From IMG/VR virus record IMGVR_UViG_3300045961_000121, positions 1 to 62,614 of that record: a stretch of 62,614 nt of DNA; one strand, 5' to 3'. Within the stretch, counting starts at the first letter, position 1; each line of letters opens with the position of its first letter. The notes under the pieces are model-generated. The model did no database searches and was not told the origin of the DNA. It saw only the letters and a list, made by a program, of their open reading frames with translations. The DNA comes from a virus. The position numbers and the translations under genes were made by a program. Shown here in pieces: positions 1 to 62,614 of this stretch.

Positions 1-126
1 TGGCCGACCTCGCCCGCCGCGCCGGGTGTGAGCCCGCCGACCTGCGGGAGAACCTGAGCCGCTACGCCAAGCCGCGCGGGAACCGGGCGAGGACGCTGCG
101 GACATGACCATCGACCCGGAGGCGTT
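1..126. repeat. Terminal repeat block A (left copy)
   Basis: This block is identical to 62365-62490. It shows that the window is a circular or circularly permuted genome opened inside the gene upstream of the large terminase. After base 126 the two copies diverge: here an HNH insertion follows, while the right copy continues directly into the terminase. The two copies rejoin at 588 and 62491. Confidence 0.95.
3..107 (+). CDS. Partial: C-terminal end of RHH-like protein upstream of terminase
   Basis: This is the last 34 codons of the protein encoded in full at 62094-62471; the 5' part is missing only because the window starts here. Its TGA overlaps the ATG at 104, which is the start codon of the uninterrupted terminase allele. 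See the full-length entry for its possible role. Confidence 0.8.
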   Translation, partial: ADLARRAGCEPADLRENLSRYAKPRGNRARTLRT

Positions 127-575
127 TGGTAAGATGGACCGTGGCTACCAAGAAGGCGCCGATCGTCGGGCGCGAGTACGCGATCAGCGACCTGTTCGAC
201 ATGCTGGAGGTCGCCGACTGCTGGCGCTTCGTCGGCCCGTTTGCCCCCACCCCGGAGGGCTACTTCCACCTCAACTGGAAGTGCCTGCCCGAGCGGTACG
301 CGCACCGCGCGGTGTGGACCCTGCTCGTGGGGCCCGTGCCCGATGGCATGGAGATCGACCACCTGTGCAGGATTCGGTCGTGCTGCAACCCGGATCACAT
401 GGAGATCGTCAGCCATGCCGAGAACATGCGCCGCCGTGGCAGTCAGGGGCTCTGCCGGGCTGGGCATCCGATGACCCCGGACAACGTGGTGCGCAACGGA
501 CGCCGCGCCAGTTCGCCGTCGCTGCTCTGCAAGAGGTGCCGACGTGAGTACCGGAAGAACCGAAGGGCCGCTTGA
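126..575 (+). CDS. HNH homing-type endonuclease inserted in the terminase start
   Basis: The protein has about 149 residues and an HNH_3-type core: Y-A-H-R, then E-I-D-H-L-C, then C-N-P-D-H, followed by a basic helix and a C-terminal Cys pair (C-K-R-C). Such enzymes nick or cut DNA and copy themselves into alleles lacking the insertion. The gene fills almost all of a 461-bp segment (127-587) absent from the right-end copy of the same locus. TTG at 126 lies on the insertion junction behind GGAGG; GTG at 141 gives a more typical N-terminus (M-A-T-K-K) and is an equally good start. There is no room for a group I intron core and 461 is not a multiple of three, so it is neither a splicing intron nor an intein. 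Its 3' end overlaps the relocated terminase start at 544. Confidence 0.85.
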   Translation: MVRWTVATKKAPIVGREYAISDLFDMLEVADCWRFVGPFAPTPEGYFHLNWKCLPERYAHRAVWTLLVGPVPDGMEIDHLCRIRSCCNPDHMEIVSHAENMRRRGSQGLCRAGHPMTPDNVVRNGRRASSPSLLCKRCRREYRKNRRAA

Positions 576-587
576 TCCGTCACTGTT
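127..587 (+). mobile_element. 461-bp HNH endonuclease insertion (allele-specific)
   Basis: The boundaries come from comparing the two ends of the window: 1-126 matches 62365-62490 and 588-711 matches 62491-62614 with nothing between them on the right. The insertion falls after codon 7-8 of the uninterrupted terminase (M-T-I-D-P-E-A-F). Its right end encodes D-P-S-L-F, closely echoing the displaced D-P-E-A-F. No clear target duplication is visible beyond a shared TT. Confidence 0.9.
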
Positions 588-1956
588 CAAGCGCTGGACC
601 CCCGCCGCGCAGGAGAAGGCGCTGGAGGCGCTGCGCGCCGCCCAGAACGACAACTGGCGCCCGTTCTACTGCCACGACCCCGCGTGCAACGGGATGCCGC
701 ACGACCGGTGGGAGTGGAACCACGCCCGCGCCGACCAGCGCCCGCCCACCGACCCGGACTGGCTGGTCTGGCTGCTCAAGTCCGGGCGCGGCTCGGGCAA
801 GACCCGGACCGGCACCGAGATGACCCACCGCGTCATCGAGAAGGTGCCCCGGATCGCGCTGATCGGGGCCACCGGCGCCGACGTGCGCGACATCATGCTG
901 GAGGGCGAGTCCGGCATCCTCAACGTGTACCCGCCGGGCAAGAAGCCGGTCCACGAGCCGTCGAAGCGCCGGGTCACCTTCCACAACGGGGCCGTGGCCA
1001 CCCTGTTCAGCGCCGAGGAACCCGACCGGCTGCGTGGCCCGGAGCACTACTGGGCGTGGTGCGACGAGGCCGCGCACTGGGCGCTCGTGCAGCAGGTGTG
1101 GGACAACCTGCTGTTCGGGCTGCGGCTCGGGGCCAAGCCCCGGATCGTGGTCACCACCACGCCCAAGCCGCGCCCGTGGCTCAAGGCCCTGATGAAGGAC
1201 CCGACCACCCGGATGTCGGTGGCCTCAACCTACGACAACCTCGCCAACCTGTCCTCGGTGTACCGCGACATCATCATCCCCAAGTACGAGGGCACCCGGC
1301 TGGGCCGTCAGGAGTTGAACGCCGAGGTGCTGGAGGATGTCGAGGGCGCCCTGTGGAACTGGGACATGATCGAGTCGCTGCGGTTCACCGACGCCCCGGA
1401 GCACATGGACCGGATCGTGGTCGCGGTGGACCCCGCCGGGTCGAAGAAGAAGAAGAACGACGAGACGGGCATCGTGGTGGTGGGCCGGTCCGGGGACCAC
1501 TTCTACGTGCTGGCCGACCGGTCCGGGCACTACTCGCCGAACGGGTGGGCGCGGGCGGTGATGGCCGCGTACGACGAGTTCAGCGCCGACGCGGTGATCG
1601 CCGAGACGAACTTCGGCGGCGAGATGGTCACCTCCAACCTGCGGGCCGCTGACTCGTTCCCCCGGATTCAGGAGGTCAACGCCAAGCGCGGCAAGGCGCT
1701 GCGCGCGGAGCCGGTCGTCGGGCAGTACGAGCGGAAGTTGGTGCACCACCCGCACGACGGGCTGCCGGAACTGGAGTCGCAGATGACCGAGTGGGTGCCG
1801 TATGAGGACACCGACTCCCCGGACCGGGTGGACGCGCTGGTGTACGGGGTCACGCATCTGGCCAAGGGCCTGCTCCCGGCTGGGATCAGCAGTCCGACGA
1901 ACCTCAAGCGCGACGCGGACGGGCGGCTGCGGGTCATCAAAGGCGGTGCCGCGTGA
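544..1956 (+). CDS. terL: Terminase large subunit (interrupted-allele form)
   Basis: This is the ATP-driven DNA packaging motor and headful or end nuclease, acting at the portal vertex. Over 470 residues a Walker A loop G-R-G-S-G-K-T lies at 81-87, a Walker B W-C-D-E at 172-175, and an RNase H-like nuclease domain has Asp296 (V-D-P-A-G) and a C-terminal Asp near 430 (P-D-R-V-D-A). In this allele translation must start at GTG 544 inside the 3' end of the HNH gene, because the insertion shifts the original ATG (104) out of frame. The first ten residues are therefore insertion-derived, and identity with the uninterrupted allele resumes at F-K-R-W. A strong match to actinophage terminases; certainty is high for function and moderate for the start. 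Confidence 0.95.
   Translation: MSTGRTEGPLDPSLFKRWTPAAQEKALEALRAAQNDNWRPFYCHDPACNGMPHDRWEWNHARADQRPPTDPDWLVWLLKSGRGSGKTRTGTEMTHRVIEKVPRIALIGATGADVRDIMLEGESGILNVYPPGKKPVHEPSKRRVTFHNGAVATLFSAEEPDRLRGPEHYWAWCDEAAHWALVQQVWDNLLFGLRLGAKPRIVVTTTPKPRPWLKALMKDPTTRMSVASTYDNLANLSSVYRDIIIPKYEGTRLGRQELNAEVLEDVEGALWNWDMIESLRFTDAPEHMDRIVVAVDPAGSKKKKNDETGIVVVGRSGDHFYVLADRSGHYSPNGWARAVMAAYDEFSADAVIAETNFGGEMVTSNLRAADSFPRIQEVNAKRGKALRAEPVVGQYERKLVHHPHDGLPELESQMTEWVPYEDTDSPDRVDALVYGVTHLAKGLLPAGISSPTNLKRDADGRLRVIKGGAA
588..711. repeat. Terminal repeat block B (left copy)
   Basis: This block is identical to 62491-62614 and lies inside the terminase gene. On the right it follows block A directly; here 461 bp of HNH DNA separates the two. 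Confidence 0.95.
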
Positions 1957-1989
1957 GGTCCGACTGCCATACTCCTCACGGGAGGTTCG

Positions 1990-2313
1990 ATGTGGGGCGT
2001 TGACTGGCCGACGCTGCTGGCCGCTGTCGTGGTCGGCACCCTCGGCGTCTCCCGCCTCACCCGCTTGGTCGTCGATGACGACTGGCCGCCGATGCTGTGG
2101 TTCCGCAGGGTGTGGGACCGGGTGTGGAAGCAGTCCCCGTGGGTCGCGCTCATCGAGTGCCCGTTCTGCGTGGCCCCTTACTTCGCCGCCGCGAGCATCG
2201 CGTGGGCGATCCTGTCCGACTTGCACTGGTCATGGTGGCTGTTCCATGGCTGGCTGGCGGTCGCGTATCTCGCAGCCATGCTGAATGTCCGCGACATCCC
2301 ACCGGAGGCATGA
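1990..2313 (+). CDS. Small membrane protein, DUF1360-like
   Basis: The 107-residue protein has a membrane segment at the N-terminus (L-L-A-A-V-V-V-G-T-L), a central E-C-P-F-C-V-A-P motif and a second hydrophobic half. The Cys pair preceding a membrane segment resembles DUF1360-type proteins found near the packaging genes of actinophages. It sits between terminase and portal with GGGAGG upstream, and its stop is two bases before the portal start. The function is unknown; a role in packaging at the membrane is only a guess. Confidence 0.75.
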   Translation: MWGVDWPTLLAAVVVGTLGVSRLTRLVVDDDWPPMLWFRRVWDRVWKQSPWVALIECPFCVAPYFAAASIAWAILSDLHWSWWLFHGWLAVAYLAAMLNVRDIPPEA

Positions 2314-2314
2314 C

Positions 2315-4087
2315 ATGGCCCGTACCCGCACCCGACCCGCCCCGGTGCCGGAGCACAACTCGCTGATCGCCAGCGCCCTGCGGATGCCGCCGGTGCAGCG
2401 CAACGCCGTCGGCAAGGCTCAGGCGTGGCAGGCCGAGGCGTGGCAGTTCTACGACCGGGTGGCCGAACTGCGGTTCGTGGCCAACTGGGTCGGCAACGTC
2501 ATGTCGCGGGCCAAGTTGGTCGTCGCCAAGCGGGTCGAGGACACCCTCGTGGTCCAGCACGACGGCGAGGCGGTCGAGGCGCTGGCCGCGTACCACGGCG
2601 GGTTGCAGGGACAGCAGCAGATGCTCCAGCAGGCCGGGGTGCACCTGACCGTCGCGGGCGAGTTCTACGACGTGATGCTCAAGGACATGTGGGCGGTGCT
2701 GGCCAACGACAAGGTGAACGGCACCTCCGGGTCGCTGACCTGCGACCTCGGGGACGGCAACCGGACCCCGATCCAGTCGAAGAAGGACATGGCCATCCGG
2801 GTGTGGACGCCGCACCCCCGCGAGCCGCTGCGCGCCGACTCCCCCACCCAGTCGAACCGGGGCACGCTGGCCGAGATCGCCACCCTGTCGGACCACATCG
2901 CTGCGCAGTTGGAGTCCCGGCTGGCCGGTGCGGGCATCCTGTGGGTGCCCAGCGAGATCACCTTCCCCACCCCGAAGGAGGCCGACCCGTCGGCATCGGT
3001 GGCCGATCAGTTCATGGCCGTGCTCGGCGAGGCGATGGTCACCCCGATCAAGGACCGCGCGTCGGCCAGCGCGATCGTGCCGATCGTGGTCACCGCCCCG
3101 GGCGAGTATCTGGAGAAGGCCCGGCACATGACCTTCTGGTCGGAGTTGGACGCCGAGACGATCAACATGCGCGACAACGCGGTGAAGCGGCTGGCCATCG
3201 GTCTCGACACCCCGCCCGAGGTGCTGCTCGGCATGGGCGACAGCAACCACTGGAACGCGTGGCTGGTGGACGAGGCCGCGATCAAGAGCCATCTGGAGCC
3301 CCGGTTGCAGGTGATCTGCCACGCGCTGACCGACGCGTACCTGCGTCCGGCGCTGACCGGCGCCTCGGACGCCGAGGACTACTACGTGCTGGCCGACACC
3401 TCCGACATCCGGCTGCGCCCGAACCGGTCGCGGGAGGCCGTGGAACTCTACGACCGGGGCGAACTGTCGGGCACGGCGCTGCGCCGGGAGACGGGGTTCC
3501 TCCCCGAGGACGAGCCCAAGGGCGAGGAGGAGCGCGAGTGGCTGCTGCGCCGGATCGCCTCCGGCTCGACCAGCCCGGAGCAGACGCAGGCCGCGCTCCG
3601 GCTGCTCGGCGCAGACCTCGGCCCGCTGCCGATCGAGGGCGAGATGCAGCCCCAGCCGACGATCCCGCCGGTGCTGCAACCACGCCGGTCACTGGAGGGC
3701 CACCCGGAGCACCGGGTGCCCGACCTCCAGCGGTCCACGAAGGACCGGGAGTCCCGCGAGGGCATGATCGCTGCCGCCGACGCGCTGGTCTACCGGGCGC
3801 TGGAGCGGGTCGGCAACCGGCTGTGCAACGGGACGATGAAGGCCCAGTTGGCCGACACGCCGTCGCACTGGCGCTACATGTACGTGGACACGGTGCCGGA
3901 GAATGCTGTCGATGGCGCGTGGGCGTTCGCCGCTGAGGTGCTTGAGGCAACAGGCAGCCCAGTGGACACCGCCCGCATCTGTGCGGCCATCGACGGGTAC
4001 GTCCGGTTCATCATCAACGACCAGCGCAAGCACCATCGGGACCTGCTGGAGGCCGCGCTGATTGCCGCCGGAGTGGTTGACCCGTGA
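2315..4087 (+). CDS. Portal protein
   Basis: The portal is the dodecameric ring at the head vertex through which DNA is packaged and ejected. The 590-residue product has the size, position (after terminase, before MuF/protease) and sequence character of gp6/SPP1-type actinophage portals, including a central T-P-P-E-V-L-L-G-M-G-D loop and an acidic, Pro-rich tail. The ATG at 2315 is preceded by GGAGG and chosen over an upstream in-frame ATG that overlaps the previous gene. The stop overlaps the next gene's GTG (GTGA), indicating translational coupling. Confidence 0.9.
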   Translation: MARTRTRPAPVPEHNSLIASALRMPPVQRNAVGKAQAWQAEAWQFYDRVAELRFVANWVGNVMSRAKLVVAKRVEDTLVVQHDGEAVEALAAYHGGLQGQQQMLQQAGVHLTVAGEFYDVMLKDMWAVLANDKVNGTSGSLTCDLGDGNRTPIQSKKDMAIRVWTPHPREPLRADSPTQSNRGTLAEIATLSDHIAAQLESRLAGAGILWVPSEITFPTPKEADPSASVADQFMAVLGEAMVTPIKDRASASAIVPIVVTAPGEYLEKARHMTFWSELDAETINMRDNAVKRLAIGLDTPPEVLLGMGDSNHWNAWLVDEAAIKSHLEPRLQVICHALTDAYLRPALTGASDAEDYYVLADTSDIRLRPNRSREAVELYDRGELSGTALRRETGFLPEDEPKGEEEREWLLRRIASGSTSPEQTQAALRLLGADLGPLPIEGEMQPQPTIPPVLQPRRSLEGHPEHRVPDLQRSTKDRESREGMIAAADALVYRALERVGNRLCNGTMKAQLADTPSHWRYMYVDTVPENAVDGAWAFAAEVLEATGSPVDTARICAAIDGYVRFIINDQRKHHRDLLEAALIAAGVVDP

Positions 4088-4338
4088 CCTCGTGGTGGTC
4101 ATGGGTCCTGACCGCCGTCGGCGTCACCGGCCTGTACTTCGCAGGCAAGAAGGTGTGGTGGGCGTGGCTCATCGGGCTGGGCGCGCAGGTGCTCTGGATC
4201 GCGTACGCGGTTGCGACCCGGCAGTACGGGTTCGTTGTCTCGGCGTTCGCCTACGGCTGGGTCTATGCCCGCAATGCAAGACTGTGGTGGGTGGGCCACC
4301 ACGACGATCGGAGCGACGATGAGCGAGTCAGCGCGTGA
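4084..4338 (+). CDS. Small two-pass membrane protein
   Basis: The 84-residue, Trp/Tyr-rich protein has two hydrophobic stretches (about residues 4-20 and 25-55) and a charged C-terminus. It overlaps the portal stop by four bases and runs into the start of the head polyprotein, so it is translationally coupled at both ends. Similar tiny membrane proteins occur beside portals in actinophages. It lies too early in the operon to be an obvious holin. Function unknown. Confidence 0.7.
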   Translation: MTSWWSWVLTAVGVTGLYFAGKKVWWAWLIGLGAQVLWIAYAVATRQYGFVVSAFAYGWVYARNARLWWVGHHDDRSDDERVSA

Positions 4339-7300
4339 GGAGTTCCGTGTCTCCCGGCTCAAGGAGATGGACCGGGTGTCCGCCGAGTTGTTCGGTGCGA
4401 TCGACCAAGCCCTAACCGCTGGGCTGACAGGTGAGGACTTCGCTAACGCGATCGACTCCGCGCTGTACGCCGCGTTCCTCGTGCAGTACGAGGCCGAGGG
4501 GATGTCCCCGTTCGCCCTGTACGACAACCCGCGCCGGGCGTGGGAGTGGTTCGCCAAGCGGGTCCGGCGCGGGCTGGAGGCGGTGACCGATACGTCGGAG
4601 GCCAAGCGGATTGCCGACTGGCTGGGCACCGCCGTGGTCAACGGGGCCAAGATGGCCGGGACGCAGAGCGAGGGCGGCAAGATGTGGCTGTCCCGCCGGG
4701 ACGCGAAGGTGCGCCCTTTCCACGTCGAGGCCGACGGGCAGGTCGTCGGCTGGGGCGAGCCGTTCATCGTGTGCGGGGAGATCGGGATGTTGTTCCCCGG
4801 CGACCCGGTGGGTGACCCGGAGTGCTGGCTGAACTGCCGGTGCGTCGCGGCGCCCGCCGTGCTGGAGGAGACGCTGACCGCCGCCGCCCATGACGCGATC
4901 TTCTACGAGGGGCGCCGGACCCCGGAGATCGTGCCGAAGGGGCAGCCCGGGAAGAAGGGCGGCGCGGGGACGAAGGCCGGGAAGGTGGTCAAGCGCCGAC
5001 CGCTGACCGCCGATGAGGAGAAGCGGATCAGGGACGGGAAGTGGCTGCGGGTGAACCGGGACGGGAAGAAGCCCGGCCAGCCCGGGTACATGGAGCGCAA
5101 GTCGAAGGTGCGCCCGCAGAACAACGCGGTCGAGGGTGAGGAGTTCGCCGCCGACTCCAACGCGACCGGCAAGGTCATCGTGGCCATTCCAACGCAGGAC
5201 GATCCGATTTGGGATGCGTCCAGCGAGCCGGTCCCGCACATGACGATGATCTGGCTGGGCAAGCAGGAGTTCACCCCCGAGGACTGGGGAGCCATCCTCG
5301 GTGCCGTCCAGTCGGCTGCCGAGCAGTTCGGTGAGATCGAGGGTCCGCAGGAGTTGGCCGTGACCAGCCGGGAGCCGCTGGGTGACGACAACGCCGACGT
5401 GCTGATGCTCGACGCGGGTCGGATGGCCGCGCTGCGGAACTACATGCTGACCCACGAGACGATCCGCCGGGCGTACGAGGCGGTGGACCAGTACCCGAAG
5501 TGGACGCCGCACGTCACGCTCGGTTACCCGGAAACCCCGGCGAAGGGCGAGCCGGGTGAGACGATTCGGTTCGATCGTCTGGCAGTCTGGGACGGTGACT
5601 ACGAGGGTGAGGAGTACCCGATGAGCGTCGCGGTCGAGGAAGATGTGCCCGTCGTGGACGAGGATGAGCCGATTTCCCACGGTGGGAACCCGGAAGATGA
5701 GGACTGGTCGGTGGAGCCGGTGCCGTGGAACGGCGTGCTGGCTCCCGAGGGCATCCCGTCCGGTGACGGGCGCCGGTTCGCGCCGGGCGCGCTGGAGTGG
5801 CGCGACCTACCGATCCCGCTGCTGTGGCAGAAGTCGAACGGCATGGGTCACGAGGGCGCGGTCATCGTCGGCCAGATCAACCGCATCTGGCGGGACAACC
5901 ACCTGCTGCGCGGGGCCGGGTTCTTCGCCGACACCCCGGAGGCCGATGAGGTGATCGGGCTGTACGCCGAGGGTCACGCGCGCGGAGTGTCGGTGGACGT
6001 GGACAGCGCGGAGATGGCGGTGGAGGACGAGGAGGCGCAGTCGATCCTGTTCAACAAGGGCCGGATCAGCGCCGCCACGCTGTGCGCGATCCCCGCGTTC
6101 GCCGAGGCGTACGTCGTGCTGGGCGAGTGGGTGGAGCCCGAGGCGGACTCGATGTTCGCTGCGCTGGTCACCCCGGAGGAGTTCCGGGCCAGCGTGAACT
6201 CGCCGACCGGGCCGGTGACCGGCGGGGAGGACGTGCCGCTGCCGTTCCGCGAGTACGACACCGAGTCGCGCAAGCGGATGGCCAAGGAGGGTGTCGCCAT
6301 GCCCGACGGGTCCTACCCGATCGCGGACGAGGAGGACTTGCGCAACGCGATCCAAGCGATCGGTCGGGCCAAGGACCCGAAGGCCGCACGGGCGCACATC
6401 AAGAAGCGGGCGAAGGCGCTGGGCAAGGGCGACGTGGTGCCGGAGGGCTGGTCCGATGAGGGTGCCCTGCTCTGCGCGTGCCGTGGCTGCGACACCTTCG
6501 ACTGCGGCGAGGACGGCTGCTCCTGCTGCTGGTCCTACAACGACAGCGACGCTCCGGTGTTCGCGCCGGAGTACCCGAGGGGAGAGCCGGTGGCCGCATC
6601 AGCCGCCGAGTTCAAGCGCGGGCCGGGCTGGGTCACCGACCCGGTGGCGACGAAGCGCATCCACGACTACTGGACCAAGCCCGGTGAGGAGGGTTACGCG
6701 AAGATCGGCTGGGGCACCCCGGGCGACTTCCGGCGGCTGCGCGCGCATCTGGCCAAGTACATCGGCCCGCAGTTCCTCAACCGGACCGTGGCGCAGTGGC
6801 ACCACGACGCGCTGGGCTACTGGCCGGGCGAGAAGGGCAAGCCGGGCAACCCGATGGCCCTCGGTGCCCCGTCCCCGGCGCTGCACCTCGTGGCCGCTGG
6901 CGGCTGGTGCGCCCCGTCGGAGTGGTTCGATGACCCGTCGCTGGAGGGTCCGACCGCGCTGACGATCACCGACGAAGGTCGGGTGTTCGGCCATCTGGCG
7001 ACGTGGGGCACCTGCCACATCGGCATCCCCGGAGTGTGCACCGAGCCGCCGACCTCGCAGACCGACTACGCCTACTTCATGACCGGCAGCGTGCGGACCG
7101 CCGAGGGCACCGACGTGGCCGTCGGCCAGATCACCATGGGCACCGGCCACGCGAGCACCGCGCGCGGGGTCAGCGCCCGGCAGGCCGCAGCCCACTACGA
7201 CAACACCGGCACGGCGGTGGCCGACATCCGGGTGGGGCAGGACGACTTCGGCATCTGGGTGGCCGGGGCCATGCGCCCGAGTGCGACCGAGGAGCAGCGG

Positions 7301-7624
7301 CACGCGCTGCGCGCCGGGGCGCTGTCCGGGGACTGGCGGGCGATCGGCGGCAATCTGGAACTGGTCGCCGCGCTGGCCGTCAACGTGCCCGGGTTCCCGA
7401 TCCCACGAGTGTCGCTGGCGGCGTCCGGGGACCGGCAGGAGTCGCTGGTCGCGGCGGGCATCGTCATGGCCGAGTCCGGCACCGAGGACGACGTGGCCGA
7501 CTTCGTGAGGGCTGTGGCCGATGAGGTGGAGGCGAGGGCCGCGCGACGTGCGCGGGCGGCGGCGCTGCTGGACGATACGAGGGCGCTGCGGGTTGCCGCG
7601 CTCAGGAACAAGGTGGAGGGCTGA
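4319..7624 (+). CDS. MuF-like head morphogenesis / 2H phosphoesterase / prohead protease polyprotein
   Basis: The protein has 1101 residues from the ATG at 4319. Domains in order are: MuF-like head morphogenesis (about 1-185, ending in the typical C-W-L-N-C-R-C); a basic linker; a 2H phosphoesterase-like domain with two H-x-T motifs, His307-M-Thr309 and His398-V-Thr400; an HK97-type prohead protease (about 465-625) with likely catalytic His511 and Ser558; a DUF6582-like stretch (about 650-705, M-P-D-G-S-Y-P-I); a Cys-rich linker; a conserved W-V-T-D-P-V-A-T-K-R-I-H-D-Y-W region; and a 240-residue C-terminal domain beginning V-A-A-G-G-W-C-A-P-S-E. MuF-protease fusions are known in actinophages, where the protease trims the capsid. 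The 2H domain is unusual here. A palindrome copy (5674) lies between the 2H and protease parts. Confidence 0.85.
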   Translation: MSESAREEFRVSRLKEMDRVSAELFGAIDQALTAGLTGEDFANAIDSALYAAFLVQYEAEGMSPFALYDNPRRAWEWFAKRVRRGLEAVTDTSEAKRIADWLGTAVVNGAKMAGTQSEGGKMWLSRRDAKVRPFHVEADGQVVGWGEPFIVCGEIGMLFPGDPVGDPECWLNCRCVAAPAVLEETLTAAAHDAIFYEGRRTPEIVPKGQPGKKGGAGTKAGKVVKRRPLTADEEKRIRDGKWLRVNRDGKKPGQPGYMERKSKVRPQNNAVEGEEFAADSNATGKVIVAIPTQDDPIWDASSEPVPHMTMIWLGKQEFTPEDWGAILGAVQSAAEQFGEIEGPQELAVTSREPLGDDNADVLMLDAGRMAALRNYMLTHETIRRAYEAVDQYPKWTPHVTLGYPETPAKGEPGETIRFDRLAVWDGDYEGEEYPMSVAVEEDVPVVDEDEPISHGGNPEDEDWSVEPVPWNGVLAPEGIPSGDGRRFAPGALEWRDLPIPLLWQKSNGMGHEGAVIVGQINRIWRDNHLLRGAGFFADTPEADEVIGLYAEGHARGVSVDVDSAEMAVEDEEAQSILFNKGRISAATLCAIPAFAEAYVVLGEWVEPEADSMFAALVTPEEFRASVNSPTGPVTGGEDVPLPFREYDTESRKRMAKEGVAMPDGSYPIADEEDLRNAIQAIGRAKDPKAARAHIKKRAKALGKGDVVPEGWSDEGALLCACRGCDTFDCGEDGCSCCWSYNDSDAPVFAPEYPRGEPVAASAAEFKRGPGWVTDPVATKRIHDYWTKPGEEGYAKIGWGTPGDFRRLRAHLAKYIGPQFLNRTVAQWHHDALGYWPGEKGKPGNPMALGAPSPALHLVAAGGWCAPSEWFDDPSLEGPTALTITDEGRVFGHLATWGTCHIGIPGVCTEPPTSQTDYAYFMTGSVRTAEGTDVAVGQITMGTGHASTARGVSARQAAAHYDNTGTAVADIRVGQDDFGIWVAGAMRPSATEEQRHALRAGALSGDWRAIGGNLELVAALAVNVPGFPIPRVSLAASGDRQESLVAAGIVMAESGTEDDVADFVRAVADEVEARAARRARAAALLDDTRALRVAALRNKVEG
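5674..5688. promoter_or_regulatory. Dispersed palindrome, candidate operator 1
   Basis: TTCCCAC-G-GTGGGAA, inside the head polyprotein gene between its 2H and protease domains; read as I-S-H-G-G. Confidence 0.6.
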
Positions 7625-7625
7625 C

Positions 7626-7772
7626 ATGGGGTGCGGGTGCAACAGCGGCAAGAACAAGCAGCAGTACGAGGTGGTTGCCGCTGACGGCAAGGTGACCGTC
7701 GTGGACTCCCGCACTGCCGCGCTCGCGCTGGTGCGCAAGACCGGCGGATCGTGGCGTCCGAAGGCCAGTTGA
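7626..7772 (+). CDS. Small Cys-rich head-operon protein
   Basis: The 48-residue protein starts M-G-C-G-C-N and has a Y-x-V-V-A-A-D-G-K-V-T-V-V-D core. Similar mini-proteins between protease and capsid genes are common in actinophages, but I know of no assigned role. It begins two bases after the polyprotein stop. The M-x-C-G-C opening recurs in the fibre-region protein at 36105. Confidence 0.65.
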   Translation: MGCGCNSGKNKQQYEVVAADGKVTVVDSRTAALALVRKTGGSWRPKAS

Positions 7773-7890
7773 TGCAAACTGCTGGCGTCATGTTGTAACG
7801 TCAGCGTCAGCGCGCGCATGGAGTAGCCCTGCGAGCGGCCTCTCGGAGCAGAGGAGCGACCTAGCCGTTCCTAGAACCGGGAGAGCCACC
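7773..7890 (+). promoter_or_regulatory. Leader region ahead of the major capsid gene
   Basis: This 118-bp gap is unusually long for this operon. It holds a GTCAGC tandem repeat near 7800 and a small hairpin CCTCT-(6)-AGAGG at 7839-7854, then a GGGAGAG ribosome-binding site. It may carry a capsid-specific promoter or an mRNA stabilising element, as expected for the most highly made protein; no clear -10/-35 pair is visible. Confidence 0.35.
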
Positions 7891-9549
7891 ATGGCCCAGT
7901 ACGAACTGCCTGAGAACCTGTCGGCCCTGTCCGACGACGAACTGAACGCCGCCCTGAACGCCGGACTCGACGCGTTCAAGGAGTTGGGCATCTCTGCCGA
8001 CTCCGACGAGGACACCATCGCCGAGGGCGAGCGCATCGCGCCCCTCGTGAGCGCCATCCGCGCCGAGCAGCAGGCCCGCGTGGCCGCTGCTGAGGCCCGC
8101 GCGCAGCGCGCCGCAGAACTGCTGGCCACCGTGCCCGAGCAGACCGCCGAGGACACCGAGATCGTGGAGGAGGCCCCCGTGGCCGAGGCCGAGGTCGAGG
8201 TGGAGCAGGAGGCACCCACCCCCATCGAGAACGAGGAGGCCCCCGTGGCCGAGAACACCCCCGTGCCGGTCGCCGCCTCTACCCAGAGCCCGGTCGCCCG
8301 CGCAGCCCAGAACGCGCCCGAGCCCGTCGTGGCCGCAGCGATCCAGCCGGTCGTCGCCCTCGTGGCCGCAGCCGACGTGTCCGGCTTCGCCGCCGGGCAG
8401 GAGTTGGACGACCTCGGTGTCGCCGGTCAGGCGCTCGTGTCCCGGCTCAAGGGCCTGCCCCGTGGCATGGCCCCGTCGCCGGTCCGCCAGCGCTTCGGCG
8501 CCGCCGTCATCCGCATGGACCACGGCAACCTCATGCAGGGACGCGAGTACGACGACTACTCGCTGATCCAGCGCGCCGGTGACGAGTCCCGCCTGTCCGG
8601 TGGGTCGCTGGTCGCCGCCGGTGGCTGGTGCGCCCCGTCGGAGACGCTGTACGACATGTGCCAGATGGAGACGGTCAGCGGCATCCTCGACCTCCCCGAG
8701 TTCGGCGTGTCGCGCGGCGGCATCCGGTACACCCCGGGCCCCGACTTCTCCGAGATTTACTCGTCCTGCGGGTTCCACCAGACCGAGGCCGAGGCCATCG
8801 CGGGCGAGTGCAAGACCTGCTGCGAGGTGACCTGCCCCGAGTTCGATGAGGTCCGCCTCGACGCGGTGGGCATGTGCGTCAAGGTTCCGATCCTGACAAA
8901 CGCGGCCTACCCGGAACTGGTCCGCCGCTACATCGAGGGCGCGCTCGTGGCCCACGCGCACAAGGTCAACGCGTGGACCATCAGCCAGATGAACACCGCC
9001 GCTGGCGCCGGGGTCACCGTCGGTGGCACCGACCCGATCTCCTTCGCGCTGGACGCGCTGGAGTTGCAGGCCATCGGGATGCGGTACCAGTACCGCCTCG
9101 GTGAGAACGCGACCATCGAGGTCGTCGCTCCGGTGTTCCTCAAGGCCCTGATCCGCATGGACGTGGCCCGCCGCAACGGGCAGGACTGGAACAGCGTCAC
9201 CGACGCCCAGATCGAGTCCAACTTCTCGGCCCGCAACATCAAGGTCCAGTGGGTCTACGACTGGCAGGACCTTGCCGTCGCTGGCTGCGCGGTCACCCTC
9301 CCGGCCAACGTGTCGGTCCTCATGTACCCGGCGGGTACGTGGACCAAGGGCACGGCGGACGTGATCTCCATGGACGCCGTGTACGACAGCGTGGGGCTGG
9401 AGTCCAACACCTTCACGGGCATCTTCGTGGAGCAGGGCGTCCTCGCCGTCCAGAAGTGCACCCACACCTGCAAGGTGACCATCCCGATCTGCGTGTCCGG
9501 TCAGACCGCAGCCTCGGAACTCACCGCCTGCCTCACCGCAGCCGCGTGA
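7891..9549 (+). CDS. Major capsid protein with N-terminal scaffold-like region
   Basis: The 552-residue product is the likely shell subunit. Residues about 1-150 are acidic, Ala/Glu-rich and predicted coiled-coil, like the delta domain that acts as an internal scaffold in HK97-type capsids and is removed by the prohead protease. The fold proper follows, containing V-A-A-G-G-W-C-A-P-S-E near residue 240, a motif shared with the C-terminal domain of the upstream protease polyprotein. It is Cys-rich for a capsid (C-K-T-C-C-E-V-T-C and C-T-H-T-C), suggesting disulfide or metal cross-links. Position directly downstream of the protease and size support the call. Confidence 0.85.
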   Translation: MAQYELPENLSALSDDELNAALNAGLDAFKELGISADSDEDTIAEGERIAPLVSAIRAEQQARVAAAEARAQRAAELLATVPEQTAEDTEIVEEAPVAEAEVEVEQEAPTPIENEEAPVAENTPVPVAASTQSPVARAAQNAPEPVVAAAIQPVVALVAAADVSGFAAGQELDDLGVAGQALVSRLKGLPRGMAPSPVRQRFGAAVIRMDHGNLMQGREYDDYSLIQRAGDESRLSGGSLVAAGGWCAPSETLYDMCQMETVSGILDLPEFGVSRGGIRYTPGPDFSEIYSSCGFHQTEAEAIAGECKTCCEVTCPEFDEVRLDAVGMCVKVPILTNAAYPELVRRYIEGALVAHAHKVNAWTISQMNTAAGAGVTVGGTDPISFALDALELQAIGMRYQYRLGENATIEVVAPVFLKALIRMDVARRNGQDWNSVTDAQIESNFSARNIKVQWVYDWQDLAVAGCAVTLPANVSVLMYPAGTWTKGTADVISMDAVYDSVGLESNTFTGIFVEQGVLAVQKCTHTCKVTIPICVSGQTAASELTACLTAAA

Positions 9550-9620
9550 CCCGCTCCGGGGGGGCTGGTTGGACCTGCCAGCCTCCCCGGAACCCACCAC
9601 CCCAGAGGAGGTGAGGTCCG

Positions 9621-10424
9621 GTGCCGAACATCACAGGAGCACGCAACTACGTCGAGGTGGCCGCTCCGGCGCCCAAGGTCGGTGGCCTGTTCGCCGTGGC
9701 CAACGTCATCGACAGCACGGACCCGCACGACTTGCTCGGGGCTGAGTACCAGACCGATGCCTGCACCCCTGCCGAGCACTGGTCGGCGGGGAACTGCGGA
9801 TACGGTTACCCGGCCACGCCCTGCAACCCGACCCCGGCGGTCGCGGCCACGCTCAAGGACTTCCATGGGCTGACGCTGGTCACCGGCGACCCGTTCACGA
9901 TCTACGACGGGATCGACTGCGAACTGCTCGGGGGCCCGTCGGACTACTACCGAGGCCGGGTCGAGGCTTCGTTGCGGCTCAAGGAGCAGAAGGCTGCCGA
10001 GCAGCACGTCGCTGGCCTTCTGCTGGCATCCACGAACAGCCTGAGCGCAGGCGACATCGTGGAGGCCGTCGCCGAGGCCGAGGCGTGGCTGGCCGACAAC
10101 TACGCCGGGCAGGGCGTCATCCACATGAACCGGAAGTCGGCCACGCTCGCGTGCGCGGCTCAGGTGGTCGGCGCCGGGCTCGACGGGCGGCTGGCCACCT
10201 GTCAGGGCACCCCGGTGGCCAACGGCGCCGGGTATGGGTCGCTGGTCGGCAAGGTGGTCGCCAGCGGTCAGGTCACCCTGCTCAGGGGGCCGATCACGGT
10301 CACCAACGCTCCCGGCATGAACGTCGGGGTGGAGTGCTCGCCGCCACGGGCGCTCGCTGAGCGCACCTACGTCCCGCTCATCGAGTGCGGGGCGGCCATC
10401 GCAACGATCACACCGACGCCGTAG
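9621..10424 (+). CDS. Probable minor head/structural protein
   Basis: The 267-residue protein lies between major capsid and major tail genes, with GTG start at 9621 behind GAGGTGAGG. It contains a capsid-like run F-H-G-L-T-L-V-T-G-D-P-F-T-I-Y-D-G-I-D-C and an Ala-rich helix. It could be a second capsid-related protein, a vertex or cement protein, or part of the head-tail joint. I do not recognise the family firmly. Confidence 0.6.
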   Translation: MPNITGARNYVEVAAPAPKVGGLFAVANVIDSTDPHDLLGAEYQTDACTPAEHWSAGNCGYGYPATPCNPTPAVAATLKDFHGLTLVTGDPFTIYDGIDCELLGGPSDYYRGRVEASLRLKEQKAAEQHVAGLLLASTNSLSAGDIVEAVAEAEAWLADNYAGQGVIHMNRKSATLACAAQVVGAGLDGRLATCQGTPVANGAGYGSLVGKVVASGQVTLLRGPITVTNAPGMNVGVECSPPRALAERTYVPLIECGAAIATITPTP

Positions 10425-10435
10425 GAGGCAGCAGC

Positions 10436-11179
10436 ATGGCTGGAACCAGTTTCCCCCTCGTCCGGGGCCGGACGATGCGGGCGACCAAGTTGAACGGCTG
10501 TGGGGTTCCCCTCACAGGCGACGGCTCGGCCATCTCGGTCACCGACGGGTACGTGTCCGTCGCCCTGACCGCGAACATCAACGAGCCCGAGGAGTTGGTC
10601 GTCACCAACGCCAACGGCCAGACCTGTGTCCGCGACCCCGGGTGCGCCGAGTTCAAGGGCTACAACGTGGACGTGGTGTTCTGCAACGTGGACCCGTGCC
10701 TGTACTCGCTGATGACCGGGCAGGACACCATCAACGACACCGAGGGCAACCCGATCGGCTTCCGCATGAACTCCAAGAAGAAGGCGTGTGACAACGCCTT
10801 CGCGCTGGAGGTGTGGGCCGGGTCGCCGGGCGCTGAGGGGTGTCAGGGCCAGTCCACCGAGTCCGGCTCGTTCGGCTACCTCGTGCTGCCGTTCCTGCGG
10901 GCGGGCGTCGTCGGCGACTTCACCATCGAGAACGCGGCGGTGTCGTTCACGATCTCCGGTGCGGTCACCCTCGACGGCAACTCGTGGGGCATGGGCCCGT
11001 ACGACACGATGGAGGTCGGTGGGGTTCCGGCGAAGTTGCCGGAGGCGCTGGACACCAACGACCACCTCGCCGTGCTGTTCACCACGATGGCGCCGCCGGA
11101 GCCGACCGACGGCATGTGCCTGACCGACGTGGAGTACGCGGCGTTCATCGCTGACGGAACCCTGCCGGTCGCCGCCTGA
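10436..11179 (+). CDS. Major tail (tube) protein
   Basis: The 247-residue product has the character of actinophage tail tube subunits: early L-T-A-N-I-N-E-P-E-E-L, C-N-V-D-P-C-L-Y-S-L, A-L-E-V-W-A-G, then a long beta-rich C-terminal half with G-N-S-W-G-M-G-P-Y. It would polymerise around the tape measure. It precedes the connectors, an order seen in some actinophages. The ATG at 10436 follows GGAGGC; an in-frame upstream start would overlap the previous gene by 40 bases. Confidence 0.7.
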   Translation: MAGTSFPLVRGRTMRATKLNGCGVPLTGDGSAISVTDGYVSVALTANINEPEELVVTNANGQTCVRDPGCAEFKGYNVDVVFCNVDPCLYSLMTGQDTINDTEGNPIGFRMNSKKKACDNAFALEVWAGSPGAEGCQGQSTESGSFGYLVLPFLRAGVVGDFTIENAAVSFTISGAVTLDGNSWGMGPYDTMEVGGVPAKLPEALDTNDHLAVLFTTMAPPEPTDGMCLTDVEYAAFIADGTLPVAA

Positions 11180-11201
11180 TCGACACCCCGAGGGAGGGGC
11201 A

Positions 11202-12029
11202 ATGTCTGACCTCTGCGCGGCGTGCGGGAGTTGTGTCCCGTACTCGCCCACGATGTCGTGTTGTCCCGACTGGGGCGATCTGGACGACGACCTGCTGTGC
11301 CGGTCCATCACCCTCGCTTGGGACACCCTGCGTGTCCTGAGCGGGGGGATGGTCGGCAACTGCCCGGTGCTGGTCCGCCCGTGCCTGTCGGAGCCGTGCA
11401 ACGCGTGCGCCTCCAGCGGGCCCCGGGTGGTCCGCACCGGCGACTGTCAGGGCTGCTGGGTCAACTCGGCGTGCGGCGGGCGGGGCTGCTCCTGCTCAGC
11501 GCTGTCCGAGATCGTCCTGCCCGGCCTCGTGGCCGAGGTGTGGCAGGTCAAGGTCGATGGGGTCACCCTGCCGGTGGAGTCCTACCGGATCGACAACGGC
11601 AACAGGCTGGTCCGCACCGATGGCCAGAACTGGCCGTCATGCCAGCACATGAGCCGCGACGTGGACTCCGAGGAGGGCACGCTCGGGGTCTGGTACGTGC
11701 CCGGGATCGTGCCGGACGCTGCCGGGCTGTGGGCTGCCGGGGTGCTGACGTGCGAGTTCTCCAAGGCGTGCTCGGGCGGCAAGTGCCGCCTGCCGTCGGC
11801 GGTCACCTCGATCTCCCGGCAGGGCATCTCCATGGAGATCAGCACCGGGATGTTCCCTGACGGGATGACCGGCATCCGCGAGGTGGACGCCTACCTCACG
11901 TCGATCAACCCGAACGGGCTCAAGATGCCGCCGCGCGTCTGGTCGCCTGATTTGGTCACCGCCGGGCACCGGTACACGACGTGGCAGGCCCGCCCGGATG
12001 CGGCCAGCGACCCGTGGGGTGGCCAGTGA
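11202..12029 (+). CDS. Head-to-tail adaptor, extremely Cys-rich
   Basis: The 275-residue protein has 19 cysteines, almost all in the first 210 residues (C-A-A-C-G-S-C, C-Q-G-C, G-C-S-C). The C-terminal part R-E-V-D-A-Y-L-T-S-I-N-P followed by P-R-V-W-S-P-D-L is typical of connector proteins binding the portal bottom. The Cys pattern could form structural zinc or disulfide knots in the neck. The stop overlaps the next gene's GTG by four bases. Confidence 0.65.
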   Translation: MSDLCAACGSCVPYSPTMSCCPDWGDLDDDLLCRSITLAWDTLRVLSGGMVGNCPVLVRPCLSEPCNACASSGPRVVRTGDCQGCWVNSACGGRGCSCSALSEIVLPGLVAEVWQVKVDGVTLPVESYRIDNGNRLVRTDGQNWPSCQHMSRDVDSEEGTLGVWYVPGIVPDAAGLWAAGVLTCEFSKACSGGKCRLPSAVTSISRQGISMEISTGMFPDGMTGIREVDAYLTSINPNGLKMPPRVWSPDLVTAGHRYTTWQARPDAASDPWGGQ

Positions 12030-12520
12030 CACCGAACGCGACCCGGCTGGCCATGGCAGTCGCCTCGCTGGTGGAGTGCCTATGCACGGCGCTGGCTGTG
12101 GAGGGTGCTGGGCCGACGTGCTTCTGCGGGGTGGTGCCCGGCGATCAGGTCGCGTGGGACTACTGCGGGGAGTGCTCCGGCGGCAAGTGCGGCATGGGCT
12201 ACGTGAAGGTCAACTCGGTGTTCGCCACGACCACGTTCCCCGGAGGTCGGGAGTTCTCCAAGTGCGGCGCGTACCTCGCGGCTGAGATCAGCGTCGGCGC
12301 GCTGCGCTGCTCGCCGGTCCCCAGCGAGGACGGCGACCTCCCGACCGAGGGCGACATGGAGGAGGCGTGGCTGGCCACGGTCGCCGACATGGGGGCGATC
12401 CATCGGGCCATCGCGTGCTGCGGGTTCAAGGACTACTTCCTCGGCAACTACGACCCGCAGGGCCCGAACGGTGGGTGCGTCGGCGGCGAGTGGACGGTCA
12501 CGGTGCTCCTCGATGGCTAG
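12026..12520 (+). CDS. Neck/connector protein, Cys-rich
   Basis: The 164-residue protein with 12 cysteines starts at the GTG that overlaps the preceding stop (GTGA). Position between adaptor and the gp10-like protein suggests a head-tail stopper or tail terminator. The motif C-G-E-C-S-G-G-K-C also appears, slightly changed, in the adaptor (K-A-C-S-G-G-K-C), so the two Cys clusters may be related. Confidence 0.55.
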   Translation: MTPNATRLAMAVASLVECLCTALAVEGAGPTCFCGVVPGDQVAWDYCGECSGGKCGMGYVKVNSVFATTTFPGGREFSKCGAYLAAEISVGALRCSPVPSEDGDLPTEGDMEEAWLATVADMGAIHRAIACCGFKDYFLGNYDPQGPNGGCVGGEWTVTVLLDG

Positions 12521-13091
12521 GGCGTCGAAGGTCGTCATCTCCGACGCGCTCATCATCAAGGCGTGCAACACTCCCGGCGGGTCCGGCGGGGTCGCTCGGG
12601 AGATGAACGACTGGGTGAAGCGGTGCAAGTTGCGGGCGATCAACACGGCGCCGGTGAACGACCCGGCGAACGCTACGCACCGGGGCGGCGCGGTCGGCAC
12701 GTACAAGGCGTCGTTCCGGTCGAAGCGGTCGGGCAATCAGCACGTCCTGAGTCGGGCGGTGTTCAACATCGCGCCGCACGCCCCGTACGTCGAGTACGGG
12801 CGCAGGAGCACCCGGTTCGGTGACAAGTTCTACAGCAAGCACTGGCCGGGCTGGCCGGTGATCCCCGGAAACAACCACATCGTGTTCACCCCCCTCAAGG
12901 TGATGGCCCAGTTCGGCAACTGGGAGCAGTTCGGCTGGACCAAGCATTCCGGCATCGTGCGCTGGTACGCGGGCACGAGCGCGAGGGAGGGCAAGTACGT
13001 CCTGCTGAACTCGTGGAAGTGGACCACCGAGAAGTATCAGGTGGACTTCCTCATCGCCGACGACCGGTTCAGCGGGATGCGGTACACGTAG
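12513..13091 (+). CDS. Tail completion protein, HK97 gp10-like
   Basis: The 192-residue basic protein contains the gp10-type run A-P-V-N-D-P-A then G-T-Y-K-A-S-F and A-P-H-A-P-Y-V-E-Y-G. Such proteins cap the tail tube or finish the neck. It overlaps the previous gene by eight bases. It is followed by a 71-bp gap holding a perfect palindrome, one of the few between rightward genes. Confidence 0.7.
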   Translation: MARASKVVISDALIIKACNTPGGSGGVAREMNDWVKRCKLRAINTAPVNDPANATHRGGAVGTYKASFRSKRSGNQHVLSRAVFNIAPHAPYVEYGRRSTRFGDKFYSKHWPGWPVIPGNNHIVFTPLKVMAQFGNWEQFGWTKHSGIVRWYAGTSAREGKYVLLNSWKWTTEKYQVDFLIADDRFSGMRYT

Positions 13092-13104
13092 TACCGGGCG
13101 CTGT

Positions 13105-13119
13105 TTCCCACGGTGGGAA
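13105..13119. promoter_or_regulatory. Dispersed palindrome, candidate operator 2
   Basis: Extended perfect form TTTCCCACGGTGGGAAA (13104-13120) between the gp10-like gene and the tail chaperone gene. It is the clearest intergenic copy in the structural operon. Confidence 0.65.
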
Positions 13120-13162
13120 ACGGTAGGCTCGCCACACCAAGGTCCAACATAGGAGGTCCACC

Positions 13163-13573
13163 TTGAGGGAGTTCAAGACAGCGGCGCGCAACGCGGCGCC
13201 GACCATGTTCGACAACGCGGAGCCGATCCAGTTCACGATCGACGGCGAGGAGTTCACCGCCTATCCGCCGTCGCCGGGCCAGTTGGCCATGCTGGTCGCG
13301 GCGCAGGCCGACAGCCGGGACGTGTCGGAGTCGATGGCGGCGATCATCGACTTCCTCGACGGCATCCTCGATGAGGACGCGCAGGCGATGTACCGCAGGC
13401 GCCTGATGGACCGCAACGATCCGTTCGACTTCGACACCGTGAACGACATCGTGGAGGGCCTTGTCGAGGAGTGGTCCGCCCGCCCTACCAAGTCGCCGTC
13501 CGTCTCCTCCTCATCGCGGCGGACCGCTGGGTCGAGATCGACGGCGAAGCCGCGCTCGCGGGCCACGACCTGA
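13163..13573 (+). CDS. Tail assembly chaperone, short frame
   Basis: The 136-residue protein starts at TTG 13163 behind a good AGGAGG. The acidic N-terminal half and position just before the tape measure fit the G-type chaperone. Its last 34 residues turn Ser/Thr/Arg-rich and low-complexity, as expected for the part read through after a frameshift site. The downstream frame is -1 relative to this one. Confidence 0.8.
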   Translation: MREFKTAARNAAPTMFDNAEPIQFTIDGEEFTAYPPSPGQLAMLVAAQADSRDVSESMAAIIDFLDGILDEDAQAMYRRRLMDRNDPFDFDTVNDIVEGLVEEWSARPTKSPSVSSSSRRTAGSRSTAKPRSRATT

Positions 13574-13776
13574 TGACGCTGCGCGTGGATCGGTTCCTGA
13601 ACGCGATCTACGCGTGGTGCCTGCCGAGGATCGACCCGCAGGAGCGGGACAAGTGGCTGTTCCAGTTGAACGCCCCGATCCCCGGACGGGTGACTCAGGT
13701 CAGCGCGCGGGAGGAGATGGATTCGTTCGCCGCCTTCGCGGGTGCGTTCGGGGTGACGCAGCCCTCGACGGGCTAG
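13471..13776 (+). CDS. Tail assembly chaperone, frameshift extension (T part)
   Basis: This open frame is -1 to the short chaperone and overlaps it by 103 bases. It encodes a structured continuation (R-L-L-L-I-A-A-D-R-W, then W-L-F-Q-L-N). In siphoviruses it is made as a G-T fusion by programmed -1 frameshifting. I see no canonical X-XXY-YYZ heptamer; the candidate zone is the CGCCCGCCCTACC run at about 13479-13491. GTG 13471 could alternatively serve as an independent start. Confidence 0.65.
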   Translation: MVRPPYQVAVRLLLIAADRWVEIDGEAALAGHDLMTLRVDRFLNAIYAWCLPRIDPQERDKWLFQLNAPIPGRVTQVSAREEMDSFAAFAGAFGVTQPSTG

Positions 13777-13797
13777 CCTGAGCACGGAGGTGTGACG

Positions 13798-16101
13798 ATG
13801 TTCGACACGGTTGGCGCGATGTACGTCAGGGTGCTGTCTGACACCTCCGGGCTCAAGGGCGAACTGGAGCGCGACTTCGGCAAGCAGGGCGCCGTGGCAG
13901 CCGACGCGTTCGGCAAGCCGTTCGACAAGCAGTTGTCGAAGAACATCAACAAGATGCGCGCGTTCGACGTGCTCGACGCGCGACTCAAGACGTGGGCGCG
14001 GGACTTCTCCAAGACCATCGGCGACAGCCTCGACGTGGAACCGAAGGTACGCATCGGCGACATCATCTCCGCTGCCGAGATCAACGAACTCTCGGAGCGG
14101 ATGAAGATTCCGGCCCGGGAACTCGCCACGTACTTGAAGAAGGCGATCCCCGACGCGCTGCGGGCTGCGGAGAAGGAGCAGCGCGACTCGATCAAGCGGC
14201 TCGGAGAACTGCGCGAGCAGGAGGCCGCCGAGGAGCGCAAGCGGATCAAGTCGCTGGCAGACTACGACCGGGTGACGTGGGCCAAGTCGATGAAGGCGCG
14301 GCTGGACGAGACGGAACGGCTCATCGAGGAGACGTACCGGACGCTGAACAAGGAGAACACCAAGTTCCAGAAGGACCACGACGCCTCGTGGCGGCGCATC
14401 CTGACGAACATCGACCTGTTCGGCGGCAAGGTCAAGAAGGTCACGCTGGCGCTGCGCCGGACCGGCACCGGCGGGGCGTACGACACGCTCACGAACGTGC
14501 TGGCCGGGATGCTGGGCACCGCGTTCAAGGTCGGCTCGGTGGTGCCCAAGATTCTGACGAAGGTGGGCGGGGCGTTCACCGACCTCGGCGTCAAGATGAT
14601 GTCCACAGGCGGTCAGGTGGGCCAGTTGGGCACCGTGTTCGCATCGCTGGGCAAGGTTCTGGGCAAGGCCGGGCCGTACGGGGCGGTGATCGCGCTGGTC
14701 GCCGCGCTGGGCCTGTTGCAGTCGATGCTCGGGTCGCTGTCGGTGCTGGTCAGCACGTTCGCCGCCGGAATCGTGGCGCTGGGCTCGGCCCTGTTCTACG
14801 CAGTGTCCAACGCTGCCTTGCTGGTTCCGGTCCTCGGCGCGATCGGTGTCGGGTTCGCGGGGGCTGCGATCGGCGCGATCGACGCGACGCAGGCCATCGG
14901 CAAGTTGTGGAAGGCCGTCAACGAGACGGACCCGAAGGCTAAGGCTGAGGCGTGGAAGGACTACAACCGCGAACTCAAGAAGTTGGGGCCGAATGCGCGG
15001 GCTGCGGTCAGCGCGATGAAGCCGCTGGTCGAGGAGTTCTCCGGCCTCAAGCGGACCGCAGGAGAGGCCCTGTTCGACGGCATGGCCGACGCGTTGAAGA
15101 AGGCGACGCCGCTGATCGACGCACTCAAGACCGGGCTGACGAACGTAGCGGGCGCGGTCGGCGATGTGGTCGAGGGGTTCTTGGCGCTGGCCCAGAACCA
15201 GACCTTCATGGCCTCGTTCACGAAGATGTGGGAACTGAGCGCCACGATCATCCGTGACCTCGGGTCGGTGGCGTCCAACTTGTTCGCCGGGTTCACCAAC
15301 TTCTTCTCCGCGATATCACCGCTGGTGGAGAAGTTCACCGGTGGGCTGGCCACTGCTGCCGAGAACTTCCGCAAGTGGACCGAGACGGAGGGCGGTCGGC
15401 AGGCCATCCTCCAGTTCTTCACCGACGCGTACGATATCGGGTCGCAGGTGTGGGCCGTGGTCAAGGAGTTGGCGCTGGCCCTGTTCGACCTGTTCACCGC
15501 TGATGCGACGAAGGGCGCGGCGAAGGACCTGTTCGGCTTCCTGCTGGAGGAGGTCCAGAAGTTCCGCGACTGGATCAACGAGGTCAGCGAGAACGGCAAG
15601 TTGCAGAAGTGGTTTGATGACGCGAAGGTCGTGGGCAAGGCGCTGTGGGCCGTGGTGAAGGACTTGGCGGCCCTGTTCGGGTCGCTGAACAACGACACGA
15701 ATCGCGGGTTCTTCCTGTTCCTGCTGGACGTGGTGCGGGTCATCATCGCCACGTTCCGGGTGCTGTTCACGGTCGGCCGGTGGGCGCTCGCGGGCATTTC
15801 TGCGGCTCTCACTCCGGTCAAGATCGGGTTCAACGCGCTCAAGACAGCGATCGGCTACGTCATCGACAAGGTGCGGGATCTGATTGCGTGGATCAAGCGC
15901 ATCCCGGTGGTGGGGCGCATCTTCGGCGGCGGTGAGCGCGTCTCCGGCGGCGGTTCGTTCCGGGCGATGTCGGCGATGGACACACAGGTCGGCCCAACCG
16001 GGTCGCTGGTCGTGAACAACTGGAACATCACGACTCCGGGCATGGACAGCAGGGTGGTCGCGTCACAGGTGATGAACCGCATGGCCGCGATGGCCGGGTA
16101 G
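13798..16101 (+). CDS. Tape measure protein
   Basis: The 767-residue product sets tail length; at the usual ratio of about 0.15 nm per residue it predicts a tail near 115 nm. The N-terminal 230 residues are charged and helical, residues about 250-370 contain several hydrophobic segments, and the C-terminus is Gly-rich. ATG 13798 is preferred to GTG 13792 because GGAGG ends only one base before the GTG. It follows the tail chaperones and precedes the distal tail genes. Confidence 0.9.
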   Translation: MFDTVGAMYVRVLSDTSGLKGELERDFGKQGAVAADAFGKPFDKQLSKNINKMRAFDVLDARLKTWARDFSKTIGDSLDVEPKVRIGDIISAAEINELSERMKIPARELATYLKKAIPDALRAAEKEQRDSIKRLGELREQEAAEERKRIKSLADYDRVTWAKSMKARLDETERLIEETYRTLNKENTKFQKDHDASWRRILTNIDLFGGKVKKVTLALRRTGTGGAYDTLTNVLAGMLGTAFKVGSVVPKILTKVGGAFTDLGVKMMSTGGQVGQLGTVFASLGKVLGKAGPYGAVIALVAALGLLQSMLGSLSVLVSTFAAGIVALGSALFYAVSNAALLVPVLGAIGVGFAGAAIGAIDATQAIGKLWKAVNETDPKAKAEAWKDYNRELKKLGPNARAAVSAMKPLVEEFSGLKRTAGEALFDGMADALKKATPLIDALKTGLTNVAGAVGDVVEGFLALAQNQTFMASFTKMWELSATIIRDLGSVASNLFAGFTNFFSAISPLVEKFTGGLATAAENFRKWTETEGGRQAILQFFTDAYDIGSQVWAVVKELALALFDLFTADATKGAAKDLFGFLLEEVQKFRDWINEVSENGKLQKWFDDAKVVGKALWAVVKDLAALFGSLNNDTNRGFFLFLLDVVRVIIATFRVLFTVGRWALAGISAALTPVKIGFNALKTAIGYVIDKVRDLIAWIKRIPVVGRIFGGGERVSGGGSFRAMSAMDTQVGPTGSLVVNNWNITTPGMDSRVVASQVMNRMAAMAG

Positions 16102-16109
16102 GAGGCGTC

Positions 16110-17306
16110 GTGTACGAGGGCTATCTGGCGATGGACGGCATCGAGGTCGTCAACACCCACCGGGCTGCGGCGTACGCGGCTGCCGGTGGCCTGTCGTGGG
16201 TTCAGGGCTGCTCGGAGTGCTCCAGCGTGGTCGCTGGACTGGGCGGCGAGTACGAGACGCCGCTGCTGGACGCCAAGCGCCTCGACCCGCCGCCGTGGTG
16301 GGACGGCAGCATGGACGCGGCTGAGTTCTTCGGCCTGATCGGGGTGTCGGTGTCCAACGCCGACGACTCAACGCGCCGGATCGAGGTGCTGTCCGGGGCT
16401 GCGGGCAGCGGGCACTTCGGGGCGCTGCGGTACTCGGTGCGGTCCCTGACGGTGCGGGCCATCGCGGTCGCGGCGTCGGACTGCGCGCTGGGCTACGGGC
16501 TGGAGTGGCTGCGCTCGATCGACGCGGGCTCCACCTGCAACTCGGTGACGACTGAGATGTACGACTGCTGCCCGAACGTGACGCAGGCCGACTGCGAGGA
16601 CCCGGAGTGCATCGACCAGTGCGTGCAGCGTCGGCTGCGGCTGTTCTTCGGGTCGCGGATCACGCAGGGCCCGACTGTGTTGCGGCGTCGGGAGATGAAC
16701 GGGCGCGGCGCGATGGCCGAGGTCGAGTTCGTCATCACGGTGACCGACCCGTACATCTACTCGTTCGTGCCCGCGTATGCGCAGGCGATCCCGCAGGCGG
16801 TGCTGTGGGAGGACCCGGTGCAGGGGCGGTCGGCGCAGCCGGTGGACGCGTTCGCGGCGGCGGTGACCTACGCGGCCCCGCCGCCGGTGTTCCGCCCGGA
16901 GCCCCGATTTCTGCCGCGCACGGTGTGGGAGCGGCAGGAGGTGGCTGTCCCGGCGCCGGAGTTCGGCACGTCGGTGGCTCCGCTCATCACCGTGGAGTCG
17001 GCACAGTTCGTCCCGTCGGTGCGGCTCACCCTGTCGGATGCGTCAGGTGGGCAGGTGGCCCAGTGGCGGATGGAGGGATTTCCCACCGGTGGGAAGGTGA
17101 CGCTGGACCTGCGAGCCCGGTCGGTGACCACGGAGTCCAACGGGATCGTGCGCCGCAACGACGCGTTTGTGACGGACCCGTCCGGTGGTCCGGCCCGGTG
17201 GCCGCGTGACCTGCCGAAGGGCGAGTACCTGCTGGCGGTGGACCGCGCTTTGGGTACTGATCCGCTGGAGGTGGCCGTGACGGTGATGGGCCGGGTGAGC
17301 CCCTGA
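16110..17306 (+). CDS. Minor tail protein, probable distal tail protein
   Basis: The 398-residue protein directly after the tape measure starts at GTG 16110 behind AGGAGG. Order and size fit the Dit-like baseplate ring. It carries a Cys-rich insertion (D-C-C-P-N ... C-E-D-P-E-C) and a Pro-rich linker, then a beta-rich C-terminal domain. A palindrome copy lies in that domain. Confidence 0.65.
   Translation: MYEGYLAMDGIEVVNTHRAAAYAAAGGLSWVQGCSECSSVVAGLGGEYETPLLDAKRLDPPPWWDGSMDAAEFFGLIGVSVSNADDSTRRIEVLSGAAGSGHFGALRYSVRSLTVRAIAVAASDCALGYGLEWLRSIDAGSTCNSVTTEMYDCCPNVTQADCEDPECIDQCVQRRLRLFFGSRITQGPTVLRRREMNGRGAMAEVEFVITVTDPYIYSFVPAYAQAIPQAVLWEDPVQGRSAQPVDAFAAAVTYAAPPPVFRPEPRFLPRTVWERQEVAVPAPEFGTSVAPLITVESAQFVPSVRLTLSDASGGQVAQWRMEGFPTGGKVTLDLRARSVTTESNGIVRRNDAFVTDPSGGPARWPRDLPKGEYLLAVDRALGTDPLEVAVTVMGRVSP
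17080..17095. promoter_or_regulatory. Dispersed palindrome, candidate operator 3
   Basis: 16-bp version TTCCCACCGGTGGGAA, inside the minor tail gene (read F-P-T-G-G). Confidence 0.55.
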
Positions 17307-18400
17307 TGCTCGGCTGTGGGGAACATCAGGCGTTCATCGTGGCCCGTGGTGGCGGCACGATCCTCTACGAGTTGGACCGGCTGGAGTTCGTGGACTGGGA
17401 GCGGACCCGCGACGACATCTCGCAGGCGTACGTCCGGGTCGGCGCGGGCGCGGGCTGTTGCGGGGAACTCGGCGGGCTGCTGGCCGGGCACCACGAACTG
17501 CACCTGTACCGGGATGGGGACAAGGTGTGGGAGGGGCCGGTGGTGCGGCCCGAGTTCGCGTCTGACTCGGTGACGATCTACGCCAACGACATCCTGTGGG
17601 TGGCCAAGAACACGGTGCTGGAGAAGGCGTACAACAAGGCGTACCCGAACATCGCCAAGTGCGGGTGGGTGATGAACTGGCTGCTCAAGGACCAGACGTT
17701 CGCCAAGTACGGCGACCCGTGGAACGCCGACGACCGCATCCACTGGGTGCAGGGCTCGGATGACCCGTCCACGTCGGCTGCCGTCAAGGCGTGGTCGATG
17801 ACGACGTGGGAGGACTTCGACAAGTTCGCCGAGGACCGTGGGATGGACTACACGGTGGTGGGCCGGGACATCTACTTCTGGGACACGCACCTCAAGTGGA
17901 TGACCCTGCCGTACCCGCTGGTCAACGACTACCTGACTGGGGGGATGGAGGTTGTGGAGTACGGCAACGAGTTCGCCACCCGGGTGATCGTGACCAACGG
18001 CAACGGCTACGCGTCGCAGGCGGTGGCCCCGGCGTGGGCGATCTCCAAGTACGGGTACATCGACCACCTGCTGTCGTCGTACAACGAGGCAGCGGGCAAC
18101 GAGGTGCCGACGACCGAGGAGAAGAAGGCGTGGCAGGAGCAGGCACAGTCCTCGCTGGACGCGTCGTTCCCGGCGCCGATCCGGGTGCGGGTGCCGGACA
18201 ACTCGACGCTGGTGCCGGATGCCCCGTACGAGATCAACGACCTCGTGGCCGGGGCGTGGGTGCAGGTGGTGTCCACGGACCTGTGCAAGTCGGTGGACCA
18301 GTGGCACAAGATCGACCGGGTGCACGTTCGGCAGCAGGACGGTGAGGAGAAGGTGGAGATCACGACGACTGCCGCGCCGGAGAACGTGGTGGAGCCATGA
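17306..18400 (+). CDS. Minor tail protein, baseplate hub (Tal)-like
   Basis: The 364-residue protein overlaps the previous stop by one base. The N-terminal half (V-D-W-E-R-T-R-D-D-I-S-Q-A) and central W-V-A-K-N-T-V-L-E region resemble the tail hub proteins of Gram-positive siphoviruses, which close the tube and carry fibres. No lytic or hydrolase motif is obvious. Confidence 0.65.
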   Translation: MLGCGEHQAFIVARGGGTILYELDRLEFVDWERTRDDISQAYVRVGAGAGCCGELGGLLAGHHELHLYRDGDKVWEGPVVRPEFASDSVTIYANDILWVAKNTVLEKAYNKAYPNIAKCGWVMNWLLKDQTFAKYGDPWNADDRIHWVQGSDDPSTSAAVKAWSMTTWEDFDKFAEDRGMDYTVVGRDIYFWDTHLKWMTLPYPLVNDYLTGGMEVVEYGNEFATRVIVTNGNGYASQAVAPAWAISKYGYIDHLLSSYNEAAGNEVPTTEEKKAWQEQAQSSLDASFPAPIRVRVPDNSTLVPDAPYEINDLVAGAWVQVVSTDLCKSVDQWHKIDRVHVRQQDGEEKVEITTTAAPENVVEP

Positions 18401-18660
18401 AGTCGAACCGTCTGGATGCGCAGGACAACTTCCTGTCGTGGATGCGGCTGGTGAACAAGCGGATCACCCGGATGGAGCGCAAGGGTCGCGTCGATCTGCT
18501 GGGCGCCACGACGGAGGATGCTGCCCGTGACGGGCAACTCGCGGTGCGCACGTTCTCCGAGATTCCTGAACTGGAGCCGGGCACTGCGGTGCATGTGCTG
18601 GACGAGGATGTCGTGTACGTGCAGGACTCGATGACGCGGGCGTGGCAGGCAGCCCCCTAG
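18397..18660 (+). CDS. Small minor tail protein
   Basis: The 87-residue protein overlaps the hub gene by four bases (ATGA). It starts with a basic helical region and ends in a beta motif V-Y-V-Q-D-S-M-T-R-A-W-Q. It is likely a linker between the tail tip and the fibres that follow. Confidence 0.6.
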   Translation: MKSNRLDAQDNFLSWMRLVNKRITRMERKGRVDLLGATTEDAARDGQLAVRTFSEIPELEPGTAVHVLDEDVVYVQDSMTRAWQAAP

Positions 18661-18698
18661 GTGGTCCCCCGCCCCTACCATGAGCGTCAGGAGGAACC

Positions 18699-20459
18699 AT
18701 GAGCAGCAGGAACCCCGGCAACATCCCACGTCCCGCGTCGGTTGAGGACTGCTACAGCCCGGCGTTCACCGCTGGTCCTCCCGGGCCGATCGGCCCGACT
18801 GGTGCGAAGGGCGACTTCGGCCCGACGGGTCCGACTGGGCCGTGTGGCCCGATCGGTCCGACGGGACCGTTCGGTGGTCCGACCGGCCCGACCGGTGAGG
18901 CTGGGCCGTTGGGGCCGACTGGCCCGACGGGGCAGCAGGGGTTGCAGGGCTGGCAGGGTCCGGTCGGCCCGAAGGGTGACAAGGGTGACCGGGGCGACCG
19001 AGGACTTGACGGTCCGACTGGTCCGCAGGGCGTTCAGGGCGTTCAGGGCCAGCAGGGCACGGTGGGGCCGACCGGCTCGGTTGGGGCCACGGGTCCGACG
19101 GGTGCCAGTGGGGCTGCTGGGCCGACAGGGGCGTCGGGCCCGACCGGCTCGCAGGGGCCCACTGGTTCGGTTGGTCCAACGGGCCCGCAGGGTGTGGCCG
19201 GACCGACAGGGCCGAGTGGGGCGTCCGGCCCGCAGGGTGCGCAGGGTGTGACGGGGCCCACGGGTCCGCAGGGTGTGGCTGGCCCGACGGGTGCGTCTGG
19301 GCCTACCGGAGCATCTGGGGCCACTGGCCCGACGGGACCGGCTGGGGCCGACGGCAACTCGGTCACGATCAAGGGGTCGGTGGCGAACTCTGGTGCGCTG
19401 CCGCCGACCGGGAACGCCGAAGGTGACGGCTACATCACGAACAACGACGGCCACCTGTGGGTGTGGACCGGCACGGCGTGGTCCGATGTCGGCCTCGTGC
19501 GCGGCCCGACCGGCCCCACGGGCAGCGTGGGCCTCACTGGCCCGACCGGCCCGACTGGCTCTGCTGGAACCGTTGGTGCCACGGGCCCGACTGGGGCTGC
19601 CGGGGCTGCCGGTGCCACGGGCCCGACTGGGGCTTCGGGGGCCGTCGGTGCGACCGGCCCAAGCGGCGTGGCTGGTGCAGTCGGCCCGACCGGCCCGTCC
19701 GGGGCGAAGGGTGACACCGGCAACACGGGCGCCACGGGCCCGACGGGCCCTGCGGGTGCTGCGGGGCCGACCGGTCCGACTGGCGCTCAAGGGCCGCAGG
19801 GCGTGCAGGGCCAGCAGGGCGTGCAGGGCGTGCAGGGCATCCCCGGGCCTACCGAGGTGTCTACCGACCCGAACAACATGGCCACCCTCGGCGGCGACGG
19901 GCTGCTGTTCGTTCCGCTGGTCACCGGCGGCACCGGCACGGATGAGGTCATCATCCAGCCGTCGCTGCCCGACGACCCCGATCTGGAACTGTGGGTGGAC
20001 CCCAGCGCCTCGGCGGGTGCCTTGTCGCTGGAGCACTCGGCGCTAGCAGCACTCGGCGCTGACGACCATCCGCAGTACCTCAACGAGGCGCGCGGCGACG
20101 CCCGGTACGTTCCGGCGGCGGGCGGCACGATGACCGGGCAGTTGTCACTCCCGGCCCCGTCTAGTGCGTCCAGCGCAGCCCGCAAGAGCGACGTGGATGC
20201 GGTGGCGAACCGCAGCGTGATCGCAGGCAACGGCCTGACCGGCGGCGGCGCGCTGACCGCTGACCGTACGATCAACGTCGGCGCCGGAACAGGCATCTCG
20301 GTGGCCGCTGATCTGGTGGCGCTGGACACCGCATTCGCTGACGCCCGGTACCTGACCCGCGACGCTGGCACCGGGAACAGCGAGGCGGTCATCTCGTCCA
20401 CTGCGGCACCGTCGGGCACGCCCAGCCAAGGCGTCGGCACCGTGTGGGTCCAATACTGA
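18699..20459 (+). CDS. Collagen-like tail fibre 1
   Basis: The 586-residue fibre has Gly-X-Y triplets, mainly G-P-T and G-P-Q, from about residue 28 to 215 and 275 to 385. They are interrupted by a 55-residue module (V-T-I-K-G-S-V ... [10 protein letters not shown]) that recurs in the fibre at 22212. The C-terminal 190 residues are globular ([12 protein letters not shown]) and resemble phage fibre heads. Such proteins form trimeric stalks. The region is repetitive in sequence, so assembly collapse or expansion is possible. Confidence 0.85.
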
Positions 20460-20469
20460 GGAGGTCCCC

Positions 20470-22197
20470 GTGCCGGTGTCGGTGTGGAACGGCTCGTCGT
20501 GGGTGCCTGCCAAGGCGATGCCGGTGTGGAACGGCTCGTCGTGGGTGCCGGGCAAGAAGGCGAAGGTGTGGAACGGCTCGTCGTGGGTGCTCGCATGGGT
20601 GCCGCCGGTCGTCTCAGCCACCCTGTCGCTGTCCAAGACCGGGGTCAGCACGGGGGAGGCGTACAGCGTCACCCTGACCGCGCCGGGCGGCTTCCCCGAG
20701 GGTGCTGTGGTCACGTTCCGGTTCACCGGCTACTCGACCACGGTCAACCCGGCAGAGGGCGCGACGACGGCCACCATCTCTGGGGCATCGCACGCCTCGG
20801 CTGGGTCGTTCGCGTGGTACGCCGACGTGGCGACCAAGGGCGGCAACACTACGTTCGGGCCGACCACCCAGACGGCGACCGTGCCTGCACCGACACACTT
20901 CCATGAGGTCGTTCCGTCGGGGTCCGGGCGGCAGCAGATTCAGGACGCGATGGACCGCGCCTACAACTTCTTCATGGCCAATCAGACCGGCACGGCGGTG
21001 AACTTCGACAACGAGCAGACGATGGCCTGCGTCGAACTTCCGGCTGGCGCCACGTACACCCTCGACGGCCCGCTCTACGTCCGGCGCGGTGTGCGCCTGA
21101 TCGGCGGCGGGTCCGGCGCGTCCCGCCCACTCATCAACGCGCAGACCGCTGACTCGATCATGTTCCGCACCGGCAACAACGGCGGCGGCGGCTACCTGTC
21201 CCCGTTCTACGACTGGCTGGTGCAGAACATCCGGCTGAACTGCTCGGGCTGGACGGGCGGGTTCTCCATCTCGCACTGCAAGCGGTTCCGCATCAAGGGC
21301 TGCGACTTCACCGGGCTCGGCGGCAAGAAGCACTACGTCGAGATCAACTCCTCCGGCGGGCCTCGGGCGGACGGCACGTTCAACGTGGAGGTGCTGAACT
21401 GCTACTTTACGATGCCGAACGGCTCATCGAACCCGAACAAGCCGCGTCGCACCGAGGACGAGTGCGTGCAGGCTGACTACTCGTGGACAGCCTCAGCGTC
21501 GGACGTGGCCAACGACGGCACGATGGCGAACAACATCCTCGTGGACGGCTGCACGTTCTACCGGGTGCCCCGGGGCGTCGGCAGCCACCACTACGAGGAT
21601 GGTGTTGGTGGCGAGGCCCCTCCGCTGGGCATCCACGCCAACATCGTCGTCCAGAACTGCACTTTCCAAGAGGTCAACCCGACCACCTACGGAGATGGGG
21701 CGAACGGGTCCGGGTCCGAGGGTGCGGTGAGGGCGTACTTCTGGTCCAACGTGCACATCCTGAGCAACACGTTCATCGACTGCCTCCAGCCGATCAACCT
21801 CTACATCCAAGCCGAAGCCTCGACGCGCAACGGGGAGCCGCGCTACACCCGGATCGCGGGCAACGTCATCCGCAACAAGACCTCGACCCGTCCCGGGATC
21901 AACGCCACCTCGGCGCACCCGACGCTGCGTTTCGAGCAGGTGCTCGTGGAGTACAACAACGTGGACGGGACGTGGGGCGGCACGGACTACTTCGTGGCGA
22001 TCGAGGACACCGGTACGGAGACGCTGCCCGCGTCGGCTGACACGGTGGTGATCCGCAACAACCTGTTCGCTCCGTCGAACCTGACTGTTGCTGAGGAGAA
22101 GGCGTACAACAAGTACCGGGCGAAGGGCTCAAACAACGCGGGCGGCGTGCTGATCTACGACAACACCGTCAGCGACGGCGCTGTGGACAACTCGTAG
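20470..22197 (+). CDS. Tailspike-like protein with beta-helix and WNGSSWV repeats
   Basis: The 575-residue protein opens with three tandem V-W-N-G-S-S-W-V repeats spaced 16-18 residues apart, then an Ig-like domain (about 45-140), then a long right-handed beta-helix region ([11 protein letters not shown], repeated N-x-x-V/I turns to about 560). Beta-helix spikes typically bind or cleave surface polysaccharide. Catalytic residues cannot be assigned by eye. The start GTG 20470 follows GAGG. The W-N-G-x-x-W-V motif recurs at the C-terminus of the 25165 protein. Confidence 0.75.
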
Positions 22198-22211
22198 GGG
22201 AGGATGGCGCC

Positions 22212-25163
22212 ATGAGCCTGCTGATGGTGACGGTGTTCGACCGGTACCTGCGTGCCGACGGGACGCCGCACACCGGCAGTGTCGCGTTCACCCCGCTCAC
22301 GACGGCGCCGAACATGAACGCGCCGGGCACGGTCACCGAGACTCCGGTGGAGGCCCCGCTCGATGCGGACGGGTCGTTCAGCGCGGAGTTGATCGACTCG
22401 TTCGACCCGGGCTGGATGGTCGATGGCCCGGTGATCTACAAGGTGCGGGTCCGCCTCGATGGGGTGGACCTGACGTACCGGGCGATCTTCACCGGGTCGG
22501 AGCCGATCCGGCTGTCCGACGTGCTGCCGACGGACTGCATCCCCGGGCCGATCATCCCGGTGCCGGGCGCTCAGGGCCCGACGGGTCCGACGGGTGAGGC
22601 TGGGCCGACTGGGCCTCTGGGGCCGACCGGCCCGGCGGGGATCGCGGGCCCGACGGGTGCTCAGGGTCCGACTGGGATGCAGGGCCCGGCTGGCGCGTTG
22701 GGCCCGACCGGTGCTCAGGGTAGCGCCGGGCCGACCGGACCAACCGGGACATCGGGGGCCACAGGTCCGACGGGTGCATCCGGGTCGTCGGGACCGGCTG
22801 GCCCGACTGGGCCGACTGGCGTGCAGGGGCCTGCTGGCTCTGCTGGTCCGCAGGGGCCTGCTGGCCCGACCGGTGCGACCGGGGCCACGGGCGCTACCGG
22901 CGCGGCTTCGACGGTACCCGGCCCGACAGGCCCGACAGGTGCCACAGGTCAGCGCGGTGCGACCGGCTCCACTGGTGCGTCGGGCCCGACCGGCCCGACT
23001 GGGGCATCAGGCCCGCAGGGTGTGCAGGGCGTCCAAGGTCCGACTGGGCCGCAGGGAGTCGCTGGCCCGACGGGGCCACAGGGGGTGGCCGGTCCGACCG
23101 GCCCAACCGGCGCGCAGGGTGTCGTCGGCCCGACTGGTCCCACCGGCGGGCAGGGTGTCGCTGGCCCTACCGGCCCGACTGGGGCGCAGGGTGTGCAGGG
23201 TGTGCAGGGTCCGACCGGCGCTGCTGGTCCGACGGGTCCGACGGGCGCACTGGGTCCGACAGGCCCGACTGGGGCATCGGGTCCGACTGGAGCGGCTTCG
23301 ACGGTACCCGGTCCGACCGGTCCGACTGGTGCGACGGGCTCGCCGGGCACGGGCGTCACGATCAAGGGCTCGGTGGACGACTCCGGCCAACTTCCCACGG
23401 TGGGAAATGCGACCGGCGACGGGTACATCACCACGGACACCGGCCATCTGTGGACGTGGGACGGTGACTCGTGGGTGGACGCGGGCCCGATCGTCGGCCC
23501 CACCGGCCCGACTGGTGCGACGGGTCTGACGGGGGCGACTGGGCCTACCGGGGCTCAGGGCCCGCAGGGCTCGCAGGGCGTGCAGGGCGTCACCGGTCCG
23601 ACGGGTCCGCAGGGGCTCCAAGGTGTGATCGGCCCCACTGGTCCGCAGGGCGTTGCGGGGCCCACGGGTCCGACCGGGACTGGGGGTGCTGCTGGTGCCA
23701 CCGGCCCGACCGGTCCATCGGGGGCTGTCGGTGCCACTGGTCCGACCGGGGCTCAGGGAGGTGTCGGCCCGACTGGCCCGACTGGGGCGTCCGGCAGCGT
23801 CGGTCCCACCGGCCCGCAGGGGGTCGCAGGTCCGACTGGTCCGACGGGCGCATCGGGTGCGGCTGGGTCGATCGGTCCTACCGGCCCGACGGGTGCGTCT
23901 GGCACGGCTGGTGCGACGGGATCGACCGGACCGACTGGGCCCACGGGCGCGCAGGGCATTCAGGGGGTGGCCGGGCCGACCGGGCCGCAGGGCTCCATCG
24001 GCCCAACGGGACCACAGGGCGTGCAGGGCGTCATCGGCCCCACCGGTGCCACGGGAGCAGCGTCCACGGTGCCCGGCCCCACCGGGCCGACTGGGGCCAG
24101 CGGCACGGCTGGTGCTACGGGTGCCACGGGTCCGACCGGCGCGTCTGGCCCGCAGGGCATTCAGGGTCCGACTGGGCCGCAGGGTGTGCAGGGCATTCAG
24201 GGCAACACCGGTGCCACTGGCCCGACGGGTGCGAGCGGGACGGCGGGTGCCACAGGCGCCACTGGGCCGACGGGTGCGGTAGGCCCGACCGGGCCGCAGG
24301 GCATTCAGGGTGTCGCTGGTCCCACAGGTGCGCAGGGCACCGTTGGTCCGACCGGTCCGACAGGGGCGTCAGGAACAGCGGGCTCGACGGGTGCGACTGG
24401 TCCCACCGGCGCATCCGGCCCGACGGGACCGGCTGGTTCCATCGGGCCCACTGGCGCGTCTGGAACGGCGGGCCCGACAGGCCCCACGGGGGCCTCTGGT
24501 GCCACGGGGCCGACAGGCGCATCTGGCACTGCTGGCACAGTGGGTCCGACTGGGCCAACTGGGGAGCCCGGCCCGACGGTGGTGTCCACGGACCCGAACA
24601 ACGCGGCCACCATCGGTGGTGACGGATTCATCTACGTCGATGCGTCCGGCATGGGCGGCGGCACCGGGGACCACGGGGAACTGACCGGGCTGGCTGACGA
24701 CGACCACCTCCAGTACCCGCTGATGTTCGCGCAGCCGGACACCCCGTCGCTGCCGGTGCCGGTCAGCGAGCGGACCGCGCTGTGGTGGGACACCGACGAC
24801 GACCCGGTGGGCACCGGCCCGCAGGGCCCGATCGGCCCGACCGGTCCCACTGGCCCGCAGGGGGTTGTCGGCCCGACAGGACCGACCGGCCCACAGGGCA
24901 TCCAAGGCATCCAAGGCATTCAGGGCATCCAAGGTGTGCAGGGACCGACCGGCCCCACGGGCCCGCAGGGCATCCAAGGGCCGACTGGGCCTACCGGGCC
25001 GCAAGGTGTCATCGGGCCGACCGGACCGACCGGGCCCCTTGGTCCGACCGGCCCCACGGGACCGACCGGGCCTACTGGTCCGACGGGCAACGCGAACGTC
25101 ATCATCTCGGCCACCCGCCCGGCGTCTGCCGATCCGGGCACGATCTGGGTGCCGAGCACCTGA
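22212..25163 (+). CDS. Collagen-like tail fibre 2 (giant)
   Basis: The 983-residue fibre has a globular N-terminal domain (about 1-110, [13 protein letters not shown]) that probably docks to the tail. It is followed by several hundred residues of G-P-T-rich triplets, one copy of the 55-residue V-T-I-K-G module, and a short globular island ([16 protein letters not shown]) before a final collagen segment. G-A-A-S-T-V-P-G breaks recur three times and may be flexible hinges. One palindrome copy lies inside the V-T-I-K-G module. Confidence 0.85.
23392..23406. promoter_or_regulatory. Dispersed palindrome, candidate operator 4
   Basis: TTCCCAC-G-GTGGGAA inside the giant fibre, read L-P-T-V-G-N. The paralogous module in fibre 1 has L-P-P-T-G-N and no site. 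Confidence 0.6.
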
Positions 25164-25164
25164 T

Positions 25165-25695
25165 ATGCCTGTCGCCCGGTTCCGCGCCTCGACGTTCACC
25201 GCGCCCGACTTCGCCAGCACTGCGCTCGCGGTGGACGCCGGGTCCGGCACGTACGCGACGTGGACGAACGCCGCCCGGCGCGGGGAGACGATCTCGACGT
25301 TCGGCGGGTTCGACTTCTCCGCGATCCCGGGCGCATCCACGATCAACTCGGTGACCGCATTCCTGCGGCACTACGAGTCATCCACTGGCGACATGAACAC
25401 CGTCACCGTGGACGGCTCCGGCGTGACGACGGTGACAGCCGCAACGGAGCACAGCGTCGCTCTGGCGGCGGCGCTGCCGACCACGGTGGAAGTCGTGCAC
25501 CTGCGCGGCAACAACACGCGCTCGACCACCTGCTACGTGGACTACCTTGACATCGAGGTGGACTACACGCTGCCACCGGAAGCGGCAGCGTGGAACGGCA
25601 CGGCGTGGGTCACTCCCGAGGTGTGGAACGGCACGCACTGGGTGGTCCCCGAGGTGTGGAACGGCACGCGCTGGGTTCCGCTAGGAGGTTTCTGA
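25165..25695 (+). CDS. Fibre-associated protein with C-terminal WNGT-WV repeats
   Basis: The 176-residue protein has a beta-sandwich-like body (about 1-135) and then three copies of W-N-G-T-x-W-V. The start ATG is two bases after the fibre 2 stop. The repeat matches the N-terminal triple of the tailspike at 20470 and the single W-V-P elements at the start of the small fibres, suggesting an adaptor. Function inferred only from pattern and position. Confidence 0.6.
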
Positions 25696-26387
25696 TGGGT
25701 GTGCTCAAGGTCTGGGATGAGGTGACCCAGCAGTACGTGCCGGTCATCGGCGCGCAAGGCCCGACCGGGCCAACGGGTCCGCAGGGGATCGTCGGCCCCA
25801 CTGGTCCGACTGGTCCGCAGGGCGTCACCGGCCCCACCGGTCCGCAAGGCATCCAAGGGCCGACCGGCCCTACTGGGCCGCAGGGCATCCAAGGTGTTCA
25901 GGGTGTAACTGGGCCGACCGGTGCGACTGGCGCCACTGGCCCCACCGGACCGACCGGACCGGGTGTCACGTTGTCGGCCACGGCAGGAGCAATGCTGACA
26001 CCGGACATCGCCGGGGCGGCTGGAGTGGGCACCACAGCGGCTCGCGCCGATCACGTCCACAACGTGCCTGCGGCGACGCCCGTGGCACTTGGAGCAGCCG
26101 CAGCCGAAGGGACCTCCGCGAACTTCGCGCGCAGCGACCACATCCACCCGTACCCGACGGCAGTGAACGTCGGCGCCGACCCGGCTGGGTCAGCAACGGC
26201 AGCACGCAACGACGCCTACTCCTACACCGATGGGCAGTTGGCAGGCCACGAGGCGGCGGCGGACCCTCACCCGCAATACCTCACCGCAGCAGAGGCCGCC
26301 GCGCTCAAGGAGGTGGAGGTCGGAACCACGGCACCGACTGATCCGTCAGTGCTGCTGTGGATTGATGAGGGGAGCAACTACCCCTGA
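25695..26387 (+). CDS. Collagen-like small fibre 3
   Basis: The 230-residue fibre opens with an N-terminal docking segment [10 protein letters not shown] ... Y-V-P, then about 20 G-P-T/G-P-Q triplets, then a globular head resembling other phage fibre ends (A-D-H-V-H-N-V and H-I-H-P, metal-binding-like). The start overlaps the previous stop by one base, and the stop overlaps the next ATG. Confidence 0.8.
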
Positions 26388-26929
26388 TGGCTGTCCTCAA
26401 GTACCGGCGGTCGTCCGATGGGGCGATCACGCTGCAACCTCTCAAGGGGCCGACCGGCCCAACTGGTCCACAGGGGACTGCCGGTGGCACCGGCCCGACC
26501 GGCCCGACCGGCCCGGGAGGGGCGACTGGGCTCACCGGATCAGTCGGCCCTACGGGACCGACGGGCCTCACCGGTGACAAGGGCGCGACGGGCAACACCG
26601 GGGCCCAAGGACCGCAGGGCGCTCAGGGTGCGCAGGGTCCGGGCGGGGCTGCTGGCGCTCCTGCTGGCATCACGTTCCGGCGCGGTGAGGCGTACATCGT
26701 CCCGGTGGCCAACACTCCCACCGGTGTCGGCATCTCCTACTCCGGGTTCACCCAGAACCCGACGGTGTTTGCGTGTGCGCGCACGACGGTTCCCGGGACT
26801 GTCACATCATGCGGGGCGTACACCGGCCCGAGCACGACCAGTTCAGCGGTGAACGTGTTTCGGTCGAACACCACCGGCACGTACGTGCAGTGGATCGCTG
26901 TCGGCGTGGGAAGCCCGAGCACCCAATGA
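26387..26929 (+). CDS. Collagen-like small fibre 4 with lectin-like head
   Basis: The 180-residue fibre has N-terminal [11 protein letters not shown]-x-y triplets, then an 85-residue head with P-T-V-F-A-C-A-R-T and [15 protein letters not shown]. The head pattern (alternating strands ending in v-x-W-I-A-v-G) resembles H-type lectin domains. It is one of six tandem paralogs with divergent heads. Confidence 0.8.
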
Positions 26930-27474
26930 GCGTCGTGCGCTACAGGCGCTCATCGGATGGGGCGTGGACCCTGCTGGACCTTCCCTCTGGGCCGACCGGG
27001 CCGCAGGGGAACGCGGGCTCCGTCGGCCCCACTGGGCCCACTGGGCCGACGGGCAACACCGGGACGACGGGCGCGACGGGACCGACCGGGCCGCAGGGAG
27101 CGAAGGGCCTCACCGGCGACAAGGGTGCTACGGGCGCTCAGGGCATTCAGGGTCCACAGGGGCCACAGGGTGCCGTCGGCCCTGACGGTGACCCGACTTC
27201 GGGGGGCTACGGATCGCTGCGGTGGCGCATCGCGTGGGGCACGGTGTTCGTCAATGCTGCTGCCAGCACTCACACGGCGTGGTCGGCAGGGTACGGGTTC
27301 TCGTACACCGGCGGCCTGACTGCGATCTGCACCGGGGTGAAGAACAACTGGGGCGCTACGACGGCGGGCGCTGGCATCACCGCGCAGAACGCAGGCGATG
27401 TGCAGGGTGTGGTCTACAACAAGGGCAGCGCTGACACCTGCTACGTGGCGTGGATGTCGTGGGGGTACTGGTGA
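26926..27474 (+). CDS. Collagen-like small fibre 5 with lectin-like head
   Basis: The 182-residue paralog of the preceding fibre overlaps it by four bases (ATGA). N-terminal [12 protein letters not shown] and the triplet stalk are conserved. The head keeps the final C-Y-V-A-W-M-S-W-G strand but diverges elsewhere, which suggests a different ligand. Confidence 0.8.
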
Positions 27475-27475
27475 C

Positions 27476-27994
27476 ATGGCTGTCTTGAAGCGACGCACAG
27501 GGCCGGACACGTGGGAGGTCGTTGGCCTGCGTGGCCCGACTGGCCCGGCTGGTCCAGCGGGCAACACTGGGGCGCAGGGGCCGACTGGTCCTAAGGGTGC
27601 CACGGGTGGAACGGGGCTGGTCGGCCCTACCGGTCCTACTGGTCCGCAGGGCGCCAAGGGCGCGGTCGGCAACACCGGCGCGCAGGGTGCGCAGGGCATT
27701 CAGGGCGCTGGCGGGGCACAGGGCCCGAAGGGCCCTAACCACTACTGGCAGATCAGGGCTGGCTCGCCGACGATCACCCCGGTCGCCAACACGAACACGG
27801 CACTGACGGTGGCGTACTCCGCAGCATTCAGGGTGGTGCCGACGGTGGTCGTGTCGGCGCGATCGTCAGTGATCGGGACCACTGTGCGCAACGTGTCCGT
27901 GAACACACCGACTGCGGCTGATGTCACCATCTACGTCTACCGTACGAACACGACCGCAACGGTCGTGGACTACTTCGCCGTCGGTGAGCGATGA
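27476..27994 (+). CDS. Collagen-like small fibre 6 with lectin-like head
   Basis: The 172-residue paralog has the N-terminal motif [13 protein letters not shown], a stalk with G-A-K-G triplets, and a head with V-P-T-V-V-V-S-A-R and [16 protein letters not shown]. It is followed by the modification genes. Confidence 0.8.
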
Positions 27995-28004
27995 GGAGAG
28001 TGCA

Positions 28005-28226
28005 GTGACAGGTCCATTCATGGTAGGCCAGCGCGTGCGAGTGCACTGGGCTGGGGACGATTCGGTGCTGGAGGGCAACCTCAATGCACTGGAGTTCGAG
28101 AGCAAGGACGACCTCATCATCGGGTGGGGCAACCAGATGGTGCACTTCTGGGACGGCAAGGAGGGCACGATGACCTACATCTTCGCCCTGCCGGACGTGA
28201 CCATCGAGATCGTGAGTGAGCCGTGA
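28005..28226 (+). CDS. Small beta-rich protein in fibre cassette
   Basis: The 73-residue protein starts at GTG 28005 behind GAGGAGAG. It has an SH3-like opening (G-Q-R-V-R-V-H-W-A-G) and ends overlapping the methyltransferase GTG by four bases. The coupling suggests it works with the modification enzymes. Family not recognised. Confidence 0.6.
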   Translation: MTGPFMVGQRVRVHWAGDDSVLEGNLNALEFESKDDLIIGWGNQMVHFWDGKEGTMTYIFALPDVTIEIVSEP

Positions 28227-28813
28227 CGGCGGCGTTTCCCACGGTGGGAACTCGGCCCGGCCCGGACTGGTTCACCGGTGGGTACGCGGAGGCCGCGTTC
28301 CGCAGGCACCTGCTGCCGCTGGCCGGGCAGCCGTTGCAGTTCCTCCAGATCGGCGCGTACTGCGGCGACGCAAGCGTGTGGATGCTGGAGAACGTGCTGA
28401 CCGAGCCCGGCGGCTGGCTGGTGGACGTGGACACATGGGTGGGGTCCGCTGAGATCGACCACGAGTCGATCGACTTCGGCGAGGTCAACCAGTTCTACCT
28501 CGACCGGATCAAGCAGTACACCCGGGTGGGCAAGTTCACCGGCACGTCGGACGAATACTTCGCCATGGCCCCGGCGCCGTTCGATTTCATCTACGTGGAC
28601 GGCGCGCACACCTCGGAGCAGGTGCTCCGCGACGCGGTGAACGCCGACCGGTACCTCAAGGTCGGTGGGCTGATCGCGTTCGATGACTACGCGTGGGGTG
28701 GCGGCGCGCGCGACGTGCCGAAGCCAGCGATCGACGCGTTCCTGCGGTGCTACGAGCAGCGCTACTCGGTGCTGGAGATCGACCTACAGGTCTGGGCAAG
28801 GAAGGTCCGATGA
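28223..28813 (+). CDS. SAM-dependent methyltransferase (Methyltransf_24-like)
   Basis: The 196-residue class I methyltransferase has motif I F-L-Q-I-G-A-Y-C-G-D, a V-D-V-D-T-W acidic loop, and F-I-Y-V-D-G-A-H-T-S-E-Q-V followed by G-G-L-I-A-F-D-D-Y, the hallmark of the Methyltransf_24 group that often acts on sugars or small hydroxyls. It is translationally coupled to a glycosyltransferase and embedded among fibre genes, so a role in methylating fibre glycans is likely. A palindrome overlaps codons 5-9 (F-P-T-V-G). Confidence 0.8.
   Translation: MTAAFPTVGTRPGPDWFTGGYAEAAFRRHLLPLAGQPLQFLQIGAYCGDASVWMLENVLTEPGGWLVDVDTWVGSAEIDHESIDFGEVNQFYLDRIKQYTRVGKFTGTSDEYFAMAPAPFDFIYVDGAHTSEQVLRDAVNADRYLKVGGLIAFDDYAWGGGARDVPKPAIDAFLRCYEQRYSVLEIDLQVWARKVR
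28236..28250. promoter_or_regulatory. Dispersed palindrome, candidate operator 5
   Basis: TTCCCAC-G-GTGGGAA 13 bases into the methyltransferase gene, so it could act on a promoter for the modification pair. Confidence 0.6.
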
Positions 28814-29745
28814 AGGTCGCGGTCAGCACCATCATGAAGGACGAGCCACCGGAGTTCATCGAGCGGTGGGCCAAGAGCGCACTCGACGCGAACCTGCTGA
28901 TGCTGGTGGACACCGGGTCCACGAACGACGCGGTTGAGTGCGCCCGCGACCTCGGGGTGGTCGTGTCGCAGATCGCGGTGCGCCCGTGGCGGTTTGATGT
29001 GGCCCGGAACGCGGCGCTGGCGATGCTGCCGGAGGACATCGACCTCGTGGTCAAGGTGGACGTGGACGAGGTGCTGCTGCCGGGCTGGCGGGACGTGATC
29101 GAGGACGCGCCACCGGCGGACCGGTACTCCTACGAGTACATCTGGAACCACACCCCGGATGGCAAGCCGGACGTGGTGTTCGCAGCCGACCACACGCACA
29201 CCCGGTTCAACTGGCAGTGGCGGCACCCGGTCCACGAGGCGCTGCACTACACCGGGGACAACCACCCGGTGACCGTTCACCTGCCGTTCACGATCGAGCA
29301 TCTGGCCGACGACACGAAGCCCCGCTCGCAGTATCTCCCACTGCTGGCGCAGGCTGTCGCGGAGGCCCCGGACGACGATCGGATGGCGCACTACTACGCC
29401 CGCGAGTTGTTCTTCCGTGGCGACTGGGCCGGGGCGCGTGCCGAGTTCGTCCGGCACCTGTCGCTGCCGACTGCGGTGTGGGCAGCGGAGCGGGCGCAGT
29501 CCTACCGGTATCTGGCCAAGATGGACGACTACCCGGAGCGGTGGCTGCTCAAGGCGGCTGCCGAGGACCCGGGGCGCCGCGAGGTGTGGGTTGACCTCGC
29601 CGATCACTGGCTGGGCCATGACCAGAAGGAGCAGGCCGCCGGGTACGCGGCTCGCGCGCTGATGATTCGTGGTCGCACCGGGGACTACATGAGCGAATCC
29701 CACGCGTGGGATGACGAGCGGTTGCGTCTGATCGCGGGAGGATGA
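28810..29745 (+). CDS. Glycosyltransferase, GT-A fold (family 2-like)
   Basis: The 311-residue protein opens with [12 protein letters not shown], then D-T-G-S-T-N-D-A, and the metal-binding V-K-V-D-V-D-E-V near residue 80, typical of GT2-type enzymes using nucleotide sugars. The C-terminal half is helical, TPR-like ([15 protein letters not shown]). It overlaps the methyltransferase by four bases. Phage-encoded glycosylation of virion proteins is known in actinophages. The Thr-rich G-P-T stalks on both sides are the obvious substrate, by analogy with glycosylated G-P-T stalks of the Bacillus exosporium protein BclA. Confidence 0.85.
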
Positions 29746-29749
29746 CCTC

Positions 29750-30343
29750 ATGGCCCGCCTGTACCACCGCGACCCGGGAACCGGGAACTGGGTGCCGTTG
29801 AACTACATGGGCCCGACCGGGCCTGCGGGTCCGACTGGTCCGACGGGCGCGAGTGGCGCGACGGGCGCAAGTGGCGCGATCGGCCCTACCGGTGCTCAAG
29901 GTGCGCAGGGTGCGACTGGACCGACCGGGCCGCAGGGAACGAAGGGGCTGCTCGGCCCGACTGGTCCGGCTGGGGCCACGGGTCCGACCGGCCCACAGGG
30001 CATCAAGGGCGTGACGGGTCCGGGTGGCATTCAGGGGACACCGGGACCGCAGGGCATTCAGGGTCCATACGGCGACGCCCATGACCGCTGGCGCATGGTC
30101 CGTGGCCGCACTGCGGTGCCGGGCAACAGCGGGTCGCCGTCAACACCGGTTGGCGTCGGGTTCGGGATCACTTACAACGCGACCCCGTTCCCGATCTGCA
30201 CCGGGTCGTCGTCGGTGATGGGCTCCACCGTGAAGGGCGCTGGGGTGGACGATGTGACGACTACTGCGATCTGGGTCACGGTGACGCGGACGAACACCAC
30301 GAACACCTACGTGGACTGGGCCGTCTGGGGCACGGTCTACTGA
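29750..30343 (+). CDS. Collagen-like small fibre 7 with lectin-like head
   Basis: The 197-residue paralog has the docking motif [16 protein letters not shown], a triplet stalk, and a head ending [15 protein letters not shown]. It resumes the fibre array right after the modification genes. Confidence 0.8.
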
Positions 30344-30357
30344 TGGGAGGGTGAGCC

Positions 30358-30951
30358 ATGCCGCTGCTGTACTACCGTGACCCGACCACGAAGGCGTGGG
30401 TGCCGCTGTCTGACCCCGGCCCTGTCGGCCCCACTGGTCCTACCGGCGCTCAAGGGCTGCTCGGCCCGACCGGGCTGCTCGGCCCCACAGGACCGACCGG
30501 TCTGGCCGGTCTGCTCGGCGCGCTCGGTCCGACCGGTCTGGCGGGTCTGCTCGGCGACACCGGGCCCACGGGACCTCGTGGGCCCACCGGCCCTCAAGGT
30601 CCGCAGGGCGTGCAAGGCGCACAAGGTACGCAGGGAGCGCAGGGAGCGCAGGGGGCGCAGGGCGCAGCGGGTTTGCCCGGTCAGCCGGTTGGGCTGATCG
30701 TCCGATTCGGGTACGTGATCGTCAACCCGGTGGCGAGCACCCCGACAGCAACAGCGATCGCGTTCGGGAACTACTACGGCGTGGGGTCGTTCACCCAGCC
30801 GCCGACGGTCCTTGTCGCGGCGAACACCACCGTGCCCGGGACTGTCCGTGCCGTCGGTTCGGACGCGATCACCGCATCCGGGTGCAACCTGATGATCTAC
30901 CGGACGACGACGACGGCCACCGGTCTGCACTTCATTGCGATTGGGGTCTGA
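30358..30951 (+). CDS. Collagen-like small fibre 8 with lectin-like head
   Basis: The 197-residue paralog has docking motif [14 protein letters not shown]. Its stalk is unusual in using G-L-L and G-L-A triplets beside G-P-T, so fewer Thr are available. Head: [10 protein letters not shown] and [16 protein letters not shown]. Confidence 0.8.
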
Positions 30952-30952
30952 C

Positions 30953-31783
30953 ATGGGCAGGATGTACTTCCAAGACCCGGCGGACCAGCAGTGGAAGTTG
31001 GTCCCGCTGATCGGCCCCGCCGGACCGACCGGTCCCGCTGGACCGCTTGGGCTCACCGGCCTGATCGGCCCCACCGGGCAGACGGGCGCGACCGGCCCAC
31101 AGGGTGTCAGCGGAGGGGTCGGCCCCACCGGCCCCACCGGTCCGCAAGGGGCGCGGGGCGCGACTGGGCCGCAAGGTCTGATCGGCCCCACCGGTGCGCA
31201 GGGCGGTCAGGGAACGCAGGGCGCGCAGGGCGTTCAGGGAACGCAGGGCGCACAGGGGCCACAAGGCCCGGCAGGGGCGAACCACCCAGTCATCTTCCGG
31301 GTCGGCGGCTCATGGGTGTACCCGACGGCGAACGCGAACTCACAGGGCGCGTGGACGGCGTTCTCGACGGCGTACGGCTCGGTTCCGCAGTGCGTGGTGT
31401 CGATGCGTTCCGGGGTGCCGGGCGACACATGGGTCAGCGTGTCGCACACCGGCCTGACGGCTGCCGGGTTCTACCCGGTGGTCTACCGTACGAACACGAC
31501 CGGCTGCTACGTGGACTTCATGGCTACCGGGGTGCGCCCAGCGACGAGAATGGCCGAGGAGCGGGCGCGCTGGAGCGATCTCAGCCAGCACGTGTTCTTC
31601 GTTCAGGTGCCGGAGGTGCCGGACGGCCACGTCCTGATCGAGGCGGTGTCGCACGACGTGGACTTGGACACGGGACTGCTCCGGTTCTTCGATGTGTCGG
31701 GAGCGCTGGTGGACGAACTCCCCGGTGGAGAATGGACCAGCGTCCAGAAGGAATACCTCATTGGCGGACGGACAACCCTGTAG
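30953..31783 (+). CDS. Collagen-like small fibre 9 with extended C-terminus
   Basis: The 276-residue paralog has docking motif [12 protein letters not shown], a stalk, and a lectin-like head ending [10 protein letters not shown]. It then has about 80 extra residues ([14 protein letters not shown]) absent from the others, perhaps an extra binding domain. It is the last member of the array. Confidence 0.8.
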
Positions 31784-31791
31784 GAGGGGCT

Positions 31792-32049
31792 GTGGGACGA
31801 CTTGCAGACGGCAGCGGCCACGCGTTCGGCGTGGTCCTTCCCAACAGGGGCGAGCGACTTGCCGACGGCCAAGAGGTCATCGACGTGGTGGTGGCGACCG
31901 GATGGGCGCAGTACGCAGACGAGGACGGCGGGGTCCACCTCGTGCTGTCGGACCCGGATGCGAACATCGTGGCCCGCTACGCCCCCGGCGAGTGGGTCGA
32001 TGTGCTGAACGAACTGCCCGGCCTTGACGAGGAGCCCGAGGAGTCCTGA
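31792..32049 (+). CDS. Small acidic protein after fibre array
   Basis: The 85-residue protein starts at GTG 31792 behind GTAGGAGGGG, with a beta-rich body (V-V-V-A-T-G-W-A-Q-Y) and acidic tail. The final base overlaps the next ATG. It may be a fibre chaperone; nothing specific supports this. Confidence 0.55.
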   Translation: MGRLADGSGHAFGVVLPNRGERLADGQEVIDVVVATGWAQYADEDGGVHLVLSDPDANIVARYAPGEWVDVLNELPGLDEEPEES

Positions 32050-32363
32050 TGGCTCGGATCAGTCTCGGGCCGGAGCGGCGCCGCGACGGCTACGACGTGG
32101 CCTACGTGGCGGTCATCATGATCGGCGTGTTCCTGTCGTGCGTGATCCTTGCGCTCGGGTTGGACTTGGCGCTGAACGGGCAGACGGCGATCAGCGACAA
32201 CGGCCAACTGGTGATCGTCGCCGGGATGGGCACGATCGGCAGCATCGCTGGTGGTGCGCTGGGCTACTGGGCCGGAGCGACGACGGCGAAGTCAGGTGGA
32301 CTCGATGACGAGGACAGGCCGACGGTCAGTGCGGATGAGTCGCTGGAGGACGAAGGGGCGTGA
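32049..32363 (+). CDS. Holin-like membrane protein A
   Basis: The 104-residue protein has two membrane segments (about residues 19-40 and 55-78, the second Gly/Ala-rich) and charged ends, acidic at the C-terminus. It lies just upstream of another two-pass membrane protein and the endolysin, the usual place for holins. Confidence 0.65.
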   Translation: MARISLGPERRRDGYDVAYVAVIMIGVFLSCVILALGLDLALNGQTAISDNGQLVIVAGMGTIGSIAGGALGYWAGATTAKSGGLDDEDRPTVSADESLEDEGA

Positions 32364-32370
32364 CAGCGCA

Positions 32371-32658
32371 GTGAAGATGAGCAGCGCGTGGAAGCGGCTC
32401 GGCCCGCTCGCGGCTGCGGTGTTCCTGCTGATCGGCGCCGGTGTCCAACTGAGGCTCGCCGGTGGCGACGCATCCAGCGCCAACTCGTCATTCGCGGTGA
32501 TGCTGGTTGCTGCCGGGTTCGTGGTGCTCGGGTCATGGCTGACGATTGAGGTGTGGCACCACCACGACACGAACCGGCAACCGCTGGGACTGGTAGACGA
32601 GGTGACGGTCGTGACGCAGGAAGTCACGGGCGGCGACCCCGCGAGAGAAGGAGACTGA
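32371..32658 (+). CDS. Holin-like membrane protein B
   Basis: The 95-residue protein (GTG 32371 or ATG 32377) has two membrane segments (about 10-30 and 42-62) and an acidic tail, directly upstream of the endolysin. Together with the preceding gene it may form a two-component holin or holin/antiholin pair. Confidence 0.65.
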   Translation: MKMSSAWKRLGPLAAAVFLLIGAGVQLRLAGGDASSANSSFAVMLVAAGFVVLGSWLTIEVWHHHDTNRQPLGLVDEVTVVTQEVTGGDPAREGD

Positions 32659-32659
32659 C

Positions 32660-33928
32660 ATGGGCTGGCCCGTTCCGAACCAGTACGACCTGTCCACCCA
32701 CTACGGCAAGCGCGGGTCGTCGTGGTCGTGCAACAAGGACTCATCCGGCAAGGGTGTGCACACGGGTGCGGACTTCGCCTGCCCGGTGGGCACCCCGGTG
32801 TACGCGACGATCGCGGGCACGGTCCGCCACCGCAACTACGGGTCGGCGTTCGGCAACCATCAGGTCGCCATCAGCCCGTCGAAGGGCCAGCCGTACGCCG
32901 ATGGCGAGGTGTTCTACGCGCACATGCGCAGCCGGGTCGCTGACGGAACCGAGGTGAAGCCGGGAGACAAGATCGGCGAGGTGGGCACCGAGGGCAACGT
33001 GACCGGCCCGCACCTGCACTACGAGTTCCATCCCAAGACGAAGGGCTCGTGGAACTGCAACGTGCACGCGGACCCGGGCCCGACGCTGGCGGGCAACATC
33101 GTGCCGGGGAAGGTGTACCTGTCGAAGTTGGTCTACGGGCAGAAGGACTCCGACAGCGTGTCCCGGTTGCAGGAATCGCTCAACGCGCATCCGCTGGCCG
33201 GTGGGGCGAACCTGCCTGTGACGGGCAACTACGGTGACCAGACCGATGCTGAGGTGCGCAAGTGCCAGCAGCAGCACGGGTTCGGCAACGACCCGGCCAA
33301 GGGGTCGAGTGTGGGCCCGAAGCAGGCCGAGCACCTGTTCGCTGGCACCGGCAACACGATCGTCAACGACCTCCCGCAAGAGCCCACCGATCCCGAGGAG
33401 CCCCCGGTGTCCAGCAAGCGCTTCATCTACAAGTTCAGCGGCAAGCCGTCCAACACACAGGCGATCGGCACCTCGTACGGGGTGGTGGACCTGTCGTCGT
33501 TCACTCCTCCGGGTGACGGGTTCCTGCTGTCGATGCTGTACCTGAACGCGGCGCACTCGTTCAAGTCCGGGGTGAACGAGGCTGGGTTCCGGGTGCGGTC
33601 GGTGCGCGAGGCGTACAAGGGCAAGGAGGTGGACTACTCCGGGTACGGTGACTTCACCCCGAACCGGAACCTGACGAAGCCGGGTGAGTTCGTCCTGACG
33701 CACCTGTGGTTCGAGATGTGCGAGGCGGGCCGTCCGATCCACTGGGAGGTGGACCGCGCGTCGGCGTTCGCGTCGTTCACGCTGGGCACCCGGTACACGA
33801 AGTGGCTGTGGATCAGCGCGGATGTGTTCGCGGCGATGAACCGGGCACTGGGGTCGCCGGAGGCGGTCGCGGAGGCGCTGCGGGCGTTCTTCGACCACGG
33901 CGATGACGAGTGCGAGATCGCGCTGTAG
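32660..33928 (+). CDS. Endolysin: M23 endopeptidase with peptidoglycan-binding domain
   Basis: The 422-residue lysin has an N-terminal M23 metallopeptidase with zinc ligands His34 and Asp38 (H-T-G-A-D), catalytic His88 (Y-A-H-M) and His118/His120 (H-L-H-Y-E-F). M23 enzymes cut peptide cross-links of peptidoglycan. A PG_binding_1-like domain follows (about 160-225, D-S-V-S-R-L-Q-E-S-L-N and T-D-A-E-V-R-K-C-Q). A 170-residue beta-rich C-terminal domain after a Pro/Glu linker is unrecognised and may bind the wall. No signal peptide is visible, so export relies on the holins. Confidence 0.9.
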   Translation: MGWPVPNQYDLSTHYGKRGSSWSCNKDSSGKGVHTGADFACPVGTPVYATIAGTVRHRNYGSAFGNHQVAISPSKGQPYADGEVFYAHMRSRVADGTEVKPGDKIGEVGTEGNVTGPHLHYEFHPKTKGSWNCNVHADPGPTLAGNIVPGKVYLSKLVYGQKDSDSVSRLQESLNAHPLAGGANLPVTGNYGDQTDAEVRKCQQQHGFGNDPAKGSSVGPKQAEHLFAGTGNTIVNDLPQEPTDPEEPPVSSKRFIYKFSGKPSNTQAIGTSYGVVDLSSFTPPGDGFLLSMLYLNAAHSFKSGVNEAGFRVRSVREAYKGKEVDYSGYGDFTPNRNLTKPGEFVLTHLWFEMCEAGRPIHWEVDRASAFASFTLGTRYTKWLWISADVFAAMNRALGSPEAVAEALRAFFDHGDDECEIAL

Positions 33929-33930
33929 CC

Positions 33931-34083
33931 ATGATGGTCCGGGTGCTGGCGGCAGCGGTGGTGGCCGTGATGTGGACTGTGGTGCGCATCATGGACTGGA
34001 TGGACCCGGAGGAGTACGACGACGAGGCCGAGGAGGCTGACTGGCCTGAGCCGGACTTCGCGCCGGACTCTGATGAGGAATGA
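33931..34083 (+). CDS. Single-pass mini-membrane protein
   Basis: The 50-residue protein has an N-terminal hydrophobic segment (V-L-A-A-A-V-V-A-V-M-W-T-V-V) and a very acidic C-terminus with many Asp/Glu. It lies two bases after the endolysin stop. It may be a lysis accessory (antiholin or spanin-like regulator). Confidence 0.55.
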   Translation: MMVRVLAAAVVAVMWTVVRIMDWMDPEEYDDEAEEADWPEPDFAPDSDEE

Positions 34084-34145
34084 CCGACCAGAACCGCTCG
34101 GTGGTGAGTACGATCAGCACGAGCGCCAACCCACAGGAGGACCGC

Positions 34146-34601
34146 ATGGCCACTCGCACCAAGACCACCGTATCTGAGCCGGAGTTCGTGGACCTCGATG
34201 GGGACGGCGACGCTGACGCCGTGGTGACCCGTCGCAAGACGGTGACCAAGACCGTCGTCGAGGAGGAGGACATCGTGCTCCTGCCCGAGGAGCAGGAGAC
34301 GCCCGATCCGTCTGGCGGTGGCACGCCGCGTGCCGCTGGCGACCCGGGTGAGTGCGGATCGAATCCGTGCCTCCAGCGCACCGCGCTGACCTTCACCGAG
34401 GGTGGCACCGGTCTGACCCTGATCGCCACCCCGTCATGGAAGGGCAACATCGCGTGGGACTTCGGTGACGGCTCGGCGGTCGTCGTCGGTCGCGGGCCGG
34501 TGGAGCACGAGTACGACGTGGCTGGGCCGTACACGGTCAAGGCCACTCCGCTGCACTCGGCGTGCCTCAAGGCTGGTTCCGCGACTGTCACGGTTGCGTG
34601 A
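34146..34601 (+). CDS. PKD-domain virion protein with Ca-binding-like loop
   Basis: The 151-residue protein has an early D-L-D-G-D-G-D-A-D motif like a calcium-binding loop, an acidic linker, and a C-terminal PKD/Ig-like domain (W-D-F-G-D-G-S-A-V-V ... E-H-E-Y). Such domains decorate virions and aid weak binding to cell surfaces. The ATG at 34146 follows AGGAGG; the longer in-frame start at 34080 lacks one. Confidence 0.7.
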   Translation: MATRTKTTVSEPEFVDLDGDGDADAVVTRRKTVTKTVVEEEDIVLLPEEQETPDPSGGGTPRAAGDPGECGSNPCLQRTALTFTEGGTGLTLIATPSWKGNIAWDFGDGSAVVVGRGPVEHEYDVAGPYTVKATPLHSACLKAGSATVTVA

Positions 34602-34783
34602 TGGGCGCTACTTCCCACCGTGGGTTTCCCTACCCGGAGCCCGCTGACCTGATGAAGCCGCGCGTGGACATCACCGAACTCGCGCAAGACCTCGACGCGA
34701 AGTTGCCGAAGATCACCTACAGCACCGGCGCGGCGCCGACGACCAACGTGCGGGACGGCGACATCCACCTCCAGTACGTCTGA
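34601..34783 (+). CDS. Small protein, 60 residues
   Basis: The start overlaps the previous stop by one base. It has a short N-terminal region encoding a degenerate palindrome and a C-terminus T-T-N-V-R-D-G-D-I-H-L-Q-Y-V typical of fibre-linked proteins in actinophages (compare G-T-I-W-V at fibre ends). Role unknown. Confidence 0.55.
   Translation: MGATSHRGFPYPEPADLMKPRVDITELAQDLDAKLPKITYSTGAAPTTNVRDGDIHLQYV
34612..34626. promoter_or_regulatory. Dispersed palindrome, degenerate copy 6
   Basis: TTCCCAC-C-GTGGGTT; the right half has lost AA. It lies near the start of the 60-residue gene. Confidence 0.35.
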
Positions 34784-34799
34784 GCGAGAGGTCTGACCC

Positions 34800-36095
34800 G
34801 TGGCTTGGAAGGTCCGCGACGGCGGCGCGTGGCACGACGTGAATCACCCGACCGTGGTGGTTGATGGCGAGTCGCGCACCGTCGTCCGTGGGCTGGTCCG
34901 GGTCGGTGGGGCGTGGCGCCGGTTCTACCCGGACTCGGAGATCACCTCGACTGCGATCACTGGCGGTCTGACTGGCACCGTTGAGGTGGGGGTGGCCAAG
35001 ACGGTCACCGGCACTGTGACTGCGGTCAGCGGCTCGATCTCGGGTGGCACGGTCACGGTGTTCCAGCGTCAGAACGCGTCGTCGCCGTGGGTGGCGGTGG
35101 GTACGGCCACCCCCACCACCGGCGCGATCGCCACATGGTCGGCCTCGGTCACCCCGTCGCTGTGCAGCGCCACGGAGTTCAAGGCGGTGTACTCGGGGAC
35201 GGCCACCTACGAGGGGTCGGAGTCGGCGCCGCAGGCGGTGCAGGTCATCGTCCGGGCTCCGGCCAAGCCGAGCGGGACAGCGATCGGGACGACGACGGCG
35301 AGCCTGTCGTGGACTGCGGTGCCGGGCGCCACGGGCTACAAGGTCTACCGGAACGGGGCACTGGTCGCCACGCAGGCGGGCACCACGATCAGCCAGTCCG
35401 GGCTGACCCCGAACACGGACTACTCGTGGACGGTGGTGGCCACGAACGGGGCGTGCGAGTCGGCGGCGTCCCCGGCAAAGACCGGCAAGACGGGGCAGGA
35501 CGCGGTGGTGGACTCCGGGTCGGCCACGATCGAGGTCCGCCCGCAGGCGACGAACTCCTACCGGCCCGACGTGGGCTGGGGGTACATCGGGGAGAATGTC
35601 GGGCAGGGCTACTACTCGGACTCGGGCCGGAACTACACCGGCGTGCTGGACTACGGCGGTCAGGCCGCATTGCAGGCTGCGGTGATCGCGGCGCTTGGTG
35701 CGAACGGGGCCACCCGGTTCGCCAACATGACGGTCAGCGATGCCCGGGTGTACCTCCAGAAGCGCACCGGTGTCGGGTCCGCTGGGTCCATCACGATCTC
35801 GTTCTTCAACAGCCCGGCGGTGGCCGGGTCCGGCGGCGCCCCGGCGCGCAACGGGACGAAGGTCGATCAGGCGTCGGCGGCGTCCGGCGCTGGGTCGTGG
35901 GAGTCGATCGGGGTGGCGCACTGGCAGGCGCTCAAGGACGGGACTGCGCGGTCGATCGTGCTCTACAACGCGACGACGACGAACTACGCCCAGTTCGACG
36001 GCAAGAGCAGTGCGGCGAACCGGTGCAACCTGCAACTGGACTGCTCGTGGAACTACCAACTGACCACGGCGGTCACGCCTACGTGGACGAACTAG
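34800..36095 (+). CDS. Ig/Fn3-domain minor tail or surface protein
   Basis: The 431-residue protein has N-terminal short motifs M-A-W-K-V-R-D-G-G-A-W (akin to the fibre docking motif), an Ig-like domain (about 45-150), a fibronectin type III domain (about 155-235, A-T-G-Y-K-V-Y-R-N-G and Y-S-W-T-V-V-A), then a 190-residue beta-rich C-terminal domain. Fn3/Ig domains are common on phage tails and act in adhesion. The GTG start follows GAGAGG. Confidence 0.7.
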   Translation: MAWKVRDGGAWHDVNHPTVVVDGESRTVVRGLVRVGGAWRRFYPDSEITSTAITGGLTGTVEVGVAKTVTGTVTAVSGSISGGTVTVFQRQNASSPWVAVGTATPTTGAIATWSASVTPSLCSATEFKAVYSGTATYEGSESAPQAVQVIVRAPAKPSGTAIGTTTASLSWTAVPGATGYKVYRNGALVATQAGTTISQSGLTPNTDYSWTVVATNGACESAASPAKTGKTGQDAVVDSGSATIEVRPQATNSYRPDVGWGYIGENVGQGYYSDSGRNYTGVLDYGGQAALQAAVIAALGANGATRFANMTVSDARVYLQKRTGVGSAGSITISFFNSPAVAGSGGAPARNGTKVDQASAASGAGSWESIGVAHWQALKDGTARSIVLYNATTTNYAQFDGKSSAANRCNLQLDCSWNYQLTTAVTPTWTN

Positions 36096-36104
36096 GAGGC
36101 CGAC

Positions 36105-36608
36105 ATGGCATGTGGCTGCGACTCCAAGATGGGCTGCGAGTGCATGTTGCTCGGCGGCGACGGCATCACCGTCACCGGCATCGGCACGGCTGGCGACCCG
36201 TTCATCATCACGAACTCCCGGCAGCAGTTGGGCGTGCAGGACACCCCGTCGCTGGACCTGAGCGTGGTTGGAAGCCTCATCACCGGCAAGGTCCAGTTGG
36301 CGCCGGTGCTCAAGGTGGCCGACACATCGACGGTGGACCTGACGCTGGCTGGTGGCGGCACGGAGGCGGTGCCGTTCACCCTGTCGGCGGCGATGAAGGG
36401 CGTGGTGCTTGACGGCGGTGCGACGGGCAACGTCCTGACGCAGAAGCCGGACGGGACGTGGGGTCCGGGCCCGGCGACGCAGGCCCCGCTCGGCGCGGTG
36501 GCCACCGCCAATGGGGTGAAGGGCGATGGGTCCGGCGGTGACCCGGTGCGGATCAGCGCCCGCACCTACGCCGAGTGGGAAGCGATCGTGGACGCCGCTG
36601 TGTTCTGA
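36105..36608 (+). CDS. Fibre-tip-like protein, last rightward gene
   Basis: The 167-residue protein opens M-A-C-G-C-D-S-K-M-G-C-E-C and continues with beta-rich repeats (I-T-V-T-G-I-G-T-A-G-D-P-F) seen in phage fibre and base domains. It ends the rightward operon; a palindrome starts on the base after its stop. Confidence 0.65.
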   Translation: MACGCDSKMGCECMLLGGDGITVTGIGTAGDPFIITNSRQQLGVQDTPSLDLSVVGSLITGKVQLAPVLKVADTSTVDLTLAGGGTEAVPFTLSAAMKGVVLDGGATGNVLTQKPDGTWGPGPATQAPLGAVATANGVKGDGSGGDPVRISARTYAEWEAIVDAAVF

Positions 36609-36623
36609 TTCCCACGGTGGGAA
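36609..36623. promoter_or_regulatory. Dispersed palindrome, candidate operator 7
   Basis: TTCCCAC-G-GTGGGAA immediately after the stop of the last rightward gene, in the convergent gap. There is no promoter role here, which favours a transcription-blocking or boundary role. Confidence 0.6.
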
Positions 36624-36686
36624 GTGGTGCGGCCCGGCGCCGTCACCTTGGTCGTCGTGGGGCACCGTCTCGATGCCGGTTCCACT

Positions 36687-36711
36687 GTCGCAGCATGTGG
36701 CTTGCTGCGAC
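36687..36711. terminator. Bidirectional hairpin between convergent operons
   Basis: Perfect 9-bp stem GTCGCAGCA / TGCTGCGAC with a 7-base loop, in the 140-bp gap between the converging arms. There is no U tract, as is usual in high-GC actinobacterial terminators. It probably ends both transcripts. Confidence 0.65.
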
Positions 36712-36748
36712 CCGGGCCTCGCCGGAGGTACGCGTCCCTCCGACTGGT

Positions 36749-37249
36749 CTACTCCCCGGCGAAGTCCTCGCGGAAGGCTGCGTGCATCAGCACGCTGGCC
36801 AGCGCGAGGGTCATCGGTCCGGGCCCCATGATGGCCGGTTCGTCCAGCGGCTCCAGAAGGGGCTGACTGAACGACTGGCCGTACGGGGCGTCGTCCATCT
36901 CCATGATGATGACGACCACGATCTCGCGGACGCCCTCATCACCGGCGACGTACCGGGCTTGCAGGTCGCCGTGCTCGACTTCCTCCCACGGCTTGACGTT
37001 GCCGGTGAACGACGGCGCCACGAGCGCCCCCCACTGGCACTCGCCCCTGATCGCGCCCTTCTCCATGAGGGTGTGGATGGAGTCCTCCATGAACTCCTCC
37101 AGCCCGCGCTCCTCGGTGGGCTGGAACGCGGTGGCCGCGACCCCGCCCTCGATCGGGAGCACGAGGACGACGGCCTCGTTCTCGATGGCCGTGCACACGC
37201 TGGACCAGACGCTCAGGGCGTCTCGGTGCGATGGGGTGGGGGTGCCCAT
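36749..37249 (-). CDS. Hypothetical acidic protein downstream of ssb
   Basis: The 166-residue protein starts at the ATG overlapping the SSB stop by one base. It is acidic, with a Q-W-G-A-L-V-A-P and V-V-V-I-I-M-E-M-D core. As the last gene of the leftward operon and coupled to SSB it may help replication. Family not recognised. Confidence 0.6.
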   Translation of the reverse strand: MGTPTPSHRDALSVWSSVCTAIENEAVVLVLPIEGGVAATAFQPTEERGLEEFMEDSIHTLMEKGAIRGECQWGALVAPSFTGNVKPWEEVEHGDLQARYVAGDEGVREIVVVIIMEMDDAPYGQSFSQPLLEPLDEPAIMGPGPMTLALASVLMHAAFREDFAGE

Positions 37250-37701
37250 CAGAACGGCGGCTCGTCGGGGAACTGGCTGCCCTGACTGGCCCACGGGTCG
37301 GCCTTGGGCTGCTGGCGCTGCCCGCCCTGCTGGCGGTTGTCGTTGCGGGTGATCTTGGCCGACGCCCACTTGAGCGAGGGGCCGACCTCCTCCACGTCGC
37401 ACTCCACGGATGTGCCCTTGCCCTTGTCCGTCTCGTACTGGCGGACCTTGAGGGTGCCGGTGACGACGACGCGCTGCCCCTTGGCCAGCGACTCGGCCAC
37501 GTTCTCGGCCATCTCCCGCCACACGGAGCAGCGGATGAACGTGGTGTCGCCCTCGGCCCACTCGTTCTTTGCCTTGTCGAAGAACCGGGCCGTCGAGGCG
37601 ACGGTGAAGTTTGCCACGGCCTGCCCGCTGGGGGTGAACCGCAGTTCCGGGTCGGCGGTGAGGTTGCCGATGATCGTGATTGCTGGCGCTCCTGTTGCCA
37701 T
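37249..37701 (-). CDS. ssb: Single-stranded DNA-binding protein
   Basis: The 150-residue OB-fold SSB has [12 protein letters not shown] near residue 12, [12 protein letters not shown] near 60, and [12 protein letters not shown] Gln/Arg linker and an acidic tip D-E-P-P-F follow, the usual partner-docking tail. It coats ssDNA during replication and recombination, consistent with the ERF annealing protein and helicase in this arm. Confidence 0.95.
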
Positions 37702-37720
37702 TGCTGTGCTCTCTCTCTGG

Positions 37721-37918
37721 TTAGGTGCCTTGCTGGCCCGCCGGGACGATCCCGTGCTTGGTGGCCATGTGCTCCCGCATCTTCGTGGTGTCCACGGCGA
37801 CGCGGGCTTCGACGGCTGGTTCGCCGCGAATCTTGGGGCCCTGCTTGACGGTGACGGCGAGGCTGATCTTCGCCTTGCACTCAGGGCAGTACGTGTTCCA
37901 CGCAGGGACCTTAGCCAT
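37721..37918 (-). CDS. Small zinc-ribbon-like protein
   Basis: The 65-residue protein has C-P-E-C near the N-terminus and a possible H-M-A-T-K-H pair at the C-terminus, giving a C2H2-like set. It overlaps the next upstream gene by eight bases. It is one of many tiny zinc-binding candidates in this operon. Confidence 0.6.
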
Positions 37919-38168
37919 CGCTGTCCTGCCGCTTGTCCCACTCCCTCTTGAACTCGGTGAACGTGGGCTCGTCGGCGACGATGACCTCGGTCGGCATGGT
38001 GCGCCGGGCGATGTCCTTGAGCAGGCAGTCCGGCTTGCAGTAGACCATCCGCTCGTCGCCCCAGATGACCTCGATGAAGCCGTGGGCCTCGGGCTCCAGC
38101 GACCATGTGTCACAGCCGTCAGCCTCGCAGGCGGACGCGTTGCGGCTAATCGGCTCGGGGTACCTCAT
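37911..38168 (-). CDS. Small Cys-containing protein
   Basis: The 85-residue protein has C-E-A-D-G-C and Y-C-K-P-D-C pairs, a likely zinc knuckle, and a charged helical C-terminus. The ATG at 38168 is behind GAGGACC. Function unknown. Confidence 0.6.
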
Positions 38169-38176
38169 GCTGGTCC

Positions 38177-38443
38177 TCACTGGGTTGGTCCTGCGTAGAT
38201 GTGCCAGACGAACTGCCCCATCTGGACGGTGCCGATGAAGTCGGAGTCGGAAGGCGCGTTCAGCGGGTTGCCTGTTCCGGCGACGTGGATCACGCGGCCC
38301 TCTGACGGGGCTTCGGTGTCCACTTCGGCCCACAGGGTGAGCATGTCGCGCTGGTTGTCCACGCTGAGGATGCGGGCGCCGACTGGCATCATCACCACCT
38401 GCATGTCGGTGACGTACAGCGGGTACTTGTGGATCGTTCTCAT
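38177..38443 (-). CDS. Conserved phage protein (KYPL-TD-Q-V-MP-GA family)
   Basis: The 88-residue protein has the pattern H-K-Y-P-L-Y-V-T-D-M-Q, M-P-V-G-A-R-I-L-S-V, L-W-A-E-V-D and F-V-W-H-I-Y. I have seen this pattern as a widespread small phage family of unknown function. Its ATG overlaps the stop of the 34-residue gene upstream. Confidence 0.65.
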   Translation of the reverse strand: MRTIHKYPLYVTDMQVVMMPVGARILSVDNQRDMLTLWAEVDTEAPSEGRVIHVAGTGNPLNAPSDSDFIGTVQMGQFVWHIYAGPTQ

Positions 38444-38544
38444 CGTCGTGTCCTTCGGGTTGTCTTGGCGGATGCCACGGCGGCGACGATCGCCGCTATC
38501 ACTGCTGCTGCGTTCCCACCGGTGGGAACTGGCTCATCGCTCAC
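38440..38544 (-). CDS. 34-residue membrane mini-protein
   Basis: GTG start overlaps the preceding TGA (GTGA) and the stop overlaps the next ATG (ATGA), so it is coupled on both sides. It has one hydrophobic segment (V-I-A-A-I-V-A-A-V-A-S-A) and a basic tail. The N-terminus M-S-D-E-P-V-P-T-G-G is encoded by a 16-bp palindrome copy. Confidence 0.5.
   Translation of the reverse strand: MSDEPVPTGGNAAAVIAAIVAAVASAKTTRRTRR
38513..38528. promoter_or_regulatory. Dispersed palindrome, candidate operator 8
   Basis: TTCCCACCGGTGGGAA, codons 6-10 of the 34-residue mini-gene. Confidence 0.55.
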
Positions 38545-38651
38545 TTGCGTCTCCGTTCCAGTGCGTTCGCGGCCCAGAACATGAGGACCCCGGTGAGGGC
38601 CCAGCCGAGGACGATACCGATGAGGGCAGCGATGAACTTGAGGGCTTCCAT
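38541..38651 (-). CDS. 36-residue membrane mini-protein
   Basis: The starting ATG lies one base after the upstream stop. The product is almost entirely one membrane helix (F-I-A-A-L-I-G-I-V-L-G-W-A-L-T-G-V-L-M-F) with a basic end. Tandem coding with the next mini-membrane gene argues that both are real. Confidence 0.5.
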   Translation of the reverse strand: MEALKFIAALIGIVLGWALTGVLMFWAANALERRRK

Positions 38652-38652
38652 G

Positions 38653-38841
38653 TCAGCGCACCTTGATGACGCAGGCGCACTGCGTGGATGGCTTGCGCGG
38701 GTCTGGGTTGGACCACACGGAGCAGTAGGCGGTCTTGTTCTTCCCGCCGTTGTCGTTGTGGCTGTTGAGCGGGTGGCCGCACTCCTCGCACAGGGCCAGC
38801 GGCTCGGGGATGGGCTGGTGGCACGTCTCACACCGCTTCAT
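38653..38841 (-). CDS. Zinc-ribbon protein, 62 residues
   Basis: C-E-T-C then C-E-E-C-G-H form a four-Cys ribbon; two more Cys lie in the C-terminal half. The opening M-K-R-C-E-T-C-H-Q-P-I-P is typical of phage zinc ribbons. Probably a nucleic-acid or protein-binding accessory. Confidence 0.65.
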   Translation of the reverse strand: MKRCETCHQPIPEPLALCEECGHPLNSHNDNGGKNKTAYCSVWSNPDPRKPSTQCACVIKVR

Positions 38842-39136
38842 CTGGTACCTCGCCGATGAGCGCGTTCAGGGTGGACATCAGATTGTGCGCGGTGGTGACG
38901 CTCAAGGCCGTCATGGAATCCACCCGGTCGTGGTGCCGGTCGTGGACGGCGGTGTCCCCGACGATCGCTCCGCAGTCGCCACACATGGGCAGCGCCCGAC
39001 CGGTCTGCGCGTACAGGTAGCGGTTCGTAACTCTCTCTTGCCCGCTGGCGCGAATACGTGCGCACTCGGGACAGTCGGCCCTGTCCCGGTGCGTCGGAGT
39101 GTTCGCCCACCGGCACAGCGGATCGTGAACGGTCAT
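38828..39136 (-). CDS. Cys/His-rich protein, 102 residues
   Basis: N-terminal C-R-W-A-N-T-P-T-H and C-P-E-C, then C-G-D-C-G-A, suggest two metal sites; the C-terminal third is helical. It overlaps the next gene by 14 bases. Function unknown. Confidence 0.6.
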   Translation of the reverse strand: MTVHDPLCRWANTPTHRDRADCPECARIRASGQERVTNRYLYAQTGRALPMCGDCGAIVGDTAVHDRHHDRVDSMTALSVTTAHNLMSTLNALIGEVPDEAV

Positions 39137-39507
39137 ATGGACCCAGTTCCCATCGTGAAGTCAGGCAGCATCGGCTTGCCGTCGCGCCTGCCCCACAGGT
39201 GCCGGGCGTAGTCGTGGATGTTGACGTGATCCGCCTCGGGGGCGAACACCTCGTAGGCGTACCCGTCGAAGAACGCCGCCCAGTGCATGTTCTTGATCTC
39301 GGCGTACGTGGGCATCCGCTCGGCGAACGCGATGCTGGCGTGGACCCACTCCGTTCCGTCGATCACGGAGCAGGTGACGATGATCTGCCCAGACTCGTGC
39401 TTGTGGCGGAACAGCCACCCGTCAGGGCCGAACGGGATCGGCGGACCCCATGTGTTGCGACCGAGGCCGCGCCGGATGGAGATGCCGTTGAGCGTCGGAG
39501 GGATCAC
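39133..39507 (-). CDS. Hypothetical protein, 124 residues
   Basis: GTG start overlaps the previous stop (GTGA). It has an aromatic-rich compact fold: W-G-P-P-I-P-F-G, T-E-W-V-H-A-S-I-A and M-H-W-A-A-F-F-D-G. Similar proteins occur in other actinophages without assigned roles. Confidence 0.6.
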   Translation of the reverse strand: MIPPTLNGISIRRGLGRNTWGPPIPFGPDGWLFRHKHESGQIIVTCSVIDGTEWVHASIAFAERMPTYAEIKNMHWAAFFDGYAYEVFAPEADHVNIHDYARHLWGRRDGKPMLPDFTMGTGSI

Positions 39508-39668
39508 AGGTCCACCACCTTGTCGATCACGGTGAGAATCACGAGCAAGACCATGGACCACACGGCCAGCGTGGTCCCGGCCCTGCTGCGCTGGGAGTCC
39601 TCGCTGCCCAGCGCCATGAGGAACGCGAACCCGTAGGACACGGCGAGGAACATGATGAGCGCGGTCAT
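39504..39668 (-). CDS. Two-pass mini-membrane protein
   Basis: The 54-residue protein has two hydrophobic helices (M-T-A-L-I-M-F-L-A-V-S-Y and L-A-V-W-S-M-V-L-L-V-I) joined by a polar loop. It overlaps both neighbours by four bases. Function unknown. Confidence 0.6.
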   Translation of the reverse strand: MTALIMFLAVSYGFAFLMALGSEDSQRSRAGTTLAVWSMVLLVILTVIDKVVDL

Positions 39669-39961
39669 CGCGCCTCCACTCGCGCGATGCACAGGTCGGC
39701 CCCACCGTTGAGGCCGGTCCATGTGCCGCCGCTGTTGAGGCAGGCCAACTCGGCCTTCTGGCCGCGCTCCCCGGCGTCCTGCTGCCAGAGGAAGATCAGC
39801 GCGGCGAGAATGCTGATGACCGACACGATTCCGAACGCCCACAGGGCGGCGACGATCCGCTCGGTTCGCTGCTCTCGCACGCGCCTGTCCACGTCCTCCT
39901 TGAGCGAGGCCATCTTGTACTCGTGGTTCCGCTCCTGCTGAACCCAGTCAGCGTCGGTCAC
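39665..39961 (-). CDS. Membrane-anchored coiled protein
   Basis: The 98-residue protein has a charged helical N-terminus (K-E-D-V-D-R-R-V-R-E-Q-R), one membrane helix (about 43-63), then a C-terminal tail with two Cys. GTG start in a GTGA overlap. Could be a membrane tether. Confidence 0.6.
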   Translation of the reverse strand: MTDADWVQQERNHEYKMASLKEDVDRRVREQRTERIVAALWAFGIVSVISILAALIFLWQQDAGERGQKAELACLNSGGTWTGLNGGADLCIARVEAR

Positions 39962-40188
39962 TGCTCTCCTTCCACGCGCACGTCGGCTGCGTTGCAGGAC
40001 AGGTCCACCCGTTCCATGAGCATCAGCACCGCGTCGTACGGGATGACCTTGGCGGTCGCCACGACGCGCAGTTCGTGGTTCTCCTGCTGGTACAGGTAGC
40101 CCTGCTCGTCCTGCGGGACCTTGCGGGTGTGCACTCCCTGACAGGCCGCGCACTTCCAGCGCAGGTAGTAGGCGTTGAGGTATTGCAT
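39958..40188 (-). CDS. Small protein with CxxC
   Basis: The 76-residue protein has W-K-C-A-A-C-Q-G near the start and a mixed alpha/beta remainder. It overlaps the HTH gene by one base and the next gene by four. Function unknown. Confidence 0.6.
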   Translation of the reverse strand: MQYLNAYYLRWKCAACQGVHTRKVPQDEQGYLYQQENHELRVVATAKVIPYDAVLMLMERVDLSCNAADVRVEGEQ

Positions 40189-40439
40189 CACTGGACCCCC
40201 ATCCGGCGCAGCGCCTCGGCGGTCACGTCGGGCAGCCAGTAGATGATGCTCTTGCCGACCTTCCCGATGGGCTGGGGCTGGTACCCCTGCCGACCGCGCC
40301 ACGACAGGGTGCTCTTGGTGATGCCCAGCAGGGCGGCGGCGTCCACCTGCGTGACGAGCATCCCGGTGTCGAGCATCTGGATGGCCTCGTTGCGACGGGC
40401 CCGCTCGTAGATGGCGTCCTTTCCAGCGTCGAGAGTCAT
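40188..40439 (-). CDS. Helix-turn-helix protein, excisionase/MerR-like
   Basis: The 83-residue protein has a winged helix-turn-helix: residues about 30-48 (Q-V-D-A-A-A-L-L-G-I-T-K-S-T-L) and a wing P-I-G-K-V-G-K-S-I-I-Y-W. This HTH_17-type fold is used by phage excisionases and small repressors. No integrase was found, so a regulatory role is likelier. It could be a reader of one of the repeated sites. Confidence 0.7.
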   Translation of the reverse strand: MTLDAGKDAIYERARRNEAIQMLDTGMLVTQVDAAALLGITKSTLSWRGRQGYQPQPIGKVGKSIIYWLPDVTAEALRRMGVQ

Positions 40440-40612
40440 GACGCTGGCCTCGTGATCCGCTTCTCTACCCGCTCCACAGCCTCACCCATGGAGGCGGCGC
40501 CGGTGACCTCGATGACAGCGGTCACGGTGTACGAGGTGACGACCCGGCTGCCCTCGGCGGACCGGACGACCTCCCGCTCGGTTGCCTCGATGTGTTCGAT
40601 CCGGGCGATCAC
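40436..40612 (-). CDS. Small beta-rich protein
   Basis: The 58-residue protein (GTG start, GTGA overlap) has a charged opening and alternating strands V-V-T-S-Y-T-V-T-A-V-I-E-V. Coupled to its neighbours. Family not recognised. Confidence 0.5.
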   Translation of the reverse strand: MIARIEHIEATEREVVRSAEGSRVVTSYTVTAVIEVTGAASMGEAVERVEKRITRPAS

Positions 40613-40839
40613 GACTTCCTCCTCAACTTCTTCGGGCCCACGTCGTGCACGGTGGACAGGTTCAGGCTGCCGATGCAGCCACGGGTCCGGCAGGTTCGGG
40701 TCTGCTTGGACACGACGCGCCGCGAGTCGCACACCTCGCAGTAGTGCAGGCGACGCCCGAGCGGGTCGGGCAGCCACTTGCATTCCTCGGCGATGTGGGC
40801 GCCCCACTTCTCGCAGACGGTGCACCAGCCGTGTGTCAT
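40609..40839 (-). CDS. Zinc-ribbon protein, 76 residues
   Basis: Three Cys pairs: C-T-V-C, C-E-V-C and C-R-T-R-G-C, plus a Lys/Arg-rich end. The spacing fits two small zinc sites. Overlaps both neighbours by four bases. Confidence 0.6.
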   Translation of the reverse strand: MTHGWCTVCEKWGAHIAEECKWLPDPLGRRLHYCEVCDSRRVVSKQTRTCRTRGCIGSLNLSTVHDVGPKKLRRKS

Positions 40840-41261
40840 GGCTGCCTCGTCACGTCGTCGGGGAGCAGGTACACCGGCTTGCGCCGGAGGTCGAAGGCCA
40901 CGAGATAGGCCGTGAAGTACAGGTCCGGGTAGAACTGGATCGGCTCCTCGTAGTTCCACTCGATGACCCCGTTGGACAGGGTGCGGACTCCGATGATGAT
41001 GCCCTTGCGGATGTTGCCGCGCTTGCCCCACTGCGTCTTGCGCCATTCCTTGCGCACGGGCACGTTGGCGAACGCGGCCCCGCGCACCTCCTCACGGCGC
41101 AGGATGTCGCTGTAGTCGAAGTGGACTCGCTCCCCGAGCGTGACTCCGGCGGGAGTCGGCGGCGTCAGGTCGGGCATCGGCGGGGCTTCCTTGCCGGTCA
41201 TGGCCCGGTACGCGTCGTTGCGCATGGTCATCACCGCGTCCCGCACCTCCTCCGGCCTCAC
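40836..41261 (-). CDS. Hypothetical protein, 141 residues
   Basis: GTG start overlaps the preceding TAG by one base. The central part (K-E-W-R-K-T-Q-W-G-K-R-G-N-I-R-K-G-I-I-I-G) is basic and may bind nucleic acid; the C-terminus is aromatic. Family not recognised. Confidence 0.6.
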   Translation of the reverse strand: MRPEEVRDAVMTMRNDAYRAMTGKEAPPMPDLTPPTPAGVTLGERVHFDYSDILRREEVRGAAFANVPVRKEWRKTQWGKRGNIRKGIIIGVRTLSNGVIEWNYEEPIQFYPDLYFTAYLVAFDLRRKPVYLLPDDVTRQP

Positions 41262-41563
41262 TACCCCTCTCCTCTCCACCACGACCCTGCGCTCCTCTCG
41301 GTCCCGCACCCTTCGCATCGGACCTTGTTCCCATCGCCCTGCGGCACCCAGACGTGCGAGTGCGCGAGCGCCTGCTCCCGCATACGGCTGGCGATCTCTG
41401 CTTCCAGCACCGACATCAGGCGGTCCGACGCGGCGCGCACGTACGTCGTGGCCTGCGTGCTGTCGAACACGCCCTCGGGGCGTGGCTCCCAGCACATCGA
41501 CACGGCCCCGGCGCACTCTCCGACCACCCGGTCGATCTCCTGCCGCACTTCCTCGGTGCTCAC
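41261..41563 (-). CDS. Hypothetical protein with C-terminal CxxC
   Basis: The 100-residue helical protein (M-S-T-E-E-V-R-Q-E-I-D) ends in C-E-G-C-G-T. The GTG at 41563 is behind GGAGGG, and it overlaps the next stop (GTGA). Function unknown. Confidence 0.55.
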   Translation of the reverse strand: MSTEEVRQEIDRVVGECAGAVSMCWEPRPEGVFDSTQATTYVRAASDRLMSVLEAEIASRMREQALAHSHVWVPQGDGNKVRCEGCGTERSAGSWWRGEG

Positions 41564-41895
41564 AGTTCGTCCCTCCTTGTCGCCCCACAGGAGCACAACT
41601 GGCTGGTCAGTGGTGGGATGTCCACCCACTGATGGGCGTGGGCGTGGCTGTCGCGCGGGGCGATCGGGTCCGGCTCCTGCTCACGCGGTTCGGCGGTCCG
41701 GTACTCCCGGTCCAGAGCGTTGAGCCCGCCCAGCATTTCGGCGAGGAGCAGCGCACGGTTCACGTTCAGGTGGGTTGTCCCGGTGGCGTGGAAGATCACG
41801 CTTGTGTCGGACAGCCCGGTGGTGGTGAACCGGGCGATGATCTCGCGGAACAGTTCCTCGGTGGTGGCCAGTCCCAGCAGCGGTCCGTCGCTCAC
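41560..41895 (-). CDS. Hypothetical protein, 111 residues
   Basis: Helical body (T-T-E-E-L-F-R-E-I-I-A-R-F) and a His/Cys-rich C-terminus (H-A-H-A-H-Q-W and C-S-C-G), a plausible metal site. GTGA coupling on both sides. Confidence 0.55.
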   Translation of the reverse strand: MSDGPLLGLATTEELFREIIARFTTTGLSDTSVIFHATGTTHLNVNRALLLAEMLGGLNALDREYRTAEPREQEPDPIAPRDSHAHAHQWVDIPPLTSQLCSCGATRRDEL

Positions 41896-42641
41896 GGGAT
41901 CACCTGACCCTTGGCCACCGCGTCCAGCGCGCACCGGGGGTGCTTCATCCAGCACGTCGTGGTGTGTGGCTCGACCGGCCCGCGCCCCTTCATCTGCTCG
42001 CGCATGTTCGTGATGAGGTTCATCGTGCGCTGGGCCTGCTGACGGCGCCCGATGTCCACGCCCTCATGCTTGGCCGTGAGCAGGGCCCCGGGACGCTTCG
42101 TGGCGGCGTCGATGCCCTCGTCGTAGCCCTTCTGCCAGCCAGCATCGCTGCCCAGTCCGTAGCCCTGCTCGTACGCGTCGGTCATCTCCGCTGCGTACAC
42201 CCACTCAGCGATCCCCAAATCGGCGCTCTGCGGCCTCGGAGCGGCTGGTTGGTCCTGAGCGCCAGCCTTGTCCTTTCCGCCAGCCACGCGCACGGGCAGG
42301 CGGAAGGAACGCCCGTTCGCGTACTCCGGGCGGACGTAGACGTGGCAACGGTCCCGCTTCTCCGTCAGGCAGACCAGCAATCCGGTGCGGTGGAGGTTGG
42401 TCAGCGCGGACGACAGGCTGCCGTGGTGGTGGATGCCCCGGTAGATGGTGCGCAGTTCCGCGATCGTCACGCCGTCCTCCCGGCACCGGGATGCGACGGA
42501 CAGCACCTCGCTCTGGACGTGCACGGCCTTGCCGGACTTCGCCTCGCTGACGGCGCGGTCACGGCTGGTGGTGGTGCCGGAGTGCCCGGCGGTCGCGGTG
42601 CCGTCCGGCTCCGGGTAGGTGAGTTGCGGCTGGTCGGTCAC
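41892..42641 (-). CDS. Winged-helix DNA-binding protein
   Basis: The 249-residue protein has a wHTH at about residues 44-108 (V-T-I-A-E-L-R-T-I-Y-R-G, S-L-S-S-A-L-T-N-L-H-R-T-G-L and wing L-T-E-K-R-D-R-C-H-V-Y-V). The C-terminal half is Gly/Asp-rich helical with a terminal C-W-M-K-H-P-R-C. It could be a transcription regulator or replication accessory. GTG start in a GTGA overlap. Confidence 0.65.
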   Translation of the reverse strand: MTDQPQLTYPEPDGTATAGHSGTTTSRDRAVSEAKSGKAVHVQSEVLSVASRCREDGVTIAELRTIYRGIHHHGSLSSALTNLHRTGLLVCLTEKRDRCHVYVRPEYANGRSFRLPVRVAGGKDKAGAQDQPAAPRPQSADLGIAEWVYAAEMTDAYEQGYGLGSDAGWQKGYDEGIDAATKRPGALLTAKHEGVDIGRRQQAQRTMNLITNMREQMKGRGPVEPHTTTCWMKHPRCALDAVAKGQVIP

Positions 42642-42907
42642 TGGGCTCTCCGATCCTCGTCGCGCAGGCGGGCGAGATAGGTGTGGGCGTCGGCGCTCTT
42701 TGCCACCATGGCGATGACCCGCTCCCCGACGATCATGGTCGGTGGGCCGAACGCCATCGGGGAGCCGACAGCCAACTGGCTGACGAGCAGGCCGTCACCC
42801 CACACCTCGTGCACTGCGACGATGGAGTAGGTGTTGGTTCCGGTCGGGGCGCCGATGAGGCTGCCCCTGATGACGGCGTACCGGGCGCTGCTGTGTGGGG
42901 CGCTCAC
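42638..42907 (-). CDS. Hypothetical beta-rich protein
   Basis: The 89-residue protein has alternating strands (Y-A-V-I-R-G-S-L-I-G and V-I-A-M-V-A-K-S-A). GTG start in a GTGA overlap with the zinc finger gene. Function unknown. Confidence 0.55.
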   Translation of the reverse strand: MSAPHSSARYAVIRGSLIGAPTGTNTYSIVAVHEVWGDGLLVSQLAVGSPMAFGPPTMIVGERVIAMVAKSADAHTYLARLRDEDRRAQ

Positions 42908-43116
42908 GCTGCCACCGCCTTCCTCTGGAGCCACTTGCGCAGGGCCTCACGGAACTGCCGCGAGTCGCTGTTGTCGTGCTTCTCGTAGAAGTGGGTGAGG
43001 AGGCCACGGCGGACCGCGACCTCCTCGTACCCCAACTGCCGGTGGTCACAGAGCGGGCAGATGCCCAGCACCGTGACGGCGCTGATGTCGATGAGCGTGC
43101 TTCTGGCGGAAGGCAT
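42904..43116 (-). CDS. C2H2-type zinc finger protein
   Basis: The 70-residue protein has a classical C-x2-C-x18-H-x4-H set (Cys20, Cys23, His42, His47) followed by a basic helix (R-E-A-L-R-K-W-L-Q-R-K). Single C2H2 fingers of this kind occur in bacterial Ros-type regulators and in phages, and suggest sequence-specific DNA or RNA binding. Confidence 0.6.
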   Translation of the reverse strand: MPSARSTLIDISAVTVLGICPLCDHRQLGYEEVAVRRGLLTHFYEKHDNSDSRQFREALRKWLQRKAVAA

Positions 43117-43120
43117 CGTC

Positions 43121-43330
43121 TCAGTCCTCGGCGATGGTCAACTGCGACTGGCGCTGGGTGGCCAGAGCGACGAACACCTCACGGTCGAACGTGGCCGACT
43201 TCGGGGTGTTCTCCTCGCACACGTCGGCAATCCGGTTGGTGATGGCAAGGATCTGGCCCTCGTCCATCATCGACTCAGACCCGGCCTGCTGGATGGCCTT
43301 GGCCAGTGCGCGGTGCGTACGGCGGTACAT
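43121..43330 (-). CDS. Hypothetical helical protein
   Basis: The 69-residue helical protein starts 26 bases downstream of a palindrome, with AGAAGGAGCACC before the ATG (the start-associated element). It opens a sub-operon of about 20 coupled genes running to 36749. Confidence 0.6.
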   Translation of the reverse strand: MYRRTHRALAKAIQQAGSESMMDEGQILAITNRIADVCEENTPKSATFDREVFVALATQRQSQLTIAED

Positions 43331-43355
43331 GTGGTGCTCCTTCTCGGTTGGCCGA

Positions 43356-43370
43356 ATCCCACGGTGGGAA
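43356..43370. promoter_or_regulatory. Dispersed palindrome, candidate operator 9
   Basis: ATCCCAC-G-GTGGGAA, between the ERF gene stop and the 43121-43330 gene, 10 bp before its start-associated element. Confidence 0.65.
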
Positions 43371-43375
43371 CCGGG

Positions 43376-44131
43376 TTACTGCTGGGCCGCTGCCTGCTGG
43401 CGACGGAGGTACTGATCGACCTGCTGGACGAACGGCACGAGGGTGTTGCTGGGCAGGGCGCGGAACGCCTCCATGTCGATGCCGCCCTGCCGCTCGCGGA
43501 ACTGGGCGGTGACCTCCTCGACCGTCTTGCCGATCTGGTCGCAGAGCATCTGGAGGTGGGCCAGTGCATCCTCAGTGGTGGGCGGCGCCTGATGCTGCGG
43601 GGCCCGGTCGTGCGACTCGCGGTCAGACTCCTCCAGCGCCCCCTCGATTGGGATGCTGAACGTCTGGAACGCGAGGTACTTGAAGGCCATCGACATCATC
43701 TTGGACGCGGCCTTGTCGGAGGTGTCCTGCGCCTCGGCGACGACGGCGGCGTCCACGTAGTCACCGGCTGGGCCGATGATCCGGTAGCGCACGAGGCCCA
43801 TGAGGTGCTGCTGCGCGCCGCCGGACTTGGTGGTGCCGACGGTCTGGTCCAGCACCTCGAACCCGGTTGGCACGATGCTCACGCTGTGGGTGACCAGCGG
43901 CTCGTGGATGGCGTTGAGCACGTCGTCCACGCCCCGGAAGTTGTACTTCGCGGGACCGGCGGTCACTTTCTGGGCCTTGGCGATGGCGCCGATGTCGGCG
44001 GCGACCCGGGCGATGGCGACGTGGATGTTCGGCAGCGGTGCGCTGTCGATGGCCGCTGCCTGCTCGATGGCGGCAGTCTCGTCGGCATCCTGCTGCGCGG
44101 TCTTGGCTCGCGCGGTGCGTGGTGCAGTCAT
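43376..44131 (-). CDS. ERF-family single-strand annealing protein
   Basis: The 251-residue recombinase binds and anneals ssDNA, usually paired with an exonuclease and SSB. The ERF core is visible from about residue 35: I-A-R-V-A-A-D-I-G-A-I-A-K, Y-N-F-R-G-V-D-D-V-L-N-A-I-H, Y-R-I-I-G-P-A-G-D, and D-K-A-A-S-K-M-M-S-M-A-F-K-Y-L. The C-terminal part is helical and Gln-rich. The exonuclease at 47144 and ssb at 37249 are natural partners. It is driven by a candidate promoter in the gap upstream. Confidence 0.9.
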   Translation of the reverse strand: MTAPRTARAKTAQQDADETAAIEQAAAIDSAPLPNIHVAIARVAADIGAIAKAQKVTAGPAKYNFRGVDDVLNAIHEPLVTHSVSIVPTGFEVLDQTVGTTKSGGAQQHLMGLVRYRIIGPAGDYVDAAVVAEAQDTSDKAASKMMSMAFKYLAFQTFSIPIEGALEESDRESHDRAPQHQAPPTTEDALAHLQMLCDQIGKTVEEVTAQFRERQGGIDMEAFRALPSNTLVPFVQQVDQYLRRQQAAAQQ

Positions 44132-44202
44132 TGCTGTGGTTCTCCTTTGTGTTCGTGGCGGACTTGTTTGTGCTACGCACATTCTATCATTCGGGCGCAG
44201 TT

Positions 44203-44217
44203 ATTCCACGGTGGGGT
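44203..44217. promoter_or_regulatory. Dispersed palindrome, degenerate copy 10
   Basis: ATTCCAC-type left half with GTGGGGT right half; overlaps the expected -35 position of the ERF promoter. Confidence 0.35.
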
Positions 44218-44225
44218 ACCCGTGT

Positions 44226-44240
44226 TTCCCACCGTGGGAA
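44226..44240. promoter_or_regulatory. Dispersed palindrome, candidate operator 11
   Basis: TTCCCAC-C-GTGGGAA between the ATPase stop and the ERF promoter. Confidence 0.65.
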
Positions 44241-44247
44241 GGAATGG

Positions 44248-45444
44248 TCAGGACACCTCTGCCATCTCGATCTCGACCTCATCGACCGGCAGCCACGGCA
44301 GGTACCCGCCGCCGCGCCAGCCATCCGGCCACTCCCGCCCAACGATGCGGTCACCACGCCATGACACCCGGCGCACCATCCGACCGCTCCTGATCTTCAC
44401 CGGCGCCAGACCGAAGCCGAACTCCGGCCAGCGCAGCCAGTACGAGGACCCCTCCGGGCGCCACCCGTTCCGGTCGTTCTGGAACCCGTGCCCGGCGTGC
44501 GTCTCGATGAGCGCCGCGCACCCGGTGTTCGCCCTGATCTGGTCCACCGTCTGCTGGATCGACATGGCCACCATCCGGTGATCCTGCGTGCCGTCGGCCA
44601 GCCGGTACCCGGACCCCATGAACAGCAGGTCGGGCTGGTAGTCGTTGGCCGCATCGACCAGCATTCGGCGATCAGCCGGGCGGGTCAGGTCGATGTACCG
44701 GTTCACCATCAGGCGCACCTCCGGCTCACGGAACGGCTCCGCTGACCGGGCCTTGTATGCCGCCGACAGGGTGCGGTAGTGCCCGGCGATCTGGTGCTCG
44801 GAGTTCTCCACGTCCAGCAGCAGGACGCGCTTGCGGTCGAACTGCGTGTCTCCGTCCAGTGGGGACACCCCGAACGCGGCACCGAGGACCAACTGGTAGA
44901 CCAGCAGGGACTTGCCCTGCCCCTCGCCACCGGTGACCACGCACCGGTCGTTGTGGGCCATCAGGCCGGGCAGCACCCACTCCGGGGGCTGCTCCTGTAG
45001 GGCCAGCACCTCGTCCCAGTCCTTGCCGTACTTGGCGCCCAGCGAGGCGGGCCTGTCCAGCGTGGACAGCAGACCGGCCACGTCCTCAGCGATGTCCCAG
45101 TGGTCGGCGCCCTCCTCGATCTGCTGCTTCGCGCGGGCGAGGGTCTGCTCGATCCGCTGCCGGGACTGCGCGTCTCGGAACGCAGCAGCCGCCTCCTCTG
45201 CTGGGATCGGGTACATCATCCAGCGGGTCACGTTCGCGGGCACCCCGCGTCGGGCGCACTCAGCGGTCAACGTCTCGACGGTGATCTTCTTCCGCCGGGA
45301 GCCCAGCATCTTGAGGACCATTCCGATGTCGCGGTACATGTCGGCCATGTCTCCGGGGTCCACGGCATCCCAGATGGCGGGCCCGTTGTGGAACGCCGAC
45401 GACAGCACGAGGTTCTGGGCCTCGACCCATGTCACCGGCCTCAT
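44248..45444 (-). CDS. DnaB/RepA-like replicative ATPase (AAA_25)
   Basis: The 398-residue protein has an N-terminal helical domain (about 1-130) resembling DnaB N-domains, then a RecA-type ATPase with Walker A G-G-E-G-Q-G-K-S at about 172-179, Walker B-like L-L-F-M-G-S-G, and L-I-E-T-H-A-G-H near 310. It probably unwinds DNA at the phage origin with the initiator encoded upstream. It overlaps its neighbour by four bases. Confidence 0.85.
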   Translation of the reverse strand: MRPVTWVEAQNLVLSSAFHNGPAIWDAVDPGDMADMYRDIGMVLKMLGSRRKKITVETLTAECARRGVPANVTRWMMYPIPAEEAAAAFRDAQSRQRIEQTLARAKQQIEEGADHWDIAEDVAGLLSTLDRPASLGAKYGKDWDEVLALQEQPPEWVLPGLMAHNDRCVVTGGEGQGKSLLVYQLVLGAAFGVSPLDGDTQFDRKRVLLLDVENSEHQIAGHYRTLSAAYKARSAEPFREPEVRLMVNRYIDLTRPADRRMLVDAANDYQPDLLFMGSGYRLADGTQDHRMVAMSIQQTVDQIRANTGCAALIETHAGHGFQNDRNGWRPEGSSYWLRWPEFGFGLAPVKIRSGRMVRRVSWRGDRIVGREWPDGWRGGGYLPWLPVDEVEIEMAEVS

Positions 45445-45701
45445 CGCTGGACCGCCTCGATCGCGTCGTTGACGCGCTGGGCCCACGCACCGGGAACCCG
45501 GCCCGCCTCCCAGCACTGGCCGCAGTAGCCCCACGTCGTGAGCCCCGGGGCGCAGGTGCCCGGCTCCATCGTCAGCCACATGGGATGGCTGTTCGGGCAG
45601 GCGTTCGTGGACAGGACACGCATCTGCGGGATGCGGTCCGTGGTCATGTCAGGCTGCGGCGCGTACCCGGCTTGGGCAGCGTGCAGTGGGTTGAGGTTCA
45701 T
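45441..45701 (-). CDS. Small Cys-rich protein between initiator and helicase
   Basis: The 86-residue protein has C-P-N-S-H, C-A-P-G and Y-C-G-Q-C-W, a likely zinc site. It is coupled to both replication genes (four-base overlaps), which points to a helicase-loading or initiation accessory. Inference from context only. Confidence 0.6.
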   Translation of the reverse strand: MNLNPLHAAQAGYAPQPDMTTDRIPQMRVLSTNACPNSHPMWLTMEPGTCAPGLTTWGYCGQCWEAGRVPGAWAQRVNDAIEAVQR

Positions 45702-46564
45702 CGTTCGATCCCTTCCAGAGGATTCACGTCGAAGTCTTGCCGGTACATCCATGCGTCGTCCGGTCGTCCGGGGGGCCCGTAGGCGATCCCAGTCTTGGGG
45801 TCGAGCGCGGTCTTGGTCTTGGTCTTGTTGCGGGTCACCTCCTTCTCGACCCAGTTGCGCCACGTCCACTCCCAGCGGGCGTAGCGGGTGTCCTTCGCGG
45901 CGTGCCACGAGGTGAAGGCCCGCCATGTCACGCCGATGTCAGCCGGTGCCAGCCCGACCTCCCTCGCCTTGGCGACCAACTCCCTCGGCGGCACGTCCAT
46001 CGCCAGCCACTCGGGAGGGATCGGGGTGGCCGGTCGCTTGCGGCTGTTCCCACGGGTGGGAACCGGAGGTGCCATGAGGGAGAACTCCGTGACCCGAGGG
46101 TCATCGACCGCCAGCGGAGGCGAAGCCGACCCGCTCTTAGTGTTCTGGAGATGGTGTTCTGGAGGAAGGACGGGTTCCCCGGCGGTCGGGTGAACCGGCG
46201 GTCGGGAAACCCGTCCTTCGGTGGGGTCCTCTGTGAGCACGGAATCGTCCTCCACCGGGGACGGGTTTCTGGGCATCGGGTACTGGTACCAGTCCACCAC
46301 CGTCCGCCATGTCCCGTCCTTCTGGCGCTCCTTCGTGACCACCCGGTAGCCCAGCGCGGTCAGTTCGTTCAGCGCGGTCTGGATCGCCTCGCGCCCCTCG
46401 CGGTTGGACTGGCTCACCAGCCAGTCGCGCGGCGCGTCCCACTCGCCCGAGTGCGACATGACCATGGCCATGATGCCGCGCGCTCTGAACGACAGCCGCG
46501 AGTCACGGAGCAGGTCGTTGCTGATCTGGGCGAAGCCCGTGGATTGGACGCGGTTGATGGTCAC
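45698..46564 (-). CDS. Replication initiation protein (winged helix)
   Basis: The 288-residue protein starts at the GTG that overlaps the stop of a 22-residue leader ORF. The N-terminal wHTH F-A-Q-I-S-N-D-L-L-R-D-S-R-L-S-F-R-A-R-G and N-R-E-G-R-E-A-I-Q-T-A-L-N-E-L is typical of RepA/DnaA-N-type phage initiators. A variable Pro-rich linker and a Trp-rich C-terminal domain follow (W-R-A-F-T-S-W-H-A-A). A palindrome copy lies in the linker. Confidence 0.8.
   Translation of the reverse strand: MTINRVQSTGFAQISNDLLRDSRLSFRARGIMAMVMSHSGEWDAPRDWLVSQSNREGREAIQTALNELTALGYRVVTKERQKDGTWRTVVDWYQYPMPRNPSPVEDDSVLTEDPTEGRVSRPPVHPTAGEPVLPPEHHLQNTKSGSASPPLAVDDPRVTEFSLMAPPVPTRGNSRKRPATPIPPEWLAMDVPPRELVAKAREVGLAPADIGVTWRAFTSWHAAKDTRYARWEWTWRNWVEKEVTRNKTKTKTALDPKTGIAYGPPGRPDDAWMYRQDFDVNPLEGIER
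46047..46062. promoter_or_regulatory. Dispersed palindrome, candidate operator 12
   Basis: TTCCCAC-GG-GTGGGAA within the linker of the replication initiator gene. Confidence 0.55.
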
Positions 46565-46629
46565 AGGGCCACCGACCACAACATCTTGTGGCCTCTTGCC
46601 ACCTTGTCCGCATGTCGTGCTACGCTCAT
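46561..46629 (-). CDS. 22-residue leader peptide of the replication operon
   Basis: The ATG at 46629 lies behind the start-associated element CTCTGGAAGGAG, and the stop overlaps the initiator's GTG (GTGA). The initiator itself has no in-frame ATG and no ribosome-binding site of its own, so its translation probably depends on reading this peptide. Confidence 0.5.
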   Translation of the reverse strand: MSVARHADKVARGHKMLWSVAL

Positions 46630-46652
46630 TGCATTCTCCTTCCAGAGGATTT

Positions 46653-46691
46653 GCCCCCCGCCCATATGGCCTCACCAGCCGGGCGGGGGGC
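46653..46691 (-). terminator. Strong hairpin in replication leader
   Basis: Perfect 11-bp stem GCCCCCCGCCC / GGGCGGGGGGC with a 17-base loop, just upstream of the leader ribosome-binding site. It could be a terminator or an attenuator that masks translation. Confidence 0.6.
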
Positions 46692-46700
46692 GCCGTCTTT

Positions 46701-46725
46701 CCCGACCCGGGGAGCCCCGGTCGGG
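46701..46725 (-). terminator. Second tandem hairpin
   Basis: CCCGACC / GGTCGGG outer stem with a further GC-rich inner stem. Together with the preceding hairpin it separates the HNH gene from the replication genes on the minus strand. Confidence 0.6.
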
Positions 46726-46735
46726 TTCGTTCACC

Positions 46736-47035
46736 CTACTCGATCCATGGCTTGCCGGTCCTGATCGGCACCTCAGCCGGGTCACCCCAGCCAGACACCA
46801 GCCAGCCCCAGTCGTAGGCCATCGTCGGATTCGCGTGAGCCCACATGTGGCAGCGAACGCAGATCAGGGCGAGGTTCACCTCGTCGTGATTCCCACCGTG
46901 GGAACGCATCCGCCGGTGGTGGACGTGCGCCGAGTTGTTCAGCGGGTCGCGGCAGAACTCGCACTTCCCGCCAGAGCGCATCCACAGGCTGATCCGCACC
47001 GACATCCAGTCGATGTCCTCACTGCGACGCGTCAT
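46736..47035 (-). CDS. HNH endonuclease, free-standing
   Basis: The 99-residue protein has two CxxC knuckles (C-E-F-C and C-V-R-C) around H-V-H-H-R-R-M-R-S-H-G-G, N-H-D-E-V-N-L and C-H-M-W-A-H, the classical HNHc arrangement. Enzymes like this act as homing nucleases or in phage packaging. Packaging use is unlikely here because it lies far from terminase, in the replication region. It is boxed in by strong hairpins on both sides and holds a palindrome in its middle, so it looks like a separate module. Confidence 0.85.
   Translation of the reverse strand: MTRRSEDIDWMSVRISLWMRSGGKCEFCRDPLNNSAHVHHRRMRSHGGNHDEVNLALICVRCHMWAHANPTMAYDWGWLVSGWGDPAEVPIRTGKPWIE
46890..46904. promoter_or_regulatory. 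Dispersed palindrome, candidate operator 13
   Basis: TTCCCAC-C-GTGGGAA inside the HNH core (read R-S-H-G-G). Confidence 0.55.
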
Positions 47036-47036
47036 G

Positions 47037-47076
47037 CCGGTGCCCCCAGCGACGGGGGAGTAACTGGGGGCACCGG
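47037..47076 (-). terminator. 13-bp hairpin abutting the HNH start codon
   Basis: Perfect inverted repeat CCGGTGCCCCCAG / CTGGGGGCACCGG with a 14-base loop, ending one base before the HNH ATG. It would end transcripts from the exonuclease gene and, if read through, bury the HNH translation start. Confidence 0.7.
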
Positions 47077-47143
47077 TGCATGATCCGCCAGAATCACGGC
47101 AGGAAGAACCTGCGTGACCAGTGTACGAGCGGACGCCGACACG

Positions 47144-48157
47144 TCACTTGGCCTTGGCCTTGCGCACCAGCGGGTAGCCCTTGCGGCCCGGCTTGAACAA
47201 CTCCGGCACCGGGATGCCAGCCGCGATCAGCGCGTCGCGCGCCGCGTCCTCGTCCAGCACCATCTCGCCCTCGCCGTCCTTCGTCTGGGACACCGACCAC
47301 TCGCCGAACGTGCCGACGATGCCACGCAGGAACGCTTGCGCGTCATACTTGCCCTTCTTCGCCTCGGCCTCCATGGCAGCGAACCGCTTGTAGTCGGCAG
47401 CCGCCTGCGCGATGGCATCCGGGTCGTCCACGATCGTCGCCGCCTGCGGGGACAGCAGCCCACCAGTCGGGTCCGGCCAGCACAGGCTGACCCACTCGCA
47501 CCAGTCGCACGGGAACCCGCGCCCCGGGCCCTTGCCCTCCTGCGGGAAATCCTCCGGCGAACCGCCAAGATCGACGGACATCCTCAACGCCTCATGGCGC
47601 TCAGCGAGGTCCAGAACGAGCGCCAGCCCACGGTCCGGGTCCGCCTCCTGCGTGAACTCCACGCGCTCACCCGTCTCGGTGTTGATGAGCACGATGCGCA
47701 GAGTCCACTGTGCCCCGTCGGTGAGCCGGTGGCAGGCCAGCGCGTACATCTCGGCCTGATCCCAGTAGTTCAGGTACGGGCCACCGCGATCGACCATCGC
47801 CTGCCATGCCCGCCCGTTCGCGGACTTGAGGTCGGTGACGATCCGCTCCACCCAGTCCACGTCGTCGGCCTCCCCCTCGCGGGGCAACTCCGGCCACGAC
47901 AGCACCACGTCCGGCTCCCGCACCGACGGGTCGTACGACGCCGAGATCAGCGCCGACCACCCGAGGTGCAGCAGGGTGCCGAGGTCGGCCTTGTCCTTGG
48001 GCCGGAAGTCGCTCGCGGGAGTACCGTGGTACCGGTACGCCAGCGAGCGGTAGCACTTGCCCGCCGACGATGGGCCGACCAGCCCCGACTTGCCCTCCTG
48101 CTTGCTGTCCATGAACTTCGTCATGGTGTCTCGCAGGTCCATCACGTCGTCACTCAT
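47144..48157 (-). CDS. PD-(D/E)XK exonuclease, RecB/Cas4-like with Fe-S cysteines
   Basis: The 337-residue protein has RecB-family motifs: His64 region (L-G-T-L-L-H-L), Asp109-L-Lys111 (T-D-L-K-S) as the catalytic pair, and Gln134 with Y138 (D-Q-A-E-M-Y). Cys35 together with Cys217, Cys220 and Cys226 (C-D-W-C ... C) gives the four-Cys set that holds a 4Fe-4S cluster in Cas4 and AddB nucleases. It probably resects DNA ends for the ERF protein. ATG 48157 sits 11 bases behind GGAAGGAG. Confidence 0.85.
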   Translation of the reverse strand: MSDDVMDLRDTMTKFMDSKQEGKSGLVGPSSAGKCYRSLAYRYHGTPASDFRPKDKADLGTLLHLGWSALISASYDPSVREPDVVLSWPELPREGEADDVDWVERIVTDLKSANGRAWQAMVDRGGPYLNYWDQAEMYALACHRLTDGAQWTLRIVLINTETGERVEFTQEADPDRGLALVLDLAERHEALRMSVDLGGSPEDFPQEGKGPGRGFPCDWCEWVSLCWPDPTGGLLSPQAATIVDDPDAIAQAAADYKRFAAMEAEAKKGKYDAQAFLRGIVGTFGEWSVSQTKDGEGEMVLDEDAARDALIAAGIPVPELFKPGRKGYPLVRKAKAK

Positions 48158-48369
48158 CTGCTGCTCCACTCCTTCCAGCGGGGCTCATCTTCCGGGCCCC
48201 GGCTCCGTGCCGGGTGCCTGTCCTTGCTTCGCTCGATCGTGTCCCGCTTGAGGGCACGCCGGTCGGTGTAGTCCTGCCACTCCTCGCGCACCCACAGCGC
48301 AGCGAACGCGCAGCACACGAGCAGCCACAGCAGGGCGATCACCATGAAGCCGTACCCGACCCAGATCAC
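48154..48369 (-). CDS. Single-pass membrane protein
   Basis: The 71-residue protein has an N-terminal membrane helix (about 4-27, with two adjacent Cys) and a highly charged cytoplasmic tail. Overlaps both neighbours by four bases. Function unknown. Confidence 0.6.
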   Translation of the reverse strand: MIWVGYGFMVIALLWLLVCCAFAALWVREEWQDYTDRRALKRDTIERSKDRHPARSRGPEDEPRWKEWSSR

Positions 48370-48629
48370 AGGGCATCGTCCACCGTGGTGCGGGCCACCT
48401 TCGTCGCGTACGACGACTCGATCGGCGGGTGCCCGTTGCGACGCAGGATGTCGTTCTTGATGTCGAGGTATTCCTGCGCGTGGCGCTGGGCGAGGATCGA
48501 GTACGCGCGGTTGCGCACCCGGATCAACGTCCGGCGCCGCTCGGCCACAGCCTCCGGGTCAGCGGCCTTCGCGGGCCGACCCGCAGGCCGGACCCGCTCC
48601 TTCTCCTTCGCCTTCTCCTTGCTCATCAT
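48366..48629 (-). CDS. Basic helical protein, 87 residues
   Basis: Lys/Glu-rich start, then R-R-R-T-L-I-R-V-R-N-R-A-Y-S-I-L, a probable nucleic-acid-binding helix. Two adjacent ATG codons (48629, 48626) follow GGAGGG. Coupled to the next gene. Confidence 0.6.
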   Translation of the reverse strand: MMSKEKAKEKERVRPAGRPAKAADPEAVAERRRTLIRVRNRAYSILAQRHAQEYLDIKNDILRRNGHPPIESSYATKVARTTVDDAL

Positions 48630-49060
48630 CCCTCCACTGGGATCAGGGTCGTGCCCGCCAGCGTCATCGGAGCCATCAGCGTGCGCTCCATCAGGGCGAG
48701 GACGGACTGCTTCGCGGCCAGCACCTTGCGGGCCTCGGTCACTGCTGCTTCCTGCTTCTCGATCGCCTGCTGCATGGCCAGCGAGAACTCCTCCGGTGCC
48801 GCCGGGTAGATCGCCACCTCGCTGTCACCCTTGAACGTGCGGATGACCGGCTCGATGGCGCCGCCGTACGCCGGGGGCACGAACTCGATGGCCACCAGCG
48901 CAGCCTCCTCGCCGTTGTGCAGGATGTCGGTGACCACGCCGAACAGCAGGCGCGGCTCCCCGTACGACGGGGTGTCGAGGCGCTTGTAGACCGCGCCGAT
49001 CGTGACCTCGTTGATCTGCACGACCTCGGCGGACGGGCGGATGATCGTCTGGACCTTCAT
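48626..49060 (-). CDS. Hypothetical protein with C-terminal coiled coil
   Basis: The 144-residue protein has a beta-rich domain (V-T-I-G-A-V-Y-K-R-L and L-L-F-G-V-V-T-D-I) then a helix M-Q-Q-A-I-E-K-Q-E-A-A-V-T-E. The ATG at 49060 is preceded by GGAAGGAG; an upstream palindrome lies 57 bp away. Confidence 0.6.
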   Translation of the reverse strand: MKVQTIIRPSAEVVQINEVTIGAVYKRLDTPSYGEPRLLFGVVTDILHNGEEAALVAIEFVPPAYGGAIEPVIRTFKGDSEVAIYPAAPEEFSLAMQQAIEKQEAAVTEARKVLAAKQSVLALMERTLMAPMTLAGTTLIPVEG

Positions 49061-49116
49061 GTGATTCTCCTTCCTAGGGATTGCGGTGGGCTGAGTTGCC
49101 CGCCGGACGGCACCGG

Positions 49117-49132
49117 TTCCCACGGGTGGGAA
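49117..49132. promoter_or_regulatory. Dispersed palindrome, candidate operator 14
   Basis: TTCCCAC-GG-GTGGGAA in the gap between the DUF932-like gene and the 48626-49060 gene. Confidence 0.65.
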
Positions 49133-49159
49133 ACGATGCCGCCGACGTGCTCGACAGAC

Positions 49160-50302
49160 CTACTTGGCCAGAGAGGCGGCGATGGACAGCACCTTCTCGC
49201 CGGACTCCTCGACCTCGACGGCTCGCTCCGGGGACTCGATGGTCTGGGCGAACGAAGTGGTGGCCTGCATGAAGCCACCCGCCGTCGGCTGCCCGCCGGA
49301 GATGAAGTGGCTCAGGATGCCCTGCGCCTCCGTCTCGGAGAACCCGGCCCGGCGAGCGATGACCTTGATCGCCTTCTCCGGGTTGGCCACCGGCACACCG
49401 GCCTTCTCCTCAAGAGCGGCGACCCACTCGGTGAGGTAGTCCTCGGAGCAGAACGCCTGCACCGTGTCGCGGACCTGAGCGGTGACCAGACGCAGCGACT
49501 TCTCCTGCGTGTCGTCGGCCCAGCGGACCACGCCCTCATCCATCCGGCCACCGAGGTGCACGGCGCGGAACAAGTCCACGTTGCGGGTCATCCCGTTGGT
49601 GCACACCTCGACCACGGCGCGCGGCGACAGCGACAGGCTGCCGTTGCCCGTCTCGGAGTTGGTGAAAGCGAACCCGGCGTGGATGAACGGCATGTCCGCC
49701 GCCGTGTTGCCGGTGAACGGGGAGCGGTACCCCTTGAGCAGCGTCTCGGCGGCGACCCGGATGGCCGGGGCCTCCACCGTCAGGCGCAACTTGCGCTCGG
49801 TGATGTCGAACCCGCCGACCCGGAACTCGACGCCGCCCTGACGCAGCCCGTCGAGGATGGCGAGCACGGTGTCTAGGTTGTCCAGCATCTTGAACCGGTC
49901 GCTGGACATGGACCGGAAGATGCCCGGCTCGGTGTCCTCGGTCGGGGTGAACAGGCGGACCAGTACCTTGCGGCTGGGCTCCCGGCGCAGCCAGTGGTTG
50001 ACGTTCTCGTCCCATAGTTCGATGTTGCTGGGCTCCCGAAGGCGCCGCATGTACTGGGTGGGTACGCCGAGGCGGCTGGCGATCGACTCGTCGCCGACCA
50101 CGGTGGGCAGGTACAGCCCGTTGGGGTCGGTCACGCCGTCCTCGCTGAGGACGACCTCGATCCCGTCCACCTCGATGTGGCCGCCGTCGGCACGCAGGGC
50201 GCTGAACGGCAGCACCACGTCGCACTTGTGCGGGGCCTGCTCGGTGAGCATGGTCATTGCGTCTTGCAGTGAGGCGTTGCGCACCTCGGTCTGAACTGGC
50301 AT
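49160..50302 (-). CDS. DUF932-like protein
   Basis: The 380-residue protein resembles the DUF932 (phage/plasmid-like TIGR03299) family: L-P-F-S-A-L-R-A, L-G-V-P-T-Q-Y-M-R-R-L, R-S-M-S-S-D-R-F-K-M-L-D-N and G-N-G-S-L-S-L-S-P-R-A-V-V-E-V-C-T-N-G. The family is common on phages and plasmids, and its role is not settled. The ATG follows CTCTGGAAGGAACAC. The upstream region carries a promoter-like inverted repeat (50390-50417) and a palindrome. Confidence 0.75.
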   Translation of the reverse strand: MPVQTEVRNASLQDAMTMLTEQAPHKCDVVLPFSALRADGGHIEVDGIEVVLSEDGVTDPNGLYLPTVVGDESIASRLGVPTQYMRRLREPSNIELWDENVNHWLRREPSRKVLVRLFTPTEDTEPGIFRSMSSDRFKMLDNLDTVLAILDGLRQGGVEFRVGGFDITERKLRLTVEAPAIRVAAETLLKGYRSPFTGNTAADMPFIHAGFAFTNSETGNGSLSLSPRAVVEVCTNGMTRNVDLFRAVHLGGRMDEGVVRWADDTQEKSLRLVTAQVRDTVQAFCSEDYLTEWVAALEEKAGVPVANPEKAIKVIARRAGFSETEAQGILSHFISGGQPTAGGFMQATTSFAQTIESPERAVEVEESGEKVLSIAASLAK

Positions 50303-50327
50303 TGCTGTGTTCCTTCCAGAGTGGCGA

Positions 50328-50342
50328 ATCCCACGGTGGGAA
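50328..50342. promoter_or_regulatory. Dispersed palindrome, candidate operator 15
   Basis: ATCCCAC-G-GTGGGAA between the candidate promoter and the start-associated element of the DUF932-like gene. Confidence 0.65.
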
Positions 50343-50389
50343 ACGCTGGTCTTGCTACCTGATGCCCCCTTGTGGGGCACAGGAGAATG

Positions 50390-50417
50390 GTAGCACCACC
50401 TGTGCAGGTAGTGCAAC
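50390..50417 (-). promoter_or_regulatory. Leftward promoter-like element with TAGTGCAAC inverted repeat
   Basis: Inverted repeat GTAGCACCACCTG / CAGGTAGTGCAAC with a 2-base spacer. On the minus strand TTGCAC is followed after 18 bases by TACCAT, an acceptable -35/-10 pair, so the repeat could be a promoter with an overlapping operator of a second type. Confidence 0.45.
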
Positions 50418-50466
50418 TCAGAACTGGGCGAGGTTCACCACCTCACGGACACGGAAGTCCCCATCC

Positions 50467-50985
50467 TCACAATGCCCTCCGTTCGCGGACGAGGTGTCCA
50501 CGTCGCCTTGCCGCGTCTGCCCGGTTCTTCGACGCGCTCTCCCAGATCAGGTGATGCGGGTTCACGCAGCCCGGTCGGCCAACGCACAGGTGAGCCACCT
50601 CAACCTTCCCGCCGGTGCTGTCCTTCACCTGCTGGTACATGGGCCGAGTCCACCTGAGGTTGAACAGGATGTGCGACACCTCGTGTCCACGCCCCCACTT
50701 GCTGTCGTAGTGGGCGTGCTTGGACATGTCCGGCTCACCGCCACCACGAGGAGTCAGCCCCCAGCACAGGTCGTTGCCCATCGCCGGGTCGATGCCGTGG
50801 TCGCCCGGAAGGAACTCCGGCACGCCGGGCACGAACACAATCCGGTCGCGGAACAGGTACATGCGGTGCTTGTACGCAGCCACCTGCTCGGCCTGCTCCT
50901 CGACGGTGAACCCCCACTCGGGGTTGGCCACCGTGATGCGCAACTGCTCGGCGTACTCCTCGATCGTCTCGGTGCTGACCATCAT
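50467..50985 (-). CDS. HNH endonuclease (HNH_3-like)
   Basis: The 172-residue protein has a C-terminal core V-S-H-I-L-F-N-L-R-W, then E-V-A-H-L-C-V-G-R-P-G-C-V-N-P-H-H-L and N-R-A-D-A-A-R-R-R. The N-terminal 80 residues are a separate domain that may recognise DNA. It overlaps the next gene by four bases, so it has been absorbed into the operon. One of four HNH genes in this genome. Confidence 0.8.
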   Translation of the reverse strand: MMVSTETIEEYAEQLRITVANPEWGFTVEEQAEQVAAYKHRMYLFRDRIVFVPGVPEFLPGDHGIDPAMGNDLCWGLTPRGGGEPDMSKHAHYDSKWGRGHEVSHILFNLRWTRPMYQQVKDSTGGKVEVAHLCVGRPGCVNPHHLIWESASKNRADAARRRGHLVRERRAL

Positions 50986-51188
50986 GGCTCCAGCCTCTCG
51001 TCGTAGTCGCCGAACGCCTGAGCCTCCAGATGCGCCTCGATCTGCGCATCCACCCAGAACTCCTCAGCCCGTGCCACGGCGAGCGCCTTGCCCAACTCGC
51101 CCTGCACGATCGGGTCCGAGTCCGGGCAGCCCTTGTCCTTGCACGGGCAGGTGTTGTCGATGACCTCAAGGGCCTCCTCGTACGTCAT
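50982..51188 (-). CDS. Small Cys-containing protein, 68 residues
   Basis: M-T-Y-E-E-A-L-E-V-I-D opening, C-P-C-K-D-K-G-C triple Cys, helical rest. The ATG at 51188 is chosen because AGGTGG precedes it and it overlaps the methyltransferase stop by four bases. Confidence 0.6.
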   Translation of the reverse strand: MTYEEALEVIDNTCPCKDKGCPDSDPIVQGELGKALAVARAEEFWVDAQIEAHLEAQAFGDYDERLEP

Positions 51189-51799
51189 GCCCACCTCACC
51201 TGCCATGCCTTGTCCTCCCGGTACAGGCGACGGCACTCACGTTCCGCCCAGCACCCCTGCCAGTCAGCGCGGCGCCCGTACGAGCGCTTCAACTTGGCCA
51301 TCTCCGGCACGTTGTCGCCGCTGATGTTCTGCCACACGTCGTGCCAGACGACATCCCAGCGGGTGCCGACCGGCCACCTGATCTCGTAGGCGTCGGCGAG
51401 GTGTACCGTGCAGCGCTCGCCCTCGTAGGACGGGCCGACCAGATGCACCACGTCCGGGTCGATCTCGACCACATCGACGTGCTCCACGTTGGGCAGGGAC
51501 AGGGCGTACTTGACCAGCATCCCGATGCCCATGCCCATGATGAGCACCCGGCCACCGTGCGACTCCAGCCGTCGGCACACCTCCCAGTGATCGGCCATCT
51601 CGTCGGGTGTGTCGGACATCCATAGCCCGCCGTTGCGGTACAGCCCGGTGTACCAGCCAGCCGGGACGCCCCGGCCATGGCCTCCGATGATGGAGCGCAG
51701 CCGCTCCAGTTTCGCAGCGTCCTCGGTGACCTCAAACCGCTTCACCCGGACGTTGCCGGACACCCCCTCGGGAATGTCCACCTTCTCCATGCGGGCCAT
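51185..51799 (-). CDS. SAM-binding methyltransferase-like protein (spermidine-synthase-like fold)
   Basis: The 204-residue protein has motif I V-L-I-M-G-M-G-I-G-M-L near residue 75 and V-D-V-V-E-I-D-P-D-V-V as motif II, both as in spermidine synthases and related Rossmann methyltransferases. A catalytic loop is not obvious (W-H-D-V-W-Q-N takes its place). It may modify DNA, a protein or a small molecule. Start ATG 51799 follows GGAGGG. Confidence 0.65.
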   Translation of the reverse strand: MARMEKVDIPEGVSGNVRVKRFEVTEDAAKLERLRSIIGGHGRGVPAGWYTGLYRNGGLWMSDTPDEMADHWEVCRRLESHGGRVLIMGMGIGMLVKYALSLPNVEHVDVVEIDPDVVHLVGPSYEGERCTVHLADAYEIRWPVGTRWDVVWHDVWQNISGDNVPEMAKLKRSYGRRADWQGCWAERECRRLYREDKAWQVRWA

Positions 51800-52362
51800 C
51801 AGACCCTCCTCCCATCTACAAGGAACTCCCAGCCGTTGTCCTCGGCCTTCTCGATGAAGGCTTCCTCCGACGTGCGGTAGTCCATCTCCTCGTCGCACAC
51901 TTTCTGCACGACGCTCTCTAGGGCGAGCATCGCATCGCCCACTGACATGCCAGCCCGCAGCGAATCCCGCAGGCTGTCGAGCAGCACCTCGTCCACGTAG
52001 AACCCGGTGAACGGGCAGTCCGGCACCCGGCCCGGCCTCGTGTACCGGTCGCGGCGCTTTCCCACCGTGGGAACCCACGGCTTGCGCAGCGGGCCGAGCA
52101 CCACGTTCTCCAGCCACGCCCACGCCCTGCGCTCGGTCAGGTCCGCCGCCTCCTCCAGCCCACCGCGCCACGCCCGGTACACGTTGCGCTCGTACCCGAC
52201 GTGCTTGTCCAGCGCCTTGAGGCTGGCCCACTCATCGGACCAGTCCTGCCACGCGCACTCCTGCTGCGCGTACTCGTCCAGCGCACGGGTGAACCCGCCG
52301 CCGCTGTGCTTCTGCAACTCGGCCACCGTGTAGTAGGTGCGCTCGATCGTCACAGTCCTCAT
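51799..52362 (-). CDS. Hypothetical protein, 187 residues
   Basis: Helical N-terminal half (A-W-Q-D-W-S-D-E-W-A-S-L-K-A-L-D-K) and C-terminal domain with D-C-P-F-T-G-F-Y-V-D. A palindrome lies in the middle (W-V-P-T-V-G). Coupled to its neighbours. Family not recognised. Confidence 0.55.
   Translation of the reverse strand: MRTVTIERTYYTVAELQKHSGGGFTRALDEYAQQECAWQDWSDEWASLKALDKHVGYERNVYRAWRGGLEEAADLTERRAWAWLENVVLGPLRKPWVPTVGKRRDRYTRPGRVPDCPFTGFYVDEVLLDSLRDSLRAGMSVGDAMLALESVVQKVCDEEMDYRTSEEAFIEKAEDNGWEFLVDGRRV
52059..52073. promoter_or_regulatory. Dispersed palindrome, candidate operator 16
   Basis: TTCCCAC-C-GTGGGAA inside the 187-residue gene. Confidence 0.55.
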
Positions 52363-52586
52363 CTCCCGACCTCCCAGTCAGCGTGCTTGCGGATGCGGCC
52401 AGCGAGTTGCTTGGCCGCGTGTCGGTTCCCCGATGTCAGGGGACCGGTGATGGTGCGCCCGTTGGGGAACTCCAGCCGGACGTGGGTCCTGCCCGTCATG
52501 GACAGGTCCACGCCCTGCTTCTGGAGCCCCCGGTAGAGCGCACGCAACTCGGCAGGCTTGACGCCCGTCAGGCTGATGCGCCCCAC
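52359..52586 (-). CDS. HicA-like small protein
   Basis: The 75-residue protein starts at GTG 52586 two bases after the upstream stop, behind GAGGAGGAG. Its plan (helix L-R-A-L-Y-R-G-L-Q-K-Q, then T-G-R-T-H-V-R-L-E-F-P-N-G-R-T-I-T-G-P, then K-Q-L-A-G-R-I-R-K) matches the dsRBD-like fold of HicA mRNA interferases, with a His at the usual catalytic place. No HicB partner is adjacent, so it may be a domesticated RNA-binding protein rather than a toxin. Confidence 0.5.
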   Translation of the reverse strand: MGRISLTGVKPAELRALYRGLQKQGVDLSMTGRTHVRLEFPNGRTITGPLTSGNRHAAKQLAGRIRKHADWEVGR

Positions 52587-52588
52587 GG

Positions 52589-53392
52589 TCACTCCTCCTC
52601 GACGGAGAAGGTCAGGTTGTCCTCGTGGTTCGACGCGATGTCGTCGTCCGTCTCGTCCCAGTCGTCGTCGTCGTAGTCCGAGGTTTCCCAGTCGGCCTCG
52701 CCCTCGCCCTCGTACTCGTAGTCGAAGTGCACCGACTTGACCGTGGCCGTGACCGAGAAGTTCTCCTGCAACTCCTCCTTCGCCGCCTCCTCGTCGTCGG
52801 CCTCGATCCCGGTGACGGTGAGGATCACCTCGCCATCGGAGTCCCGGGTCACGGTGCCGGTCCACTTCTTCTTGAGCAGGGGCAGGCCCAACTCCTCAAG
52901 GAACGAGTTGCACCCGTCGATGCACAGGTCGTGCTCCTTGCGGGCAGCCTCCACCTGCTCGTGGACCCGCGCCTTGAACCGGTCCATGTCCTCCCGAGCC
53001 GCGACCCGCAGGCGGTTCGCCTCGCGCACCTCGGTCTGGAGCCGGACGATCTCGGGGCCCGCCGAGATGGCGAACTGCACGATCGAGGCCAGCGCCTCGT
53101 CGCCCACGAGGTCGCCGATGAACTGCCGCTCGGCGTTACTCACGATCGTGCCGATGTCGAAGTGGCTGATCGGACGGGCGTGGGAGTAGAACTCCTCGTT
53201 GCCGAAAGCGAACCCCTGCTCCCGTGCCTGCTCGGCGGTGCCCGAGAACACCGCACCCTCGCCCTCCTTGGCGATGATGATGCGGTCGAGCCCGTCGCCG
53301 ATGTCGCTGCGCCGAACCTCGCTGACCCGGTAGGTCTTGCCGTCCCGGTGGCGAACGATGTCGGCGTGCTGGATGTTGATGGCCTTGGCCAT
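52589..53392 (-). CDS. Acidic protein of unknown function, 267 residues
   Basis: Starts M-A-K-A-I-N-I-Q-H-A-D-I behind GGAAGGAGCAA. The middle is helical (L-Q-T-E-V-R-E-A-N-R-L-R-V-A-A-R-E), then a beta region and a very acidic tail (D-D-D-D-W-D-E-T-D-D-D) that may mimic nucleic acid. Such tails occur in phage DNA-mimic inhibitors, which is speculative here. Confidence 0.6.
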   Translation of the reverse strand: MAKAINIQHADIVRHRDGKTYRVSEVRRSDIGDGLDRIIIAKEGEGAVFSGTAEQAREQGFAFGNEEFYSHARPISHFDIGTIVSNAERQFIGDLVGDEALASIVQFAISAGPEIVRLQTEVREANRLRVAAREDMDRFKARVHEQVEAARKEHDLCIDGCNSFLEELGLPLLKKKWTGTVTRDSDGEVILTVTGIEADDEEAAKEELQENFSVTATVKSVHFDYEYEGEGEADWETSDYDDDDWDETDDDIASNHEDNLTFSVEEE

Positions 53393-53429
53393 GTCGGTTG
53401 CTCCTTCCAGAGAGCATTGGTGGTGACGA

Positions 53430-53444
53430 ATCCCACGGTGGGAA
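53430..53444. promoter_or_regulatory. Dispersed palindrome, candidate operator 17
   Basis: ATCCCAC-G-GTGGGAA upstream of the 52589-53392 gene, 15 bp before its start-associated element. Confidence 0.65.
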
Positions 53445-53468
53445 ACGCCGAGTCGGTGTGACTCCCGC

Positions 53469-53484
53469 CGCCCACAGGTGGGAA
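53469..53484. promoter_or_regulatory. Dispersed palindrome, degenerate copy 18
   Basis: CGCCCAC-AG-GTGGGAA; overlaps the hairpin at 53472-53492. Confidence 0.35.
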
Positions 53485-53492
53485 ACCTGTGG
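53472..53492 (-). terminator. Hairpin after the 49-residue gene
   Basis: CCACAGG / CCTGTGG stem of 7 bp with a 7-base loop, 14 bases past the stop at 53506 on the minus strand. Confidence 0.5.
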
Positions 53493-53505
53493 ACGACGGT
53501 GGGTC

Positions 53506-53655
53506 CTACCGGCTGCGCTTCTGCGCCGCCCGTGCTCGGGCTCGGGCTAGCGCCTCGGCCCGCTCCCGCTCCTGCCGGGTCATCGGCGGGTCGGCCACCC
53601 GCTTGCCGAACGCGGCGACCAGCACGAGGTGGGCGCGGCGGATCACCCCGCTCAT
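53506..53655 (-). CDS. Basic 49-residue protein
   Basis: Arg/Ala-rich helix at the C-terminus (R-Q-E-R-E-R-A-E-A-L-A-R-A-R-A-R-A). It overlaps the upstream gene by four bases. Probably nucleic-acid binding; function unknown. Confidence 0.5.
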   Translation of the reverse strand: MSGVIRRAHLVLVAAFGKRVADPPMTRQERERAEALARARARAAQKRSR

Positions 53656-54089
53656 GGGGTGACCGCGAACGGGGCGAGGTGCGCGGGGATGCCCTTGGCC
53701 ACGGCCGTCTCGGCAGCGGAGTTCCACAGGTACCAGTTGGACTCCAGCCGGGCGCCGAACCTGCGCACATGGGCGGCGAGATCGACCGGCTCCTCGCGCA
53801 GCGGGGCACGGTTCAGCCCGAGCGGCACGGTGAACCGGGAGAACCCGCCGACGCACCACAGGTCGAGGCAGTTGGCATCGGTCAGCCACCCGCCCACGCC
53901 CTCGGTGCACACGGTGGCCACGTCCACCATCCGCTCGCTGTCGTTCCACCCGACGACGAGCACCTGCTCCTCGACCTTGGTGCTGGCGGGCAGCGGCTCG
54001 CCGTAGATGGCCTCGTAGACGGCGGCCACCATGGGCAGCGCTGCCTCGGTGTCGAGGGTGCGGACCAGTCGAGTCCTGCGCTCGGCCAT
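53652..54089 (-). CDS. Hypothetical protein, 145 residues
   Basis: Contains L-V-V-G-W-N-D-S-E-R-M-V-D-V-A-T-V and a C-L-D-L-W-C-V-G-G pair of Cys. The start overlaps the preceding stop by one base. Family not recognised. Confidence 0.6.
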   Translation of the reverse strand: MAERRTRLVRTLDTEAALPMVAAVYEAIYGEPLPASTKVEEQVLVVGWNDSERMVDVATVCTEGVGGWLTDANCLDLWCVGGFSRFTVPLGLNRAPLREEPVDLAAHVRRFGARLESNWYLWNSAAETAVAKGIPAHLAPFAVTP

Positions 54090-54316
54090 CACCGCACCTC
54101 CGTGCTCACGGTGACGGTGCGGACGCAGGTCATGTCGTACTTGGCGATCATGTCCTGCGTGTGGGCCTCGTTCCACGGGTACCAGAAAGCCCACTGCCTT
54201 CCGTAGAGGGCGACCATGATGGCCCGTGCAGCGGACTCGTTGGTGCCCATCACCCGGACGTAGGCGTTTGGGATCGGGTGGTGATCCGATCCGAAGGTGA
54301 AGATGTGGTCGTCCAT
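54089..54316 (-). CDS. Hypothetical protein, 75 residues
   Basis: Aromatic-rich protein (Q-W-A-F-W-Y-P-W-N-E-A-H). Its ATG follows CGCTCTGGAAGGAGCACGC, a model copy of the start-associated element, with a palindrome 9 bp further upstream. Confidence 0.55.
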   Translation of the reverse strand: MDDHIFTFGSDHHPIPNAYVRVMGTNESAARAIMVALYGRQWAFWYPWNEAHTQDMIAKYDMTCVRTVTVSTEVR

Positions 54317-54344
54317 GCGTGCTCCTTCCAGAGCGTCGGTCCGA

Positions 54345-54359
54345 TTCCCACCGTGGGAA
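54345..54359. promoter_or_regulatory. Dispersed palindrome, candidate operator 19
   Basis: TTCCCAC-C-GTGGGAA upstream of the 75-residue gene. Confidence 0.65.
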
Positions 54360-54376
54360 CCGGGGTGGTGCAGGTG

Positions 54377-54760
54377 TTACTTGAGCGTGCCGAACTGCCT
54401 GTCTCGGTGACAGGTCAGGCATCGGCGCTCGGTGCGACCGTCGCTGAACTTGACGATGTTGTCCTCGGTCAGCGGATGGCCGCGCTTGCAGTGCGTCTGG
54501 TTGTGGCGCCAATGGCGGCGCCTCTCCACCATGTCGGCAGCGTTGTCCGCCTTGGTCCCGATGAGCAGGTGCTCCGGGTTGATACATGGCGGGTTGTCAC
54601 AGGTGTGGCGGACCACCATCCCGGGTGGGACGGAGCCCTTCGCCACGATGTAGGCCATGACGTGCGTCGGCACTATGTAGTGGGCCTTCGGCCCGACTTG
54701 GATTCGGCCCCGTCCGTAGCGGCCCGGCTTGCCGCCCTTGGCGATGATGCAGTCGCTCAC
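54377..54760 (-). CDS. HNH endonuclease (HNH_3-like)
   Basis: The 127-residue protein has M-V-V-R-H-T-C-D-N-P-P-C-I-N-P-E-H-L-L-I-G-T and N-A-A-D-M-V-E-R-R-R, then a zinc-type C-K-R-G-H and C-L-T-C-H at the end. It is closest in plan to the terminase-inserted HNH (both end in a Cys pair after a C-x-x-G-H-P segment), so these two probably share a recent origin. The GTG at 54760 lies 13 bp downstream of a palindrome. Confidence 0.85.
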   Translation of the reverse strand: MSDCIIAKGGKPGRYGRGRIQVGPKAHYIVPTHVMAYIVAKGSVPPGMVVRHTCDNPPCINPEHLLIGTKADNAADMVERRRHWRHNQTHCKRGHPLTEDNIVKFSDGRTERRCLTCHRDRQFGTLK

Positions 54761-54772
54761 CTATGTCCTCCC

Positions 54773-54787
54773 TTCCCACGGTGGGAA
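54773..54787. promoter_or_regulatory. Dispersed palindrome, candidate operator 20
   Basis: TTCCCAC-G-GTGGGAA between the candidate promoter (54798-54838) and the HNH start. Confidence 0.65.
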
Positions 54788-54797
54788 CCTCCCGCCG

Positions 54798-54838
54798 TGT
54801 CTGTGACATATCCTATCACATAGGTGGTGCAACCTTTC
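54798..54838 (-). promoter_or_regulatory. Leftward promoter-like element
   Basis: On the minus strand GGTTGCACCACCT is followed by GTGATAGGATATG, containing TAGGAT, a good actinobacterial -10. The same two blocks recur at 57107-57140. The gene served is the HNH endonuclease. Confidence 0.5.
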
Positions 54839-55397
54839 AGTACCGGGTCATGTGCTCCCGGCAGTCGGTGTCCTCCCAGTCCGGGTCGGACCAGCGCTGC
54901 TCCCCGCAGCGGTGGCACACCTCAGTGCGGTCGAGGCGGAACTCACCGTCGTGCCACCACCACATGCCGCCGACGGTGTGGCTGTTCAGCCACTCCTCCG
55001 AGTCGTCCACGATCGTCTGCCAGTGGTCGGCGTGGGCCCAGTCCTCGCGGTGGTACCACTCGTCGTACGTGGCCACCGCACCCTGCGCCATCTCGTCGTG
55101 CATCCCCAGCGACAGGGCCTCGGCGACGAGGTGCTTGGCCACGTAGTGCCCGAACGAGGACGACCCGCCTGACATCACGCCCGGCACGCAGCCGACCCCG
55201 TTGCACTCCAGCACCGGGACCGGCTCGGCAAACGACACGCTGGCGAACAACGCCTGCGTCGCCAGTTCAGGGGTGCTCCCGCCACGCTCGGCAAGCGGGA
55301 TGCCGAACGAGCCCGGGTCGTTCAGGGTCGCGGTCGCCGACCCATCCTCGTGCACCTCGACGGACAGGTCGAAGTGCAGGGTGTACGGCTTGCTCAT
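54837..55397 (-). CDS. Hypothetical protein, 186 residues
   Basis: Beta-rich N-terminus (L-H-F-D-L-S-V-E-V-H-E-D-G-S-A-T-A-T-L), Trp-rich middle and a C-terminal C-H-R-C-G-E-Q-R-W with a further C-R-E-H, a likely zinc site. The ATG follows CTTGGAAGGAGAG. Confidence 0.6.
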   Translation of the reverse strand: MSKPYTLHFDLSVEVHEDGSATATLNDPGSFGIPLAERGGSTPELATQALFASVSFAEPVPVLECNGVGCVPGVMSGGSSSFGHYVAKHLVAEALSLGMHDEMAQGAVATYDEWYHREDWAHADHWQTIVDDSEEWLNSHTVGGMWWWHDGEFRLDRTEVCHRCGEQRWSDPDWEDTDCREHMTRY

Positions 55398-55419
55398 GTC
55401 TCTCCTTCCAAGAGGACAG

Positions 55420-55435
55420 TTCCCACGGGTGGGAA
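55420..55435. promoter_or_regulatory. Dispersed palindrome, candidate operator 21
   Basis: TTCCCAC-GG-GTGGGAA upstream of the 186-residue gene. Confidence 0.65.
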
Positions 55436-55457
55436 GTAGGTGCTGACTGCACCGCTT

Positions 55458-55482
55458 GGTACCGGGACGGTGCCCCGGTACC
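55458..55482 (-). terminator. Terminator hairpin after lipoprotein gene
   Basis: Perfect 9-bp stem GGTACCGGG / CCCGGTACC with a 7-base loop, 11 bases past the lipoprotein stop. Confidence 0.65.
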
Positions 55483-55493
55483 GCGCGCTGATG

Positions 55494-55916
55494 TCAGATG
55501 CTCGCGGTGCGCTGCACCTCGTACAGGACGAACACGGCGTCAGCCGGGACCTCATCGAGGAACACGGCCTCATCGGTCTTGGTCTGGCCCGGACGCAGCC
55601 GCTCGATGTACGTCGAGGTGGTGGCGTACTGCTCGGCGCCGTCCTTGCTCTCGGCAGCGACGGTGATCCAGTAGTCCGACGCCTTGGTCGAGTTGTTCGT
55701 GACCTTCACCGGCACCTTGGCGATGCCGTACTCGGTGGTGGCCTTCTTGCCCTGCACCTTCACGTCGGCAGTGGCGTCGTTGGAGCCGATGCCGGACGAC
55801 ACGGTGGTGTCGTTGACGGACGGCGCGTCGGTGGTCGTGTCGCTGCCAGCAGAGCAGGCGGCGATGGTGAGCAGAATGGCGGCGCCACCGATGGCAGCCT
55901 TGGTGATCTTCTTCAT
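55494..55916 (-). CDS. Secreted lipoprotein
   Basis: The 140-residue protein has a signal peptide (M-K-K-I-T-K-A-A-I-G-G-A-A-I-L-L) and lipobox T-I-A-A-Cys21. A Thr/Ser/Asp-rich spacer and a small beta domain follow (V-P-V-K-V-T-N-N-S-T-K-A-S-D-Y-W, L-R-P-G-Q-T-K-T). The domain resembles DUF4352-type extracellular domains of actinobacterial lipoproteins. Phage lipoproteins are known to block superinfection (for example Ltp of TP-J34 and Llp of T5). It has its own start element, upstream palindrome and terminator, so it may be expressed as a single-gene unit. Confidence 0.8.
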   Translation of the reverse strand: MKKITKAAIGGAAILLTIAACSAGSDTTTDAPSVNDTTVSSGIGSNDATADVKVQGKKATTEYGIAKVPVKVTNNSTKASDYWITVAAESKDGAEQYATTSTYIERLRPGQTKTDEAVFLDEVPADAVFVLYEVQRTASI

Positions 55917-55940
55917 GGTGTGCTCCTTCCAGAGCGGTAG

Positions 55941-55955
55941 TTCCCACGGTGGGAA
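55941..55955. promoter_or_regulatory. Dispersed palindrome, candidate operator 22
   Basis: TTCCCAC-G-GTGGGAA upstream of the lipoprotein gene, 5-8 bp before its start-associated element. Confidence 0.65.
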
Positions 55956-55977
55956 GTGAGCCGGTCGGCTCGGGAAA

Positions 55978-56001
55978 GGCAGGGACCGTCGGGCCCCTGC
56001 C
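55978..56001 (-). terminator. Terminator-like hairpin
   Basis: GGCAGGG / CCCTGCC 7-bp stem with a 10-base loop, 19 bases past the 56020 gene stop. It isolates the lipoprotein transcript. Confidence 0.55.
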
Positions 56002-56019
56002 CTCCACGTGTGACCGGGA

Positions 56020-56397
56020 TCAGGTGATGCAGCCACACGACCAGAGGATCATCCCGTCGCCGGTGTCCACATGGTCCGGGGTGGCCTCGGGGTGCACGTC
56101 GCACTGCCACTGGTAGGACGGGTTGCACCGCCACTCCACGTCGGCGGGCAGGGTGGTCCCGTCGATGAGCAGGTTGCACGCGTGGCACTGGATCGCACCG
56201 TCGCCGAGGTCGGCGAAGTGGTGCGCGGGCCATGGACCGGTGGCCTCGGGCCCGGGGCAGCCGATCGGCAGGGGACCGTGGTCGCTGACCACGCCCTCGC
56301 CGAAGTCCGGTGTGGTGACCCCGCACCCGAAGCACTGGTCCTCGGGTGTCTGGTCGGGGTCGGTGCCCACGGACAGCCAGCGGTGGAACGTGCTCAT
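56020..56397 (-). CDS. Cys-rich protein with two zinc-like knuckles
   Basis: The 125-residue protein has C-F-G-C-G-V, C-H-A-C-N and C-G-C near the end, separated by acidic loops. Its start overlaps the next gene by four bases (ATGA). Function unknown. Confidence 0.6.
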   Translation of the reverse strand: MSTFHRWLSVGTDPDQTPEDQCFGCGVTTPDFGEGVVSDHGPLPIGCPGPEATGPWPAHHFADLGDGAIQCHACNLLIDGTTLPADVEWRCNPSYQWQCDVHPEATPDHVDTGDGMILWSCGCIT

Positions 56398-57053
56398 GCC
56401 GCACTTCCCACCGTGGGAACGCTGGCCTCGGCGCGGGCGGCCTTGTTCGCCTGACCCCACGACGAGTACCCGGCGAACTCTCCCACCGTGTCGATGCCGT
56501 GGCCCTCGCCCTTCCACACCCGGACGGTGTACCGCCGCACGTTGTGCGGAGGTGTGGCGTAGATGTCCATCTCGGAGGACACGAAGTAGACCGCACCGTT
56601 GGGAGTCCGGTACCCGGTGTCCCCGACCCGGGCCCGCCACCAGCGCATCGTCTCCGGGCTGAACCACTTGGCGTTGGCCCGGCGCACCGCAGCGAGGGTC
56701 ACCGTCTCGAATCCCACGGTGGGAACTGGCTCATGGACCGTCTCGGTGCGCAGCCACATCCTCACCGCGCCTTGCTGAATCGAGGTGAACTGGCTGTACT
56801 TCACGTCGGGCATGGTCCACACCCCATCGACAAGCCACGCCAGCGGCGTGTCCCACGACATGATCGTGTAGTCCACCCGGTTCGGGAACTCGGAGCGCCA
56901 CGGTTCAGGCAGCCACCCGAAGGTGCCGGGCATCCCGACCACGCCCCGGAACGATCCGGTCGTGTTGCTGAACGGCTTGCGCTGGCTGACCAGCACCCCG
57001 GCTCGTTCGCGGGCCTCTCGTGAGGTCTTGAGCCCCAGTCGATCGTCGTGCAT
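56394..57053 (-). CDS. Hypothetical protein, 219 residues
   Basis: Trp-rich protein: G-W-L-P-E-P-W-R-S-E-F-P, W-F-S-P-E-T-M-R-W-W-R. It carries two palindrome copies in its coding sequence (both read P-T-V-G), one at its very C-terminus. The ATG follows TTCTGGAAGGAGCACAC. Family not recognised. Confidence 0.55.
   Translation of the reverse strand: MHDDRLGLKTSREARERAGVLVSQRKPFSNTTGSFRGVVGMPGTFGWLPEPWRSEFPNRVDYTIMSWDTPLAWLVDGVWTMPDVKYSQFTSIQQGAVRMWLRTETVHEPVPTVGFETVTLAAVRRANAKWFSPETMRWWRARVGDTGYRTPNGAVYFVSSEMDIYATPPHNVRRYTVRVWKGEGHGIDTVGEFAGYSSWGQANKAARAEASVPTVGSAA
56405..56419. promoter_or_regulatory. Dispersed palindrome, candidate operator 23
   Basis: TTCCCAC-C-GTGGGAA in the last codons of the 219-residue gene, 8 bp upstream of the start of the next gene. 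Confidence 0.6.
56711..56725. promoter_or_regulatory. Dispersed palindrome, candidate operator 24
   Basis: ATCCCAC-G-GTGGGAA, internal to the 219-residue gene. Confidence 0.55.
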
Positions 57054-57078
57054 GTGTGCTCCTTCCAGAAGCGCCGGG

Positions 57079-57093
57079 TTCCCACGGTGGGAA
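57079..57093. promoter_or_regulatory. Dispersed palindrome, candidate operator 25
   Basis: TTCCCAC-G-GTGGGAA between promoter-like element 57107-57140 and the start-associated element of the 219-residue gene. Confidence 0.65.
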
Positions 57094-57106
57094 CCTCGGG
57101 TCGTGC

Positions 57107-57140
57107 TTGCACTAGTCTATCACACAGGTAGTGCAACCTC
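57107..57140 (-). promoter_or_regulatory. Leftward promoter-like element with TTGCACTA inverted repeat
   Basis: TTGCACTA and TAGTGCAA form a perfect inverted repeat (57107-57114 / 57129-57136). Minus strand reads GGTTGCACTACCT then GTGATAGACTAG, with TAGACT as a likely -10. It shares both blocks with 54798-54838. Confidence 0.5.
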
Positions 57141-57419
57141 TCAGCGGTTGAGGGTGATCCGGTACACCTCGCGCATCCGCTCCGCGCGCTTGGCCACGGC
57201 CTTCGGCATCGGCGTGCCGTACGCGTGCCCATCGGTCGGGTCGAAGTGCACGAAGTCCGAGCGCCACGGACCCACGATGAACGCGAGGTCGGCCAACCGC
57301 CCGTTGCAGTGCGCCGGGTAGATCACAGCCCACCCGCCCACCTCGGTGCGGTACTCGCCGTCGGTCACCGTCACCGCGAACCTCGGCGGCTTCCCACCGT
57401 GGGAACCGGCGGCGCTCAC
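57141..57419 (-). CDS. Hypothetical protein, 92 residues
   Basis: GTG at 57419 overlaps the preceding stop (GTGA) and is preferred to the ATG 15 bases upstream. Beta-rich protein with G-W-A-V-I-Y-P-A-H-C-N-G. A palindrome occupies codons 5-9. Confidence 0.55.
   Translation of the reverse strand: MSAAGSHGGKPPRFAVTVTDGEYRTEVGGWAVIYPAHCNGRLADLAFIVGPWRSDFVHFDPTDGHAYGTPMPKAVAKRAERMREVYRITLNR
57391..57405. promoter_or_regulatory. Dispersed palindrome, candidate operator 26
   Basis: TTCCCAC-C-GTGGGAA at the start of the 92-residue gene (read G-S-H-G-G). Confidence 0.6.
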
Positions 57420-57757
57420 GAGTGGAACGTCCAATCCATCGGGGCGTGGTCGAACTCGTGGATCGTCCTGCGCGGAACCTCACGGGCGATGCACCCGAAC
57501 ACGATCCCGCCGGGCAGCACCCCGCCGAACGACATCCCGGCACCGCCGTCGCACCACACCTCGGTCGCCTCGGTGAGGATGTCCAGCGCGTCGAGGAACG
57601 ACATCGCCGTGTCGAGCGCTTCACGGGCAGCGGTGTCGCCCCAGCCCAAGCGCTCCGCGCGCATGGCGGCGATGTGGTCGTGCACCTGCTTGATCCGCTC
57701 CCGCACCCTCGGGGTAAGGGTCAGGTCGGCGGTGAACGTGTAGTCCTTGACTGGCAT
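57416..57757 (-). CDS. Hypothetical protein, 113 residues
   Basis: N-terminal helix (R-V-R-E-R-I-K-Q-V-H-D-H-I-A-A-M-R) and C-terminal Gly-rich region with F-G-C-I-A-R-E. The ATG follows CTTGGAAGGAGCACGC, and a palindrome lies 34 bp from the start. Confidence 0.55.
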   Translation of the reverse strand: MPVKDYTFTADLTLTPRVRERIKQVHDHIAAMRAERLGWGDTAAREALDTAMSFLDALDILTEATEVWCDGGAGMSFGGVLPGGIVFGCIAREVPRRTIHEFDHAPMDWTFHS

Positions 57758-57790
57758 TGCGTGCTCCTTCCAAGAGCGGGTGATCCACGC

Positions 57791-57805
57791 TTCCCACGGT
57801 GGGAA
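57791..57805. promoter_or_regulatory. Dispersed palindrome, candidate operator 27
   Basis: TTCCCAC-G-GTGGGAA between the 57416-57757 and 57822-58226 genes. Confidence 0.65.
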
Positions 57806-57821
57806 ACGGGTGTTTCTGACG

Positions 57822-58226
57822 TCAGTTACGGGACTCCCCTGCGAACGCCTCGCGCATCGCATCGGAGGTGTCCCGGTGGTCGTCGGCGCACCACGGGTCG
57901 CCGCACTCGCACATGCCCTCGGGCTTGGGTCGGGTGGGCTGGGCGGTGTACGCCACGTAGTCGTCGCGGCATTCCATGCAGGCGTGCACGTACCCGTAGG
58001 CGGATGCCGCCTCGCAGCCCTCGCACCCGTCGATCGGGGTCAGGCACGGGCAGCCGGTGCCGCAGTCGATGTCGGACAGGGTGCCCTCCTTCGACAGCCG
58101 GGTGATGTACTCGGTCGCCTTCCGGGCGATCAGCGCACCGGTGACCGGCGAGGTGGCGTCGAAGGTGCGCCAGATGCGCGCGCCGTGGTCGGCCTCGACG
58201 GCGATGATGTGGCCCTCCATGCCCAT
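57822..58226 (-). CDS. Cys-rich protein, 134 residues
   Basis: Multiple metal-type pairs: C-G-T-G-C-P-C, C-E-G-C, C-M-E-C and C-E-C-G-D-P-W-C. The N-terminal part is beta-rich. Resembles zinc-binding accessory proteins common in actinophage early regions. The ATG follows CACTGGAAGGAGCACAC. Confidence 0.6.
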   Translation of the reverse strand: MGMEGHIIAVEADHGARIWRTFDATSPVTGALIARKATEYITRLSKEGTLSDIDCGTGCPCLTPIDGCEGCEAASAYGYVHACMECRDDYVAYTAQPTRPKPEGMCECGDPWCADDHRDTSDAMREAFAGESRN

Positions 58227-58279
58227 GTGTGTGCTCCTTCCAGTGAGCGGTCGTTGATCCGGGCGGATCGCACAGCCCA

Positions 58280-58294
58280 TTCCCACGGTGGGAA
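58280..58294. promoter_or_regulatory. Dispersed palindrome, candidate operator 28
   Basis: TTCCCAC-G-GTGGGAA upstream of the 134-residue gene. Confidence 0.65.
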
Positions 58295-58316
58295 CGGACC
58301 ATGCCACGCGTCCGGG

Positions 58317-58583
58317 TCAGGCTGCCCACACGTGCCCGAGCAGGCAGCGCAGGTACAGCGCGGAGGTGGGGAACGCACGTCCCCGGGAGGGTCGGGCGCA
58401 GGTGGGGCAGGTTCCCACGGTGGGAAACGCTGCGGCCAGCACCCGGTCGTCGTGCGGGTGCATCGCCACGCGGACGACGCGCTGGCGGTGCGGGCGGGGT
58501 GCGGCGCCCCCGGTCCGGGTGACGCACGGTGCCCCGATGTCGGCCATGCACAGGGTGCAGCGCACCGTAGTCGGGTCAGCCAT
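58317..58583 (-). CDS. Zinc-knuckle protein, 88 residues
   Basis: C-T-L-C-M-A-D-I-G-A-P-C near the N-terminus and C-P-T-C-A-R-P in the second half, with a palindrome coding the P-T-V-G between them. Overlaps the next gene by eight bases. The first motif resembles small phage zinc-finger proteins with an A-P-C-x-T segment. Confidence 0.6.
   Translation of the reverse strand: MADPTTVRCTLCMADIGAPCVTRTGGAAPRPHRQRVVRVAMHPHDDRVLAAAFPTVGTCPTCARPSRGRAFPTSALYLRCLLGHVWAA
58412..58426. promoter_or_regulatory. Dispersed palindrome, candidate operator 29
   Basis: TTCCCAC-G-GTGGGAA inside the 88-residue gene. Confidence 0.55.
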
Positions 58584-58965
58584 CGGTCGGCTCGGTGCCC
58601 GGGTACGGTCCGTCCTCGGCGCGGCAGCCACCGGCCTCGGGTGCGCCGGGGCACCACAGCCACAGCGTCGTGGTGTCCCCGGTCCGGGCCACGTAGGCGT
58701 CGTCGCAGGCGTGCATGTCGGCATCGCCGCCCATGCCGGGCGTGGTCAGGGCGTGCTGCACGCACGCGGCCCACGCCTCGCGCGGGGTGCCCTCACCCGC
58801 GTCGTACACCTCGGGCGCGGTGCCCTCGGTGATTCCCACGGTGGGAACCGTGGTCGCGGCCACGGGGTCGCGGTCGGTCAGGGTGATGCCGACGGCGGTG
58901 AGCAGGGAACCGGTGACCATGGCGGCCACGACGATTCCCACGGTGGGAACGTGCAGCGGCGTCAT
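58576..58965 (-). CDS. Membrane-anchored or secreted protein
   Basis: The 129-residue protein has an N-terminal membrane segment (I-V-V-A-A-M-V-T-G-S-L-L-T-A-V-G) and an extracellular-type domain with four Cys (A-C-V, A-C-D, W-C-P, G-C-R). Two palindrome copies lie in its gene, one at codons 6-10. Might act at the cell surface with the lipoprotein. Confidence 0.6.
   Translation of the reverse strand: MTPLHVPTVGIVVAAMVTGSLLTAVGITLTDRDPVAATTVPTVGITEGTAPEVYDAGEGTPREAWAACVQHALTTPGMGGDADMHACDDAYVARTGDTTTLWLWCPGAPEAGGCRAEDGPYPGTEPTDG
58833..58847. promoter_or_regulatory. Dispersed palindrome, candidate operator 30
   Basis: TTCCCAC-G-GTGGGAA inside the 129-residue membrane protein gene. Confidence 0.55.
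58935..58949. promoter_or_regulatory. Dispersed palindrome, candidate operator 31
   Basis: TTCCCAC-G-GTGGGAA at the start of the same gene, 102 bp from the previous copy. Confidence 0.6.
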
Positions 58966-59108
58966 GCGGCACACACCGGGTGCGTGCAGGAGGCGCCCCA
59001 CTGCCAGCCGCAGGCGGACGTGTGCTGGTGGCAGGCGGGGCATTCCTCGGCCTCACCTGCGATGTTGTGCTCCCACCCACAGGGCGGGACGGTGGTTGGT
59101 GCGGGCAT
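58962..59108 (-). CDS. Cys/His-rich mini-protein, 48 residues
   Basis: C-G-W-E-H, C-P-A-C-H-Q-H, C-G-W-Q-W and C-T-H-P-V-C: enough ligands for two zinc ions. The ATG follows CTCTCTGGAAGGAGCACGC. The pattern recalls the small metal-binding proteins of actinophage early operons. Confidence 0.6.
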   Translation of the reverse strand: MPAPTTVPPCGWEHNIAGEAEECPACHQHTSACGWQWGASCTHPVCAA

Positions 59109-59164
59109 TGCGTGCTCCTTCCAGAGAGCGTCAGTGTGTCCGGGTGGACATGACAGCGGCCCGA

Positions 59165-59179
59165 TTCCCACGGTGGGAA
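59165..59179. promoter_or_regulatory. Dispersed palindrome, candidate operator 32
   Basis: TTCCCAC-G-GTGGGAA between the HTH gene and the 48-residue gene. Confidence 0.65.
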
Positions 59180-59208
59180 ACCGGGCCACCATCACGAGCA
59201 CCGGGGCG

Positions 59209-59805
59209 TCAGGCGGCGAGGTCCGCAGCGTCGGCAGCGGCGTCGGCATCGGCAGCGGACTCCAGCGCGGACACGATGTCCAGCGCCACGTCCACCGGGT
59301 CGATCCCGTACTTGCGACCGTGCTTGGCCACAGCGGCCACGAGCAGGGCGAACCGCTCCTCCTGCGTCTTCTCGCCGGGCTCCTCGCCCTGCTCCTCGGT
59401 CGCGCCCTTCACGATGGCCTCCACCGCGTCGGCGATGGCGTTCCACGAGCCGAACCGTCGCCCGTCCTTGGCCCAGACGTTGAGGTGAGCCTTGGTGAAG
59501 TTGAGCCCGGTGACCTTGTTGGCTGCGTTCACGGCCTTGTTGGCCCGCATGATCCCGTCGCCGGGCAGGTCGGACTCCAGCATCGCGGACAGGGTGATGA
59601 TGCCCCGGATGCGCCCGATGTTGGACTTGGACTTGCCGGTGATCGCCACGAGATCGGCGATCGTCGCGCCCTCGGTCACGAGCCCACGCAGGACCCCGAT
59701 CCCCCGGGCGACGTCATCCTCGATCGCCGCACCCTTGGTCAGGGTGTCGATCGCGTACTGGGCCGAGGTGAGGTCGGCCTTGGTGATGCTGAACGTGCTT
59801 GCCAT
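59209..59805 (-). CDS. Helix-turn-helix protein, first gene of the leftward arm
   Basis: The 198-residue protein has a clear HTH at about 46-70 (A-T-I-A-D-L-V-A-I-T-G-K-S-K-S-N-I-G-R-I), a helical middle and an Ala/Asp/Glu-rich tail. As the first leftward gene, with a palindrome just upstream of its ribosome-binding site, it is well placed to be an early regulator and possibly an autoregulator reading that site. ATG follows TCTGGAAGGACAAC. Confidence 0.65.
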   Translation of the reverse strand: MASTFSITKADLTSAQYAIDTLTKGAAIEDDVARGIGVLRGLVTEGATIADLVAITGKSKSNIGRIRGIITLSAMLESDLPGDGIMRANKAVNAANKVTGLNFTKAHLNVWAKDGRRFGSWNAIADAVEAIVKGATEEQGEEPGEKTQEERFALLVAAVAKHGRKYGIDPVDVALDIVSALESAADADAAADAADLAA

Positions 59806-59827
59806 GATTGTTGTCCTTCCAGACGGT

Positions 59828-59842
59828 TTCCCACCGTGGGAA
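59828..59842. promoter_or_regulatory. Dispersed palindrome, candidate operator 33
   Basis: TTCCCAC-C-GTGGGAA upstream of the HTH gene, 6 bp before its start-associated element. Confidence 0.65.
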
Positions 59843-59852
59843 CGGTGGGGGC

Positions 59853-59870
59853 GGGACCATTGTTGGTCCC
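59853..59870 (-). terminator. Hairpin after the tRNA-like element
   Basis: GGGACCA / TGGTCCC perfect 7-bp stem with a 4-base loop, directly downstream of the tRNA-like 3' end on the minus strand. Confidence 0.55.
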
Positions 59871-59872
59871 TG

Positions 59873-59969
59873 TGGCACGGGGCGGAATCGAACCGCGCTA
59901 CCCGAAGTAGTGGCGCCGGTGCGTCTCCGGCAGCCCACCATGGTCGGCACCCTGTGTGCCTCCCGTGCC
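59873..59969 (-). tRNA. tRNA-like element, class II shape, identity unclear
   Basis: On the minus strand a 7-bp acceptor pair GGCACGG / CCGTGCC closes a 97-base unit. It contains a T arm GCGG-TTCGATT-CCGC, a D-like hairpin GGCAC / GTGCC, a GCCGG-(7)-CCGGC hairpin in the anticodon place and a CTAC-TTCGG-GTAG variable arm. The anticodon-place loop, AGACGCA, lacks the invariant U33, and the D arm is displaced. It could be a degenerate tRNA, an unusual structured RNA, or a tRNA-derived attachment sequence. No CCA is encoded. Confidence 0.35.
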
Positions 59970-60101
59970 CTACCGGTCCCTGCCGCCCGCTCGCCCCTGT
60001 CACAGGGTCGTCGCTACTCGTGGCGCCACTCACGGGGTCCGGGGTCCGATAGTCGCTAGGGACTCACCCTGCCGTCAGCACGTCCCCACCACGCGGGGCG
60101 A

Positions 60102-60200
60102 TAGTGCGACGGGGCGGTTATCCCTGCCGTATCGGACCAGAGTCGGACCCCGACCCATGACGCGGGTCAGGACCTATCGGCCTAGTGCGGATAGTGCAAC
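60102..60200. repeat. TAGTGCRAC repeat cluster
   Basis: TAGTGCGAC at 60102-60110, TAGTGCGGA at 60183-60191 and TAGTGCAAC at 60192-60200, the last two in direct tandem. The same 9-mer is found in the leftward promoter-like elements at 50409, 54825 (one mismatch) and 57129. Could be iterons or a second operator class. Confidence 0.45.
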
Positions 60201-60438
60201 CCATCCGCTAATGCTCGCTATTGAGTTAGCCAAGACGCCCCATGGCACACAGCGGGCACAACCCGCACCGTGCTCGTTGCCAGCAACGGCCAGCAACGCG
60301 GACACCTATCGCATAGCGCGGCCCTATGCCGCGTGTCCTTCCCACCTCCCTTCCCGCTCCGGCCCCGACGGTCGGGGCGACAGGAAGAACACTACAGGTC
60401 ACGCAACCTAGGCACCTAATCCGGCACTGTGAGTCACA

Positions 60439-60453
60439 TTCCCACCGTGGGAA
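60439..60453. promoter_or_regulatory. Dispersed palindrome, candidate operator 34
   Basis: TTCCCAC-C-GTGGGAA in the middle of the non-coding control region. Confidence 0.65.
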
Positions 60454-60834
60454 CCGTGCTCAACCCGAACACCTGTACGACTCCCGGGTGGGGGCACCGT
60501 CACGGAACGTGATCGGCTCGGAGCCCACCTATGCACGGTGAGAGCGTGGAATACACGAGATTTCCACCCCATTTCCGGCGCAGATACCGGACTGGAAGGA
60601 CGATCCCGGTGGACCACAGACCCGCATGGCTGGCTTTCAGGCAAAGACGCACCTTTGGGCGGGAATCTGCGTCAGATTCGCTGGCCTAGAGGTCGCTCAC
60701 GGAGTGGTTCCGCTTAGGGAGAGTGGTGGTTGGCTCCCGGTTGTCCTCCACGACGGCGGATTGTGTCGCTGGGCGCTCCGTCCTGCCTCGCCTCACCCGC
60801 ATCTCGACGCGCGGGGGCTACCCACTAGGGGGGC

Positions 60835-60863
60835 TGTGGACTCTGATCTGGCACTGATATGCT
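60835..60863 (+). promoter_or_regulatory. Candidate rightward promoter
   Basis: TGATATGCT supplies an extended -10 (TATGCT, 60858-60863); a weak -35 (TGTGGA or TGGACT) lies 15-17 bases upstream. It would drive the RHH gene and the packaging/structural arm through the hairpin at 60898 and the palindrome at 60946. Confidence 0.4.
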
Positions 60864-60897
60864 CCCATCTGTCGAACCGCAAACGACACCGTACCGC

Positions 60898-60928
60898 AGG
60901 CCCCCCGTGACTCCCATCCGGGGGGCCT
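60898..60928 (+). terminator. Attenuator-like hairpin in the rightward leader
   Basis: AGGCCCCCCG / CGGGGGGCCT perfect 10-bp stem with an 11-base loop, between the candidate promoter and the first rightward gene. A terminator here would make rightward expression depend on antitermination or on a promoter further downstream. Confidence 0.6.
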
Positions 60929-60945
60929 CGGCGTGTCTGGACCAG

Positions 60946-60960
60946 TTCCCACCGTGGGAA
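60946..60960. promoter_or_regulatory. Dispersed palindrome, candidate operator 35
   Basis: TTCCCAC-C-GTGGGAA, 29 bp before the ATG of the RHH protein; the best placed site for autoregulation. Confidence 0.7.
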
Positions 60961-60989
60961 ATGGGGCCCGAAACCGCTACCGTGGGCCC

Positions 60990-61184
60990 ATGGGACGACC
61001 ATCCAAGGGTGTCCGCACCCGATTCACCACCCGGGTACCGACCAACCTCGCCCGCATGATGGAAGATGAGGCCGACCGGCGCGGCATGACCATCAACGAC
61101 TGGCTGCTGTGGGCCGCGCGGGCCATGATCGACACCAGCAGGCTCCAACCGAGCCGGGGAGGACGCCGTGACGACGCTGCCTGA
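60990..61184 (+). CDS. Ribbon-helix-helix DNA-binding protein
   Basis: The 64-residue protein has a basic N-terminus, a beta strand R-F-T-T-R-V (11-16), helix A (P-T-N-L-A-R-M-M-E-D-E-A, about 17-30) and helix B (T-I-N-D-W-L-L-W-A-A-R-A, about 34-47), the CopG/Arc fold. RHH dimers bind short repeated or palindromic sites through the strand pair. It is the first rightward gene, sits behind palindrome 35, and overlaps the ParB-like gene. It is the leading candidate to read the dispersed palindromes. An upstream in-frame start would put the palindrome in the coding sequence and is less likely. Confidence 0.75.
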   Translation: MGRPSKGVRTRFTTRVPTNLARMMEDEADRRGMTINDWLLWAARAMIDTSRLQPSRGGRRDDAA

Positions 61185-61656
61185 CCTCACCGTCGAGCGG
61201 GTGCCGTGGGACAGCCTCACCCAGCACCCGTCCAACCCGCGCAACGGTGACGTGGAGGCCATCAAGGAGTCCATCCTCGCCAACGGCGTGTACCGGCCCG
61301 TCATCGTCGCCACCGACGGCACCATCCTCGCCGGGCATCACCTGTGGCTCGCGCTGGGCGAACTGGGGCGCACCCAGTGCGACATCGTGCGGCTGCCGAT
61401 CCACCCGGCGTCGGTGGAGGCCACCCGCATCCTGCTCGCCGACAACCGCACCGCCGATCTGGGCAACTACGACGACGGGCTGCTCGCCCGGCTGCTGCGC
61501 GATCTGGACAACGAGGCCGGGCTGATCGGCACCGGCTACGACCACGACGACCTCGCCGCCCTGCTGAACTCCATCGAGGAGCCCGGCGGCGGCTTCGGGG
61601 TCACCGACATCGAGCCGCCGCGCTGCCCCAACTGCGGCTTCACCCTCGGAGAGTGA
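61168..61656 (+). CDS. ParB-like nuclease-domain protein
   Basis: The 162-residue protein has a ParB/sulfiredoxin fold: P-S-N-P-R-N near residue 22, R-P-V-I-V-A-T-D-G-T-I-L-A-G-H-H, A-D-N-R-T-A-D-L-G-N-Y-D-D, and T-G-Y-D-H-D-D-L-A-A-L-L. It ends in a C-P-N-C-G-F knuckle. Proteins of this type lie next to small terminases in many actinophages; a DNA-recognition role in packaging is plausible. The GTG start overlaps the RHH gene by 17 bases. Confidence 0.8.
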   Translation: MTTLPDLTVERVPWDSLTQHPSNPRNGDVEAIKESILANGVYRPVIVATDGTILAGHHLWLALGELGRTQCDIVRLPIHPASVEATRILLADNRTADLGNYDDGLLARLLRDLDNEAGLIGTGYDHDDLAALLNSIEEPGGGFGVTDIEPPRCPNCGFTLGE

Positions 61657-61657
61657 C

Positions 61658-62116
61658 ATGCCCCGCAAGCGCCGCGCCGTGACCCAAGCCCCCGGACGCG
61701 CCGGGCTGGCCCTGCGCCTCGCCGGGGCCTCGTACGCCGAGATCGCCGACACCCTCGCGCTGGCCGACGCCGCCGAGGCCCGGGACCTCGTGTGCAACGA
61801 ACTCGCCGCCCGGGATGTGGACGCGCAGGAGCGGGTCGCGCTGCGCGCCGAGGAGGCGGCCCGGATCGAGCGGCTGCTGCGCGGGGTGTGGGCCAAGGCC
61901 ACCAACCCGCACGACCCCGAGCACCTGCCCGCCGCCCGGGTGGCCCTGAGCATGGTCGATCGGCACGCCCGGCTGCTCGGCCTCGACATGCCCACCGAGG
62001 TCGTGGTCTACACCCCGACCACCACCGAGATCGAGACATGGGTCGCCGAGATGGTGTCCAAGTCCTCGACGGTCATCGACGTGGAGGAGGCCGATGTCCT
62101 CGCCATTGAGGCGTGA
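61658..62116 (+). CDS. Probable terminase small subunit
   Basis: The 152-residue protein has an N-terminal HTH (L-R-L-A-G-A-S-Y-A-E-I-A-D-T-L, about 22-50), a charged helical centre and A-L-S-M-V-D-R-H-A-R-L-L-G-L-D, typical of TerS proteins that recognise the packaging site and hand DNA to the large subunit. It lies one gene upstream of terL. Confidence 0.7.
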   Translation: MPRKRRAVTQAPGRAGLALRLAGASYAEIADTLALADAAEARDLVCNELAARDVDAQERVALRAEEAARIERLLRGVWAKATNPHDPEHLPAARVALSMVDRHARLLGLDMPTEVVVYTPTTTEIETWVAEMVSKSSTVIDVEEADVLAIEA

Positions 62117-62471
62117 CCCGCCGGAGATGGCCGACGCCGACGCGGAGGCGGGCCGGATGCTGGCCACCGACGCCGACCGCGCCCGGGAGGCCCGGGACTG
62201 GCGCACCGCCACCGCCGGGGGCCCGCCCGCCGTCGTCGCCCGCGAGTCCACCCCGGACCGGTGGAACTGCTACGTCACCTTCGGGGTGGTCGCCGCCCGT
62301 GAGGTGGCCAAGGCGGCAGCCGCCGACGGGGTGCACCCCAGCGAGTACATCAGGAGCACGGTGCTGGCCGACCTCGCCCGCCGCGCCGGGTGTGAGCCCG
62401 CCGACCTGCGGGAGAACCTGAGCCGCTACGCCAAGCCGCGCGGGAACCGGGCGAGGACGCTGCGGACATGA
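62094..62471 (+). CDS. RHH-like protein between terS and terL
   Basis: The 125-residue protein starts at ATG 62094 behind GGAGGAGG inside the previous gene. Its second half, Y-V-T-F-G-V-V-A-A-R-E-V-A-K-A-A-A, then H-P-S-E-Y-I-R-S-T-V-L-A-D-L, fits a ribbon-helix-helix or MobC-like DNA-binding domain. It may assist packaging-site recognition. Its stop overlaps the terminase ATG (ATGA). The 3' end is duplicated at 1-107. Confidence 0.65.
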   Translation: MSSPLRRDPPEMADADAEAGRMLATDADRAREARDWRTATAGGPPAVVARESTPDRWNCYVTFGVVAAREVAKAAAADGVHPSEYIRSTVLADLARRAGCEPADLRENLSRYAKPRGNRARTLRT

Positions 62472-62490
62472 CCATCGACCCGGAGGCGTT
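62365..62490. repeat. Terminal repeat block A (right copy)
   Basis: Identical to 1-126; here it runs straight into block B with no HNH insertion. Confidence 0.95.
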
Positions 62491-62614
62491 CAAGCGCTGG
62501 ACCCCCGCCGCGCAGGAGAAGGCGCTGGAGGCGCTGCGCGCCGCCCAGAACGACAACTGGCGCCCGTTCTACTGCCACGACCCCGCGTGCAACGGGATGC
62601 CGCACGACCGGTGG
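62468..62614 (+). CDS. terL: Terminase large subunit, uninterrupted allele (partial 5' end)
   Basis: M-T-I-D-P-E-A-F followed without a break by K-R-W-T-P-A-A-Q, then identical to codons 16 onward of the gene at 544. It shows the ancestral or insertion-free start, with ATG in an ATGA overlap. Truncated by the window end. Confidence 0.9.
   Translation, partial: MTIDPEAFKRWTPAAQEKALEALRAAQNDNWRPFYCHDPACNGMPHDRW
62491..62614. repeat. Terminal repeat block B (right copy)
   Basis: Identical to 588-711. Confidence 0.95.

Follow-up and report, generated by a model that had tools for sequence, protein, structure and literature searches.

A free-standing HNH homing element of 461 bp has in all likelihood inserted recently into codon 8 of the terL gene of an actinophage-like virus; genomes with the filled and the empty site would coexist, and a restart of terL at the 3' end of the element would keep the filled genomes viable. 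The window analyzed here is the entire IMG/VR virus record IMGVR_UViG_3300045961_000121 (62,614 nt, positions 1 to 62,614), which carries the filled allele at its left end and the empty allele at its right end. The record is a complete or near-complete circularly permuted actinophage-like genome of 62.6 kb, because the gene order across its joined ends matches that of known phages and because a sister lineage is collinear with the window and unbroken through the point where the window ends. The order across the joined ends (ParB-like, TerS-position, RHH-position, TerL, small membrane protein, and portal genes) is the one annotated in the Arthrobacter phages BruhMoment, Tank, Rizwana, and others. 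The sister lineage comprises four contigs, G001-G003 and the short L007; G001-G003 are at least 99.94% identical to one another and were thus counted as one lineage rather than three. In these three contigs, the homologues of window positions 60869-62614 and 585-4083 are continuous and uninterrupted.

Comparison of the two window ends revealed that positions 1-126 are 100% identical to 62365-62490, and positions 585-711 to 62488-62614, with no other long repeats found between the ends. When 127-587 is cut out of the left end, what remains is identical to the right end at every position (1-126 joined to 588-711 equals 62365-62614), which bears out the coordinates given by the first-pass annotation, a 461-bp insertion at 127-587 and an empty junction at 62490/62491. 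Its perfect flank matches of 126 and 124 bp were also confirmed, except that a 3-nt tie (GTT at 124-126 and at 585-587) lets the boundaries slide by 3 nt, and the right flank measures 124 or 127 nt by the placement of this tie. The left flank of the filled allele (1..126, plus strand) contains the end of the upstream RHH-position gene, terL codons 1-7, and two bases of codon 8 (ATG104...GCG TT). The inserted element (127..587, plus strand) is absent from the other window end and from the sister-lineage loci L004-L007. The empty allele (62365..62614, plus strand) holds the terL start without the insert and is cut by the contig end.

Perfect matches of 126 and 127 nt cannot plausibly be due to chance. 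In the closest lineage besides this one, ~15% of positions differ across the left 126 nt and ~4% on the right side, so the two alleles stem from near-identical genomes. The earlier claim of an HNH presence/absence polymorphism in terL therefore holds with respect to these near-identical backgrounds, but it overlooked that the lengths of the flank matches are set by the assembler. The overlap lengths are most likely not biological and equal the assembler (de Bruijn) word of 127, and flank identity further out is thus invisible in the contig. The first 127-mer of the contig is also the first that only the filled allele has, and the contig stops at the first 127-mer that both alleles share again. 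With a word length of 127, contigs break in exactly this manner at a two-allele bubble of the assembly graph, which is established assembler behavior. Most likely, then, the contig ends at such a bubble with k = 127, although the left overlap of 126 nt is one short of the simplest expectation, leaving one base unexplained. Since a bubble forms only where reads from both alleles have the same flanking sequence over at least the word length, both alleles were probably present in the sample, and they presumably come from different virions. On the strength of these sequence comparisons, we regard a genuine presence/absence polymorphism as highly probable.

The element carries a single, apparently intact HNH open reading frame (141..575, plus strand), which runs from GTG141 (144 aa) or TTG126 (149 aa) to the stop codon at 573-575. 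The protein matched the HNH_3 profile (PF13392) with an E-value of 7e-18 and 64.4 bits versus a curated cut-off of 24.8, as well as PHROG 826 (E 9e-34). Residues D73, H74, and N95 and the zinc-site residues C105/H109/C130/C133 are invariant across its relatives (alignment A2), and the protein thus possesses the catalytic D-H pair, the distal N, and the zinc ligands expected of an HNH_3 endonuclease; the catalytic residues of I-HmuI are D74/H75/N96. An AlphaFold model of fair quality (pLDDT 74) retrieved the His-Me homing endonucleases I-PpoI and I-HmuI as its first five PDB matches in a fold search, none of them significant, and a PDB sequence search gave meaningless matches or none. When composition was checked for signs of a foreign origin, the GC content was 66.2% versus 68.6%, and the GC3 of the HNH gene was 88% versus 94-95% for its neighbors. 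Within native terL codons (CCG GAG GCG), a GGAGG motif (118..122, plus strand) located 3 nt before TTG126 is a possible Shine-Dalgarno sequence for the HNH gene, and the upstream gene at 62094 has the same GGAGG with the same 3-nt spacing. The HNH gene may use this host motif as its ribosome-binding site.

The window contains a second HNH_3 gene (54377-54760, minus strand; Pfam E 8e-11), which is intergenic and absent from the sister-lineage contig G003. Its insert, ~435 bp long, includes a copy of a 15-bp palindrome that recurs in the genome; this copy lies just before the HNH start. This palindrome, TTCCCACNGTGGGAA, occurs in 23 exact copies (27 for its 13-bp core) between 5674 and 60961 and is densest at 54345-60961. 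The copies often stand in front of small minus-strand genes and resemble repressor or start-associated sites of actinophages. Adjoining the palindrome is a repeated leader, CTGGAAGGAGCACGC, with 20-nt copies at 54311, 55912, 57048, 57753, and 59104, each just before the start codon of a minus-strand gene. A 118-nt direct repeat was also found at 18787-24103 in four diverged copies (60-74% identity) and is repeated in the sister lineage too.

The first-pass annotation rightly placed a real insertion in terL but missed that an out-of-frame insert wrecks the gene unless it is restarted, and that the element itself appears to supply the restart. The insert sits in codon 8, and because its 461 nt are 2 mod 3, a terL frame opened at ATG104 cannot be carried on beyond it. 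The interrupted native frame (104..547, plus strand; 147 codons, no recognizable protein) runs into the element and ends at TGA545-547, and this stop is overlapped by GTG544. The 3' end of the insert provides a Shine-Dalgarno-like AAGAGG region followed by GTG544 (532..546, plus strand), a candidate terL start within the 3' end of the HNH gene, and 14 codons leading in frame into terL. Anti-Shine-Dalgarno pairing is -9.4 kcal/mol before GTG544 versus -6.0 for the native ATG. The restarted terL (544..1956, plus strand; 470 aa) matched Terminase_6N (E 3e-24) and Terminase_6C (E 5e-16; alignment A1), and its N-terminus MSTGRTEGPLDPSLFKRW replaces MTIDPEAFKRW. The conserved DPxxF motif is thereby recreated with different codons, MTIDPEAF becoming MSTGRTEGPLDPSLF. 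In the empty allele, the native terL start MTIDPEAFKRWTPAAQEKALEAL... (62468..62614, plus strand) is open at the contig end and specifies the same IDPEAFKRW N-terminus as L004-L007. Among random positions, 3.1% have a start this strong within 60 nt upstream, and 1.7% of random 6-mers are as DPxxF-like as the tail; both figures are modest, and the evidence for the restart is suggestive, short of proof. The junction is also conditioned on a surviving terL, in that some restart is a precondition of phage viability. The N-termini of this TerL family differ in length and sequence, so the altered N-terminus is probably tolerated.

Of the two states, the empty one is ancestral and the filled one derived: the sister lineage and all judged TerL relatives are without the insert. 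The judged relatives came from 38 IMG/VR loci and seven cultured phages; L033 was excluded as it begins at a contig edge. The sister lineage reads ATGACCACCATCGACCCGGAGGCGTTCAAGCGCTGG uninterrupted, with the N-terminus IDPEAFKRW, and was the only match of a search with the empty junction. TerL proteins of the IMG/VR relatives (45-98% identity) start with IDPEAF, FDPEAF, IDPEAY, IDPDLY, IDPNVY, and so on, and those of the cultured Arthrobacter phages with VDPNVWKSW or IDPEEWKKW. A motif-based scan, which could miss degenerate copies, found no HNH gene at the terL start of the judged IMG/VR relatives. No second filled copy was found in the viral contigs, in the junction search, or in the genome_contigs collection, which counts against the homing reading; a search for the right filled junction with a degenerate tail likewise found no other copy. 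The closest HNH relative in the viral contigs was a 40% partial match located elsewhere, and the genome_contigs collection yielded no close relative. None of the HNH matches checked in Gordonia, Microbacterium, Streptomyces, Clavibacter, and Rhodococcus phages is inserted at terL. Other insertions were observed in two TerL relatives. In L057, terL (2799-4949) contains an intein (Hint_2, E 2e-7) near ...GPQHH/CAWLDEP, inside which an HNH_3 endonuclease (3518-3982; E 3e-15) is encoded in a different reading frame. In L055, terL (1414-4140) contains a large intein-like insertion, ending in VPTHN and with LAGLIDADG-like stretches, in the ATP-binding GRGTGK/T motif. In the Arthrobacter phages L012, L014, and L016, the interval from the RHH gene to terL holds different extra genes (PnuC-like, DNA methyltransferase), and this region is therefore variable.

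Several other explanations of the two window ends were considered. An assembly artefact, in which one end was grafted from another genome and no polymorphism exists, would account for repeats of assembler-word length that sit exactly at the contig ends. However, the sister lineage passes uninterrupted through the homologous empty junction, the joined gene order is that of cultured phages, and the 253 nt of flanks are 100% identical, against the ~15% (left) and 4% (right) divergence of the nearest relative. We therefore judge an artefact improbable, and the sister-lineage continuity together with the Arthrobacter gene order rules against the right end being a graft from an unrelated genome, the possibility that the first-pass annotation had named as fatal to its reading. 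Slightly less probable still is a role of the HNH protein as a packaging cofactor of the HK97 gp74, GVE2, or skunavirus HrdP type rather than as a homing enzyme. Its gene does abut terL, and packaging-linked HNH proteins are usually encoded beside the terminase, as in all 89 GVE2-like HNH genes, which lie between TerL and portal (PMC12724721). The present gene, in contrast, interrupts terL instead of adjoining it, and it is evidently dispensable, given that one of the two alleles in the population and every relative that could be judged do without it; the packaging-associated genes are fixed neighbors of terL, whereas this one is absent at the site in the sister lineage as well.

We find it hardly credible that the insert is a self-splicing intron or an intein, with TerL produced as MTIDPEAFKRW once the insert is spliced out. 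Group I introns often harbor HNH genes, and exact removal of the insert would restore the ancestral terL; however, only 26 of its 461 nt lie outside the HNH reading frame, Rfam gave no match even at E<=1 in window positions 1-1000, so that no ribozyme core was detected, and none of the four possible boundaries fits a group I splice site, in which the exon ends in U and the intron in G. These three results rule out a group I intron. An intein is ruled out by the length of 2 mod 3, by the stop of the native frame inside the insert at 545-547, and by the absence of a match to a Hint splicing domain. A further reading is compatible with homing and concerns the origin of the tail: the filled allele may have arrived from a related phage with an old HNH-terL junction, and the tail would then be the start of the donor's terL rather than an evolved mimic. 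The tail encodes LDPSLF, which resembles native N-termini such as IDPDLY in L025, and donor-derived gene ends are known for endonuclease elements of fungal mitochondria (PMC3630166). On the other hand, no phage was found with this tail or with an HNH gene at this site, and, by eye, the tail shares at most 6/14 nucleotides with the native terL start upstream of GTTC. We consider a donor origin of the tail rather unlikely, though far less so than the artefact, packaging, or splicing readings.

In the favored explanation, a recent homing insertion, the HNH enzyme would cut the empty terL start, and repair would copy the element in (intronless homing). The 3' end of the element would double as a new terL start, with its Shine-Dalgarno sequence, GTG544, and 14 codons restoring DPxxF, and the split site would then be immune to cutting. 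Presence and absence at one exact site with identical flanks is the pattern of a free-standing homing element, and active homing of the HNH element is plausible. More tentatively, at somewhat less than even chances, it may represent an 'N-terminal replacement' homing element, one directed at the beginning of an essential gene. Such an element would take the host GGAGG as its own ribosome-binding site and bring along a recoded ribosome-binding site, a start codon, and an N-terminal motif for that gene, making its insertion harmless and self-protecting.

Among known systems, an out-of-frame HNH insertion has been described inside an actinophage methylase gene (the ShiLan type; PMC11855218). The present element resembles it in lying out of frame in a protein gene, with a GTG a few nucleotides into the insert, no intron or intein signature, and presence/absence among close relatives. 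In ShiLan, however, the host frame stays open through the insert, whereas here terL, an essential gene, has its native frame broken at codon 8 and stopped at TGA545-547, and it receives a new Shine-Dalgarno sequence, start codon, and N-terminus from the element. Mobile open reading frames of fungal mitochondria with replacement gene ends (Allomyces atp6; Glomus atp6, atp9, cox2, and nad3; PMC3630166) likewise combine a homing-endonuclease element that splits an essential gene with a diverged replacement of the severed part, although they replace the C-terminus and encode LAGLIDADG or GIY-YIG enzymes, in contrast to the N-terminus and the HNH enzyme of this phage. The seg/mob free-standing endonucleases of T4, which move by intronless homing, are similar in the small size of the gene and in overlapping starts and stops that suggest translational coupling (mobE/nrdA); the examples considered from that source lie between genes or overlap gene ends, and none is said to restart a gene downstream of the point where it has been split (PMC2988022). 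In metagenomic islands of cryoconite phages from natural populations, homing endonucleases and terminase genes rank among the regions that most often vary or are missing from some variants (PMC7468147), but those variants were inferred from read recruitment, whereas the present contig shows the two alleles directly, one at either end. That co-occurring phages can differ in the presence of an HNH gene is already known, and the terL N-terminal replacement is a modest novelty; the open-access literature searched yielded no description of a phage element that replaces the beginning of the gene into which it has inserted.

Such a polymorphism can keep a complete phage genome from closing in assembly and leave a near-repeat between the two contig ends; systematic searches for this signature could uncover recent homing events. 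Selfish endonuclease genes in essential genes usually survive by splicing, as introns or inteins, or else sit between genes. If the N-terminal replacement reading is true, the element would do at the N-terminus, in a phage, what the fungal elements do at the C-terminus. The case suggests a third way in phages, which is to break a gene at its start and bring a new one.
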